From positions 1 to 45,210 of the IMG/VR virus record IMGVR_UViG_3300009551_000066: a stretch of 45,210 nucleotides of DNA; one strand, given 5' to 3'. Positions 1 through 45,210 of this stretch are shown piece by piece. The notes beneath the pieces are model-generated. The model was not told where the DNA came from and searched no databases. It worked only from the letters and a program-made list of their open reading frames with translations. A program made the position numbers and the translations under genes. Each line of letters begins with the position of its first letter. Within the stretch, counting starts at the first letter, position 1. Source of the stretch: a virus.

Positions 1-576
1 CCCGCCATGCAGCGCGGCAACGACATTCACCACGTAGCCGAGAACTACGTGCAGATCGACCCCAAGGTCAAGGTGGCCCTGCCGCCCGAGCTTGTGGGCG
101 TGCAGCGCGAGGCCGACTATCTGCGCGGCCAAGATGCGATCGTCGAGGTGGCTTGGGGCTTCACCCGCGAATGGACGTGGATCGGCCGCGCGGGCTGGTT
201 CGGGTCGGACGTATGGCTGCGCGCCAAGGCCGACGCGCACGTCGTCTACGATGACGACACGATGCTGCTCGTCGATTGGAAGTCGGGCAAGAAGTACGAT
301 ACCAACGAAGAGCAGGTCGAGCTCTTCGCCCTCGCCGGCTTCATGCGCTACCCCAATGTCGTGGAGGTAGATACCCGCCTGTGGTATACCGACGCCAAGC
401 CAGACGACAACGAGGTGCAGCGAGTCTACACGCGCAGCGACGCGGGCCGCATACAGAAGGACTGGGAGCGCAAGACGACGCCCATGTTCAACGATCGCAA
501 GTTCGCTCCGACGCCGAACGATCGGTGCCGGTGGTGCCACTTCCGTGCCTCGAACGGTGGGCCATGCCGCTTCTAA
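1..576 (+). CDS. RecB/Cas4-like PD-(D/E)XK nuclease, C-terminal part (gene continues from 45086)
   Basis: This is the larger part of a PD-(D/E)XK nuclease whose first 41 codons lie at 45086-45210. Counting from the Met at position 7, the core has the motif II Asp near residue 76 (KADAHV), the motif III D-x-K in LLVDWKSGK (D90, K92), and a following Gln in the EEQVELFALAG helix. The C-terminus has Cys at about 174, 177 and 187 (CRWC then C), and the N-terminal part adds YKQCPLKFK. This four-Cys layout is typical of Fe-S cluster nucleases of the Cas4/AddB type. In phages such enzymes process replicating or recombining DNA ends. No CRISPR genes are nearby, so a Cas4 role is not implied. The Met at position 7 is internal, not the start. 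Confidence 0.85.
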   Translation, partial: PAMQRGNDIHHVAENYVQIDPKVKVALPPELVGVQREADYLRGQDAIVEVAWGFTREWTWIGRAGWFGSDVWLRAKADAHVVYDDDTMLLVDWKSGKKYDTNEEQVELFALAGFMRYPNVVEVDTRLWYTDAKPDDNEVQRVYTRSDAGRIQKDWERKTTPMFNDRKFAPTPNDRCRWCHFRASNGGPCRF

Positions 577-650
577 AGAGGCTCGCACGGCTACTATGCG
601 CTAAGTGCGGCGCGCAGGCGTACACCTGCGATTGTTCAAACAGTTTTTAA
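564..650 (+). CDS. tiny Cys-rich zinc-knuckle-like protein (28 aa)
   Basis: A 28-codon frame starts 13 bases before the end of the nuclease gene and ends just before the strong AAGGAGG ribosome-binding site of the next gene. It has a basic, hydrophobic start (MPLLKRLARLL) followed by CAKCGAQAYTCDC, a C-x2-C-x6-C-x-C pattern that could bind zinc. The overlap style matches neighbouring genes, but no clear ribosome-binding site of its own is visible. I do not recognise a family. It may be a real micro-protein or chance coding. Confidence 0.35.
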   Translation: MPLLKRLARLLCAKCGAQAYTCDCSNSF

Positions 651-660
651 GGAGGTAACT

Positions 661-1017
661 ATGGAAGACTACGCATTCTTCGTGGCCCGCAAGAAGAAGC
701 CGGGCGGAGCTATCGCCGAGGCTATGACGGCTTCGAAGGCCGACGCCATGCATATGGCAATCGGCGTTTCGAGCGACGCCGGGGAACTGCTCGACGCTAT
801 CAAGCGTTGGGTCATCTACGACAAGCCGCTCGACCGGGCCAACGTCATCGAGGAGCTCGGCGATATCGAGTTCTTTATGGAGGGCCTGCGGCAGGCGCTC
901 AGTATCGCCCGGCCCGAGGTGATCGCGGCCAACATGGCGAAGCTCGACGCCCGCTATAAGGGTGGATACACGGACGCCGAGGCTGCGGCCCGCGCCGACA
1001 AGGAGGTGAAGTCGTGA
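661..1017 (+). CDS. MazG-like nucleotide pyrophosphohydrolase
   Basis: 118 aa, all-alpha NTP pyrophosphohydrolase of the MazG/dUTPase-like superfamily. The metal-binding helix pair is visible as SSDAGELLDAIK (E-x-G-E-like segment near residues 38-49) and NVIEELGDIEFFME (E-E-x-x-D near 61-74). The typical ending ANMAKLDARYKGGYTD follows. Such phage enzymes hydrolyse (d)NTPs or alarmones, which may remove unwanted nucleotides. That would suit a phage with altered pyrimidines, although this link is inference. The ribosome-binding site AAGGAGGTAACT directly precedes the ATG. The stop overlaps the GTG start of the exonuclease gene. Confidence 0.8.
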   Translation: MEDYAFFVARKKKPGGAIAEAMTASKADAMHMAIGVSSDAGELLDAIKRWVIYDKPLDRANVIEELGDIEFFMEGLRQALSIARPEVIAANMAKLDARYKGGYTDAEAAARADKEVKS

Positions 1018-1598
1018 GCAAGCTCACCCATATCATGATCGATCTTGAGACACGCGGCAACGTCGCGGGCTGCGGGATCGTCAGCTTCGGCGCCGTCGTA
1101 TGGGACCCCCATACGGGCGCGCTGGGCGATGAGTTCTACCGCATCGTCAACCACGCCAGCAACGAGCAGGCCATGCTGTTCGACGTACCCAGCACGATGG
1201 CATGGTGGAAGAAGCAGTCGCCCGAGGCCCGCAAGGCGCTGGAGGCCTCCGAGGCAAACGAGGGCCACCATATCAGCGACGTGCTGCGCGAGTTCCATGA
1301 CTTCGCCATGGCCGCCTCTGGTCACCTCAAGAGCAAGGTGCGCATCTGGGGCAACGGCGCCGATTTCGACAGCCCGATTGTGCAGTCGGCGTGGCTAGCC
1401 GTCTACCCCACGATCGACTTCCCTTTCCCTTGGGGCAACCGCTGCTATCGCACGATCAAGAATCTCGGGGAGCTTTTCGGTGGGCCGGAGCTTCCCAAGA
1501 TGGCGCGCACGGGCACGCACCACAACGCGCTCGACGACGCCAAGTCTCAAGCGGCCCACATGACTGCAATCCTGCAGCACATCACAGGAAGCTGGTAA
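1014..1598 (+). CDS. DnaQ-type 3'-5' exonuclease (Rv2179c-like fold)
   Basis: 194 aa. The DEDD exonuclease motifs are all visible: IMIDLETRG at the N-terminus (Exo I, D-x-E), IWGNGADFDSP around residue 108 (Exo II), and HHNALDDAKSQA near residue 167 (Exo III, H-x4-D). The WWKKQSPEARKAL segment after the first motif is characteristic of the phage 3'-5' exoribonuclease Rv2179c-like subgroup. It could trim RNA or DNA 3' ends. The start is GTG at 1014, overlapping the previous TGA, with AAGGAGGTGAAGTC as ribosome-binding site. Confidence 0.85.
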   Translation: MSKLTHIMIDLETRGNVAGCGIVSFGAVVWDPHTGALGDEFYRIVNHASNEQAMLFDVPSTMAWWKKQSPEARKALEASEANEGHHISDVLREFHDFAMAASGHLKSKVRIWGNGADFDSPIVQSAWLAVYPTIDFPFPWGNRCYRTIKNLGELFGGPELPKMARTGTHHNALDDAKSQAAHMTAILQHITGSW

Positions 1599-1599
1599 C

Positions 1600-1842
1600 A
1601 TGGAAACCAACGACCACAAGACCGAGGCCGGCGCACAGATCGGCAAGGAGGCGCCCGCGCAGGACGCCCTCGAAGCCAAGACGCGGGCCAACCAAGCGCT
1701 GGGCGACGTGCGTACCGTCGTGCGCGAGTTCATCGACGACCTGGAGAACATCCCGGCCGAGGTGATCAAGGAACTGCATGATCTGTTCAATGCGTTCCAC
1801 GCCAAAGCCACCACGGCCGTCAGCGAGGCTCCGGTAGAATAA
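1600..1842 (+). CDS. small acidic helical protein, unknown function
   Basis: 80 aa with no family that I recognise. It is strongly charged with many Glu, Asp, Ala and Lys residues. The second half (REFIDDLENIPAEVIKEL onward) looks helical and could form a coiled coil or bind a partner. It sits one base after the exonuclease stop, and its TAA shares a base with the ATG of the VRR-NUC gene (TAATG), so it is translated within the operon. Confidence 0.7.
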   Translation: METNDHKTEAGAQIGKEAPAQDALEAKTRANQALGDVRTVVREFIDDLENIPAEVIKELHDLFNAFHAKATTAVSEAPVE

Positions 1843-2210
1843 TGCGGCGGGAAAAGGTCCACGAACGGAAAGCCTGTAAGTGGGCCTTGGAGGAGCGGGG
1901 CGTACCCAACGTCAAGCTCCTCCACCCCGGCGGCGAAACCGGCTGGCCCGATCGCTTGTTTTTCATACCGGGCGGGCGTATACTGCTCATCGAGTTTAAG
2001 GAGGTGGGCTACGAACCTGAGCCTCGTCAGGTTTACGTCCACAATTTGCTAAGGGCACTTGGTTATGAAGTCGAAACCTGCGACAGCCTCGCCGCTGCGA
2101 AAGAAGCCATCGATCGAGCGTTGGCAACCGCACCTGCCATAGAAGTGCGGCCTGAAGTTTCTAGTCGAACACGGCGCCGCCGCCCTGCTGTTCGACCCCG
2201 GCCTAGGTAA
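1842..2210 (+). CDS. VRR-NUC domain endonuclease
   Basis: 122 aa. The VRR-NUC core (PD-(D/E)XK superfamily) is clear: GGETGWPDRLFF (G-x-P-D-R), ILLIEFKEVG (E-x-K) and PRQVYVHNLLRALGYEVE (conserved Gln plus helix). Stand-alone phage VRR-NUC proteins are structure-selective DNA nucleases and usually sit beside an SNF2-type helicase, as here. The last 28 or so residues (Arg/Pro-rich) overlap the helicase frame that starts at 2065 and look like out-of-frame read-through rather than a domain. The family domain ends near residue 95. Confidence 0.85.
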   Translation: MRREKVHERKACKWALEERGVPNVKLLHPGGETGWPDRLFFIPGGRILLIEFKEVGYEPEPRQVYVHNLLRALGYEVETCDSLAAAKEAIDRALATAPAIEVRPEVSSRTRRRRPAVRPRPR

Positions 2211-3540
2211 GACCAGCACGACCTACGGGGCGTTCGAGTTCTTGCGCAAGCGCAAGGTGGCCCGGCGCATGTTGGTGGTGGCCCCGCTGCGCGTCGCTCA
2301 GCTGGTGTGGCCCGCCGAGGCGCAGAAGTGGGCCGACTTCAACCACCTCAAGGTAGGCCTGTTACATGGCAAGAATAAAGATAAGGTTTTGGCTAGCGCT
2401 GCTGATTACGACGTGCTGGTCATCAACCCTGAAGGACTCCAGTGGCTTATCACCGGCTCACAACGTGGAACTGTCGTGGATAGCAAGCGATGGAAGGCAC
2501 TACAGTGCGACACGCTCGTTATCGATGAGCTCACCAAGTTCAAGCACACTAAGGGCGTTCGTTTCAAGGTACTCAAGCAAGTGCTCGGTTCCTTTAGTCG
2601 GCGCTGGGGCCTCACCGGCACCCCGGTCCCAAACGGTCTGTTGGATTTATTCGGACAGATGTACGTGCTCGACTTGGGCAACGCCCTAGGTAAGTACATC
2701 ACGCACTACCGCATGCAGTATTTCATAAATCCCGATGGGCAGGGCTGGAAGTGGGTGCTGCAGAGCGGCGCGGCCGACAAGATTTATGCGAAGGTGAAGA
2801 ACCTCGCGCTGCGCGCCAACGCGGCCGACTATCTAGACCTGCCGCAGCAGGTAGACCTGTTCCACGAAGTTGAGTTGCCGGCCAAGGTACGCAAGCTGTA
2901 CGACGACCTTGAGGGATACCTGTGGGCGAAGATGGGGGCCAAGGAGATAACCACGGCCAACGCCGCCGCCGTAGGCATCAAGCTACGACAGATCGCCAAC
3001 GGGCAGGTCTACGTAGACGACGACATGGCGAGCAAGGCATTCGGCAAGAAGCGCACGGTGCTTGAGCTACATGAGGAGAAGCTCAATGCCGTTGAAGAGC
3101 TTATTGAAGAACTCCAGGGCCAGCCTTTGTTGCTGGCATACGAGTTCAACCACGATCTTGATCGACTGCGCGACCGATTTGCGGACGTGCCCTACATCGG
3201 TGCGGGCGTTAATGCTAAGCGCGCTCAACAAATCGAGCAAGACTGGAATAACGGGGATATACCTCTGCTACTTGGGCACCCCGCGAGCATGGGCCACGGA
3301 CTGAACCTGCAAGGCTGCGACGCGCAACACGTTGGATGGTTCAGCATGTTCTGGGACTTCGAGCTCTACGAGCAGTTTATAAAGCGCATCCTGCGGCAGG
3401 GCAACAAGAGCAAGCGGGTGTTCAACCACCACTTCGTCGCCAAGGATACGACGGACGAGGATGTGCGGTGGGCCCAGAAGCACAAGTCGCGCGGCCAGCT
3501 TGCGTTCCTCGAAGCGATGGGGGCCCGCCGTGGGCGCTAA
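2065..3540 (+). CDS. SNF2-type (SF2) DNA helicase, interrupted by an in-frame amber codon at 2140
   Basis: The frame gives a canonical phage SNF2-like helicase: FDPGLGKTS (Walker A), RMLVVAPLRV (Ia), LVIDELTKFK (DExx), GLTGTPVPNG (III), LGHPASMGHGLNLQ (V) and RILRQGNKSKRV (VI). In-frame coding extends upstream to ATG 2065, which has AAGGG nine bases before it, but codon 26 (2140-2142) is TAG. It lies between WQPHLP and KCGLKFLVEHG, where the family normally has a Gln. No ATG, GTG or TTG exists between the amber and Walker A; the first later one is TTG 2242, inside the helicase after Walker A. An intact protein would be 491 aa. The source may be an amber variant, a sequencing error or read-through. 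TAG ends several other genes, so it is not reassigned. Confidence 0.8.
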
Positions 3541-4252
3541 GTTCAAGCCCTACGTGCTGCGCTCGGTGCACCAGCCGGTTAACGAGGAGGTTTTGGTCGT
3601 GCATGAAAGCTTCCACGCCGTCCGCGTGCTGCGCCGGCCCCTCGTTATGCCCGGTATCGGCTACGGTGTTACGGACGGCATCATAATGGAGCAGGCCCTG
3701 CCCGGAGGGGTTTGGCCGCTTTGGCAGCAGTCAAAAACACCTTTACATTCTATTTTGGAGTCCATAAAGGTATCTCTGTTGGCGCACGGCGGCACCCCCG
3801 AGGCCGTTCGCCTGTTCCTTGAGCTCGGGGCTCTGACGAAGAAGGAAATATCGATGGCGAGCGAAAAGCTGGCGGGCAAGGGCAAGACCGCCCCCGCGAA
3901 GAACGAGAAGCCGGCGAAGGCCCCCAAGGGCGGCGCGAAGCCCGACAAGGCCCCGGCCGCCGAGAAGCCGGCGAAGGCCGCTCCGGCCAAGAAGGGCAAC
4001 CCCGAGGCGCTGGCGAAGGCCAACGCGAACCGGGCGGCGGCGAGCGCGGCGCGCGACGGCCTCAAGGTGCAGGTGCTGACCGAGAAGAAGGCCAACCCGT
4101 ACCGCGAGGGCACCAAGGCCCATGCGACGTTCGAGCTCTTCAAGGCCAACCACGGCAAGACGATCGGCGCGATCAAGGAGCAGGCCACCGACGACCACGA
4201 TCTCGGCTACCTGCGCTACGCCGATCGCGACGGCCATATCAAGATCGGCTAA
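3530..4252 (+). CDS. two-part protein with Lys/Ala/Pro-rich H1-like linker and conserved C-terminal domain (paralogue of 32042-32851)
   Basis: 240 aa from GTG 3530, which overlaps the end of the helicase. Residues 1-108 form an unrecognised globular part. Residues 109-180 are a histone H1-like Lys/Ala/Pro tract. The last 60 residues form a domain (NPYREGTKAHATFELFK ... DLGYLRYADRDGHIKI) that recurs at the end of the protein at 32042-32851. An in-frame ATG at 3854 with AAGGAA upstream would yield the H1-like tract plus the C-terminal domain alone, so two products are possible. DNA binding or compaction is inferred from composition only. A strong terminator follows. Confidence 0.7.
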   Translation: MGAKFKPYVLRSVHQPVNEEVLVVHESFHAVRVLRRPLVMPGIGYGVTDGIIMEQALPGGVWPLWQQSKTPLHSILESIKVSLLAHGGTPEAVRLFLELGALTKKEISMASEKLAGKGKTAPAKNEKPAKAPKGGAKPDKAPAAEKPAKAAPAKKGNPEALAKANANRAAASAARDGLKVQVLTEKKANPYREGTKAHATFELFKANHGKTIGAIKEQATDDHDLGYLRYADRDGHIKIG

Positions 4253-4279
4253 TCGCCCTTCCAGGCGAACGCCCAACGG

Positions 4280-4303
4280 TAGCCCCGGCTTCGGTCGGGG
4301 CTA
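4280..4303 (+). terminator. intrinsic terminator with TTCG tetraloop
   Basis: A ten-pair hairpin (TAGCCCCGGC / GTCGGGGCTA, one G-T pair) is closed by a C(TTCG)G loop, 27 bases after the stop of the H1-like gene. The tail (TTCGTGTCT) is only moderately T-rich. It separates the nuclease/helicase operon from the nucleotide-modification cluster. Confidence 0.75.
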
Positions 4304-4331
4304 TTCGTGTCTCTAGCATAGGGAGAGTGTC

Positions 4332-5099
4332 ATGGACACCTCTGGCATGACGGTATTCGAGTTCGGCGAGAAGAAGCTCGCCATGGGGGATATCGACCCC
4401 CTGTATAACGCCCTGTGGAAGGCCGAGTGGCCCATGGAGCGCGTGTCCCGCTACATCCTCGCCTTCGTGGCGTTCGACTTGGCGGGCCTCGCCGGGCAGA
4501 TCGTCGATCGCGGCGCCAAGGGCTTTTGGCCCGCCATGCACCACGCCGTAGATCAGACCAAGAGGGGCAGTCCTAGGCGCTATTACCGGGGGCAGGCGGC
4601 CCACGATAGCCTAACTGCCCTGCAGACGCGTTATCGCACGGCCGAGAAGGCTCTGTTTAGCCTGGAGGGCGACTTCGCCGACGCATCGGCCGAGGTAGCC
4701 GCCCACTGGCCCGGTTGGGGACCAACGGCGGCATGGAAGATCGCCGACATGGCCGAGCGGTGCCGGGGCGTGTATATCGACTTCAGCAATTTCGGCTGGG
4801 ACCAGCTACTATCCAATGACATGATCGTCAAAGGGTTGGATAAGGCCGTCGCCATCAGCAAGCCGCGCGATGGCCGGGCCGAGATGCAGCACTTCTTAAT
4901 GCGGCATGACTGGAAGCACCAAGCGCCCGGCATTCCAGGCAAGCCGGTGGGGCCGCAGGAGATCGAAACGATCTTGTGCTATTATTCGCACGACTGGAAG
5001 ACGAATAAGCACATGCCCGGCATGGATAAGGAGAACATCCGCGCCGAGCTTACCGCGATACCGAGCCGCCACGGCCACCAATTGCTGGAGGTACTATGA
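4332..5099 (+). CDS. aGPT-Pplase/ADDT-like helical protein of thymine-hypermodification systems (probable)
   Basis: 255 aa, mostly alpha-helical. DPLYNALWKAEWPMERVSRY near the N-terminus, KGFWPAMHHA, RGSPRRYYRG (residues 78-87) and PGWGPTAAWKIADM (127-140) resemble the DNA-glycosylase-like alpha-glutamyl/putrescinyl-thymine pyrophosphorylase and amino-acid:DNA transferase families described from hypermodified phages. In that model these proteins displace pyrophosphate from 5-(pyrophosphoryloxymethyl)-dU in DNA or transfer the substituent. It precedes the P-loop kinase gene with an ATGA overlap and has a GGGAGAG ribosome-binding site. The family call is from pattern memory and the exact clade is uncertain. 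Confidence 0.55.
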   Translation: MDTSGMTVFEFGEKKLAMGDIDPLYNALWKAEWPMERVSRYILAFVAFDLAGLAGQIVDRGAKGFWPAMHHAVDQTKRGSPRRYYRGQAAHDSLTALQTRYRTAEKALFSLEGDFADASAEVAAHWPGWGPTAAWKIADMAERCRGVYIDFSNFGWDQLLSNDMIVKGLDKAVAISKPRDGRAEMQHFLMRHDWKHQAPGIPGKPVGPQEIETILCYYSHDWKTNKHMPGMDKENIRAELTAIPSRHGHQLLEVL

Positions 5100-5746
5100 C
5101 CGTATTCATCAAACTCGGCGGCTGCAACGGCAGCGGCAAGACCAGCGTAGCCCGCGAGCTTATCAAGCTGGTCAGCGCGCTCCCCACGCGCCGTAAGGGC
5201 GACGCCAAACCAACCGGCTATCGCGGCGAGGTGCCGGGAGAGGACCCCTTCGTACCCGTCTGGGTAATGGGCCGGTACGAAACGGCGTGCGGCGGCATGG
5301 ACGCTTTCCCCAACAAAGAAATAGTGCGGGAACTTTGGGCGCACAACATGCGTAAGGAAGGTATCGTCTTCGGCGAGGGTCTGATATTTGGCAAGACCTA
5401 TGGCTACATTGGCGAAACGCTGATGAAGAACAAGGTGTTGCTACGCGATGTCGAGACCCTATGGGCCTTCATGGGCACGCCCTTCGACGAGTGCGTCGAG
5501 CGGGTCAACGCCCGCCGCGCCTTCGCGGCTTTGCAGAAGGGCAAGGAGCCGACGCCCTTCGACCCCGAGAAGACCATGCGCATGACCTATACGATCATGG
5601 AGCGGCTGGAGGAGGGCGTGCGCTCGGGCAAGTATCCGATAAACGGCGAGGTTCTGAACCTCGGCTACTCGCCCGGCCGCCAGCCCGCCACCGACGCCAA
5701 GAAGCTCCTCAAGAAAGCATTGGAGATGTACCATGCGCACGGCTGA
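5096..5746 (+). CDS. P-loop kinase, probable 5-hydroxymethyl-dU DNA kinase
   Basis: 216 aa. The N-terminus is a beta strand and Walker A (IKLGGCNGSGKTSVAREL; G9 to T16), typical of small-molecule or nucleotide kinases. Later conserved-looking segments are VWVMGRYETACGGMD and FGEGLIFGKTYG. The GRYETACGGMD segment and the gene's place beside a helical-domain partner and an aGPT-Pplase-like gene resemble the 5-HMUDK proteins of phages with modified thymine, which phosphorylate 5-hydroxymethyluracil in DNA. A free-nucleotide kinase is the main alternative. It overlaps the preceding gene by four bases and the next by fourteen, so co-translation is likely. Confidence 0.65.
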   Translation: MTVFIKLGGCNGSGKTSVARELIKLVSALPTRRKGDAKPTGYRGEVPGEDPFVPVWVMGRYETACGGMDAFPNKEIVRELWAHNMRKEGIVFGEGLIFGKTYGYIGETLMKNKVLLRDVETLWAFMGTPFDECVERVNARRAFAALQKGKEPTPFDPEKTMRMTYTIMERLEEGVRSGKYPINGEVLNLGYSPGRQPATDAKKLLKKALEMYHAHG

Positions 5747-6608
5747 ACTCGTCGACTTCATGTTCGCCCGCGAGGCGCGACGCAAATATCACCACGATCA
5801 CAAGGTGTCGGCGGTGCCCGAGCCCGACGAAATCCTCGATACCTATCGGTTCTGCAACGTGCTGCGGAACGACGACCGCGTGACCAAGTGGCTGCACGAC
5901 AATTGGCTGGCCCGCTGGCGTACTGAGCTCCATGGCTGGTTCCCGTTCGCGGTGGCTCGGTGCGCGATCAACAGGATCGATACGATGGCGGCCATCGAGA
6001 AGTACCTGATGCCGTGGAAGCCCGAACAGGTGCGCCGTGTTTTGAAGGAGCGCCGCGCGCAGGGCTTGACGATCTATGGGGCGGCCTATATGATCGGCAC
6101 CCAAGGCAACGCGGGCGACAAGGTGGACTTCCTGATCGACAAGGTGCTTACGCCGCTTTGGAAGAACAGGCTTTGCTTCCCGTGCGATACGGGTTTCACC
6201 CATTCCAAACAGGCCAGCCTCGCCGTGGCGCACGAATGGCTTCAGAGCCATTACGCGGTCGGCTCGTTCACGGCGGCGCAAGTTCTAGCCGACTGGAAAT
6301 ACGCCAACGGTCAAAACTGGCGCGACTTCGATACGTTCGCCGCCAGCGGACCCGGTTCGCGCCGTGGATTGAACCGCGTGCTGAACCAGCCGCTCAACAA
6401 CACGTGGGATGAGAAGGTGTTTCGTACGCAGCTTGGCATCCTGCGTAACTCAGTGCTACCGCTGATCAAGCACGACCGGCATATCAAGAACATCACGGCT
6501 CAAGACTTGCAGAATTGCCTCTGCGAGTTTGATAAGTATGAGCGTGCCCGGCTCGGCGAGGGCAGGCCCAAGCAAATCTACACGCCGCACAAGGAGGACG
6601 AAGCATGA
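5733..6608 (+). CDS. 5-hmdU DNA kinase helical-domain protein (HMUDK_hel-like)
   Basis: 291 aa alpha-helical protein. YRFCNVLRNDDRVTKWL (38-54), FAVARCAINRIDT (72-84), the FTAAQVLADWKY helix (179-190) and GPGSRRGLNRVL (206-217) match the helical domain associated with 5-hydroxymethyl-dU DNA kinases. That fold is related to helix-hairpin-helix DNA glycosylases and probably reads or flips the modified base. In many phages this domain is fused to the kinase; here it is a separate gene directly downstream of the P-loop protein, overlapping it by fourteen bases. No catalytic residue can be assigned from sequence alone. The stop overlaps the ThyA-family gene start. Confidence 0.7.
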   Translation: MRTAELVDFMFAREARRKYHHDHKVSAVPEPDEILDTYRFCNVLRNDDRVTKWLHDNWLARWRTELHGWFPFAVARCAINRIDTMAAIEKYLMPWKPEQVRRVLKERRAQGLTIYGAAYMIGTQGNAGDKVDFLIDKVLTPLWKNRLCFPCDTGFTHSKQASLAVAHEWLQSHYAVGSFTAAQVLADWKYANGQNWRDFDTFAASGPGSRRGLNRVLNQPLNNTWDEKVFRTQLGILRNSVLPLIKHDRHIKNITAQDLQNCLCEFDKYERARLGEGRPKQIYTPHKEDEA

Positions 6609-7669
6609 GGTGCATTCGCGTATCGAACGTCAACCAAGCCCTGCCGGAGGGCTTGAAGTGGCTGGGCGGATACAACGGCGACAAGGAGGACAGCCGCAAC
6701 GGGCCGGTGCTAGTCAGCAACATGCCGGTCACCACTATCTACGACGACATCCGTAACCGCGTGCTGTTCAGCCCCATGCGCAACGCCAACCCGTTCTTCC
6801 ACGTCATGGAGAGCCTGTGGATGCTGGCGGGCTGCAACGAGCTACCGCTCATCACGCAGTTTAACAAGCAGATGGCGACCTACAGCGACGACGGCGGGCT
6901 GACGCAGCCGGCCGCCTACGGCTATCGTTGGCGTAGTTACTTCGGCTATGACCAGATCACCATGATCGTGGACGAGCTTCGTCGCAACCCGAACAGCCGG
7001 CGCTGCGTGCTGGCTATGTGGAACCCCGGTGGGGACCGCGACAACGATATCCTGATCGGTGTCAGTGATCTGGCGGCGGCCATGAACGGGTCGGCCGACG
7101 TGCCGTGCAACACGCACTGCTATTTCCGTATTCACAACAACCAACTCCACATGATGGTGTCGTGCCGATCGAACGACATCTATTGGGGAGCCTACGGCGC
7201 CAACGTCGTGCACTTCAGCATGTTGCTGGAATACATGGCGGCCCACCTCGACATCGAGCCCGGCAAGCTGACGCAGGTTAGCTGGAATTATCACCTGTAC
7301 ACGCAGGTCGTGGGCGACGAGAAGCGTATGAAGGAGCTCATCGTCGACTGCGAGAGCCACGACTACTACACGTCGCGGGTGCTGCGCCCCATGCGCTTGG
7401 TGCAGGACTGCGCGGCGTTCAATCGCGAGTTGCCGTTCTTCATCGATATGCTGCACGAAGGTACCAAGGAGCCGGTCGAATTCACCGAACCGTTCCTGTT
7501 CGGGGTGGCGCTGCCCATGCTGCGATCGTGGCAGGAGTTCAAGGCCGGCGATCTCGACGCGGCCGAGATGGCAGCGCGCCGCATTCGGGCCGACGACTGG
7601 CGGCTCGCGTCGGTGCAGTGGATGGAACGTCGGGCGATCGCCCGCGCACGAAAGGAGCAGGGCCTGTGA
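6605..7669 (+). CDS. thymidylate synthase family enzyme, possibly dUMP hydroxymethyltransferase
   Basis: 354 aa. ThyA-fold landmarks are NPFFHVMESLWMLAG (62-76), AAYGYRWRSYFG (103-114), the RNPNSRRCVLAMWNP arginine segment, the active-site Cys168 in ADVPCNTHCYFRI, the RS motif at 188-189 and Asn200 in GAYGANVV. An Asn at that place selects dUMP; dCMP hydroxymethylases carry Asp. Whether it methylates or hydroxymethylates dUMP cannot be read directly. The neighbouring 5-hmdU kinase genes favour hydroxymethylation with methylene-tetrahydrofolate, giving 5-hydroxymethyl-dUMP. The usual Gln before the RS motif is Cys here (SCRSND). It starts within an ATGA overlap. Confidence 0.8.
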   Translation: MRCIRVSNVNQALPEGLKWLGGYNGDKEDSRNGPVLVSNMPVTTIYDDIRNRVLFSPMRNANPFFHVMESLWMLAGCNELPLITQFNKQMATYSDDGGLTQPAAYGYRWRSYFGYDQITMIVDELRRNPNSRRCVLAMWNPGGDRDNDILIGVSDLAAAMNGSADVPCNTHCYFRIHNNQLHMMVSCRSNDIYWGAYGANVVHFSMLLEYMAAHLDIEPGKLTQVSWNYHLYTQVVGDEKRMKELIVDCESHDYYTSRVLRPMRLVQDCAAFNRELPFFIDMLHEGTKEPVEFTEPFLFGVALPMLRSWQEFKAGDLDAAEMAARRIRADDWRLASVQWMERRAIARARKEQGL

Positions 7670-8229
7670 ACTACTTTGAGAAAGCCGAGTGGATCAGGGC
7701 ATCGGGCTACACTCGGCGCTACCACGGATGGCGCATCCTGCTGGAGGATCAGGTCGGCTCCCACGAACGCAACGTCGCCAAGCTGCTGGTGCTGCTGTGG
7801 CCCGACGCACCCAAGGAGGCGATACTGTACGCGCTCGGCCACGACGATGCTGAATGGATCGTCGGCGACATGCCCGCACCCGCCAAGCGACGGTTGCCGA
7901 ATTATACTCTTGTGGGCAGGGACGGGGTCGTCTATGGCACCGAGTCTTTCCGTGAGGCATTCGGCAAGATGGAGGATAAGGTGCTAGCCGAGGTCGGTCT
8001 GTCGCTGCCCGACGTGCCGGTCGAGTGGTTGCACCGCATCAAGCTGTGTGACAGCCTCGACGGGATGCTCTATTGTTTGCAAGAGCTCTCCATGGGCAAC
8101 CGCCAGATCATAACGTGCTTCGATGCGTTTGCCAGCTATGTGTCGGACCTGCTTATAAAGGAGAGCCATTCACCTGCCATCGAAGTCTATAACCGTGCCC
8201 GCGAGGCCTTCAAGGAGTTGGTGATTTGA
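7666..8229 (+). CDS. HD-domain phosphohydrolase (YfbR-like 5'-nucleotidase)
   Basis: 187 aa from GTG 7666, which overlaps the previous TGA and has AAAGGAG upstream. His33 (GSHERNVAKLL), the His59-Asp60 pair in YALGHDDAEWIVGDMPAP, and a later acidic helix (HRIKLCDSLD) form the metal site of HD hydrolases. The VGD-x-P-x-P sequence after the HD pair is characteristic of phage and bacterial 5'-deoxynucleotidases. It probably dephosphorylates a deoxynucleotide monophosphate such as dTMP or dCMP. In a phage replacing T by a modified base, removal of host dTMP would be useful; that role is inference. Confidence 0.75.
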   Translation: MNYFEKAEWIRASGYTRRYHGWRILLEDQVGSHERNVAKLLVLLWPDAPKEAILYALGHDDAEWIVGDMPAPAKRRLPNYTLVGRDGVVYGTESFREAFGKMEDKVLAEVGLSLPDVPVEWLHRIKLCDSLDGMLYCLQELSMGNRQIITCFDAFASYVSDLLIKESHSPAIEVYNRAREAFKELVI

Positions 8230-8612
8230 GCAGTGCAAATGAAATGCAGGTCGGCGGCAACCACTACTCGGCCGAGTATCAGCATTGGGACTGGGTGGTG
8301 GACGTGCGCCTGCCCTACCACCCGGCGCGGGCCACGGCCTACGTGGCGCGGTGGCGCAAGAAGAACGGGCTGCAGGACCTGCAGAAGGGTCTGCACTTCA
8401 TGGTGAAGACGCTCGAGATCGGCAAGGCCCCCAGCCTCAACAAGCTGGAGATCGAAGGTGTTCGCTTCTTCACGTCGCGCTTCGCCGAGGCCAATGGGCT
8501 GGATGAGCAGGAGGCTGAGTTCTGCTTGGCGGTTGCCCTTGGCCGGTACACGAAGGCCAAGGGCATCGTCGCTTCAATGGTGGAGGAACAGACCGTAGGC
8601 GAGGCCAGCTAG
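8226..8612 (+). CDS. DUF3310-type protein
   Basis: 128 aa from TTG 8226, overlapping the preceding TGA, with AAGGAG eight bases before it. An ATG six codons later lacks a ribosome-binding site. QVGGNHYSAEYQHWDWV and ARATAYVARWRKKNGLQDLQ followed by KGLHFM follow the DUF3310 pattern (G-x-HY, D-x-(V/I), Y-(V/I)-x-RW-x-K-x-G-x-x-DL-x-K). These small phage proteins are often called nucleotide kinase but have no demonstrated activity that I can name. It is the last plus-strand gene of this arm, and its end overlaps the tail of the convergent holin-like gene by 39 bases. Confidence 0.75.
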   Translation: MSSANEMQVGGNHYSAEYQHWDWVVDVRLPYHPARATAYVARWRKKNGLQDLQKGLHFMVKTLEIGKAPSLNKLEIEGVRFFTSRFAEANGLDEQEAEFCLAVALGRYTKAKGIVASMVEEQTVGEAS

Positions 8613-8924
8613 CCCCGCCAGCCAGCCGCCGTAATCTTTCAAGAACTGAAAGAGTGCGGCGGCTCCGTCCTGTTTTGCGTTGCGCAACTTCAGGTCGGAT
8701 ACTTCGTCTTCGAGCTCACCCAGCTTCTCTTTGAGCTCGCTGTTCATGGCAAGGGTGCCCTTGATGGTGGCGACGTCCACCTTCACCTCACTCATGTCCT
8801 TGCGGTGCGCGACCATTTCGCTCGTCATGGCGCTCAGCTGGTCGCGCATCTGCCCTAGCACGATAAGCTCAGCCTGCCGCACCGCTTCGGGCGCGCTCAC
8901 CGCCATCATCAGATTGTCAGGCAT
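8574..8924 (-). CDS. XhlA-like membrane protein, holin candidate
   Basis: 116 aa from ATG 8924, with GGAG nine bases upstream; a TTG three codons earlier is the alternative start. A long amphipathic coiled coil (heptads through SELKEKLGELEDEVSDLKL) is followed by a single C-terminal hydrophobic segment (GGWLAGLAGLAYGLFLHH). This layout resembles XhlA-type hemolysin/holin accessory proteins. It is the last gene of the lysis cassette, after the spanins. It could be a holin, antiholin or membrane anchor; the topology is clear and the function is inferred. Confidence 0.65.
   Translation of the reverse strand: MPDNLMMAVSAPEAVRQAELIVLGQMRDQLSAMTSEMVAHRKDMSEVKVDVATIKGTLAMNSELKEKLGELEDEVSDLKLRNAKQDGAAALFQFLKDYGGWLAGLAGLAYGLFLHH
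8598..8619. terminator. hairpin at the convergent gene junction
   Basis: GGCG-A-GGC pairs with GCC-C-CGCC around a six-base loop. The TAG stop of the plus-strand gene spans the loop edge. It lies where the two transcription arms meet, so a bidirectional terminator is plausible, but there is no T-tract on either side. Confidence 0.3.
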
Positions 8925-8936
8925 AAGAAGCAACTC

Positions 8937-9224
8937 CTAGAATACGCACGCGGTCTTCGCAGCCTCGTACTGCATGGCCCGCTTGATACGCATGATGCGG
9001 CCCGAAAGCAACAGCCTCGTCTCCTCGAAGATGTCGGGCGCTGCCGCAAGCGCCGCGTCGGTGTCGGGGTAGCTCGGCACGGGGCCGATGCTGGCGAGGG
9101 CATCGCATGGCACAGGCTGCGCCACCTTGACCTCGACCGTCTTCACGACAGGCTCGGGCGCAGTGGCGACGTGCTTCGCACCGCAGCCGCCCAGCGCCAG
9201 AGCAAGCAACAGATAAGCCTTCAT
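8937..9224 (-). CDS. o-spanin (Rz1-like outer-membrane lipoprotein)
   Basis: 95 aa. A short lipoprotein signal (MKAYLLLALALGGC) ends in a lipobox Cys at residue 14. A Pro/Val-rich periplasmic part (EPVVKTVEVKVAQPVP) and a helical C-terminus follow. The start at 9224 overlaps the i-spanin stop by four bases (ATGA), and this adjacency supports the Rz/Rz1-type pair. Together they would fuse inner and outer membranes at lysis, which implies a Gram-negative host. Confidence 0.75.
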   Translation of the reverse strand: MKAYLLLALALGGCGAKHVATAPEPVVKTVEVKVAQPVPCDALASIGPVPSYPDTDAALAAAPDIFEETRLLLSGRIMRIKRAMQYEAAKTACVF

Positions 9225-9682
9225 TGCACGGACCCCTTGATCAACGCTAGGGCACTGGCGCACTTGTCGGCGCCGGGCTTGGCGTTCTGGATATTGGCGA
9301 GCTTGCCGTCAAGTCGAGTGTTGGTAGCGGCCTGCCCGGCAATGATCTTATCGTAGGCTGACTTGGCGTTATCGGCTTTGGTCTGGAGCAGCCCAAGAGC
9401 GTTATTCGCGTCATCCAGACCCGTCTTGAGAGAGGCGGTGTTGTTCCTCTCCGTAGTTAGCGCATCGCGAATGGTCTGTATCCGGAACTCGTAGCCGGTC
9501 TTGGGGTTGTGGATTTGGTCGTTCAGACCTGCGATCTCGTGGTTCTTGCTGACGAGCAGCATCACGAAGGCCACCACCACGATCAACGTGATCATGATAG
9601 CGGGGTTCTTGCTCAGCCATGCGAGCGCGGCGGCGAGGCCGCGCCCGATCATGCTGAAGAACGCCAATATGGCGGTCCCCAT
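9221..9682 (-). CDS. i-spanin (Rz-like)
   Basis: 153 aa. One N-terminal transmembrane helix (around residues 28-46, IMITLIVVVAFVMLLV) is followed by a long periplasmic helical, coiled-coil region with many Asp, Asn, Lys and Ala residues. This matches type II inner-membrane spanins, although sequence alone does not prove the family. It has an AGGAG ribosome-binding site, lies downstream of the endolysin and holin-candidate genes, and overlaps the o-spanin gene. Confidence 0.7.
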   Translation of the reverse strand: MGTAILAFFSMIGRGLAAALAWLSKNPAIMITLIVVVAFVMLLVSKNHEIAGLNDQIHNPKTGYEFRIQTIRDALTTERNNTASLKTGLDDANNALGLLQTKADNAKSAYDKIIAGQAATNTRLDGKLANIQNAKPGADKCASALALIKGSVQ

Positions 9683-9684
9683 AG

Positions 9685-10059
9685 CTATGCTCCTGCTGGC
9701 GGCGTGGTGGGCACGGTCATCGTTGCCGCCGGAGTGGTGACCGTGGTTTTGTCTTGCTGCACGTCAACGTGGACTCCGCCGGGCCCGTCGGCGCTGACCC
9801 TTAGGCCGTATGATATGACCATGGAGCCGATCACGACCACGGCGAGGACGGCCATGAGGCCGATGATCGCGTGGTCGCGGATTTCGAGGTTCTTGGTATA
9901 CGCGGTGAAACAGATGTCGAGCCGCTTCGCCGGGCACCACTTCTCCGGCGGCTCCAAGAGCCAAAGCTGCCAGATAAGCAAGACCATAACCGACAAGGCC
10001 ATGAGGTAGAAGAAGAGGCTGCGCCAGAACCCCGCCGAGACTACGACGGGGAGCTTCAC
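9685..10059 (-). CDS. two-TM membrane protein, holin candidate
   Basis: 124 aa with two hydrophobic helices (about residues 11-33 and 63-84) separated by a polar stretch containing two Cys (KWCPAKRLDICF). The soluble C-terminus is rich in Thr, Val and Pro. It overlaps the endolysin stop by four bases, which is a standard holin position. I do not recognise a named holin family. The alternative is that the XhlA-like protein at 8574 is the pore former and this is an accessory. Confidence 0.6.
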   Translation of the reverse strand: MKLPVVVSAGFWRSLFFYLMALSVMVLLIWQLWLLEPPEKWCPAKRLDICFTAYTKNLEIRDHAIIGLMAVLAVVVIGSMVISYGLRVSADGPGGVHVDVQQDKTTVTTPAATMTVPTTPPAGA

Positions 10060-10526
10060 CGCTTGAGCTCGAAGTGACCGAAGTCGGTTTCGCCCTTCTC
10101 GGTAACGCCGTCGCCATCCCAGTCACCGCCCCACCGAACCGGGGTGCCGAGCAAGTTGGCCGCCTCGTACATCGCGTCCCTGATCTGGCGATACTTTGCC
10201 ATATCGTTGAAGTCGACCGGTGAGGGGCACAAATCCACCGCGTTGCCGAGGCCAGTCTTCGGATCCGGGAAGTGGCGGCTGTTCAGGGTCCATGTGACGA
10301 TCGGCTTTCCTGGATTGGCGGGCACGTCGAACACGCCGGCCTTGTGGAGCGCTGCCGCGTCGCGGCCCTGCGCGTAAAGCTCATGCTGGCGGGTGATGGA
10401 TCGTCGCCCCTCCAACACAGAGAAGTCGATCGGCGAAATCTGGATGGCGCGACGGCAGACCGCTTGCAGGGCCGGATCGACCGTTGCAAGCTGGTTGCTG
10501 CTGTTCTGCCCGAACGAGAAACCCAT
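10056..10526 (-). CDS. endolysin, M15 family L-Ala-D-Glu / D,D-peptidase
   Basis: 156 aa. The zinc peptidase signature of the VanY/T5-endolysin type is present: SRH in LNSRHFPDPK, G-x-A-V-D in GNAVDLCPSP, and D-x-x-HFEL at the C-terminus (TDFGHFEL). RWGGDWDGDG before the last motif is typical of phage M15 endolysins. It cleaves peptide cross-links or stems of peptidoglycan. No signal peptide is seen, so release depends on a holin. The start is preceded by GGGAGA. Confidence 0.9.
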   Translation of the reverse strand: MGFSFGQNSSNQLATVDPALQAVCRRAIQISPIDFSVLEGRRSITRQHELYAQGRDAAALHKAGVFDVPANPGKPIVTWTLNSRHFPDPKTGLGNAVDLCPSPVDFNDMAKYRQIRDAMYEAANLLGTPVRWGGDWDGDGVTEKGETDFGHFELKR

Positions 10527-10529
10527 TGG

Positions 10530-13031
10530 TTATCTCCCGGTGAGGGTTATGGTGCGCTCAGTCCTGCCTTGCGCCTGCGGCACCGTCGCCTGCGCTGCAC
10601 CTGCCGAGGCCGCCCGTCGAGCGACGTTCAACAGAATTTGAGCCCGCGCCCTGCTGACGCCCTGACCCTGTAGATGGGCCAAGAAGTCGTCCACGGCGCC
10701 GGGGGTAGTATCGACTGCCCGGCGTACCAAGTCGGCCGCGTCGGATGGGTTCAGGCCCTGCCCCCGCATCATGCTGCCCAAGCCATGCAGGGCCGCAATC
10801 GCGTTGCCGGTCGCAGCGTGGCCCACGGTGGCCGCCAAGTGCAGGTCCTCGCCCAATCCAGCTGCGTCATTCGTCAGACGTGCGGTGGGCGAGTTACCCC
10901 GGCCGGCTAGCTCCGCAGCGTTGCGGCTGCGATCGGCGCTGGCCTGCATGCCCGCCTGTAGGCGATCGGTGGCCGTGTCGCCGAGCAGCGCGCGGGCCTT
11001 GATATCCTGCGCGTTGTTACCAGTGAAGTTATCCATCAGCGATCGGGCCGGCGCCGGGGCTTGGCTGCGAACGCGAATGGCGTTGGCCGCCGACAGCTTG
11101 GCGGCGTCCTGCTGGCTGATCGTGACTTGGCGGCCCTGTCGATCGAGAATGGGCGTACCGTTCGCGTTGTGCAGCGGGAGTTGCTCTTCGCTAAGCTGGC
11201 GCGCCCACGGTTCGAAGTTCTGGTAATTGCCCTCGCTGCGCTGCGCGATGCCTTGGTCCACAAGGTCGGAGCCGTTGATGCGCGGCTGCGACGTACCGCC
11301 GCCCGGCGCCAGCTTGGAACCGCTGCCGTCGATCGCGTTCAGAATGCGACTATATGCGCCGTGGGTTGCCTTGGCCTCATCGTGACCCGGGATGTTGGCC
11401 GATAGATGATTGTCGAGCGTATCCGCCACGGCACCGTAGTCGCCCGGCAGGCCGAGCGTGTCGGTGCCGTTCGAGCCCTCCGCCGACTTGGCAAGCTTGC
11501 GCGCAGCCTTGCGCACCTTGTCCACCGCCTCGTAGGTGACATCGGTGGGCGGCTTGGCGTTCGGCCGGGTGGCCGCCCACTCAGACTGGAACTGCGCCGT
11601 CGCCTTGTCGATCTCGTTCTGCATCTGCTGCTTGATTGCAGGGTTCGTCGCGCTATCACGTATCGTGGTCAGCTGACCGAGCGTCGCCTTCTGGTCGGCG
11701 TTCAGGTGCAGCGCCGGGTCGAACTCCGGGGTCTGCGCCCATGACGAGAGCTTGCCCACCTGCTTGGCGATATCCGCGTTGCCCTGCCGCGCCTTGGCAA
11801 GTGCCTGCTGACCGACAGGCGAATTGAGAATATCCTTGATGTCGCCAGCATCGTCGAGCGGAACGGTCTGCGGGTCGAGCTTGGCATAGTTAGCCTTGTT
11901 CAGTGCCTGCTGCGTCGTCGCGACCTGAGCACGCAGGTCAGGCGACGTCATCGTAGAAGGCGTCACGTGGGCTTGCGTCAGGCGTTCCGCATCGGTGGGC
12001 AGGGCGGCGGCGCGCTGGCGGCTGTAGTCAATCGTGGCCTGACGCTCGGTGGGAACCTTCGTGTTGGCCGCCGCGACCGTATCCCGCCCGGACTGGTCGA
12101 TAACGTCCAGCAATGTGGGCTCCTGCCCGGCGCTACGGAACCGGGCGATCTCGCTCGACACGGCGGCTGGGTCCTGCGGCGCGCGCTTCAGCATCATGTT
12201 GACGCCACGGTTCGCACCGCTGACCAAGCCGCTCACGCCCGTGCGCTCCAGCAGAGCCGACAGGGGCCGCGACAGATAGTTGGCGATAGCCGGAGCTACC
12301 ACACCGCCGACAAGCCCAGCCCCACCGCCGAGCGCGGCGCCCGCGCCGACGTGGTTCGGGTCCGCTTCGCCCGCGCCATACAAAGCGCCGGTCAGGCCGC
12401 CGCCCACGGCGGTAGCGATGCGCGGAGCAGCTTCGGCCGCGCCCTGAACGATCGGCGCAAGCCGGCCAGCCGTGGCGATGCCCTTGAGCGCCGCGCCACC
12501 GCCGAGCAGGCCGCCGATTTCAGCCCCGTAGTGAGCGACCGGATGATAAGCCTTGTCCCCGGCCTCGCTGTCCGCACGCTGCTGTTGCAGGGCCCGCACG
12601 CGATCGGCGTAGCTCATGTTCGGGTCGGTGTCGTTCATGCCCAGCGCCGAGCCAAGCTCGTTCCCACCCGCCGCGATATAATCGATGAATGGCACCGCGT
12701 CCTGAATGCCGCGCCACGCCGCGCCGCCCGCCGTAGTATGCTCCGGGTCGTGAACGGTGACGTCGTGGGTATCGGGGTCGCGACCGATGTTCACCACCGC
12801 GCCGGTCTGCGGGTTGCGTGCGAAGCGATTGCCGACGCGATCGGTATCGCCGGTGACTTCCCAACCCTCGGGCACGGGCGCAGGAGCGCGCGCCGCAGGG
12901 TCGGCGAAGTCATGCCACGGGGCGTTGGCGTCCTGCACCGCAGCCTGCGCGGGGTTCGGGTTGGCGACAGGCGGGGCCGGCTGGCCGACCTGCTGCGGCT
13001 GCTGGAAGTCCTTCCAGGGTTCGTCGGCCAT
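10530..13031 (-). CDS. large internal virion / DNA ejection protein (833 aa)
   Basis: 833 aa. The N-terminus has two W-x-D-F repeats (EPWKDFQQ and APWHDFAD) common in phage ejection and cell-wall-penetrating proteins. Residues of about 165-260 are Gly/Ala-rich and hydrophobic (IGGLLGGGAALKG, AALGGGAGLVGG), which could insert in the membrane. The rest is helical and Gln/Ala-rich. Its place after the lytic-transglycosylase protein, and the start shared with that stop (TAATG), fits the injected proteins of P22-like phages. No enzyme motif is visible. Function is inferred from position and composition. Confidence 0.7.
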   Translation of the reverse strand: MADEPWKDFQQPQQVGQPAPPVANPNPAQAAVQDANAPWHDFADPAARAPAPVPEGWEVTGDTDRVGNRFARNPQTGAVVNIGRDPDTHDVTVHDPEHTTAGGAAWRGIQDAVPFIDYIAAGGNELGSALGMNDTDPNMSYADRVRALQQQRADSEAGDKAYHPVAHYGAEIGGLLGGGAALKGIATAGRLAPIVQGAAEAAPRIATAVGGGLTGALYGAGEADPNHVGAGAALGGGAGLVGGVVAPAIANYLSRPLSALLERTGVSGLVSGANRGVNMMLKRAPQDPAAVSSEIARFRSAGQEPTLLDVIDQSGRDTVAAANTKVPTERQATIDYSRQRAAALPTDAERLTQAHVTPSTMTSPDLRAQVATTQQALNKANYAKLDPQTVPLDDAGDIKDILNSPVGQQALAKARQGNADIAKQVGKLSSWAQTPEFDPALHLNADQKATLGQLTTIRDSATNPAIKQQMQNEIDKATAQFQSEWAATRPNAKPPTDVTYEAVDKVRKAARKLAKSAEGSNGTDTLGLPGDYGAVADTLDNHLSANIPGHDEAKATHGAYSRILNAIDGSGSKLAPGGGTSQPRINGSDLVDQGIAQRSEGNYQNFEPWARQLSEEQLPLHNANGTPILDRQGRQVTISQQDAAKLSAANAIRVRSQAPAPARSLMDNFTGNNAQDIKARALLGDTATDRLQAGMQASADRSRNAAELAGRGNSPTARLTNDAAGLGEDLHLAATVGHAATGNAIAALHGLGSMMRGQGLNPSDAADLVRRAVDTTPGAVDDFLAHLQGQGVSRARAQILLNVARRAASAGAAQATVPQAQGRTERTITLTGR

Positions 13032-14800
13032 TACTGCTCCTTCCAGCTGGTGGGCTTCGCCGGGTCGCCGCCCAGATAAACATGGCCCTTATAGGCGTCG
13101 CCCTTGAGCAAGAGTTTGCCGGTGGGCAACCGCGTGGCGACGCCTTGGCGAACAGCGTTGTCCTCCATATCAGAGATATGCTGCTGCACGCGCTTCCGAG
13201 CATCTCGCACGCTTTCGATGTACGACGACGCCGGCTGGTCGGTGTGCTCAAGAGCGCCGGCCAGCGATGCACCTTCCGCCTGCTCGACCTTCTGGCCCAT
13301 GCGCATGCCACCCATGCTGCCGTTGTTGGAAGCCATGAACTGCTGGAGCGCGCCGTTGAGGGCCTGACCGCTGGCGGTCTTAACCAAGCCCTGCAACGTC
13401 GAGGCCGCCGTGCCGCCGACATGCTGCATAGCCTTACCATAGGCGCCCGTGGCCCAGCCACCCTCATTGCCCACGAAGCTCTCGATCTTCGCCAAGGTAT
13501 CGTCGAGTTCACGCAGGCCGCGCGAAGCGTTGCCGAACTGCGCCACGGGATCAGCCTTGGGCTTGGCGCTGCCGGCCGTGGGCGTCTTCAGGTTCACGAA
13601 CTTGCCGTCGCTATCGACCTGCGCCGCCGTGCCCTCAGGATAGCCCGCCGCTGCGACTTCCTGCGGGGTGGCCGCGCGAACCGCACTCGACACAGGCGCC
13701 TGACTGAACAGCACGCCAGCCCCGCCACTCGGAGCCGCAGCCGGCAACGCGGCCGAGCCTCCGCCGAACATACCGGGCGCAGCGCCACGGACGTAGTGCT
13801 GCGTCTCGGCCGGCAGCGCCGCCAGCCAACGCTGACCCTGCGCGCTCACTGCCCGCTGCACTCGGCCCGGTCCGGCGTTGTACGCGGCATCCGCCTTGTT
13901 CAGGTCGCCGCCGAACCGGGCGATCTGCACGGCATGGTAGGCACGGCCGAGCGCGGCGCTGTAGGCCGGGTCGCTCATGTTGCGGGCCGGGTCCCACTTC
14001 AGGCCCGCAGCCGCAGCCGCCTCGGGGCCGGTGCCTGGCATAATCTGCCCGGCGCCCTGCGCACCAGCCGGCGACGTGCGGCCGGAGCCGTCCGGGTTGG
14101 TACCACCCTCCATCTTCAGGTTGTGCGCGAACGGGTCCACACCGCCCATCGTCAGACCGGTGTCGGCCGGCGCGGGGGCGGCGCCCTGCTCCACCGGGGC
14201 GGCCGGGGCACCCTGCGCGCCGATCGGACCGCCAGCGATGCCCGGCGCCGTGATAACCTGCCGGCCGGCCTTGTCACTACCCACCACCATAGGCTTGTCG
14301 GCCGTGCCAACCTGATAGGTCGGGGTCGCGCCATGGAAGAACACCGAGCCGGGGCCGGCGACGTGGTCTGCGTTCTGCGCTTTCCAAACCGCTTCGTCAC
14401 TCGACGCCACGATATTGGGGTTGGCCTTGACGAGCGCCTTTAGACCGTTGATGTCGTTCGCGCTGAAGCCCTGATTGGTCAGCGCGGCAGACTGCGCGTC
14501 GATCGCGGCGTCGGGGTCGGCGCCCTGCGGTAGACCATGCAGGAACGACAGGCCGAGCTTGACCTTGTCCTGCGACGCCTTATCCTGCGCGGCCTGCGCG
14601 TCGGCGGTATTCTTGGTCTGGGTCGCATAGCGATCCTGCAGCGCCATGCCCGACGACGGGCTGAGCTTCATCACATTGGTGATCGTCCCCTGCGGGTCGG
14701 ACAAGTAATTTGTCTCGGCCTGATCGACCTGATGCTGCACCGCGCGCTCGTGAAAGCCACGGATGAAGTCGAGAATGTTTGCGGCGGCGTAACCGGCCAT
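13031..14800 (-). CDS. internal virion protein with soluble lytic transglycosylase (SLT) domain
   Basis: 589 aa. A goose-type/SLT lysozyme domain covers about residues 220-345. The catalytic Glu lies in NLKMEGGT, then AGAQGAGQIMPGT, the AYNAGPGRVQRAV motif, and a final ETQHYVRG. Large helical regions flank it. Such virion lysins open a hole in peptidoglycan during DNA entry. The ribosome-binding site AGGAGG precedes the ATG. It lies between two other likely ejection proteins. Confidence 0.85.
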   Translation of the reverse strand: MAGYAAANILDFIRGFHERAVQHQVDQAETNYLSDPQGTITNVMKLSPSSGMALQDRYATQTKNTADAQAAQDKASQDKVKLGLSFLHGLPQGADPDAAIDAQSAALTNQGFSANDINGLKALVKANPNIVASSDEAVWKAQNADHVAGPGSVFFHGATPTYQVGTADKPMVVGSDKAGRQVITAPGIAGGPIGAQGAPAAPVEQGAAPAPADTGLTMGGVDPFAHNLKMEGGTNPDGSGRTSPAGAQGAGQIMPGTGPEAAAAAGLKWDPARNMSDPAYSAALGRAYHAVQIARFGGDLNKADAAYNAGPGRVQRAVSAQGQRWLAALPAETQHYVRGAAPGMFGGGSAALPAAAPSGGAGVLFSQAPVSSAVRAATPQEVAAAGYPEGTAAQVDSDGKFVNLKTPTAGSAKPKADPVAQFGNASRGLRELDDTLAKIESFVGNEGGWATGAYGKAMQHVGGTAASTLQGLVKTASGQALNGALQQFMASNNGSMGGMRMGQKVEQAEGASLAGALEHTDQPASSYIESVRDARKRVQQHISDMEDNAVRQGVATRLPTGKLLLKGDAYKGHVYLGGDPAKPTSWKEQ

Positions 14801-14817
14801 CGTAGCCTCCTATTGCC

Positions 14818-15288
14818 TTAACCGAACAGCCCCGGGATGATGCCCCCGTTGCTGCCACCCTTGCTGGACGAATTGCTGACCTGTCCAGCGCCACCAATGA
14901 CGCCCGCAGCCTGCAACCCGAGCGAGCCGACGTTGGACAAGTCGCCCAGATAATTCTGGTAGGACGTGGCCGCCGTGTTCTGCGCGTAGTTGTTCAACGC
15001 CTTCATGGTCGCGCCCGACTGGAGCGTACCCTTCATGGCGGCGTTGTTCGTCACACCCTGCAAGCCTTCCTTCAACTGCTGCTGATAGCCCGTGCTGTTC
15101 AGGAAGTTCTGGTAGCCCGCACCGTTGTCGGTGCCGTTGAGCATGCCCGACAGATTGCCGATCGCCCCGGTGCCAGCGGTGACGGTCGGCGCGAGCGCGC
15201 CGTTGAGATAGTTGTAGGCCTGATTATAGCCGCTCGACGTGGAGCTTTGCTTGCTCCCGCCGAACAGGCTACTGACGACGCCGCCCAT
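14818..15288 (-). CDS. Gly/Ser/Asn-rich virion protein, probable ejection-module member
   Basis: 156 aa from ATG 15288, which shares a base with the previous TAA and has AGGAGG nearby. Upstream in-frame codons belong to another gene's overlap. The N-terminal GGVVSSLFGGSKQ is followed by repeats rich in Tyr, Asn, Gly and Leu, and the C-terminus is Gly/Ser-rich. Proteins of this look precede the transglycosylase gene in many podoviruses and are found in virions. I cannot name the exact homologue. Confidence 0.6.
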   Translation of the reverse strand: MGGVVSSLFGGSKQSSTSSGYNQAYNYLNGALAPTVTAGTGAIGNLSGMLNGTDNGAGYQNFLNSTGYQQQLKEGLQGVTNNAAMKGTLQSGATMKALNNYAQNTAATSYQNYLGDLSNVGSLGLQAAGVIGGAGQVSNSSSKGGSNGGIIPGLFG

Positions 15289-15566
15289 TATGCACCTCCT
15301 GCGAACATCTTGACGAGACTGGAGAACACCCCATGCTGTTGCGGCGCGCCGGGCATGCCGGGAGCCGTTGCCATTCCGGGCGCCTGCTGCTCTTGCGGCG
15401 CCTGCGCCGGCTGGGGCTGCGCGAGGGCGTTCTGATACATGGGCTGCGACATGGGCGGAACGGCGCCCTGCGTGTAGCCCTGCTGCGGCTGTTGCAGGCC
15501 AGCCATCATCGCTGCTCCGGGCCTTGCCCCGGAGCCCAGCGCCTGCATTACTTGGGACCAATCCAC
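15288..15566 (-). CDS. small Pro/Gln/Met-rich virion-associated protein
   Basis: 92 aa of low complexity, rich in Gln, Pro, Ala, Gly and Met, with a short hydrophobic C-terminal helix (VFSSLVKMFAGGA). It is tightly coupled to both neighbours by start-stop overlaps. I recognise no family. Its composition suggests a disordered structural or assembly protein. Confidence 0.6.
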   Translation of the reverse strand: MDWSQVMQALGSGARPGAAMMAGLQQPQQGYTQGAVPPMSQPMYQNALAQPQPAQAPQEQQAPGMATAPGMPGAPQQHGVFSSLVKMFAGGA

Positions 15567-15982
15567 TATGCACTCTCCTTGACTAAGAGCTCGAAACCAC
15601 TGTCTGGGTCAAGTAGAGCGCGCTTGAAGCCCAATCGTTTAGCAAAGACGGCGACCTGCGGCAAGTCGAGTGGGGCGCGGGCATGGCATCTACGTGCGCC
15701 AAGCTCGCCGAACAGGTACGCGAAGGCCTCGATGCCCATTTTGAGGCTCTGGACGCCTCTAGCACGTCTAAATATGCCGACATGGGCCTGCCACTCATCG
15801 GCGCCCCGGTGGGCGAACAGGTAAATGCCCGGTTCGCCCGCAAAGCAGACAACATCGTGGCGCCCAACCAGCGGGGCCGCGTCGATCGGCCCGACGTGTA
15901 CGCGCTCGATCGTGGGCCGAATGTCGGGGTGGTTGAGTATCGCCGCAACCAGTGCCGTGTTGTGAGTGCGGTGGCCGATCAT
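15566..15982 (-). CDS. GNAT-like acyltransferase domain protein
   Basis: 138 aa. AHVGIFRRARGVQSLKMGIE resembles the acetyl-CoA pyrophosphate-binding segment of GNAT enzymes. The later FAKRLGFKRALLD matches the typical (K)xLGFx C-terminal strand. Phage structural clusters often carry such a protein, and its substrate is unknown. It lies between the tail fibre gene and small virion genes with four-base overlaps. A modifier of a virion protein or a degenerate fold are both possible. Confidence 0.6.
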   Translation of the reverse strand: MIGHRTHNTALVAAILNHPDIRPTIERVHVGPIDAAPLVGRHDVVCFAGEPGIYLFAHRGADEWQAHVGIFRRARGVQSLKMGIEAFAYLFGELGARRCHARAPLDLPQVAVFAKRLGFKRALLDPDSGFELLVKESA

Positions 15983-17454
15983 AACTTGCCCCTGCCGTAC
16001 AGTTGGAATTTGCTGCCGATCGAGAAGGTCAAGCCTCCGCTGATCGTCAGGTCGATCTGGTTGATCGCGGCGTTGTTGTTCCAGAAGCCTCGATAGAACC
16101 TAGGGGTGAAGTTGCCACCGCCGTACAGGTCAGCTTCGCCCTTCCAGTGCTTGTGCCGATCGGTGGCAGCGTACTGGTAGATCGTCGCCTCGCTGGGCCA
16201 CTCCTGCCCGGCCGTATCGAAGCCTTCATTGTTGCCCCAGCCGCCGTGGCCGGTGTTGAGTGTCTGGGTACGTTCGAACGCAGACCAGATGCTCCAGTTA
16301 TAGTTGTTGCCGGTATCGCCATTAAAATTTAGGAACAACGGCGCGTCGGTCAACACAGTTGCGCATTCCGACGAAACCAGCGTCAGGTCGCGGTAGCCTT
16401 GGTTGATGCCCGTGAACGATACCGTCGTGGCTGTGGCCGCCAGAATAACCTCGCTGAGCAGTTTGAAGTCATCGCCCCCACCGCCAGCGCCGGCCGGGCC
16501 ACCGCGACCGTAGATGGTCAGGCGCGAGCCGACAACCCAATTGCCGGCCGATAGGGTGAAGTCTAGTTGGTTGATAGCTGCCGTCGATCGCCACCCCCAG
16601 TCTTCAAACTCGGCGAACATATTACTAGCGTCGGCGAAATCCTGCCGGCTGAATGCTCGCTTCCAAGAAGTCGTACGGGCATAATCGATAAATGTAGCCT
16701 CGTAATCAGTGAAGTAGCTGCCGAGCGCTGTTGAGCCTTCGACGGCGCCCAAACGTGGCGAAGCCGTGGCGTACGCCTGTGAGGTTCCGAATTTATTGGA
16801 GGTGTTGCTGTCATAGTGGGCGGCGTGGTCGCCGTTGGCAAAAACGTATATGGTGGGAGATGACGCCGTGCCTTGTCCACTAATGACGCATACCAGATCG
16901 TTGTACGTTCCCAAGATGCCAGTAGCAGACAAAGTCGGCCCGGCGACAGTGAGAGTAACCTCCGCCAGCTTTACTAGACTGCCGCTGCTTCCACCTCCGC
17001 CGCCACCCGAGATGGCAACGTCGGCCTCGCCCGCAACGCCAGCCGTAACGACTGCCCCGCTGGTGAACTTTAGATTACTGACATTGGCAACGCTGGTCGT
17101 GCCATCCTGCACCGTAATGGCGCCAGCGGCAGGCTCTACGTCGGCGTGGGTCACACGCCCGTACTGGTCCAGCGTGACCACCGGGTAGTGCGTCGCGTCC
17201 CCGTAGGTGCCGGTAGGTGCCGGCGCCAGCGGTTTGAGTTCCACGTCGATCTGGTCAGCATAGGTTCCCGTGACCGCCAGCGTCGTGCTGTCGATCGACT
17301 TGGCGAGCAGCGTCGCAATAGCCGCGTTGGCAGAGGTAGCGACCTTCTTGAGCAGCTGGTTGATAAACAGAATGAACGCGGGCGCCGCCTTCCCACTCTT
17401 CGGGTCGACGATCGGCTGGTTAGCGTTGATGGGCGGCAGATTGTCGTTAGCCAT
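15979..17454 (-). CDS. tail fibre / receptor-binding protein with two tandem homologous domains
   Basis: 491 aa from ATG 17454, overlapping the previous gene's end (GATGGCTAA). Residues 1-30 precede a hydrophobic helix (KAAPAFILFINQLL) that may anchor to the tail. A beta-rich shaft follows (TYADQIDVELKPL, QYGRVTHADVEP), then a Gly/Ser linker and two related domains of about 150 residues. Both contain L-x-EV, Y-(N/R)-DL, W-x4-AINQ-(L/I)-D, and end in YGRG. Repeated carbohydrate- or receptor-binding domains are the likely role. Confidence 0.75.
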   Translation of the reverse strand: MANDNLPPINANQPIVDPKSGKAAPAFILFINQLLKKVATSANAAIATLLAKSIDSTTLAVTGTYADQIDVELKPLAPAPTGTYGDATHYPVVTLDQYGRVTHADVEPAAGAITVQDGTTSVANVSNLKFTSGAVVTAGVAGEADVAISGGGGGGSSGSLVKLAEVTLTVAGPTLSATGILGTYNDLVCVISGQGTASSPTIYVFANGDHAAHYDSNTSNKFGTSQAYATASPRLGAVEGSTALGSYFTDYEATFIDYARTTSWKRAFSRQDFADASNMFAEFEDWGWRSTAAINQLDFTLSAGNWVVGSRLTIYGRGGPAGAGGGGDDFKLLSEVILAATATTVSFTGINQGYRDLTLVSSECATVLTDAPLFLNFNGDTGNNYNWSIWSAFERTQTLNTGHGGWGNNEGFDTAGQEWPSEATIYQYAATDRHKHWKGEADLYGGGNFTPRFYRGFWNNNAAINQIDLTISGGLTFSIGSKFQLYGRGKL

Positions 17455-18406
17455 CGGGCAGGTCCATGCTGAACATTTCCATGCTGTTGATGCGCTTAGC
17501 CGCGCCGCCGAGGTCGGTGAGCTCGAACACCCGGCCCGGCGCATTGATCAGACCGAGGCTGCGCCAGCTTACCTCCGTTTGCGGCGTGGCCGTGGTCATG
17601 TCAAGCGTACCACGATCGACCCATGTCAAGCTGAAGTCGTCGCTGGTGCGAAGCTTCAACTGTGAGTTGACCGTGCCGGGCACCCAACCCACGCTCGACG
17701 TTATCATAATCTCGTCGCACGTGACGCTGTTACGCATCCGCATGGGGTACGCGCCGGTGATAACGCTGACAATCGGGATGTTGCGCTCATCGAACATGTA
17801 GTCCGGGTTGATGTCGTAGACCATGTTGCTGTCGATCGACCCGGCGAGCGCGCCACTCTGCCACGTGATGCCGTAGTTAGCCTTCCAGTTATTGTACTGC
17901 TGCGTAGCCCACTCCGACCACTTGCCGGTCAGCTGGTCATAGATGATCGTGCCTAGCTCGCCAAGCTGCAGGACATAAAAGCTATGCCCATCCTGATTGA
18001 AGGTGAACGCCCGCAGCTGGCGCTTGCCGGGGTCGGTGCGCGCCATCGTGAGCATGACGAGTTGCGATACTTCGTTCACGACCTTCCCCTGTACCTCGGC
18101 CAGCTGGACGACTTGCCCAACCTTCTCCTGCTTCGCTGCCTTCTGCGTCAACGCGAGCGTGACAAGCTCGCTGTTGAAGAAGTAATGGGCCGGTATGGCC
18201 CCCATCGCGATCATAACATACTGCGACACGTGAATATCGAGGTCGTAGTCCGCCTGTGCAAGCTGGGTCAGCTGGCTGGTGAACTTCAACCCTGCTATAC
18301 CGTTGGCGAACGCCTCGCCGGGCGCTGAGCCGATCCCGACGTTGTGCCGCTTGCCGATGCCGCTGGCGAACGCCTCGCCGGGCGCGCTGCCGGTCGTACG
18401 CGCCAT
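17447..18406 (-). CDS. P22 gp10-like tail protein, C-terminal half
   Basis: 319 aa. The C-terminal 200 residues resemble the second half of P22 gp10 (packaged-DNA stabilisation / tail hub): HSFYVLQLGELGTIIYDQLT with GKWSEW, then ITCDEI-like, LKLRTSDDFSLTW and a terminal arginine-containing strand. The first half of gp10 is encoded separately at 19927-20796. The N-terminus carries a duplicated segment, GSAPGEAFASGI and GSAPGEAFANGI, which is not part of gp10. The split is unusual; both parts probably assemble on the tail hub. Confidence 0.65.
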   Translation of the reverse strand: MARTTGSAPGEAFASGIGKRHNVGIGSAPGEAFANGIAGLKFTSQLTQLAQADYDLDIHVSQYVMIAMGAIPAHYFFNSELVTLALTQKAAKQEKVGQVVQLAEVQGKVVNEVSQLVMLTMARTDPGKRQLRAFTFNQDGHSFYVLQLGELGTIIYDQLTGKWSEWATQQYNNWKANYGITWQSGALAGSIDSNMVYDINPDYMFDERNIPIVSVITGAYPMRMRNSVTCDEIMITSSVGWVPGTVNSQLKLRTSDDFSLTWVDRGTLDMTTATPQTEVSWRSLGLINAPGRVFELTDLGGAAKRINSMEMFSMDLPDG

Positions 18407-18407
18407 G

Positions 18408-18866
18408 TCAGGTCTCCGTGATGTTCGTACCCGCCGCCAGCACAGGGCCGCTCTGGCCCGCGCTGATCGGCAACGTCGGCACGATGGCGCCCCTGAAGAT
18501 GATCTCGCCAGCGCCGGCCGCCGAGAAGCCCAGCGACCAGAACGTAATCGTCTGGTTGGCCGAGCCCACGCCGATGTCGGGGAACACCGCGTCGGCCGCC
18601 AGCACGGCCTTGCTCGCGTTGCCCCCGGCGCCGAGCGTGCACGGCATCGCCGCAGCAGAGCGGTTGACCGCTTGGCGCGCGTAGCCGACGTAATTCGTCT
18701 CGCTGCTTATCTGCGTACCTGCCGCGCCGGGGTCAGCGGTGTGCAGGGCCAGATAGAACTGCGTAACGCCGTCAACCGAGTTATCCTCGGCCAACTTGTC
18801 GAGCGACACCGCATTGAGGATCAGCCGCAGCAGATCGTATGCGTACTGAAAGGACTTGGCGGCCAT
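18408..18866 (-). CDS. tail fibre-like structural protein
   Basis: 152 aa. FYLALHTADPGAAGTQ followed by ETNYVGYARQAV is a recognisable pattern of a phage tail fibre/structural family found in podoviruses. A beta-rich C-terminus (ITFWSLGFSAAG, IIFRGAIVPTLP) follows. It is one of two genes lying between the split halves of the gp10-like protein. The start follows the previous TGA by one base and has AGGGTG upstream. Confidence 0.65.
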   Translation of the reverse strand: MAAKSFQYAYDLLRLILNAVSLDKLAEDNSVDGVTQFYLALHTADPGAAGTQISSETNYVGYARQAVNRSAAAMPCTLGAGGNASKAVLAADAVFPDIGVGSANQTITFWSLGFSAAGAGEIIFRGAIVPTLPISAGQSGPVLAAGTNITET

Positions 18867-18867
18867 G

Positions 18868-19917
18868 TCACTGCACCCTGTTCAGTTCCGCCAACGCGGC
18901 GTTGAGGCCGGTCGGCGAGAAGCGCGCGCCAGTGTGGGGGTCGAGCTCCACGATCTGGCTATAGTAGATCGGCTCCGTCGAAAGCGCCTGCTCGACGACG
19001 GCCGACTTACTGCCGGCGCTGACCACGCCTAGCGAGAGCGTGCCGATGCCGGCGTCAGACTTCCACGCCCGCGCCGCGAGGCGAATGGCGCTGATGCTGG
19101 TGATGTCCGTATCGATATCGTCCATCTGGAAGTCCGACAAGTTGCCGGCCGTGTCGGCGAAGACGTACTGCGTATCGACGGGCGGGTTGTTGCTGATAAG
19201 CGGCCAGCCTGATGCGCCCGCCGAATACTTCCAGTCCTGCTCGGGACCGTCGGCGTCGGCGAAGCTGGTGATTATCTGGCGATCGCCCTGCATGCCAGAG
19301 TTGTTCTGCGCGCCGCTGTTGTCCCACACATAGATGTCGCGCATGTTGTAGGTGATACCGCCGCCGAACGGGTTCAAGCCCCAGCCGATCTGCGCGATCG
19401 GGCCGGCGCCGAGGTTGACGCCATTCGGCACGTTGACGACGGGTAGGCCGTTCACGTTGATCGCATACCCACCGTCGGCGCCGTTCAGAATGAGCTTGGC
19501 CTCGATATGCTGCCATGAGCCCGCCACGATGATGGGGTCGCTTGTATAGAAGACTGCGCCCCCAGCCATGGTGAAGCGAAGCGCGCCGGTCGAGGTGATC
19601 TGGAGGGTGGCGATATAGTTGTTCGCCGCGTCGCGCCACGAATAGATATACGGAGCACTAGCGTCGCCGTTGGGTAACGAGCCAAGGAAGAACCGGGCAC
19701 CAAGGCCGACAGTCGTCCTCGAGTGTGGCATCACCCAACGCAGCTGATAGCCCCCGCCGCCGCCCACAGTGCCCTGAATACTGAACGTATGCCCCACGCC
19801 ACCGGGACCACTGTTCGCCTGAATGGCGAGGTGGTTCGCTTCTGCATACGCGCCCTGCAAGAGCAGGCCCGCGTTGGTCCCGTAGTGGTCGGGGCCGTCC
19901 ATCCAAATAACCGCCAT
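18868..19917 (-). CDS. concanavalin A-like (LamG-type) tail protein
   Basis: 349 aa. The beta-sandwich pattern is clear: HTFSIQGTVGGGGGYQLRW, ITSTGALRFTMAGG, WQHIEAKLILNG, YAINVNGLPVV and MRDIYVWDNSG follow the strand order of LamG/ConA-like lectin domains in phage fibres. It probably binds surface glycans. The start has an AGGAGG ribosome-binding site. It sits directly after the first half of the gp10-like protein. Confidence 0.7.
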   Translation of the reverse strand: MAVIWMDGPDHYGTNAGLLLQGAYAEANHLAIQANSGPGGVGHTFSIQGTVGGGGGYQLRWVMPHSRTTVGLGARFFLGSLPNGDASAPYIYSWRDAANNYIATLQITSTGALRFTMAGGAVFYTSDPIIVAGSWQHIEAKLILNGADGGYAINVNGLPVVNVPNGVNLGAGPIAQIGWGLNPFGGGITYNMRDIYVWDNSGAQNNSGMQGDRQIITSFADADGPEQDWKYSAGASGWPLISNNPPVDTQYVFADTAGNLSDFQMDDIDTDITSISAIRLAARAWKSDAGIGTLSLGVVSAGSKSAVVEQALSTEPIYYSQIVELDPHTGARFSPTGLNAALAELNRVQ

Positions 19918-19926
19918 GTGAACCTC

Positions 19927-20796
19927 CTAGCCGTCGATCTGTTGAATGAGCATCGCGCGGTTGATGCGCTCTTCGATGCCCGAGGTACTGATGGGGTCTG
20001 CGCCGGCCATCACGTCGTACACGCGGCCATCGGCGCCGACGACGATGAGGCTCTCGTTGACCTGCACGCCCGTACCCGACCAGACGCCACGATCGAACGG
20101 GCGGCCTTGGATGGGCGCGAACGGCAGGTCGGCGTCGCCCGTGCCATACCAGAACTCCGTGCTGTCCTTGCCGAACAGAACCAGCTGGTCGCCCAGCTGC
20201 ATGACCTGCAACAGCACGTCCGGCTTGGACTCAGCCGTGGCGAAGTTGAGAGGATCAACCGTGACTTCACTGGGGTTGATCCAGTAGAACTGGTCGCCGG
20301 GGTGGCCGGTCGTAAGGTCCTGCTCGATCGAGATGAACACAAACTCGTCCACCACGCACAGGCTCACCGGGGCCACGTCGTCGGGCATGGCGATCTGTTG
20401 AAGCGCAGCGGCTCCGTCCGTGTACTGCAGCGTCACGCCGTCGGCGATGAACATATTGCCGCCCGTGGAGACTATGCTGGGCGGGCCGAAACCGTTCACC
20501 TCACCAGCCACGACGTTCAGGTTGTCGCCGGTGTCGAAGCTGTAGTGCAGGCGGTACAGATTGTTGCGGCTGACGATGAAGGCGTCGTCGAGCGCGAAGC
20601 CGCTCTGCGTGAACAGCTTGCGGATCGGGCCGTCGCCGACTTCGATGCGCGGGTACAGGCCGGCCCGCCGCAGCGACGCGGCGCCCGTGACGAGGTCGGT
20701 GGGGTCCTTCTCGTAGAAGCGGTTGATGTAACGGATGTCGGGCTCGCTGGCCCGCCGACGCTGGTAGGTGTCGGAACCCAGAGCAATCTCGACCAT
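19927..20796 (-). CDS. P22 gp10-like tail protein, N-terminal half
   Basis: 289 aa from ATG 20796, which shares a base with the preceding TAA. It aligns in pattern with the first part of P22 gp10: beta-propeller blades with VVDEFVFISIEQDL, DPLNFATAESKPD (P22-like 'F-x-A-AE-x-PD'), LVLFGKDSTEFWYGTG and a closing ISTSGIEERI. P22 gp10 is about 470 aa, and this one stops after the 'I-x-x-x-IE-x-I' segment. The remaining half is encoded at 17447-18406 after two intervening genes. Confidence 0.75.
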   Translation of the reverse strand: MVEIALGSDTYQRRRASEPDIRYINRFYEKDPTDLVTGAASLRRAGLYPRIEVGDGPIRKLFTQSGFALDDAFIVSRNNLYRLHYSFDTGDNLNVVAGEVNGFGPPSIVSTGGNMFIADGVTLQYTDGAAALQQIAMPDDVAPVSLCVVDEFVFISIEQDLTTGHPGDQFYWINPSEVTVDPLNFATAESKPDVLLQVMQLGDQLVLFGKDSTEFWYGTGDADLPFAPIQGRPFDRGVWSGTGVQVNESLIVVGADGRVYDVMAGADPISTSGIEERINRAMLIQQIDG

Positions 20797-21557
20797 TAGC
20801 TCATCCACCCCGTGCGCGCGACGTAGGGCACCCGGCCCCGGTTGGACCAAGTGTTGTAGACCTGGACGGTCATGTTCAGCACGCCGATGTCACAGGGGCG
20901 CGGCTGGCGTTGGCGATAGCGCGCCTTCAGGTTGCCCATGACGTTCTGCAGCGTCGCGGCGCTTTCGGCTGGCAGGGCGCGCCCGTAACGTGGATTAAGC
21001 CGCATCGCCAGCAACGTGATGAACGCATCGTCGAACTCCTGTGGGAAGGGGAACTCGCCATCGGCGGCGATCGGCGTAACCTTGACCCACTGCGCCATGT
21101 CGGCGCGGTAGAACCAGACAGCCGTAAAGCCGTCCGTATCGAGTACGACGGTGGGCGAGCCATCGATGAGGCGCCCGTTGCCGTCGAGTGTTATCGGATA
21201 CGTTGCCAGCTGGCCCGACACGTCGATTACTCCCATGCGCGCGCCGTCGTCGGGCTGCTTGGGGAACCATACGGTCTGCGCCATGGAGGTGTCGATCAGC
21301 AACCGGCTGTTCTCGACAGGCTGCTGCCAAATTTCCTGCGTCCAGGTGTTGTAGAACGCCGGCTCGATATGCACGTTGTTCAGGCCGATCGGCCAGTCGT
21401 GCAACAACTCGCCGACTTCAAAACCAGCCGTGCCCGAGACTATCGTCTGCAGGCGGCGAAGGCCATCGGCTGCTTCCGTGGCATTCGGCTCTACGCCGAG
21501 GCCGATCAGATTGCTCTCGCGGTAGCCATCAGTGATAATCTGGGACACGGTGGTCAT
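20796..21557 (-). CDS. P22 gp4-like head-tail connector (packaged DNA stabilisation) protein
   Basis: 253 aa. The N-terminal TVSQIITDGYRESNLIGLG, NATEAADGLRRLQTIVSG and the EFDDAFITLLAMRLNPRYGR helix follow the gp4 family of P22-like phages. That protein seats on the portal to close the filled head and nucleate the tail. It comes directly after the coat module and before the gp10-like gene, the same order as in P22. The ribosome-binding site GAAGAAGGG lies in the end of the preceding gene. Confidence 0.75.
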   Translation of the reverse strand: MTTVSQIITDGYRESNLIGLGVEPNATEAADGLRRLQTIVSGTAGFEVGELLHDWPIGLNNVHIEPAFYNTWTQEIWQQPVENSRLLIDTSMAQTVWFPKQPDDGARMGVIDVSGQLATYPITLDGNGRLIDGSPTVVLDTDGFTAVWFYRADMAQWVKVTPIAADGEFPFPQEFDDAFITLLAMRLNPRYGRALPAESAATLQNVMGNLKARYRQRQPRPCDIGVLNMTVQVYNTWSNRGRVPYVARTGWMS

Positions 21558-21562
21558 GGCTG

Positions 21563-21925
21563 TTAGCCCTTCTTCTCGTCGTTGGCCTTCAGCAGCGCGA
21601 CGAGCTTGTCACGCGGCCAGTCGGTCTTGTAATCGACCTTGGCGTCGTCGAGCTTCTTCATGATGTCGCCGTCGCTGAGGTCCTTGTACGGGTCATCGGT
21701 CACGACCGGCTCCTTGGCAGCGCCCTTGCCCTTGGGCGCCTTGACCTTCGAGGGGTGGTCTTCCCAGCCCGACGGCACTTCCTCCGCCGACTTGAAAATC
21801 TCGGCGCGGCCGTCCGGGCCGTAATACCACGCCGGCCACGAGACCTTCTCCCCGGTGGGGTTCGGGTCTTCGATCTCGGCGCGGCGACGCTCGGCGACGG
21901 AGTCGTTCATCAATTCATTGGGCAT
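21563..21925 (-). CDS. small structural protein with C-terminal HeH/LEM-like domain
   Basis: 120 aa. WPAWYYGPDGRAEIFKSAEE in the N-terminal part is common in phage head-proximal proteins. The last 35 residues (LSDGDIMKKLDDAKVDYKTD onward) form a helix-extended-helix motif like SAP/HeH/LEM domains, which can bind DNA. It has an AGGAGG-type ribosome-binding site and lies just downstream of a strong hairpin. Confidence 0.65.
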   Translation of the reverse strand: MPNELMNDSVAERRRAEIEDPNPTGEKVSWPAWYYGPDGRAEIFKSAEEVPSGWEDHPSKVKAPKGKGAAKEPVVTDDPYKDLSDGDIMKKLDDAKVDYKTDWPRDKLVALLKANDEKKG

Positions 21926-21944
21926 GAGGCCCTCCTACTGCAAA

Positions 21945-21970
21945 GGGTCCCTTCGTCATCGAAGGGACCC
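21945..21970 (-). terminator. perfect 11-bp hairpin after the coat genes
   Basis: GGGTCCCTTCG and CGAAGGGACCC pair perfectly around a four-base loop. On the minus strand it follows the coat and small head genes and is trailed by CTTTG. A partial terminator here would raise coat expression over downstream tail genes. RNA stabilisation is an alternative. Confidence 0.65.
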
Positions 21971-21992
21971 CGGTTTCGTTGGATGCTGCCGC

Positions 21993-22193
21993 TTACGCGG
22001 GGAGCATGATGCCGGCGACGATCAGAGCGTCACGCAGCTTCTGCATGTCGGTCTGAGAGAACGCAGCACCCGGCGCGAGGAACGGCACCTGATTGCTCGG
22101 CTGGAGCAACTTGGCGCCGGAGCCGTTGTCGAAGTACTTCGGCGGCGCGTTCGGGAACTGGTTGACTTCGTTGCCGGTGGACGGATCGGCCAT
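21993..22193 (-). CDS. small head-associated protein, unknown
   Basis: 66 aa, directly downstream of the coat gene with a strong GAGGAGA ribosome-binding site, so it is probably made in quantity. The sequence is soluble, with a short helical C-terminus (QTDMQKLRDALIVAGIMLP). A head decoration or completion role fits its place but is inferred. Confidence 0.65.
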   Translation of the reverse strand: MADPSTGNEVNQFPNAPPKYFDNGSGAKLLQPSNQVPFLAPGAAFSQTDMQKLRDALIVAGIMLPA

Positions 22194-22243
22194 GACACAA
22201 TCTCCTCATTGGGGCGGCACCATTACCGCCCCGGCCTTCGGAA

Positions 22244-23488
22244 CTACCCGATGTTGACGTTCGCACCGCCGGACACTCGGGTGCCCAGACGGGTGTCGAG
22301 GTTCTTCACGCCGTACAGCGCATCCCAGCGATGGAGGTGCGTGTCGTTCGTGCCGTCGCTCGTCCGCCAGTAGCGGATGGTCACGCCGGTCTCGGGGTCG
22401 GTGGCGAAGCTGGCCTGACCCGAGAACGGATCGGTCAGCTTGGCGAACACAAGGGCAATGGCGCTCTTGTGGAAGATCGCGCTCTGGGAGAAGGCCGTGC
22501 TGGCCGCGCCCATGAACGAGATCGCCGCATTGTCTGCGGGGGCGGTGTCGACCGTCGCGAACGCGCCACCGACGATCATCGGATTGGCGATCGAAAAGGT
22601 CGCGTTGCCGGCGCCGTCGGCGACCACGTCCGCGAGCAGCGTGAACTGCGCGAGGTACGGGAGCTTCGCCTTGGTGCGCGGATTGACCGGGTGCACGCCC
22701 GCGATCGAGAACACTTCACCCGCCTTGAAGGTGGCGCCGGCGGCCCAGCCGTCCGTGATGAGGTTCTGGATGTAGGTCGTGTTGACCGCGGTGTACAGCA
22801 CGTTCTGCGCGGCGCCGTTGATCGTGCCCGCCCCGGTCGCGGCCCGCGTGCCGGTGACGAGGTTGATGATCGACTGCGTCATGTACGGCTGGACGTTGCC
22901 GAGCAGCGGAATCTTCGCCCGCTCCAGGGCGTTCTCGGCGATGTCGCGCTGCGCGTACAGCCCGGTGAACGTACCGGCCAGCTTCCAGTAGTCGGCCGGC
23001 GAAAGGACGCCCGCGCGGCCGTCGCCCGGCACCGCCATCTCGTCCAGCTTCTGCGGACCCTGGAAGAAGTCGGCGGCGTTGCTGATCACGGTACCCGGCG
23101 TGCCCGTCCAGGACGGGAACTGCAGGACCGTGCCCATCAGGTCGCTGTCGATCTGCTGAGCCAACTGCGCGGCCTCGGCCTGCATGATCGCGGACTTCAG
23201 CAGCTGATCGACCGTCAGGGTGTCTTCCAGCGACGTGAACTGGATATCGATGCCCTTCTGCTTGTCGATCTTGACGGGCACTTCGCCTTCGATCACATTC
23301 TGGACCTGCGCCACGGCGCCGTCGCGGATGATGAACTCGGGCGGACGCTTCACGTAGACCGTGTTACCGATCTTCTTGAATTCGTTCTTGAACTCGGTCG
23401 TCACGAGCTTGCCCATGACCAAGTTGTTCTTCAACAGCTTGAGCATGACGTTCGCGTAGACCTTCGGAGTAAGAAGGGTATTCGCCAT
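22244..23488 (-). CDS. major capsid protein, P22 coat-like
   Basis: 414 aa from ATG 23488; an in-frame TTG three codons earlier is the alternative. The N-terminus (MANTLLTPKVYANVMLKLLK), GNTVYVKRPPEF, the I-x-FTSLEDTLT segment and WRTSDGTNDTH-x-HRWD near the C-terminus match the P22 gp5 coat family. The insertion-domain region is present. P22 coat is 430 aa. It sits between scaffold and small head genes, and is the best single marker of virion type here. Confidence 0.9.
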   Translation of the reverse strand: MANTLLTPKVYANVMLKLLKNNLVMGKLVTTEFKNEFKKIGNTVYVKRPPEFIIRDGAVAQVQNVIEGEVPVKIDKQKGIDIQFTSLEDTLTVDQLLKSAIMQAEAAQLAQQIDSDLMGTVLQFPSWTGTPGTVISNAADFFQGPQKLDEMAVPGDGRAGVLSPADYWKLAGTFTGLYAQRDIAENALERAKIPLLGNVQPYMTQSIINLVTGTRAATGAGTINGAAQNVLYTAVNTTYIQNLITDGWAAGATFKAGEVFSIAGVHPVNPRTKAKLPYLAQFTLLADVVADGAGNATFSIANPMIVGGAFATVDTAPADNAAISFMGAASTAFSQSAIFHKSAIALVFAKLTDPFSGQASFATDPETGVTIRYWRTSDGTNDTHLHRWDALYGVKNLDTRLGTRVSGGANVNIG

Positions 23489-23522
23489 GGTATTCAATCC
23501 CTATTGGCCCCTCGGGGCGCTG

Positions 23523-24563
23523 TTACTTGGCGAGAATCTTGTCGGCCGCCTTGTCGAAGGCCGCAAAATCATCGGTGTCGGCGTTGACGGTGAACTTACC
23601 ACCCGCGCCACGGACCAGATTGGCCGGCGGAGTGGGGGCCTGCGAGACCTTGGCGGGTGCCGGGGCCTTCGCAGCTTCGGTGCGTGCGGTGGCCTCGCTC
23701 ATGAAGCGCGCCTCGAGACGGCCCAATTCGCGGGCCTGGAGGTACGGATCGAGAGCGGCGATGCGCTCGGCCTCGGGAACATTGCTCGCCAGATGGTAAG
23801 CGATGTCCGGGCCGACTTCACTATCACGAATGCCCAGCGCGATCAGCGGCGGGCACGGCCACTTGCCGGCCTTGGCCGACTGCGTGACCTTCTCGTCGAA
23901 ATCCGGAAGCCGCTCGGTGGCCTTCGCGATATTCGTCTGATAGTTGGCATCGAGGCGCGCGAATTCAGCACGCTGCTCGCTTTCGGCGTGCTGCTGCTGG
24001 AATTCCTGCCGCGCCGAGAACTTGGCAAGGTCCGTGATATACTTGATATCGGCCTCGCCAAATTCGTAGTCCTCCGCCTTGGGTTCGGCGTTGGGGTCTA
24101 CGGCGGGCTTGGCCTCCTCCTTGGGGGCCGCGCCCTTGTTCGCCTGCTCGCGCCAGTAATCGGCCTGACGCTGCGCCTCGTTGGCTCGCGCTTCGGCCTC
24201 TAGAACGGCAGGCGACTTCTCGACCGGCTTCGCAGACTCTTCCTCCTTCGGCTTCGTACCGTCGGGTTCGGCCTTGGGCTCCTCAGCCTTCGGCTCTGCG
24301 GGGGCCGGATCGCCCCCAAACTCTCGCTCGAGATCCTCGGCCGTGATCTCCTTCGGGACCTCGGCGGCCTTGACCTCGACTTCCGGCATCGCCAAAGCGT
24401 TCTCTTCGGCGGCCGGGGCTTCGGCGGCTGGCGCAGCGGCAGGATGCTCATCGGGCGCGCGCAGGAACCGTCCGGCCGCGCGCTCGGCGCCGGTCATCGG
24501 GCCGAGGAGCGCACGGTGGGCCACGGTGCTCATGATCGACGGGATATTGAGACGCTCGGTCAT
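23523..24563 (-). CDS. scaffolding protein (probable)
   Basis: 346 aa from ATG 24563, overlapping the portal stop. It is highly charged and Ala/Glu/Pro/Lys-rich in the first 150 residues, then helical with coiled-coil potential (AKFSARQEFQQQHAESEQRA). It ends in a basic-hydrophobic tail (FAAFDKAADKILAK). This composition and its position between portal and coat are typical of P22-like scaffolds. No protease signature is seen. Confidence 0.75.
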   Translation of the reverse strand: MTERLNIPSIMSTVAHRALLGPMTGAERAAGRFLRAPDEHPAAAPAAEAPAAEENALAMPEVEVKAAEVPKEITAEDLEREFGGDPAPAEPKAEEPKAEPDGTKPKEEESAKPVEKSPAVLEAEARANEAQRQADYWREQANKGAAPKEEAKPAVDPNAEPKAEDYEFGEADIKYITDLAKFSARQEFQQQHAESEQRAEFARLDANYQTNIAKATERLPDFDEKVTQSAKAGKWPCPPLIALGIRDSEVGPDIAYHLASNVPEAERIAALDPYLQARELGRLEARFMSEATARTEAAKAPAPAKVSQAPTPPANLVRGAGGKFTVNADTDDFAAFDKAADKILAK

Positions 24564-26815
24564 CACTTGCCTTTCTTGGCCGCTGGGGCCTTCTGCTGGG
24601 GCTTCTGGCGGGATTGCCTGTCTGCCCGTTCTTCACTGCCCTGATGGGCTGCGTGCTTGTGTTCGAGCTCCTGGAGGTGGTGGAGGCTCGCCGCCCGGTC
24701 GTGGACCCCAGCCTCATGCGCCCCTGCGTGTGCCTCCCTCGCCCGTGCTTCTGCCGCGTCAGCTTCGGCCGACGCAGACCGGGCCTTGTGCCCGGCCGCT
24801 TGGGCGTTCGCCTGCGCGGTGTACATCTCGGCCTCCTTGGAAGCAAGCTCGATTTTTCTCATACTATCCGCGTGCTGCGATTGCTGCGCCATTTCGGCCA
24901 TTTGCACCGACTGCGCCGCCTGCCCTTGCTGCTGTTGCTGGGCCAACTGCTGTTGTTCCTCGGGCGACATGTCGGCCGGGTCCATAAGCTGGGGCGGTAT
25001 GGTCTTAGCCACGCGCTCGGCGATCTCCGCAGCGCCGGGCCAGTCCTGATTTTTGATGATCAGGTCGCCGGCGATCTGCATCAGCTGCGGGGCCACCTGA
25101 ATGGCCTGCATCATCGCGTCGGCGGCGGCCTCGCGGGCCGTGGTGAACGAAGGCCCGGTCTCGACCGTCACGTCGTACTTACCGACGGTAAGATCGATGC
25201 TGTCCGGGTCGTTCGGGTCGTTGATGTTCATCAGCCGATGCTTGGTATTCGCGCCGATCGCCCGCACCACGCGCGGCGTGTCGTAACAGACGCCAAGCAG
25301 CTGATTGATGACATCGCCGCCTTCCTGAATGGACTCGTTCAGGTTGTCGTGGAAGATGATCGTCGCAACGTCGCCCTCCTGCTTGCGCGCCTGGATGGCC
25401 CGCCCGCTGATCTCGTTTGAGCGCATGCCCAACGAAGCATCCTGCAGACCAGTCGTGTCCTTGATATCCTGCGTGTTAAGCTGCACTTCCTGCAACAGCG
25501 CGGCCTCGATCGGCGGCGGGGCCTGCCGCTGAGGCGGCTCGGTGCCGTCGTTAAAGATGAGCAGCGGGTCGGACGACAGGTGAGCGTTACGGAAGTCCTC
25601 CTCTCGCCCCTTGACCGACTTATGCTCCGCCAGCCACGGTGCCTTGGGCGCCATCGCCAGCTTCTCGGCCATGGTCGAGCGCCAGTAGTTCTTCAGCCGC
25701 TGCGAGTCCTTGGCATTCCTGATAAGGCTGTAGCGCACACGGTCTTCGCCAACTTGGCATTCGCGGCCCGTGACCTTGATGATCGGCAGACGCGTGATGG
25801 GGAGCTCATACGGCCCCTCCAGAATGTCGAAGCCGGTGATCAAGTGCATCTGCGCATAGGTACGCGGCGCGCGGCGAATACGAGCCGCACCGGTCTTCGG
25901 GTCGCGGTACGCGTACGGCATGTACTGTTCCGGCTCCATGTCGGTGACGTCGACCGTGGAGCCGTCGGTGTACAAGCAGAGCTCGCGCATCTTCTCGATC
26001 ATGCGCCAGAACTCGGTGACGCGCACCGTGTCGCGATCGAACCACCCCGAGTTGAGCGCCGCCGTGGTCAGGCTGTCGTCCATCTCGCCGGGGCACGGGT
26101 GATCGGGGTACATCTCCTCATAGACGTTGCGTGGCATCGTGTCCTGCACGAAGACGTGCCGGGCGTCGCGGCCGGTGATGTCCACGCCCATGCGGTCCCA
26201 AACCACGGCGAGCGGGTTCGGGATATGCTTGATGAAGATGTCCTGCTCGAAGACATCGTTATCGGCATAGTCCATGACAATACGGAACGCCGAGATGCCG
26301 CAGGTCACCTGCGCGGCCAGCGCCTCGTCGTACACGCGCTTGGCCCGGCTGTACGCCTCGATCGACCGGATAAGGTCCTCGCGGGTCTGGGCCATATCGA
26401 CCGTGGCGTCCTTGCGGGGCGACACCTTGATCGAAGTCTCGTTGAGGCGACGATCGCCGACGACCTGTCCGATGAACTGCGGTAGCGTATTGATCGTAAG
26501 GCACGGGCGCCCGGCCCGCTCGCGCGCAGCGCGCACGTCGGGGTCCCACTGGTCCATCACAAGGAACTTCAGGTCGTCGAGTGCGGCCTCGCGGTTCGAG
26601 CGGTCATAGGCCGCGTCGGCGTCGTATTCCTTGCGGGCATAGTCGACGAACGCCGCAGCGTCCTTGAAGCCGTCGGGCGTGTACTTCGCCTTCTCGCTGT
26701 CCTCCGGGTCCTGCGCACCCATGTCGTTCGGGTTCACGTGGCCGAACGAATTGGTGGCCGGGGCCACGTCGGTGGCCGGCGCGCCGGCCTTGGGGGTGGG
26801 GAACCTACTCGCCAT
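24563..26815 (-). CDS. portal protein, P22 gp1-like
   Basis: 750 aa (P22 portal is 725). LKFLVMDQWDPDVRAARE, RPCLTINTLPQFIGQVVGD and RLNETSIKVSP match the clip/wing core of P22-like portals, and GEDRVRYSLIRNAKDSQRLK and GLQDASLGMRSNEISGRA are further family segments. The C-terminus is a long Gln/Ala-rich coiled coil, like the portal barrel, with a Lys-rich end. It forms the dodecameric DNA channel where terminase docks. Confidence 0.9.
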   Translation of the reverse strand: MASRFPTPKAGAPATDVAPATNSFGHVNPNDMGAQDPEDSEKAKYTPDGFKDAAAFVDYARKEYDADAAYDRSNREAALDDLKFLVMDQWDPDVRAARERAGRPCLTINTLPQFIGQVVGDRRLNETSIKVSPRKDATVDMAQTREDLIRSIEAYSRAKRVYDEALAAQVTCGISAFRIVMDYADNDVFEQDIFIKHIPNPLAVVWDRMGVDITGRDARHVFVQDTMPRNVYEEMYPDHPCPGEMDDSLTTAALNSGWFDRDTVRVTEFWRMIEKMRELCLYTDGSTVDVTDMEPEQYMPYAYRDPKTGAARIRRAPRTYAQMHLITGFDILEGPYELPITRLPIIKVTGRECQVGEDRVRYSLIRNAKDSQRLKNYWRSTMAEKLAMAPKAPWLAEHKSVKGREEDFRNAHLSSDPLLIFNDGTEPPQRQAPPPIEAALLQEVQLNTQDIKDTTGLQDASLGMRSNEISGRAIQARKQEGDVATIIFHDNLNESIQEGGDVINQLLGVCYDTPRVVRAIGANTKHRLMNINDPNDPDSIDLTVGKYDVTVETGPSFTTAREAAADAMMQAIQVAPQLMQIAGDLIIKNQDWPGAAEIAERVAKTIPPQLMDPADMSPEEQQQLAQQQQQGQAAQSVQMAEMAQQSQHADSMRKIELASKEAEMYTAQANAQAAGHKARSASAEADAAEARAREAHAGAHEAGVHDRAASLHHLQELEHKHAAHQGSEERADRQSRQKPQQKAPAAKKGK

Positions 26816-26993
26816 CGTGCTTCACTCCTGCCTGTTCCATCTGCTCGCGCAGGATGTCGATCTCGGCCCGAATGGCCGCCACGTTGCTCTTGAACCCCGG
26901 CTTCGCGTTGCCATCCGCATCCGTGCGCGACCTGAGCATCTGGGTCACACGATCCATTCGGCTCTTGAGCCCGGCCACTTGTTCCTCCGTCAT
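26805..26993 (-). CDS. small coiled-coil protein between terminase and portal
   Basis: 62 aa from ATG 26993, overlapping the terminase TGA (ATGA); AGGGTGG lies about seven bases upstream. An in-frame GTG four codons earlier is less likely. The protein is almost entirely helical (EQVAGLKSRMDRVTQML, VAAIRAEIDILREQMEQ), suggesting a dimeric coiled coil. Its stop overlaps the portal gene start. Unknown function; possibly virion assembly. Confidence 0.65.
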   Translation of the reverse strand: MTEEQVAGLKSRMDRVTQMLRSRTDADGNAKPGFKSNVAAIRAEIDILREQMEQAGVKHDGE

Positions 26994-28600
26994 GCTGCCA
27001 TCCACCCTGTTGTCTTACGTGTTGCGCGGCGAACCGCCGTGAACTTGTCGCTCGGCGGGTGCCGCTCGATGTCGGCCCGCACCTCGCTGGCGAACGTCAG
27101 CGCGATGGCGTCCCAATAGTCGGGCGAACGCACGCCGCGCTTGCGCATCTGCTCCTTGCTCTCCAGGATATAGTTCTGCGAAGCGTCGTAGCGGTAGCTC
27201 GGGGCGCAGCCATCGGACTGCAGTACACCCTCGTCGGGAATATCAGCCCCGCCCGGCTGTTGAAGCCAATCGCGCGACCGCCCCCACATCTCAGCCCTGC
27301 GATTCTTCGGTCCGGGCTTCTCTTCGCCACTCGGCAACGTAATAATGGGCTCCTGCGCCGGATCGCCGAAATTCACAGCCTCGATGAGGTTCTCGTACTT
27401 CTCGCCCCAGCTGACCAAGATGTCGTACACGCCGGCGCCCACGCCGTCCACGTCGATAAACACCTTGCCTGGCTTGTCGGCGTCGATAATCTGCTTCATG
27501 CGGTTGGCGCCCGCGACCACGTCGCACTTCTGAATGCCCTCGGTCTTCGTGACCTTGCGCCCACGCCGCCACGCAATGGCGAACAAGTCATCACCGAACC
27601 GCGCCGGATCGACACCGATGACGAGCGCGCCGTGGGCCTCGATATTCGCCTTACGCGCCCGCAGAATGTCAGCCGACTTGATAAACGAGTCGTGGCCGGT
27701 GGTCTGGAAAGCCTCCTCAGCCGTGGCCGGGTACTCCTGCTTGAATAGCATGGCGCCCAACTCGGCGATCTTGGCGCGCCGCCACACCATCTGCCCCATT
27801 TCGAGCCCGTACAGCTGATGATACTCGAATTCCGAGATATCGTCGCCCTCGCGCTCCTGCGACAGGTAGAATCCCTCGGGGACCGGCCGGGTGTAGCCGG
27901 GGTCCCAGAACCACGGTACGAAAACCGCGATATAGTCGCCTATTCCGGCCTCGGCCTTCTGCCAGCGCTCGTAAAACTCCCCGACGACGCCGTTCGCGGT
28001 GGACTCAAGTATGATCTCAGTACCCGGTAGGTCAGGGACGGCCTGCACCGAAGAGGCGAAGTGGTCGCTGGCGTTCGGCCAGAACGCCACCTCCGAACCA
28101 TGGAAGAGGCGGATCGTCTTGGAGCGCCCCGCTGCCTTCTGACCCGCCGTTGCAACCGCGTAACCAGAGTCAAGTTTGTTGAATAGGAGTTCTTTCGCAT
28201 TGGCTGCTCCCGTCGAAGGCCGTAGCGGCGTATGTTCATGGTATCGGGCCACCATGCCGAACAGATTGTCGGTCGCCGGCTGCTCATGGGTGAGAATGTA
28301 TACGTTCGTACCGGGCGTCAGGCTCGACCTGTGGTAGAACCGCCCGCCGATATACGTACTGGCTCCCTGCTGCCTGCCCTTGAGTACGAGCGCGCGCACC
28401 ATGCCTGTGGTACGCAGCTGATCCTCCAGCCGGTCGTGTATGAAGTGCTGCGCCCGATTAAAGACGAACGGTTCCTTCTTGCCCGTCTTCGTCTTGATCG
28501 TCAGGCACTTGGACGCATACAGAGGATAATCCCCCTTCAGCGTCGCGAGCGACTTCAGCTTCGCCTCAAGCTCGGGCGTGATGCGCGCTGGGACGTTCAC
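26990..28600 (-). CDS. terminase large subunit
   Basis: About 536 aa. I place the start at GTG 28600, whose codon overlaps a TGA in the frame of the upstream small gene; the same frame stays open to 28843. ATPase: VLKGRQQGASTY (Walker A) and the LFHGSEVAFW segment with EIILEST (Walker B region). Nuclease: VIGVDPARFGDD, VFIDVDGVGAGVYD and a C-terminal D-x-x-DAIALTF give the RNase H-like metal site. It packages DNA into the prohead. P22 gp2 is 499 aa, which supports the shorter start. Confidence 0.9.
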   Translation of the reverse strand: MNVPARITPELEAKLKSLATLKGDYPLYASKCLTIKTKTGKKEPFVFNRAQHFIHDRLEDQLRTTGMVRALVLKGRQQGASTYIGGRFYHRSSLTPGTNVYILTHEQPATDNLFGMVARYHEHTPLRPSTGAANAKELLFNKLDSGYAVATAGQKAAGRSKTIRLFHGSEVAFWPNASDHFASSVQAVPDLPGTEIILESTANGVVGEFYERWQKAEAGIGDYIAVFVPWFWDPGYTRPVPEGFYLSQEREGDDISEFEYHQLYGLEMGQMVWRRAKIAELGAMLFKQEYPATAEEAFQTTGHDSFIKSADILRARKANIEAHGALVIGVDPARFGDDLFAIAWRRGRKVTKTEGIQKCDVVAGANRMKQIIDADKPGKVFIDVDGVGAGVYDILVSWGEKYENLIEAVNFGDPAQEPIITLPSGEEKPGPKNRRAEMWGRSRDWLQQPGGADIPDEGVLQSDGCAPSYRYDASQNYILESKEQMRKRGVRSPDYWDAIALTFASEVRADIERHPPSDKFTAVRRATRKTTGWMAA

Positions 28601-28843
28601 TTCGGCCACATGCTGTTGATATGGTCCATGATCACGCTGAACGGGCTCGACAGGTAGTTCTGCGTGGGCGGCGCGGCGGCAGTCGGGCGCGCCGTAGCCT
28701 GTGGGCCGCCCGCCCGAGGCCCCTCCGGAGCTCACCGCGCCATTGTTCTGCCTGTAGCCCGCGCTCTGCCGTTGCAGGAACGCATTCATGGTCGCGTAAT
28801 CGGGGTAGCCCTGCGCTCGGGCCATCGCGTCGAGGTCTGTCAC
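28597..28843 (-). pseudogene. small gene upstream of large terminase, apparently frameshifted
   Basis: From GTG 28843 the frame reads DLDAMARAQGYPDYATMNAF, a good small-protein start, and a Gly/Ser-rich linker. After about 28690 it turns into a poor-quality translation, while the +1 frame gives a convincing ending: PPTQNYLSSPFSVIMDHINS then MWPK and TGA 28599-28597. That TGA overlaps the likely GTG of the terminase gene. A single extra base in the G/C-rich stretch around 28685-28735 would explain it. Small proteins starting 'ARAQGYP' beside terminase genes are common in podoviruses. Unless repaired, translation continues into the terminase as a 617-residue fusion. Confidence 0.5.
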
Positions 28844-29601
28844 TTCTGCTGCTCCCTGAACAACGAGGCCGCAGCCTCTACGTCTACTTCTTCCCTTGCC
28901 TTGTCGAGCAACTCATGCCCGATCGCCGTCGCGGCCTGCTCCACGGTCTGGTCGGCCCGCTTGCTGAGCATATCCAACAGCGTCTCCAGCGGCATGTTCT
29001 TGGACTCGTCCTCCACCTCGACGGGGATGAGCCGCGCCCATATGCGGTAGAACTCGGTGGGGTTACCCCGGCCCCACCGCACAAGCTCCTCGACGCCACC
29101 CATATCCTCGAACGCGGCGTACAGATTGGCCCGCGCCGTCTTGGTGACCTTGCTTAGGCCCCGGCCCGGCAGTGGGACCCCTTCTGTATGTTTGTGGGCC
29201 GCGTTGGCCTTGAATTCCCCATCACGTGGCGCTCCGGCCAGCTGCGCTTCAAGCTCAGCGACCCGCGCCTGCTCGCGCTGCAACATGGCTTCTGTATTCT
29301 CGGCGCGCGTAAGGGCCGCCCTCGCCCGTCGCTCTGCCGCGATGGCCTTGGTCTGCGCCTTGGTGACCTTCAGGCTGGCTTCGATCTCGTCGGTGACCGC
29401 TTCTTCGATCTCCGCCACCTTTTCGGCGGTGGCTGCCTTTACCCGTGCCCGGCGCGCTTCTTCGTTCACACGCTTCTGCGCTGCGGCGACCTCTGCCTTG
29501 CGAGCTTCTACGCGCGCCTTGCTCGCGGCGCGCACCTCTGCGACGCTCGGCATCTTAGGCGACTTGGGTCGCAGGTCACTGGCGCGCGGCATCTTGGGCA
29601 T
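28840..29601 (-). CDS. terminase small subunit (probable)
   Basis: 253 aa. Residues 15-130 are a very long Ala/Arg/Glu-rich helix or coiled coil, an unusual extension. The C-terminal part has ARANLYAAFEDMGGVEELVR and NPTEFYRIWARLIPVEV, a pattern seen in small terminase-like phage proteins. It is the first gene of the minus-strand unit. A helix-turn-helix is not obvious, so the call rests on the C-terminal pattern and the position. Confidence 0.65.
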   Translation of the reverse strand: MPKMPRASDLRPKSPKMPSVAEVRAASKARVEARKAEVAAAQKRVNEEARRARVKAATAEKVAEIEEAVTDEIEASLKVTKAQTKAIAAERRARAALTRAENTEAMLQREQARVAELEAQLAGAPRDGEFKANAAHKHTEGVPLPGRGLSKVTKTARANLYAAFEDMGGVEELVRWGRGNPTEFYRIWARLIPVEVEDESKNMPLETLLDMLSKRADQTVEQAATAIGHELLDKAREEVDVEAAASLFREQQK

Positions 29602-30109
29602 TCGTGTATCCTTTGCTTCTTCGTTACCTCGTTACCCGGCCTCTTGGGGCTCCGAGCCGGAAATGCGATAACTCTCAGAACACTTCTCTCTAAGGTGCTA
29701 GGGTCCCATATGAGGCGCAACCGCCGAGCAACCGCAACCCCGTCCCCCGCCGCCACGCTGCCGAGAGCCCACGAGACAGAGGAACTCCCCTCCCACGTGA
29801 CGTTAACCATGTTCATTAACCACGAAGACACGCAGACTTCCGTGCTTCCGAGAACGTGGCACATTTCATGCATTAGACATCATGGTTAAGACTCTTCGAG
29901 CGTTGCAGCGAGGCCGCTGCGGTTGATACTACGTAGTTAACGACGTGTAAAGAGACTCGGTCTGGCACGGTTCCTGCAAACAGCAGATTTAACACATGGG
30001 CGGCCATAATCGCCAGCGTTCGCAGCGGCTTAGCACCCAAGGGCCGCCCTCGACAGGCCAATCCGAACAAACCCGAACAGGCCCAAGAAACGCAGAAGCC
30101 AAGCAAATA

Positions 30110-30246
30110 CAGCAACTTAGAATACAGAATTTAACACTTAACACTTCGAACGCTAAATTGCCTGCTAAATAAGAATAGTTAAGATAGGTAATACAGGTTA
30201 TAAACCAGTACCGCCTAAATAAACTGAATTTATTTGGGCGGCAATT
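30110..30246. other. A+T-rich island with short repeats; origin or promoter candidate
   Basis: It contains TTAACACTTAACACTT (a tandem eight-base repeat), GCTAAAT twice, TATAAA, and the hairpin at 30211-30241. In a G+C-rich genome such an island often marks easily melted DNA. No clear DnaA box or complete -35/-10 pair was found. Confidence 0.35.
30211..30241. other. 13-bp inverted repeat
   Basis: CCGCCTAAATAAA pairs with TTTATTTGGGCGG (one G-T pair) around CTGAA, 87 bases upstream of the first rightward gene. It could act as an attenuator, operator or cruciform. The A+T-rich inner stem with G+C base is symmetrical, so strand cannot be assigned. Confidence 0.5.
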
Positions 30247-30327
30247 GCAGGGGCAACCCGAACAACTATCTGTAAAGTCGCGAAACCCACCAACGCCGGG
30301 CTTTCGCTAGCAATAGAAAGGTTACAC

Positions 30328-30975
30328 ATGGCGCGCCGCAAGCGTATGGTTACGCAAGAACAATACGAAGCCAGCCTACTGCCCAAGGGCGGCCGACCAC
30401 GCCGCAAGGGGCCGCCAAACCTCGCCCCGTTAGGCGTGTCGCGTGGCTGGCTGATAACCCTCGAAGCCGTGCTACACACTATCGCCGACCATGGGCTAAA
30501 GGCCGGCGACGAAACAGTCGTAGAATTGCTTCGCGACACCCGCGCACTTATCGCCGACAGCCTCGCCCGATCGCAGCGACAAAGCGAGGTGGCCGCGCGC
30601 ACCATTCGGCCAGCCAACACGGGTGGCCGAGTGTCGCTGTTCGCTTACCGTGTTACCAAGTCGTTCCCCGACGAACCCAAGCTACCCGGCAACATGTACA
30701 TAGAACTCGACATCGCCAAGGCGGCCGAAGCCATCGGTATGGGGCTACAAGTGCTGCGAAACGCCATGTCGCGCGGCAAGGGTTTCGTAATGCGCGAGCG
30801 CTGGGTCAAGGTCGAGCGCACCACGCGCAACCTAGCGCGCAAACCGGGCGAGCCCGCGTTGCAGCGTATCGAGCTACAACGCATTTCGCGACCAGATTCT
30901 GGCACGGAACATGCAGCAGGCACAGAACCGGAACAAACACCGAATGTCCGCGTAGAGCGTGAAAACGAAGCTTAG
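30328..30975 (+). CDS. basic protein of unknown function, possible DNA-binding regulator
   Basis: 215 aa, strongly basic at the N-terminus (MARRKRMVTQEQYEASLL) and again in KGGRPRRKGPP. A central helical part contains IELDIAKAAEAIGMGLQVLR, which could be a helix-turn-helix-like segment, followed by more basic residues. It is the first rightward gene after the control region, with AGAAAGG as ribosome-binding site. Position suggests an early regulator or host-takeover factor; no family is recognised. Confidence 0.65.
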   Translation: MARRKRMVTQEQYEASLLPKGGRPRRKGPPNLAPLGVSRGWLITLEAVLHTIADHGLKAGDETVVELLRDTRALIADSLARSQRQSEVAARTIRPANTGGRVSLFAYRVTKSFPDEPKLPGNMYIELDIAKAAEAIGMGLQVLRNAMSRGKGFVMRERWVKVERTTRNLARKPGEPALQRIELQRISRPDSGTEHAAGTEPEQTPNVRVERENEA

Positions 30976-31315
30976 CTAGGCAACGGGTACTCAGAAACCT
31001 AATTCCTCTCTACGGGCTTTCTGGGCGCTTACAGGCCATGTTCGTCCCGGCCCACCGCGCAACCACGCCGAGCCAGAACTTTCTGTAGTTAACAAGAAAT
31101 TAACCACGATTGTTCTTGTACGGCACCAGAACCTCCCTACACATGTGGGCAGGGAACGGTAGCAGCCGGCCCACGGGCGACCCCGCACACGGGGCGCGCG
31201 GCTCTTTAACATCGTGAAACCAAACGCTCGGCTGGTGCGATCGGCCGTTGCGGTTGCCCCTGCCCTACATCGGCTAGCCAACCCGGCTTGCCTTACTAGG
31301 GCAGGAGCCAAACCC
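30976..31315 (+). promoter_or_regulatory. intergenic control region (340 bases)
   Basis: No convincing gene. It shares short words with 29602-30327 (TTAACCACGA, TAGTTAAC). It also contains a G+C-rich hairpin at 31177-31197 followed by CTCTTT, and one arm of a 17-base inverted repeat (31247-31263) whose other arm lies at 31578-31594 after the next gene. Promoter activity for the downstream small genes is likely but not readable as clear hexamers. Confidence 0.45.
31177..31197 (+). terminator. weak G+C hairpin followed by CTCTTT
   Basis: GCG-A-CCCCG pairs with CGGGG-CGC (one bulged A) around CACA. The following GCGGCTCTTT has a short T-run. It could end the transcript of the 30328 gene. Confidence 0.35.
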
Positions 31316-31573
31316 ATGCAGATTTACAAGAATGTTAAGCCCTACGCGGTGCTGGACGATAACTGCGGTAGCAACCCGGAGGGTAAGCGCTTTACCGATT
31401 ACGCGGAATACGAAGCGCATTGCGATGCGGAGGGCTATTGCGCCCATGATATTTTGATCGGCCGTAGCCGCGAGGGCTTCGACGTTTACGCAATGCCGGA
31501 TTTTTATACTGAGTGGCTGGCGTTCGGGTCCGATGAGGCCGCGCTCGCACACTTTAACAATCTGTGCAGCTAA
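31316..31573 (+). CDS. small acidic protein, unknown
   Basis: 85 aa from ATG 31316 with GGAG nine bases upstream. It is acidic and aromatic-rich, with four Cys (DDNCGSN, EAHCDAEGYCAHD, NNLCS) and a compact alpha/beta look. No family is recognised. It lies between the two arms of a 17-base inverted repeat and belongs to a run of small early-type genes, often involved in host takeover. Confidence 0.6.
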   Translation: MQIYKNVKPYAVLDDNCGSNPEGKRFTDYAEYEAHCDAEGYCAHDILIGRSREGFDVYAMPDFYTEWLAFGSDEAALAHFNNLCS

Positions 31574-31609
31574 GGGTGCAGGGGCAACCGCAACGAAGGA
31601 GCGAAGAAC

Positions 31610-31807
31610 ATGGAACGACTGACTTTCGCCAAGCTGAAACAGCGCGTGCGGGAAGATGCCCCGTCGTGCAGCGTGCGCAAGCGCGATGGCGAATACCGCG
31701 TGGCCTATTACGCTGGCAGCGACGCCAGCCGCGAGGCGAGCGCCTACTATACCAACGATCCGGTGGATGCCTACGACACCGCCTGCTACATGCACCGTCA
31801 TGCGTAG
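31610..31807 (+). CDS. small protein, unknown
   Basis: 65 aa with a strong GAAGGAG ribosome-binding site. It is basic at the start (TFAKLKQRVRED) and Tyr/Asp/Ala-rich later (YRVAYYAGSDASREASAYYT). The general style resembles small phage proteins of unknown role. A hairpin follows eleven bases after its stop. Confidence 0.6.
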   Translation: MERLTFAKLKQRVREDAPSCSVRKRDGEYRVAYYAGSDASREASAYYTNDPVDAYDTACYMHRHA

Positions 31808-31970
31808 GCGCATGCTATTGGTGGAGAACCTGCTCCACCAGCCTAACCTCCGCAGCGACCACCCTAGGGCCAAGCCCTACGCGGTGGCATGGGTGCCTTG
31901 CCGGCGTTCGCCCGATCGGCTTGGCAGGATAATCTATAGGGCGTATAAGCAGGCTGACGTTTGCGCGTAG
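31800..31970 (+). CDS. possible small basic protein (56 aa)
   Basis: ATG 31800 overlaps the end of the previous gene. The frame is Arg-rich (MRRRML, RRSPDRLGRIIYR) and ends just before the next intergenic region. No separate ribosome-binding site is visible, and a strong hairpin lies inside it, so coding is doubtful. Confidence 0.3.
   Translation: MRRRMLLVENLLHQPNLRSDHPRAKPYAVAWVPCRRSPDRLGRIIYRAYKQADVCA
31819..31840 (+). terminator. hairpin after the 31610 gene
   Basis: TGGTGGAG and CTCCACCA pair perfectly around AACCTG. It lies just behind a stop codon. No T-run follows, so an RNA-stability element is as likely as a terminator. Confidence 0.4.
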
Positions 31971-31994
31971 CGGCATGGTGCGATCGTGCCGCTA
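31968..31994. other. 8-bp inverted repeat upstream of the H1-like gene
   Basis: TAGCGGCA and TGCCGCTA pair around an 11-base loop, 47 bases before the ATG at 32042. It could be an operator or terminator; there is no T-run. Confidence 0.3.
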
Positions 31995-32041
31995 TCGCAA
32001 CCGCCATTGGTTGCAGCTGACAGATACATGGAGATACGAAC

Positions 32042-32851
32042 ATGGTTGCCAAAACGACAAAGGCCAAGCCGGCCGCCAAGACCGCCCCCAAGACCGAAAA
32101 GGTAACGTCGCGCTCGGCCGGGTACAGCAAGGGCGAGATCGCCGCCCCCAAGCCGAGCAAGTTGGTTGCAGCGGCGGCTGCGAAACAGGCGGAACTCGAC
32201 AAGGCCGCGAAGGGCACCGAAACCAAGCGCGCCCCGAACGCCGACAAGATCACCAACATCGCCAATGCCAAGGGCGCCGATGGTGCGCGCGTTCTCGAGA
32301 CCGAGGCCAGCCAAGCGGGTAAGGAAAAGCCGCTGGCGTTGCTACCCCACCAGCTGACCGCCGACGTTCGCAAGCTGGCCGTGTTGGGCGGCTCGCTCAA
32401 GGCGGTGCGCCAGTACATCGCGACGCACAAGCCGGATGCGAAGCTGGCCCATGGCGTAACGGCCCGCGTGGCCCCGAACGCCGCCAAGGCCGCGTCGGAC
32501 CAGCGCAAGCCGGCCCCCGCCGCGCCGAACCCGAAAGCCAAGGTTGGCGCTAAGGGGCAGACCCAGACCGGCGCGCCCAAGCCTGCGCCCAAGCCGAACG
32601 TGACCAAGGAGCCGGGCAAGCGCCTTTCGGGGCAGGCCTATGGCGGCAAGGTCGAGGACGCGATGACCATTACGGTGGTGGCCGGTTCGAGCCCCTACAA
32701 GTCGGGCAGCAAGGCGGACGCCACGTTCGGCCTGTTCGGCAAGGCCAAGACCGTCGCCGACTTTCGCAAGCTGGTCGCGAAGTCGCCCGACAAGTATGAC
32801 GCCGGGTACATTCGCTACGCGGCGCGGGACGGCTTTATCGTTCTCAAGTAA
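32042..32851 (+). CDS. H1-like Lys/Ala/Pro-rich protein with conserved C-terminal domain (paralogue of 3530-4252)
   Basis: 269 aa. The N-terminal part and residues of about 140-200 are histone H1-like (AKTTKAKPAAKTAPKTEK; APNPKAKVGAKGQ). A more structured stretch (LTADVRKLAVLGGSLKAVRQ) lies between. The last 60 residues (SPYKSGSKADATFGLF ... DAGYIRYAARDGFIVL) match the end of the protein at 3530-4252. That indicates duplication of a domain within this genome. DNA binding or nucleoid remodelling is inferred from composition. Ribosome-binding site GGAGATACGAAC. Confidence 0.75.
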   Translation: MVAKTTKAKPAAKTAPKTEKVTSRSAGYSKGEIAAPKPSKLVAAAAAKQAELDKAAKGTETKRAPNADKITNIANAKGADGARVLETEASQAGKEKPLALLPHQLTADVRKLAVLGGSLKAVRQYIATHKPDAKLAHGVTARVAPNAAKAASDQRKPAPAAPNPKAKVGAKGQTQTGAPKPAPKPNVTKEPGKRLSGQAYGGKVEDAMTITVVAGSSPYKSGSKADATFGLFGKAKTVADFRKLVAKSPDKYDAGYIRYAARDGFIVLK

Positions 32852-32935
32852 TGCTTACGGGTTAGGGGCCGCGCCCGACGATACGCGGCCCCATCGTGGC
32901 GCAGCCCTAAGCGGCGCAGCCCAAGGAGAATACGA

Positions 32936-34153
32936 ATGTCGACGCAACCTAACCAATACTCGCAGCCCTGCTTCGTATGCGGCGAGGAAGTCAAGCCCAT
33001 GGCTGGCGTTCTCGACGGCAAGAACAGCGCGGGCCGTTCGCGGGTGCGCCATATCGGCTGCACCGTGGAGGAGACCAAGACGTTCGACCCCAAGGACCCC
33101 AAGGCGTGGGTCTGGGAATCCGCCGCCGATATGGCGCACGCTGACCCGTTCGGCAAACGCGCCGCGCGCCCTGCTCCCGAGAACGTGCCCGCGCTCAAGG
33201 ACTTTTTAAGCGAGGGCGAGGATGCGCTCGCGTCGATCGAAGGCACCATGGAGGACCTACTGGCCAACGTCGGCGACGCCGTGGCCGCGATACTCGACGA
33301 TCGCATGGGCAACGTGCTACCCGGCTTGGTCGCGCTGGAACTCGAGAACCACAAGAAGCTTGAGATAACCGTGGGCGACGCGGCGCCCCAGCTGCTCGAC
33401 AGGGCACACAAGCGCCTGCCGCTTATCCTCGAGACCGTGATGGCAGGCCAGTCGCCAATGCTGGTGGGCCCGTCGGGTAGTGGCAAGACCACAGCGGCCG
33501 AGCAGGTCGCCAAGGCGCTTAGCCTGCCGTTCTACATGGCGGCGCGCGTCACCAGCGAGTTCAAGCTGATGGGGTACGCCACCGCGACGGGCCAAACGGT
33601 GCGCACGCAGTTTCGCGAGGCCTTCGAACATGGTGGTGTGTTCCTGTTCGATGAGATCGACGCGAGCGACGCAGACGCGCTTACCGCGTTCAACGCTTCG
33701 TTGGGCAACGGTATCGGCGACTTCCCCGATGGCATGGTAAAGCGGCATAAGGACTTCCACGCGCTTGCGGCGGCCAACACCTATGGGCGCGGCGCGGATC
33801 GCCAGTACGTCGGGCGAAATCAGCTGGATGCCGCGACGCTGGATCGGTTCGGGGTGATCGAAGTCGATTACGATGAAGAACTGGAACTCGCATTGGTCGG
33901 CGACACGCCGCAGGCGCAGGCGTGGTGTGTGTGGGTGCAATCGATCCGCGCGGCTGTCGCCAAGGAGAAGGTGCGACATATCGTGTCGCCCCGCGCTTCG
34001 ATCGGCGGAGCCAAGATGCTGGCGCGCGGCATACCGCGCAACGAGGTGGAGGAGGCCATGGTTTGGAAGGGCATCGATGCGCCCACCAAGCAGCGCGTCA
34101 CGCTGGCCCGTGTCGCGCACCCCACCCGCGCAAGCGATGGAGCAAAGCTGTGA
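32936..34153 (+). CDS. MoxR/CobS-like AAA+ ATPase with N-terminal zinc ribbon
   Basis: 405 aa. Residues 12-42 have C-x2-C (CFVCGEE) and H-x2-C (HIGC), a zinc-ribbon arrangement. The AAA+ core has Walker A at 178-185 (GPSGSGKT), Walker B at 235-240 (VFLFDE), a sensor-1 Asn in AAANTYGRG and an Arg finger candidate in LDRFGVIEVDY. MoxR/CobS-type ATPases remodel a partner, often one with a VWA domain. The stop overlaps the GTG of the next gene, which is probably that partner. Its target in phage infection is unknown. Confidence 0.85.
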   Translation: MSTQPNQYSQPCFVCGEEVKPMAGVLDGKNSAGRSRVRHIGCTVEETKTFDPKDPKAWVWESAADMAHADPFGKRAARPAPENVPALKDFLSEGEDALASIEGTMEDLLANVGDAVAAILDDRMGNVLPGLVALELENHKKLEITVGDAAPQLLDRAHKRLPLILETVMAGQSPMLVGPSGSGKTTAAEQVAKALSLPFYMAARVTSEFKLMGYATATGQTVRTQFREAFEHGGVFLFDEIDASDADALTAFNASLGNGIGDFPDGMVKRHKDFHALAAANTYGRGADRQYVGRNQLDAATLDRFGVIEVDYDEELELALVGDTPQAQAWCVWVQSIRAAVAKEKVRHIVSPRASIGGAKMLARGIPRNEVEEAMVWKGIDAPTKQRVTLARVAHPTRASDGAKL

Positions 34154-35013
34154 TCGTCCGTTACGAACGCGGCTCCAAGTGGGCCGCCTATGGCGAGAAC
34201 CTCATGGACGTGGCGGCGTACCTGCGAACGTCGGAGCGGCATTGGCGCTCTGATATTTCACAGTCGCGTATGCGCTCCCCCAGCTGGGACCTTGACGTCG
34301 GGTACAACGGCGCCACGCGGCTGGCCCACGATGGCTGGAGCGACGGCGCGCGCGAGTTGCACGGCCTTATCCACGCGGCTGACATCAAGAACGAACGGCA
34401 TACGGTGGAGCAATGGGACATTGCCGGCCATGCGCCCGACGTGGCGCGCTACTTGGCCGGCGACCCTGCCCATATGCGGCGGCGTTCGCGTTCGCCCGAT
34501 ACGACGCGCGCGCCGATCGTGTCGCTTATCTACAACATCGTCGCGGCCGAAATGGTATCGGCCAAGTCGCTGGCGCTGATGGGGTCCGCCATGGTCGCGA
34601 TTGTTGACCAGCTTGAAACGCGCGGGCGCCGTGTCGAGTTAAGCGTCGGATATAGCGCTCGGCTACGTGGCGGAAAGAACACGATCGCGGGTTGGCTGGT
34701 CAAGCGGGCGGAGGACCAACTCGACATCGCGGCGGTGGCGTTCAGTGTGGCGCACCCTGCCGCGATGCGCCGGCTTTGCCTTGGTATCGTGGAGCGCTCG
34801 CCATATGAGTGGACGGACGATACCTATGGGCGGCCCATGGCGCTACAGCCGGGCGACTTGCCGGGCGCCGACGATAACGCCCTGATCGTACAGGGCCTGT
34901 CGATCCATTCGTTCACCGCACCCACGTCGGTGTTGGGCGCCGTGAACTTGCTAGCGAAGCAGATCAACGAGGCGCATGGTAGCGACCTTATCGAAGTCGC
35001 GGTGCAGGTATGA
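34150..35013 (+). CDS. probable partner of the AAA+ ATPase (DUF7192-like phage family)
   Basis: 287 aa from GTG 34150, overlapping the ATPase stop. WDIAGHAPDVARYLAGDPAH, LMGSAMVAIVDQLETRGRRV and AFSVAHPAAMRRL resemble a phage family found downstream of MoxR-like ATPases. The core may be a divergent VWA-like fold, but the MIDAS motif D-x-S-x-S is not evident. The tight coupling of the two genes supports a complex like ATPase-VWA chaperone pairs. The family name is from memory and less certain than the coupling. Confidence 0.6.
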   Translation: MIVRYERGSKWAAYGENLMDVAAYLRTSERHWRSDISQSRMRSPSWDLDVGYNGATRLAHDGWSDGARELHGLIHAADIKNERHTVEQWDIAGHAPDVARYLAGDPAHMRRRSRSPDTTRAPIVSLIYNIVAAEMVSAKSLALMGSAMVAIVDQLETRGRRVELSVGYSARLRGGKNTIAGWLVKRAEDQLDIAAVAFSVAHPAAMRRLCLGIVERSPYEWTDDTYGRPMALQPGDLPGADDNALIVQGLSIHSFTAPTSVLGAVNLLAKQINEAHGSDLIEVAVQV

Positions 35014-35132
35014 CCCTGCGGGAACTGGCGGCGCTGGCCTTGGTGGCCGGCGCCATCGTGGGGTACTTATTGGTCGGGGTTGCAGAGGCGCCGTTCATCG
35101 CGGCCCTCGCCCTGTTTCATGGGAGGCGGTAA
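35010..35132 (+). CDS. small single-TM protein
   Basis: 40 aa: a short charged start, a hydrophobic helix (LALVAGAIVGYLLVGVA) and a basic tail (FHGRR). Both ends overlap neighbouring genes (ATGA at the start, TAATG at the end), which supports real coding despite the small size. Function unknown. Confidence 0.55.
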   Translation: MTLRELAALALVAGAIVGYLLVGVAEAPFIAALALFHGRR

Positions 35133-35278
35133 TGGGAATGCTGCTTGCGATACTGTGGGGCTTGGTGACTATCACGATCGTGTACTTCGCGGTCTTCACG
35201 CCCATCGTGCTGTTCGGCGTCATGGTCGAGTGGCTTTGCGATGCCTATACCCGCTGGGAGGCCAAACGGCGCCGATAG
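35132..35278 (+). CDS. small single-TM protein with basic tail
   Basis: 48 aa with a GGGAGGCGG ribosome-binding site. An N-terminal hydrophobic helix (GLVTITIVYFAVFTPIVLFG) is followed by an amphipathic, basic C-terminus (TRWEAKRRR). It forms a pair with the preceding 40-aa membrane protein. Superinfection exclusion or membrane targeting are possible but unsupported. Confidence 0.55.
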   Translation: MGMLLAILWGLVTITIVYFAVFTPIVLFGVMVEWLCDAYTRWEAKRRR

Positions 35279-35323
35279 CGCTTCCGGGCATGGCATGGTA
35301 TATTGCTCGCGACGGAGGTGCGC

Positions 35324-36106
35324 ATGGTATTGTTCGGCGTGGTGGAGCTAGGTGCGTTCATGACTAGCGGCGCGCTGCTTGGCCGCTGCATGTTCGTGCA
35401 CGTGCCCAAGCTGGCGAAGATGATATGGGACGGGTTGCAGAGCGATGATATCGTCGATCGCTACTTGGCGCTGCCTATGGCGCCCCCGTTCGATTATTAT
35501 TCGGATGAACTGCGTCGATCGCGCGAAGATGCGCTGATGCGGTGGGACAACGGGCGAGGGCCATTCTGGTTTGACCCCGACTTTGGCAAACCGGGCTGGG
35601 AGCCCAAGGAGGTGAAACATGGGCAAGCGTCGCAGCCCGGATCGTATATGGAGACAGAACTTGGACAAGATACCGCCGAAGAGTTCTGCCGTGCCTGCGG
35701 GGAGCGGCTCTGGCAAGGGCGATGCGTCCAGAGGTGCGAGTACGCCCTCCCCGCATTCGGAGTTAACGTCTATCGACCTCGCTCAATTGCACGATTTGAC
35801 AGACCGCGTGGCAGCGGGCGGCCCGCTGGCGGAGGGCGAGATGGAAATCGCTTTGATGATAGCAATGCCGGAGCGCCTGCCGCGCGGTATGCGAACGCTT
35901 ACGATACAGGAGCTATCGCTGGCGGACTTGCATGCTCTGGTATGCAAAATGCGCGACAGGATCGATTCATGGCAGCAGCACAAGCGCTCCAAGCTACCGC
36001 CCACCGCAACGGACTACTCGGAAATCGAGCGACGAATTCTAGGTGGCCTTGCAGAATCTGCGGCGAAGAGCTCGGCCATGCCTACTGGTGCGAGCCCCAC
36101 GGGTAG
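35324..36106 (+). CDS. protein with two CRxCGExL zinc motifs; second half overlaps the next gene in another frame
   Basis: 260 aa with a GGAGG ribosome-binding site. It has a hydrophobic start (MVLFGVVELGAFMTSGALLG), an acidic middle (FDYYSDELRRSREDALMRWD), then FCRACGERLWQGRCVQRC near residue 127 and PCRICGEELGHAYWCEPH at the end. Both zinc motifs share C-R-x-C-G-E-x-L. From 35619 the frame is overlapped by a well-initiated gene in frame +1. Between the two motifs the sequence looks like non-coding shadow (Gly/Arg-rich). The N-terminal part is very likely real; the overlapped part is open to question. Confidence 0.5.
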   Translation: MVLFGVVELGAFMTSGALLGRCMFVHVPKLAKMIWDGLQSDDIVDRYLALPMAPPFDYYSDELRRSREDALMRWDNGRGPFWFDPDFGKPGWEPKEVKHGQASQPGSYMETELGQDTAEEFCRACGERLWQGRCVQRCEYALPAFGVNVYRPRSIARFDRPRGSGRPAGGGRDGNRFDDSNAGAPAARYANAYDTGAIAGGLACSGMQNARQDRFMAAAQALQATAHRNGLLGNRATNSRWPCRICGEELGHAYWCEPHG

Positions 36107-36629
36107 GGACGTTGAGTTGCGGCAGGAGTATTTCGACGAAGGGAAAGAGATGGCAAACGGACGACCTGGGCCGGGCCCCGGCTGGGAGTACTATGCGCCC
36201 AATATGGAGTGGCGCGCGATACCGCCCGGCACGCTCGGCCATGAGCCGAGCGCGTGGGAGGAATACGGGCGACAGAAGTATGGCTACCGAGACGATGTAC
36301 CTAAGCGGCGCAACCGAGAGTATCTGTTTGTCGGCGGTGTGGGTGCGGGCCAGCGTCGGGCAGTACCCAAGGAGCACTCACACTTCGCCCTGTCGGGGGA
36401 CTTTGAGCCGAGTTCTCCGGCGACCCCTGTATGGCCGGAGGCGTCATATACCTCTACGTATCGTCGCGTGGAGGTTACGGTCGGCAACGCCACGATGGAA
36501 GTTATGGCCGAAACTTCCATGGGGCCTGCTGACGTCGCGATGGAGCTACTGAAGCACTACCGGCCCAACGCGGTGGATGATTGCGGCGAATGCCGCAGTC
36601 GCTCCGCATACGAAAGGATGAAGAAGTAA
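35619..36629 (+). CDS. protein of unknown function (336 aa) overlapping the zinc-motif gene
   Basis: The start has an almost perfect ribosome-binding site, AAGGAGGTGAAAC before ATG. Residues 15-50 are Ser/Pro/Gly-rich; 50-135 look folded and helical (ELTSIDLAQLHDLTDRV, LSLADLHALVCKMRDRIDSW). Another linker follows, then a C-terminal domain with YRRVEVTVGNATMEVM and a DCGEC motif near the end. An internal ATG at 36150 may give a shorter product. No family is recognised. Confidence 0.65.
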   Translation: MGKRRSPDRIWRQNLDKIPPKSSAVPAGSGSGKGDASRGASTPSPHSELTSIDLAQLHDLTDRVAAGGPLAEGEMEIALMIAMPERLPRGMRTLTIQELSLADLHALVCKMRDRIDSWQQHKRSKLPPTATDYSEIERRILGGLAESAAKSSAMPTGASPTGRDVELRQEYFDEGKEMANGRPGPGPGWEYYAPNMEWRAIPPGTLGHEPSAWEEYGRQKYGYRDDVPKRRNREYLFVGGVGAGQRRAVPKEHSHFALSGDFEPSSPATPVWPEASYTSTYRRVEVTVGNATMEVMAETSMGPADVAMELLKHYRPNAVDDCGECRSRSAYERMKK

Positions 36630-36823
36630 TGGACGAAGACGAATTGCCGGGCGAGGTGCCCGACGCGCCGATGGCGCTCCACAACGCTATCATGAACACG
36701 CTGCGCCGCCGCATGCCCACAATCAGCCCGCAGAAGGCCGATCAGGTGGCGCAGAGCGTTATCCGCACGGTTATGATCTGGTACGCGGCCGAGGCGGCCA
36801 AGTTGGAGGACGGCAATGGTTGA
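36629..36823 (+). CDS. small helical protein, unknown
   Basis: 64 aa from ATG 36629 in a TAATG overlap, with AAAGGATG upstream. Acidic start (MDEDELPGEVPD), then a helical part (ALHNAIMNTLRRRMPTI, ADQVAQSVIRTVMIWYAAEA). It overlaps the following gene by eight bases. Confidence 0.6.
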   Translation: MDEDELPGEVPDAPMALHNAIMNTLRRRMPTISPQKADQVAQSVIRTVMIWYAAEAAKLEDGNG

Positions 36824-37118
36824 CAGCGCGAATTCGATAGCCGCGTGGGAGCGCGCCGTAAAGGATGAGGAATATTACAAGGCGCTCGCCGATGGTCGGT
36901 GCCTGCGCTGGCGGCCGATCGCGACGCGGCCCGATGATCGTCCTGTCATCATCGTGTGCCAAGTCGATGACGATGATTGGTCCATGGCGCGCGTCATGCC
37001 AAAGGTCGAGGCGCTGGTCTATGGCCCGCTTGGGCCGTGCAGCGCAACCCATTGGTGCGAGGACATGCTCGGCACACCGTATGTTGCGCCTATTGCCAAG
37101 ACCGGCGAGCCCGGTTAG
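36816..37118 (+). CDS. small alpha/beta protein, unknown
   Basis: 100 aa. LRWRPIATRPDDRPVIIVCQ, then DDDDWSMARV and HWCEDMLGTPYVAP form a compact domain of a type often seen in phage and prophage DUF551-like proteins (W-x-P-I-x-T-x-P-x-D at the start). That similarity is by pattern only. It is the last gene before the 120-base leader of the primase-helicase. Confidence 0.6.
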   Translation: MVDSANSIAAWERAVKDEEYYKALADGRCLRWRPIATRPDDRPVIIVCQVDDDDWSMARVMPKVEALVYGPLGPCSATHWCEDMLGTPYVAPIAKTGEPG

Positions 37119-37136
37119 GTTAACAACCGAGCGCGG

Positions 37137-37152
37137 GCCTGCTGGGGCAGGC
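37137..37152 (+). other. small G+C hairpin in the leader of the primase-helicase gene
   Basis: GCCTGC pairs with GCAGGC around TGGG, about 87 bases upstream of the ATG at 37239. The 120-base leader between 37119 and 37238 carries no gene. It may hold a promoter or attenuator, but no clear hexamers are seen. Confidence 0.3.
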
Positions 37153-37238
37153 GTGGCCGTGAGAGCGGCAAGTGCTAGGTGGCTCGGCATGGGTAACTCC
37201 TGCCGGGCCATCTTTGGTCTTGAGAGTACGGGGACGTT

Positions 37239-39290
37239 ATGGCGCGCAAGGGTGGTTGGACGAAGCTGGGCCGCGACAAGCTTGAGAGCTCGGGCCTTAC
37301 GACAGAAATAGGCGAGGCGCTGGGCATGTACGAAGTCGCGAGCGCGACCACGCTGCTCCCGCAATTCGACGCCCGCGCCGGCCTCGTTATTCCGTACCAC
37401 GATATCCACGGCAAGCCGACGCGCCCCCGTGGCGGCGATGCTTTCTACCGCGTGCGCTATCTTGAGCGCGACCACAGTTTCAGCAGCGCCACTGAAAAGG
37501 AGGTACGCTACGTCCAGCCCTATGGTTCGCCATCGTGCGCGTACCTGCCCCATATCGGCGGGTTCAAGTGGGCCGACATCGCCCGCGACACCTTCCAAGA
37601 GCTTGTGATAACCGAGGGCGAGCTAAAGGCCGCCGCAGCGTGCATGCAGGGCTTCCCCACGATCGGCCTTGGCGGCGTGTACTCCTTTCGCGACGCGAAG
37701 AACGGCTACTGGTTCCTGAAGGAGCTAGAGGAATTCGATTGGCGCAAGCGTGGCGTGTACATCACCTACGACAGCGACTTCACGACGAATGCCAAGGTAC
37801 TGGCTGCCATTAACGCCCTGATGGAGGAGTTACAGGAGCGCGGCGCCGACGTGAAGGTGGTGGCGCTCCCTAACGTGATGGGTGAGGACAAGAAGACCGG
37901 CCTCGACGATTACTTCCTGCATCAGTCAAACAAGGACTTTACGGAGCTTCTCAGTACGGCGGAGCCGATCGGTATCGGGCGCACGCTATGGAACACGAAT
38001 GCCGAGGTGGTATATGTGAACGACCCCGGTATGATCATCAACCAGAAGAGCGGCCAGAAGATGTCGCCCGGCAACTTCAAGGAGCATAGCCACTGGTCCA
38101 CGCTCTCGACGGTTAACCGCATGATGACGCCGGGCGGTGGCGTAGCCTTCGAGAAAGTATCGGCCGCCGCTGCGTGGATCAAGTGGCCGTTCAGGCGGGC
38201 GGCCCATCGGCTGACCTATGCGCCGGGCCAGCCGCGCTTCACCGACAAGGATGATTACAACACTTGGACGGGCTGGGGGTGCGAGCCACGCAAGGGTAGT
38301 GTGAAGCCGTTCCTCGAATTGGTCGACTTCATATTCAGCGACAGCGAGGCCAAAGCCAAGGAGTGGTTCCTCGATTGGTGCGCCTACCCGATACAGCACC
38401 CCGGCCACAAGCTGTTCAGTGCCGTCATCGTCCATAGCGTCGAGCAGGGGACCGGCAAATCGCTGGTCGGCTACACGTTGGGTGAGATATACGGCAAGAA
38501 CTTTAAGGAAATCACCGATAAGGATCTCGAGAGCGATTATACGTCGTGGGCTGAGAACCGTCAGTTTATCATGGGCGACGAGATAACCGGCAGCGATAAC
38601 CGTCGGCATGCCGCCATGTTAAAGCGCATTATCTCGCAGAGGCAGATGACGATCAACATCAAGCACCTGCCGCAGTACGAGATACCCGACGTGATGAACT
38701 ACTACTACACCGCGCAGCACGTCGATAGCTTCTTCCTTGAAGACAGCGATCGTCGCTTCTTCGTAGTCGAGTTGAACCAGCCGCCTCTAGCCGACGTATT
38801 CTACCAACGATATGACGATTGGTTATGGCGCGAGGGCGGTCCGAGCTACCTGTTCCAATGGCTGCTGGACCGTAAGATCGGCAAGGACTTCAATCCCAAT
38901 GCCAAGGCGATGGTTACGAAGGCCAAGCAGCGCATGATCCTAGCCGGCAAGGGCGAGCTAGCGGCATGGGTGCATGACCTGAAGACGAACCCGATCGATC
39001 TGCTGGTCTTTGGCAACATGCGCCACACCCGCGACCTGTTCAGCGCAGGCGAGTTGCTGAAGATGTATGAGGCGGTTCACCCGAACAGCAAGGTTACGTC
39101 GGTGGGCCTTGGCCGCGCCCTCAGCGCAGCCGGGTTCATGATGGTGGATGGTGGTCAGCCCCTGCGCGGCGCCGATGGTAAGATGGCTCGCCACTACGCG
39201 GTTCGCAACGCGGCGAAGTGGGCGCGGGCCACCACGCGCAAGGCTATGGAAGAGAATGTCAAGATGCAGCCGATAAGGACGGGTAAGTGA
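37239..39290 (+). CDS. primase-helicase with TOPRIM-like N-terminus and D5/SF3-type helicase
   Basis: 683 aa. The N-terminal half has TOPRIM-like motifs: ELVITEGELKAAAA (E127) and GVYITYDSDF (D178, D180), then KTGLDDYFL. The C-terminal half is a DUF5906-type SF3 helicase: Walker A near 402-408 (EQGTGKS), Walker B-like QFIMGDEITG, sensor segment NYYYTAQHVDSFFLEDSDRR. This combination primes and unwinds DNA for the family A polymerase encoded downstream. No zinc-binding primase domain is seen at the N-terminus. Confidence 0.85.
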   Translation: MARKGGWTKLGRDKLESSGLTTEIGEALGMYEVASATTLLPQFDARAGLVIPYHDIHGKPTRPRGGDAFYRVRYLERDHSFSSATEKEVRYVQPYGSPSCAYLPHIGGFKWADIARDTFQELVITEGELKAAAACMQGFPTIGLGGVYSFRDAKNGYWFLKELEEFDWRKRGVYITYDSDFTTNAKVLAAINALMEELQERGADVKVVALPNVMGEDKKTGLDDYFLHQSNKDFTELLSTAEPIGIGRTLWNTNAEVVYVNDPGMIINQKSGQKMSPGNFKEHSHWSTLSTVNRMMTPGGGVAFEKVSAAAAWIKWPFRRAAHRLTYAPGQPRFTDKDDYNTWTGWGCEPRKGSVKPFLELVDFIFSDSEAKAKEWFLDWCAYPIQHPGHKLFSAVIVHSVEQGTGKSLVGYTLGEIYGKNFKEITDKDLESDYTSWAENRQFIMGDEITGSDNRRHAAMLKRIISQRQMTINIKHLPQYEIPDVMNYYYTAQHVDSFFLEDSDRRFFVVELNQPPLADVFYQRYDDWLWREGGPSYLFQWLLDRKIGKDFNPNAKAMVTKAKQRMILAGKGELAAWVHDLKTNPIDLLVFGNMRHTRDLFSAGELLKMYEAVHPNSKVTSVGLGRALSAAGFMMVDGGQPLRGADGKMARHYAVRNAAKWARATTRKAMEENVKMQPIRTGK

Positions 39291-39661
39291 TTGTTAATCG
39301 TGGACACGCAACGGATGCGCTGGCGGACCTTGGCATGGCGCAGGGACCTGACGAATATACGGCGGCGGACTTAAAGGCCGCCTACCGGTTTCGGGCGGGG
39401 CTGACCCACCCTGACCGCGAGGGCGGTAGCATCGAAGCCTTTGCCGTGGTAGACCGCGCCAAACACGTCCTAGAGGCGTGGCTGGCGAAGCGTTCGACCG
39501 AGGCAAGGCTGGGGCTCGTCGCGCCGCCCTGCGTGCGCTGCGGCGGGACTGGGCGCATAAAGGTTCACAAGGGCTTTAAGTTCTACTTGGTAAAGTGCGT
39601 CACGTGTAATGGCACAGGCGATGGAGGGTATGACCATGATAGGGCCGGAAGTAAAGATTAG
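39287..39661 (+). CDS. J-domain protein with DnaJ-type zinc motifs
   Basis: 124 aa from GTG 39287, overlapping the helicase stop. LKAAYRFRAGLTHPDREGGS contains the HPD tripeptide (41-43) of J-domains, followed by AFAVVDRAKHVLEAW (helix IV-like). The C-terminus has two CxxCxGxG motifs (CVRCGGTG at 82-89, CVTCNGTG at 104-111). A minimal DnaJ with one zinc module could recruit host DnaK to the phage replisome or another target. It lies between primase-helicase and ligase genes, which suggests replication. Confidence 0.75.
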   Translation: MIVNRGHATDALADLGMAQGPDEYTAADLKAAYRFRAGLTHPDREGGSIEAFAVVDRAKHVLEAWLAKRSTEARLGLVAPPCVRCGGTGRIKVHKGFKFYLVKCVTCNGTGDGGYDHDRAGSKD

Positions 39662-39743
39662 TGCGGGCATGGCGGCTGCGCTGCTGGGCTCGATTGCATT
39701 CTGGGCGGCGATTGGCGTCGCTATCATAGGAGTATTATCATGA
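39636..39743 (+). CDS. tiny membrane protein (35 aa)
   Basis: From ATG 39636, with GGAGGG eight bases upstream (an ATG two codons earlier is too close to it). One hydrophobic helix (MAAALLGSIAFWAAIGVAII) covers most of the protein. The TGA overlaps the ligase ATG. The overlap arrangement supports coding. Function unknown. Confidence 0.5.
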   Translation: MIGPEVKISAGMAAALLGSIAFWAAIGVAIIGVLS

Positions 39744-40630
39744 AGCCGCTCAAACCGTCGTCGGTCGAGGATTTCGGCCTGCTGCGTTTCCCGCTTCTGG
39801 GCTCGCCCAAGATCGACGGCTTCCGCTGCCGCATCGCGAAGCACGAAGCCATGACGAGCAATTGGAAGCCATTCGTCAACCCCTACGTACAGGGGCAGTT
39901 GATCGACTGCCCGCCCGGCCTCGACGGTGAGATCACCGTGGGCATGCCTCGGGGTGAGGGCGTGTACAATCGCACGTCGTCGGGCGTGACCGCGAAGACC
40001 GGCGAGCCGAAATTCACGTTCTGGGTGTTTGACACCTTCGCGGTCCCCGATGCGGCGTTCGTCGATCGCCACAAGGCGGCAACGATGGAAGTAAAGCGTC
40101 TGAAGAACAAGCACGTCGCGATAGTTCCCCACCGACTTATCCACAGCATGGATGAGCTACTGGCCTACGAGGCGCAGCAGCTTTTGGCTGGATACGAAGG
40201 AATTATGCTGCGCGACCCACAGGGCGTCTACAAGTTCGGCCGCTCGACGCCCAAGGAAGGCATCCTGTGGCGCATCAAGCGTTTCGAGGACAGCGAGTTC
40301 CGTATCGAAGGGTGGTTCGAGGAGCAGGCGAACAACAACGAGGCCAAGGCCGATGAGCTCGGCCGATCGAAGCGGTCCTCCCACAAGGCCAACAAGACCG
40401 GCAAGGGCCGCCTCGGCGGATTCACCGGTACCGACATCCACACGGGCCAGCCCGTGCGCGTGGGTACCGGCTTTAAGGAAAACGAGCGTATCGCGTGGTG
40501 GATGCTCGATTTCGACAAGGCGTTCAAGGGCAAGTTCGGCAAATACAAGAAACAGATGGTGGGCGAAAAGGACAAGCCCCGCCATTCGGTATGGCTGGGC
40601 TTTCGCGACCCCGACGACATCGAAATATAA
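39740..40630 (+). CDS. ATP-dependent DNA ligase
   Basis: 296 aa, T7-ligase size class (359 aa), slightly short. Motif I is SPKIDGFRC (K24 the adenylated Lys), with GLDGEIT (III), FTFWVFDTF (IIIa), GYEGIMLRDP (IV) and ILWRIKRFED (V). The C-terminal OB-fold region follows (FTGTDIHTGQPVRVGTGF). It seals nicks in replication and repair. Located between the primase-helicase and the polymerase genes. Confidence 0.9.
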   Translation: MKPLKPSSVEDFGLLRFPLLGSPKIDGFRCRIAKHEAMTSNWKPFVNPYVQGQLIDCPPGLDGEITVGMPRGEGVYNRTSSGVTAKTGEPKFTFWVFDTFAVPDAAFVDRHKAATMEVKRLKNKHVAIVPHRLIHSMDELLAYEAQQLLAGYEGIMLRDPQGVYKFGRSTPKEGILWRIKRFEDSEFRIEGWFEEQANNNEAKADELGRSKRSSHKANKTGKGRLGGFTGTDIHTGQPVRVGTGFKENERIAWWMLDFDKAFKGKFGKYKKQMVGEKDKPRHSVWLGFRDPDDIEI

Positions 40631-40634
40631 CGGC

Positions 40635-40663
40635 TTGCGCGCTGACTGAGCTAGGCGTATTAT
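40635..40663 (+). promoter_or_regulatory. sigma-70-like promoter candidate
   Basis: TTGCGC and TATTAT are separated by exactly 17 bases, in the 144-base gap before the 40775 gene. The -10 matches the consensus at five of six positions, the -35 at three. Confidence 0.4.
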
Positions 40664-40703
40664 GCGAGGCTGGCGAACGGCGGGGCGGCACTCCGCTCTT
40701 TAT

Positions 40704-40725
40704 CGGTTGGGGGTTGAACCAACCG
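40704..40725 (+). terminator. hairpin between ligase and 40775 gene
   Basis: CGGTTGG pairs with CCAACCG around an eight-base loop. It lies downstream of the promoter candidate, so it may be an attenuator or 5' RNA structure rather than the ligase terminator. No T-run. Confidence 0.35.
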
Positions 40726-40774
40726 GGCTTAGTAGCCTACTGAAACCGCTCGAAGATACGAACAGGAGAATATT

Positions 40775-41290
40775 GTGGCAAAAGCACCCGTGAAGTCGGC
40801 CGTGGTCCTGAACAAGGACGGCACCCCGAAACCCTACAAGCTCCCCACCCCCGGCAAGAAGGCGATCGCCTTCGGCCCCATCGTCGATGACTACAAGGAA
40901 TGGGCCGAGGCTCGGCTGGCCGAGGGTAAGAAGGCCGAGGCCTTCGCCACGCAGGAGAAGGCCATCAAGGCGTTCCTGCTCGACAACCTCAGCAAAGGCA
41001 AGGACGGCGGCGCCGTGGGCGACCGCTACAAGGCCATCGTCAAGCTGGAGGACACCTTCCAGGTCGAGGACTGGGACAAGGTGTGGGCCTACATCAAGAA
41101 GAACGGCGCGTTCGAGTTGCTGGCCCGCGCGCTCAACATGGCGGCGGTGGCCGAGCATACCGATCGCCTGAACGAGAAGCTCGACATCGCCAACGCGAAG
41201 ATCGATGACCCCAAGAAGCGCAAGCCGCGCAAGATGCTGCCGGGCATCAAGGTCTTCACTATCAGCAAGCTCTCCGTTACGAAGAAGTAA
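40775..41290 (+). CDS. conserved phage protein of unknown function near replication genes
   Basis: 171 aa from GTG 40775 with AGGAGAA upstream. The segment YKAIVKLEDTFQVEDWDKVW, then YIKKNGAFELLARALNMAAV and a closing PGIKVFTISKLSVTKK follow a pattern I know from uncharacterised phage proteins encoded beside SSB and polymerase genes. The Lys/Ala-rich N-terminus is basic. A replication accessory role is likely by context only. Confidence 0.65.
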   Translation: MAKAPVKSAVVLNKDGTPKPYKLPTPGKKAIAFGPIVDDYKEWAEARLAEGKKAEAFATQEKAIKAFLLDNLSKGKDGGAVGDRYKAIVKLEDTFQVEDWDKVWAYIKKNGAFELLARALNMAAVAEHTDRLNEKLDIANAKIDDPKKRKPRKMLPGIKVFTISKLSVTKK

Positions 41291-41291
41291 C

Positions 41292-41459
41292 GTGGAGCGC
41301 GGAAAGCTCCTCGCCCTCCTGCGCACGTTTGAGAACGCGGCCCGTGAGGACGAGATGCGCGGGTGCGCCCATCCGGACGCCCGTGAATACATCCACCAGC
41401 GCTACAAGGTTATCCGCGAGCGCACGATCGAGAAGCTGCTGGGCAATCCAGCACAGTAA
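41292..41459 (+). CDS. small basic helical protein
   Basis: 55 aa from GTG 41292, one base after the previous stop. It is helical and basic (ERGKLLALLRTFENAARED, YIHQRYKVIRERTIEKLLG). No family recognised. The weak GAAG ribosome-binding site suggests translational coupling. Confidence 0.5.
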   Translation: MERGKLLALLRTFENAAREDEMRGCAHPDAREYIHQRYKVIRERTIEKLLGNPAQ

Positions 41460-41473
41460 AGGACCGAGGGTTT

Positions 41474-42334
41474 ATGGCACGCACACCGAAGAAGGCGACC
41501 GGCACCGCCGTCGCGAATTACGACGAGGAATTGGCGAAGTACGCGACGATCGGCGCCGAGGCGACGGCCAGCGGGGAGGGCGGCAAGTTCTTCTCGACCA
41601 AGGCCGGCGTCCTGCAGTACGACGACGCGCCGTTGCCCGGCAACCAGATGATCGCGGTCATCGCGTCATGGTGCCTGGAGAACGTGTACTACGAGGGCGT
41701 CTACGACGCGGAGAACCGCGCGCCGCCCAAGTGCTTCGCGTTCAGCAAGGAGGGTGAGGACCACGGCGAGATGGGCCCGCCCGAGATCGTCGATACCGAA
41801 GAGGCGTTCGAGCGCCAGTCCGACCAGTGCAAAGACTGCTGGGCCAACCAGTGGAACTCCAGCGAGCGCGGCCGGGGCAAGGCCTGCGGCAACCGGCGCC
41901 GGCTGGCGCTGCTCCCCGCTGGTACGTTCAAGCCGGCCGGGCGCGGGCAATTCGAGTTGGAGATGTTCGAGGACGTCGAGCATTACCAGAAGGCCGAGCC
42001 CGCCTTCATGAAGATCCCCGTCACCAGCGGCAAGGGCTTCGATACCTACGTGCGGCAGGTGGCCGAGACCTTCCGAAAGCCGGTGTTCGCCGTCTTCACC
42101 CGCATCTGGCTTGAGCCCGACGCCAAGTCGCAGTTCAAGGTGATGTTCGAGATGGAGGGCGAGGTGCCCAACGATCTCCTCGGCACCCTGATCGCGCGCC
42201 ACAAGGAGCTCGACAAGACGATCGACTTCCCCTACCAGCCGCCCGCCGAGGAAGACGCCCCGGCCCCCAAGGCGGCCAACAAGAAGCTCGCCGGCAAGGG
42301 CGCGGCCAAGCCTGCGGCGCGCGGCAAGCGCTAA
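41474..42334 (+). CDS. probable single-stranded DNA-binding protein with Cys cluster
   Basis: 286 aa. A beta-rich N-terminal part (GGKFFSTKAGVLQYDD, NQMIAVIASWCLENVYYEG) leads into a Cys cluster (QCKDCWANQWNSSERGRGKA then C) like that of phage SSBs of the gp32-like/zinc type. Another beta part (FAVFTRIWLEPDAKSQFKV) and a disordered acidic-to-basic tail (PAEEDAPAPKAA, then Lys/Ala) follow. Place between replication genes and a terminator suggests high expression. The SSB call is inferred, not proven. Confidence 0.6.
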   Translation: MARTPKKATGTAVANYDEELAKYATIGAEATASGEGGKFFSTKAGVLQYDDAPLPGNQMIAVIASWCLENVYYEGVYDAENRAPPKCFAFSKEGEDHGEMGPPEIVDTEEAFERQSDQCKDCWANQWNSSERGRGKACGNRRRLALLPAGTFKPAGRGQFELEMFEDVEHYQKAEPAFMKIPVTSGKGFDTYVRQVAETFRKPVFAVFTRIWLEPDAKSQFKVMFEMEGEVPNDLLGTLIARHKELDKTIDFPYQPPAEEDAPAPKAANKKLAGKGAAKPAARGKR

Positions 42335-42352
42335 GGCTGGCAATTCCACCAA

Positions 42353-42375
42353 GGGGCGGCTATAGTGGCCGCCCC
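42353..42375 (+). terminator. intrinsic terminator
   Basis: GGGGCGGC and GCCGCCCC pair perfectly around TATAGTG and are followed by GTTTCGTT. It lies 19 bases after the SSB-candidate stop. Confidence 0.75.
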
Positions 42376-42396
42376 GTTTCGTTACAGGAGCATACC

Positions 42397-42849
42397 ATGA
42401 ACCCGTACATTCTGCGCACGCTGGTCTTCTCGCTCGCCGACGCCGTGGCCGACAGCCTCGCGCCCGACACCGGCCAGAAGGCGAAGCTCGGTCCCGACGA
42501 CGTTCTCTGGGGCGCCGACTGCATTCGCCCGGCTCCGGTGACCAACGCGTGTAACGCCGAGCCGAAGACCGACGCGGCGGCGCCGATGGCGGCCGATATC
42601 AACGGCATCAGCCACGCCGAATACCAGCGGCAGCGCGACTCCGATCGGCGCTTCGATCGTTCGCAGGCGCTCGGCACCGTGGTCAACAGCACCCACCTCC
42701 TGCAGGGCCTGAACCCCGACCAGATTATCGCGCTCGCCGACAGGCTGTTCTGGTACGTGCATCTCGGCACCGTCGAGCCGGTGCAGGTCAACCTCGGTAG
42801 CGTGCCCACGGAGCAGTTGGTGGCGGAGCTCGGCGCCCGCGTGAGTTAG
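42397..42849 (+). CDS. protein of unknown function upstream of DNA polymerase
   Basis: 150 aa with ACAGGAG upstream. The N-terminal helix (YILRTLVFSLADAVADSL) and the C-terminal part (GLNPDQIIALADRLFWYV) appear folded; the middle is Ala/Pro-rich. No family recognised. It lies between two strong hairpins and so may form its own short transcript unit. Confidence 0.6.
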   Translation: MNPYILRTLVFSLADAVADSLAPDTGQKAKLGPDDVLWGADCIRPAPVTNACNAEPKTDAAAPMAADINGISHAEYQRQRDSDRRFDRSQALGTVVNSTHLLQGLNPDQIIALADRLFWYVHLGTVEPVQVNLGSVPTEQLVAELGARVS

Positions 42850-42889
42850 GCCAAGGGCGCCACGGCGCTTGAACTATAACCTTGGCCTA
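42847..42889 (+). other. long-range stem enclosing an inner hairpin
   Basis: TAGGCCAAGG (beginning at the stop codon) pairs with CCTTGGCCTA; inside lies GCGC-CACG-GCGC. Together with the adjacent stem at 42890-42923 it forms a structured 77-base RNA between two genes. Confidence 0.5.
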
Positions 42890-42923
42890 GAGCCCGGCGC
42901 TACTCCCCCGTGGCGCCGGGCTC
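42890..42923 (+). terminator. 11-bp hairpin upstream of DNA polymerase
   Basis: GAGCCCGGCGC and GCGCCGGGCTC pair perfectly around a 12-base loop and are followed by ACCTTTC. It stands 18 bases before the polymerase ATG, so it could also modulate polymerase translation. Confidence 0.6.
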
Positions 42924-42941
42924 ACCTTTCAGGAGCAACGC

Positions 42942-44882
42942 ATGAAGTGCCCTGCCGTCAACACGATCGATTTCGAGACCAAGCCCATCGCAGGCTATCG
43001 GCCGGACTACCCTCCAGTGCCGGTGGGCGTGTCCATAAAGCTCAAGGGCAAGAAGAGCCACTATTATGCGTGGGGCCACCCGGAGGGGAACAATTGCACC
43101 AAGGCCGACGCCCAGCGCGCCCTGAAGGCTGCGTGGGAAGGCGACCTGCTGTTCCATAACGCCAAGTTCGACTACGACGTGGCGCTCACCCACATGGGCG
43201 CCAAGCCCAAGCCGGCGGAGCAGCTACACGACACGGTCATTCTGGCGTTCCTGCGCGACCCCCATAGCCGCAACCTGCAGTTGAAGCCCCTCGCCGAGCG
43301 CTACCTGAACATGCCGCCCGAGGAGCGCGACGCGGTGGAGGACTGGGTAAAGGCGAACAAGGCCTACTGCCTCGAACAGCACTACATGAAGCCCTTCAAG
43401 CCCGGCGCATACGTGGCCTATGCGCCCGTGTCGATTGCCGGGCCCTACGCCAAGGGCGACACCGATCGCACGGAGGGGCTGTTCAAGGATTGCTGGGACG
43501 AGGTTATCAATGTTCATGATATGCTGGCCTCCTATCGGCGCGAACAGCAGGTTATGCCCATCTTCCTTGACAATGAGCGGGTGGGTATACGCATCGCGCT
43601 CGATCAGCTACGCGCTGATGTCACCATGTACCGGCGCTTCCTGCAAGCCGCCGACGACTGGCTACGTAAGCGGCTCAAGCAAAAAGACCTGAATATCGAC
43701 AGCGACGCCGATTTCGCCGAGGCGCTGGCCCGCAACAAGATCGTACGCGACGAGGACTGGACGTGGACCAAGGGCGGCAAGAACGTCGCACCTCAACGAT
43801 CGGTCAGCAAGGTCAATCTGCCGCCCCACCTGTTCAAGGACCAGCAGGTGGCCCGCGCGTTCGGCTACCGCAACCGGCTCGCCACGTGCCTCAAGATGTT
43901 CATGGAGCCGTGGCTGGCACAGGGCGAGGCGCGCGGGGGCTGGATCAGCACTAACTGGAACCTTGTGCGCGGCGAGGGCGGGGGCACGCGCACGGGCCGC
44001 CCCTCGACCAGCGACCCCAACTTCCTCAACATCAGCAAGACGTGGGACAACAACGATGACGGCTATGCGCACCCCGACCACATGGGCGTTGATCCTCTGC
44101 CACTCGTGCGGCGCTACCTCCTGCCTGATAAGGACGGCCTTTGGCTCCATAGAGATTATAACGGTCAGGAACTGCGTCTGCTCGCCCACTTCGAAGACGG
44201 GCCGCTTATGGAGGCGTATAGAGAGAATCCGTGGCTCGATGTGCACCAGCACGTCGCCAACCTCATTGAAGAAAAGACTGGCAAGACGTTTACCCGGAAG
44301 AACGTCAAGATCGCTAATTTCCGTATTATTTACGGCGGCGGCGCCCCGGCTACGGCCCTCGGTATCGGGTGCAGCTTGGCCGAAGCTAAGGACCTGCTCG
44401 CGGCTCACGGTGCGGCCCTGCCTTCGATTAAGGGGCGAGGGGGACTCACTGAAGAAATCAAGGCAATGTCGAAGCGTGGTGACCCCATTATCACATGGGG
44501 CGGGCGCGTCTACTTTGTCGAGCCGCCGAGCTTCAGCAAGAAGCATGGCCGTATGATGGAGTACGACTACAAGCTCCTGAACTACGAGTGCCAAGGCAGC
44601 GCGGCCGACGTGACCAAGCAGTCGATCATCAACTACCACAACCACCCCAAGCGGCGCGGCCGGTTCCTCGTCAGCGTATACGACGAGAACAACGTGTCGT
44701 CGCCCGGCGCCAAGTCGGAGAAGGCTCGCATGGCGGCGGCCAAGGAGGAGATGGCCGTGCTGCGCGAGAGCATGGAGATGATCAGCGACCAACTCGACGT
44801 GCCCATGCTGTCGGAAGGCAAGATCGGTACGTCATGGGGCGACCAAGTCAAGTTTGAGGAGGGTCCTAGCGCTTATGTCTAA
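42942..44882 (+). CDS. DNA polymerase I family (family A) with 3'-5' exonuclease domain
   Basis: 646 aa. Exonuclease: NTIDFETKP (Exo I), LLFHNAKFDYDVA (Exo II), and LHDTVILAFLRDP. Polymerase: motif A LHRDYNGQELRLLAHF, motif B RKNVKIANFRIIYGGG (R-x3-K-x3-F-x3-YG), motif C LVSVYDENNVSS. Motif C has Tyr where most family A enzymes have His (HDE). No 5'-nuclease domain is present. It is the replicative polymerase and must accept any modified dNTP made by the 4332-8229 cluster. Ribosome-binding site CAGGAGC. Confidence 0.9.
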   Translation: MKCPAVNTIDFETKPIAGYRPDYPPVPVGVSIKLKGKKSHYYAWGHPEGNNCTKADAQRALKAAWEGDLLFHNAKFDYDVALTHMGAKPKPAEQLHDTVILAFLRDPHSRNLQLKPLAERYLNMPPEERDAVEDWVKANKAYCLEQHYMKPFKPGAYVAYAPVSIAGPYAKGDTDRTEGLFKDCWDEVINVHDMLASYRREQQVMPIFLDNERVGIRIALDQLRADVTMYRRFLQAADDWLRKRLKQKDLNIDSDADFAEALARNKIVRDEDWTWTKGGKNVAPQRSVSKVNLPPHLFKDQQVARAFGYRNRLATCLKMFMEPWLAQGEARGGWISTNWNLVRGEGGGTRTGRPSTSDPNFLNISKTWDNNDDGYAHPDHMGVDPLPLVRRYLLPDKDGLWLHRDYNGQELRLLAHFEDGPLMEAYRENPWLDVHQHVANLIEEKTGKTFTRKNVKIANFRIIYGGGAPATALGIGCSLAEAKDLLAAHGAALPSIKGRGGLTEEIKAMSKRGDPIITWGGRVYFVEPPSFSKKHGRMMEYDYKLLNYECQGSAADVTKQSIINYHNHPKRRGRFLVSVYDENNVSSPGAKSEKARMAAAKEEMAVLRESMEMISDQLDVPMLSEGKIGTSWGDQVKFEEGPSAYV

Positions 44883-45093
44883 AGGCCATAACAATCCGCC
44901 CGTCGTGGAACTCGATGCTGACGAGGCCAAGCTGGTCTTCGATATCTTCGATCGCGACATGGGGCAGGCCCTAGCCGTACTCGGCATGGTGCAGGAAGGT
45001 AAGCTCTCGGAGGACGCGGCGCGCAAGGTCGTGGTCCTTATGGAAGAAATGCGGCCGTTGCACCGCAAGTTGAAGGAAGCACTCAATGCCTAA
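44875..45093 (+). CDS. small acidic helical protein
   Basis: 72 aa from ATG 44875, overlapping the polymerase end by eight bases, with GAGGAGGG 11 bases upstream. It starts MSKGHNNPP, a short motif common in small phage proteins, then is helical and acidic (ELDADEAKLVFDIFDRDM). It overlaps the nuclease gene start by eight bases. Function unknown. Confidence 0.6.
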   Translation: MSKGHNNPPVVELDADEAKLVFDIFDRDMGQALAVLGMVQEGKLSEDAARKVVVLMEEMRPLHRKLKEALNA

Positions 45094-45210
45094 GCCATCC
45101 AAGTCGCTGGTCGATAGCTGGAGCTACTCCCGTTACGCCGACTACAAACAATGCCCGCTGAAGTTTAAGCTCAAGCATATCGACAAGCGCAAGGAGCCGG
45201 GCTCGCCCGC
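45086..45210 (+). CDS. RecB/Cas4-like PD-(D/E)XK nuclease, N-terminal part (continues at 1)
   Basis: 41 complete codons from ATG 45086 to the window end. SLVDSWSYSRYADYKQCPLK is the typical start of RecB/Cas4-like nucleases (S-x-S-R-Y-x-x-Y-x-x-CP-x-x-F) and must be followed by a G-x-x-(I/V)-H helix. That helix is the GNDIHHVAENY at the start of the window. The last five bases (CCCGC) equal the first five, and the frame is kept only if they are counted once. It overlaps the previous gene by eight bases. Confidence 0.85.
   Translation, partial: MPKPSKSLVDSWSYSRYADYKQCPLKFKLKHIDKRKEPGSP

Follow-up and report, generated by a model that had tools for sequence, protein, structure and literature searches.

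An In-frame Amber Codon in the SNF2-type Helicase Gene of a P22-like Phage, Probably a Local Defect of the Sequenced Copy

The SNF2-type helicase gene of the phage described here is interrupted close to its 5' end by an in-frame amber codon (Table 1). The window, by which we mean the whole stretch of DNA that was analysed, is an entire virus record of 45,210 bases, and the presence of this TAG inside the helicase frame is a real observation that has been confirmed. The codon is most probably a sporadic local defect of the sequenced copy rather than a working signal, such that an otherwise intact and conserved helicase gene would have been hit by a short lesion turning the Tyr-Gln of its Q motif into Pro-stop. 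This reading is drawn from the fact that the stop is found neither in 93 aligned relatives nor in five closer ones, and a defect of this kind, be it an error or a nonsense allele, is favoured by the occurrence of another sporadic unfit base in the window, at 27447.

Genome Setting and Frame of the Helicase

A single gene, encoding a RecB/Cas4-like nuclease, begins in the last bases of the record and is completed by the first ones. It follows that the record probably represents a complete, circularly permuted phage genome. The two ends (1-20 and 45190-45210) meet over a common CCCGC, with no long terminal repeat. The phage is P22-like, possessing P22-type head and portal genes, and genes for a DNA polymerase and a RecB-like nuclease lie 5' of the VRR-NUC nuclease and the SNF2 helicase, as they do in relatives. 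Elsewhere in the window, the head-closure Hc3 family (PHROG 578, P22 gp10-like) matches two separate genes on the minus strand (17447-20850), with profile positions 3-280 at 19930-20850, positions 285-453 at 17450-18406 and two other genes between them. In addition, an amino acid:DNA transferase-like protein (ADDT) is encoded close to a thymidylate synthase-family gene at 4332-7669, which suggests that the phage DNA contains hypermodified thymidine.

Table 1. Coordinates of the helicase frame, its interruption and associated features in the window
Feature	Position	Strand	Remarks
SNF2-type phage helicase frame	2065..3540	+	491 codons, one internal TAG
ATG start of helicase	2065..2067	+	same position as in relatives
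In-frame amber TAG	2140..2142	+	helicase codon 26
Altered codon pair CCA TAG, replacing family Tyr-Gln (Q motif)	2137..2142	+	
Walker A (GLGKT), codons 46-50	2200..2214	+	3' of the stop, 5' of the next standard start
Longest standard ORF in helicase frame	2242..3540	+	TTG start, 432 aa, without Walker A
VRR-NUC-type nuclease ORF, 122 aa	1842..2210	+	PHROG 93 endonuclease, E 3e-15, residues 1-106
Sole base differing between window and L117	27447	.	window T, L117 C; terminase residue breaks conserved motif

Past the amber codon the helicase frame is open as far as TAA 3540, and the nearest in-frame stop 5' of ATG 2065 is TAA 2050, which leaves this ATG as the sole upstream start. Inspection of the sequence reveals AAGGG approximately nine bases 5' of it, a plausible ribosome-binding site. 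The start lies inside the upstream VRR-NUC gene, the 3' end of which overlaps the helicase in a different frame and reads the site as ...APAIEV..., and helicase starts occupy the same place in the relatives L005, L006 (MKSK...) and L008 (MKS...). Because these relatives begin at the same spot within the nuclease gene, ATG 2065 is, on comparison of the sequences, the family's true start. An earlier note on this DNA had proposed just such a frame, preceded by a ribosome-binding site and broken by TAG 2140; the proposal holds up, and the relatives compared start their helicase at this place and not downstream. Likewise borne out is its claim that no ATG, GTG or TTG separates the stop from Walker A, the only start-like codons in that interval being CTG, and the first standard start 3' of the stop is TTG 2242, beyond Walker A. 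The 466 codons after the stop have a codon-usage score of 0.36-0.37 per codon, which is the level of an intact gene. Were the TAG real, ribosomes starting at ATG 2065 would release a peptide of 25 residues, and reinitiation at TTG 2242 would produce a protein devoid of Walker A, so that a functional helicase could be expected only in a host that suppresses amber codons.

Conservation of the Helicase and Extent of the Lesion

With the stop read through, the product matches the PHROG 62 DNA helicase profile (E 6e-123), and its matches to the Pfam SNF2-rel_dom (PF00176; E 9e-20) and Helicase_C profiles both exceed the cut-off, i.e., both helicase lobes are represented. The SNF2-rel_dom match begins from residue 26 at profile position 2, consistent with this residue belonging to the Q motif that opens the first lobe. 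In the column of the stop, the 93 aligned relatives carry Gln (84) or Met (9) and never a stop, in agreement with the suggestion of the earlier note that Gln is the family residue here. The Met is encoded by ATG and occurs in, among others, PW916 and AXL3. The residue that precedes the stop is Tyr in 87 of the 93 and Pro in none, Pro being what the window encodes; one relative with a seemingly intact helicase, L027, has Ala in place of this Tyr. Five further close relatives belonging to the same phage group (59-62% identity) all have Tyr-Gln and are free of the stop. Neither Tyr-Gln nor Tyr-Met is encoded by the window copy, and the lesion, as judged from the alignment, spans both members of the conserved pair. 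Outside this pair, the helicase departs from just 4 of some 121 conserved columns, fewer than the median relative does, and its invariant columns, including PGLGK and DE, are retained; this points to a fresh local lesion rather than long decay. By its sequence, the window copy is a clear PHROG 62 homologue, yet what it encodes, read with the standard code, falls short of a full member.

The closest known counterparts are the pairs of PHROG 62 and PHROG 93 genes in Pseudoxanthomonas phage PW916, Stenotrophomonas phage AXL3 and the uncultured phage ctUtU524. These have the same domain content, and their helicase start overlaps the nuclease gene as it does in the window, at the same position in PW916 and AXL3; the closer helicase relatives are 52-64% identical. 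A difference lies in the motif, where relatives of this type have Tyr-Gln or Tyr-Met and the window has Pro-stop.

The loss of the preceding Tyr bears on how the stop may have arisen. It had been argued that CAG to TAG is a single transition, but this change is weakened as a full account by the Tyr-to-Pro change beside the stop. A lone base miscall would similarly leave the neighbouring Pro unexplained, which counts against a local defect in its simplest form, and one must further suppose errors in a cluster, a short mutation of several bases or a prior, tolerated change of the Tyr. A small rearrangement was also considered, as CCATAG consists of the letters of TACCAG (the likely ancestral Tyr-Gln codons) with TA moved across CCA; this observation is post hoc, and we draw no conclusion from it.

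Searches for the Stop Elsewhere and Quality of the Sequence

Neither a search at the protein level nor a DNA pattern allowing any base at 2140 found, among the viral_contigs, a second copy of the phage covering this position. A degenerate DNA pattern with the TAG fixed, meant to reveal relatives with a stop at the same codon, matched nine contigs, none of which encodes the helicase, and the four helicase copies found in 398 whole bacterial genomes contain no inner stop. Two apparent cases were rejected on closer reading: the TAG counted for L009 lies before the start, its frame being open from ATG 1486, and that counted for the G001 copy (PHROG profile) also precedes the start, as the protein query shows this copy to be free of inner stops.

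A second copy of the phage is available in part. L117 (IMGVR 3300025924_000124) is a 16.6-kb fragment identical to window 20768-37370 at 16,602 of 16,603 bases, a span that excludes the helicase and leaves position 2140 outside this comparison of independent assemblies. At the one differing base, the window terminase has Asp where L117 and nearly all relatives have Gly, within the motif IDxGGxGAG; the 83 aligned sequences, L117 included, have 81 Gly, 1 Ala and 1 Thr in this column. It is also the only one broken by the window terminase among 139 columns that are conserved at >=90%, and a random substitution would strike a residue conserved at >=95% in 13% of cases. The T at this position is probably an error or an unfit allele in the window and, as at 2140, the odd base is a T on the plus strand. 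The window thus carries sporadic unfit bases, at least one of them besides the TAG site. A rate of about one unfit base per 16.6 kb, which rests on a single differing base, would predict one or two more in the remaining 28.6 kb, the helicase included.

Comparable lesions occur in relatives at about 1% per gene, the examples being the helicase of L063 and a terminase frameshift in L182. In L063 (IMGVR_UViG_3300012964_000051; 1560-1600), an in-frame TAG lies inside an apparent 9-base insertion in Walker A (DPG-stop-SGAGKTS), and an HNH endonuclease gene is situated just 5', between the VRR-NUC nuclease and the helicase. The L063 stop is directly 3' of a GGA codon, and ribosomes hopping from there to the following glycine codon would produce DPGAGKTS. 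This TAG may be an error, a mark of a pseudogene or a site of bypass.

Recoding, Read-through and Loss of the Helicase

A genome in which TAG is recoded as Gln is excluded: the 33 well-supported genes of the phage (11,226 codons) contain 416 CAG and 71 CAA against a single TAG, and TAG otherwise serves as an ordinary terminator. It ends 4 of these 33 confident calls, namely the major head protein, the head-closure protein and two others, and 12 of 52 genes in a looser set. The same exclusion had been made in the earlier note from at least five TAG-terminated genes, a count that the confident calls do not reach and the looser set surpasses. The window resembles TAG-to-Gln recoded phages (table 15) in having an in-frame TAG where relatives have Gln, and is unlike them in three respects: the TAG is a single instance, TAG otherwise ends genes in the usual way, and there is no suppressor tRNA, ARAGORN having detected no tRNA genes in the 45.2-kb genome. 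Recoded phages use TAG widely; about half of them carry a suppressor tRNA, and about half of the predicted TAG-recoded cases are without one (PMC11210395).

Functional read-through or suppression of any sort is, in our estimation, unlikely. If the amber codon is real, a host, or a particular host state, might read UAG as an amino acid via a suppressor tRNA and so yield full-length helicase, an account that would accommodate the intact and conserved downstream frame with its normal codon usage, and in which a glutamine-inserting suppressor could restore the family residue. We nevertheless regard it, on indirect grounds, as quite improbable, since the seemingly complete genome has no tRNA gene, the one TAG among 416 CAG is at odds with the wide use of TAG by recoded phages, and the profile match of the major head protein extends to the last positions of its family, placing the terminating TAG at the family's own C-terminus; moreover, the Pro before the helicase stop would persist under suppression. 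More improbable still is a specific form of this account, in which the amber at the Q-motif Gln acts as a host-dependent switch that confines helicase production to hosts, or to times of infection, in which UAG is read as an amino acid. Programmed bypass, which the earlier note had listed as an option in the form of read-through, we consider highly unlikely. It would mean either that ribosomes read through the UAG or that they shift by +1 out of the VRR-NUC ORF, so as to join nuclease to helicase past the stop, and it draws some appeal from the run of that ORF over the stop to Walker A and from a CCC-C run immediately 5' of Walker A. Yet a shift at CCC-C would leave out the Q motif together with the strand that precedes Walker A, and the nuclease tail beyond the site has non-coding codon statistics. 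Nor was a stimulatory RNA structure detected: the fold of the 81 bases 3' of the stop is no more stable than that of shuffled sequences (z -0.75). With the stop conserved in none of the relatives, near or aligned, there would be nothing for them to bypass, and the read-through option finds no support.

Two accounts dispense with the full-length protein. Restart at a non-standard start, such as CTG 2152, which is ten bases 3' of the stop and ahead of Walker A, would give a helicase lacking the Q motif and retaining Walker A; this is scarcely credible, given that relatives retain the Q-motif region in frame with the upstream start and that CTG 2152 has no good ribosome-binding site 5' of it. Alternatively, a true loss-of-function allele might persist where the helicase is dispensable in the lineage or host, making the gene an early pseudogene. 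Two adjacent conserved residues are already gone, and several more distant P22-like relatives found via their terminase are without a detectable helicase, although many of these records are fragments; on the other hand, 466 codons show no other decay and the helicase is intact in each of the five nearest-clade genomes where it was detected, and we think this account improbable.

We accordingly return to a local defect, which may take either of two forms that the earlier note had listed and that the odd base at 27447 favours. The contig consensus may well be wrong at the site, whereas we propose more tentatively that the assembled virion population truly carries a recent damaging nonsense allele. 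The latter would liken the phage to classical amber nonsense mutants, which also have one amber in an otherwise intact gene; the window phage differs from these in that its recovery did not involve a known suppressor host, a metagenome contig being its only source, and in that the neighbouring codon is altered too.

Should the amber codon prove functional, this would be a rare example of a natural phage that depends on amber suppression at just one codon. The case also serves as a warning that recoding can be imitated by a short defect in a contig assembled from a metagenome, and even a fragmentary second copy is a useful check, which in this case exposed another unfit base in the contig. What we describe has the appearance of a commonplace local defect in one copy rather than of a novel mode of decoding.
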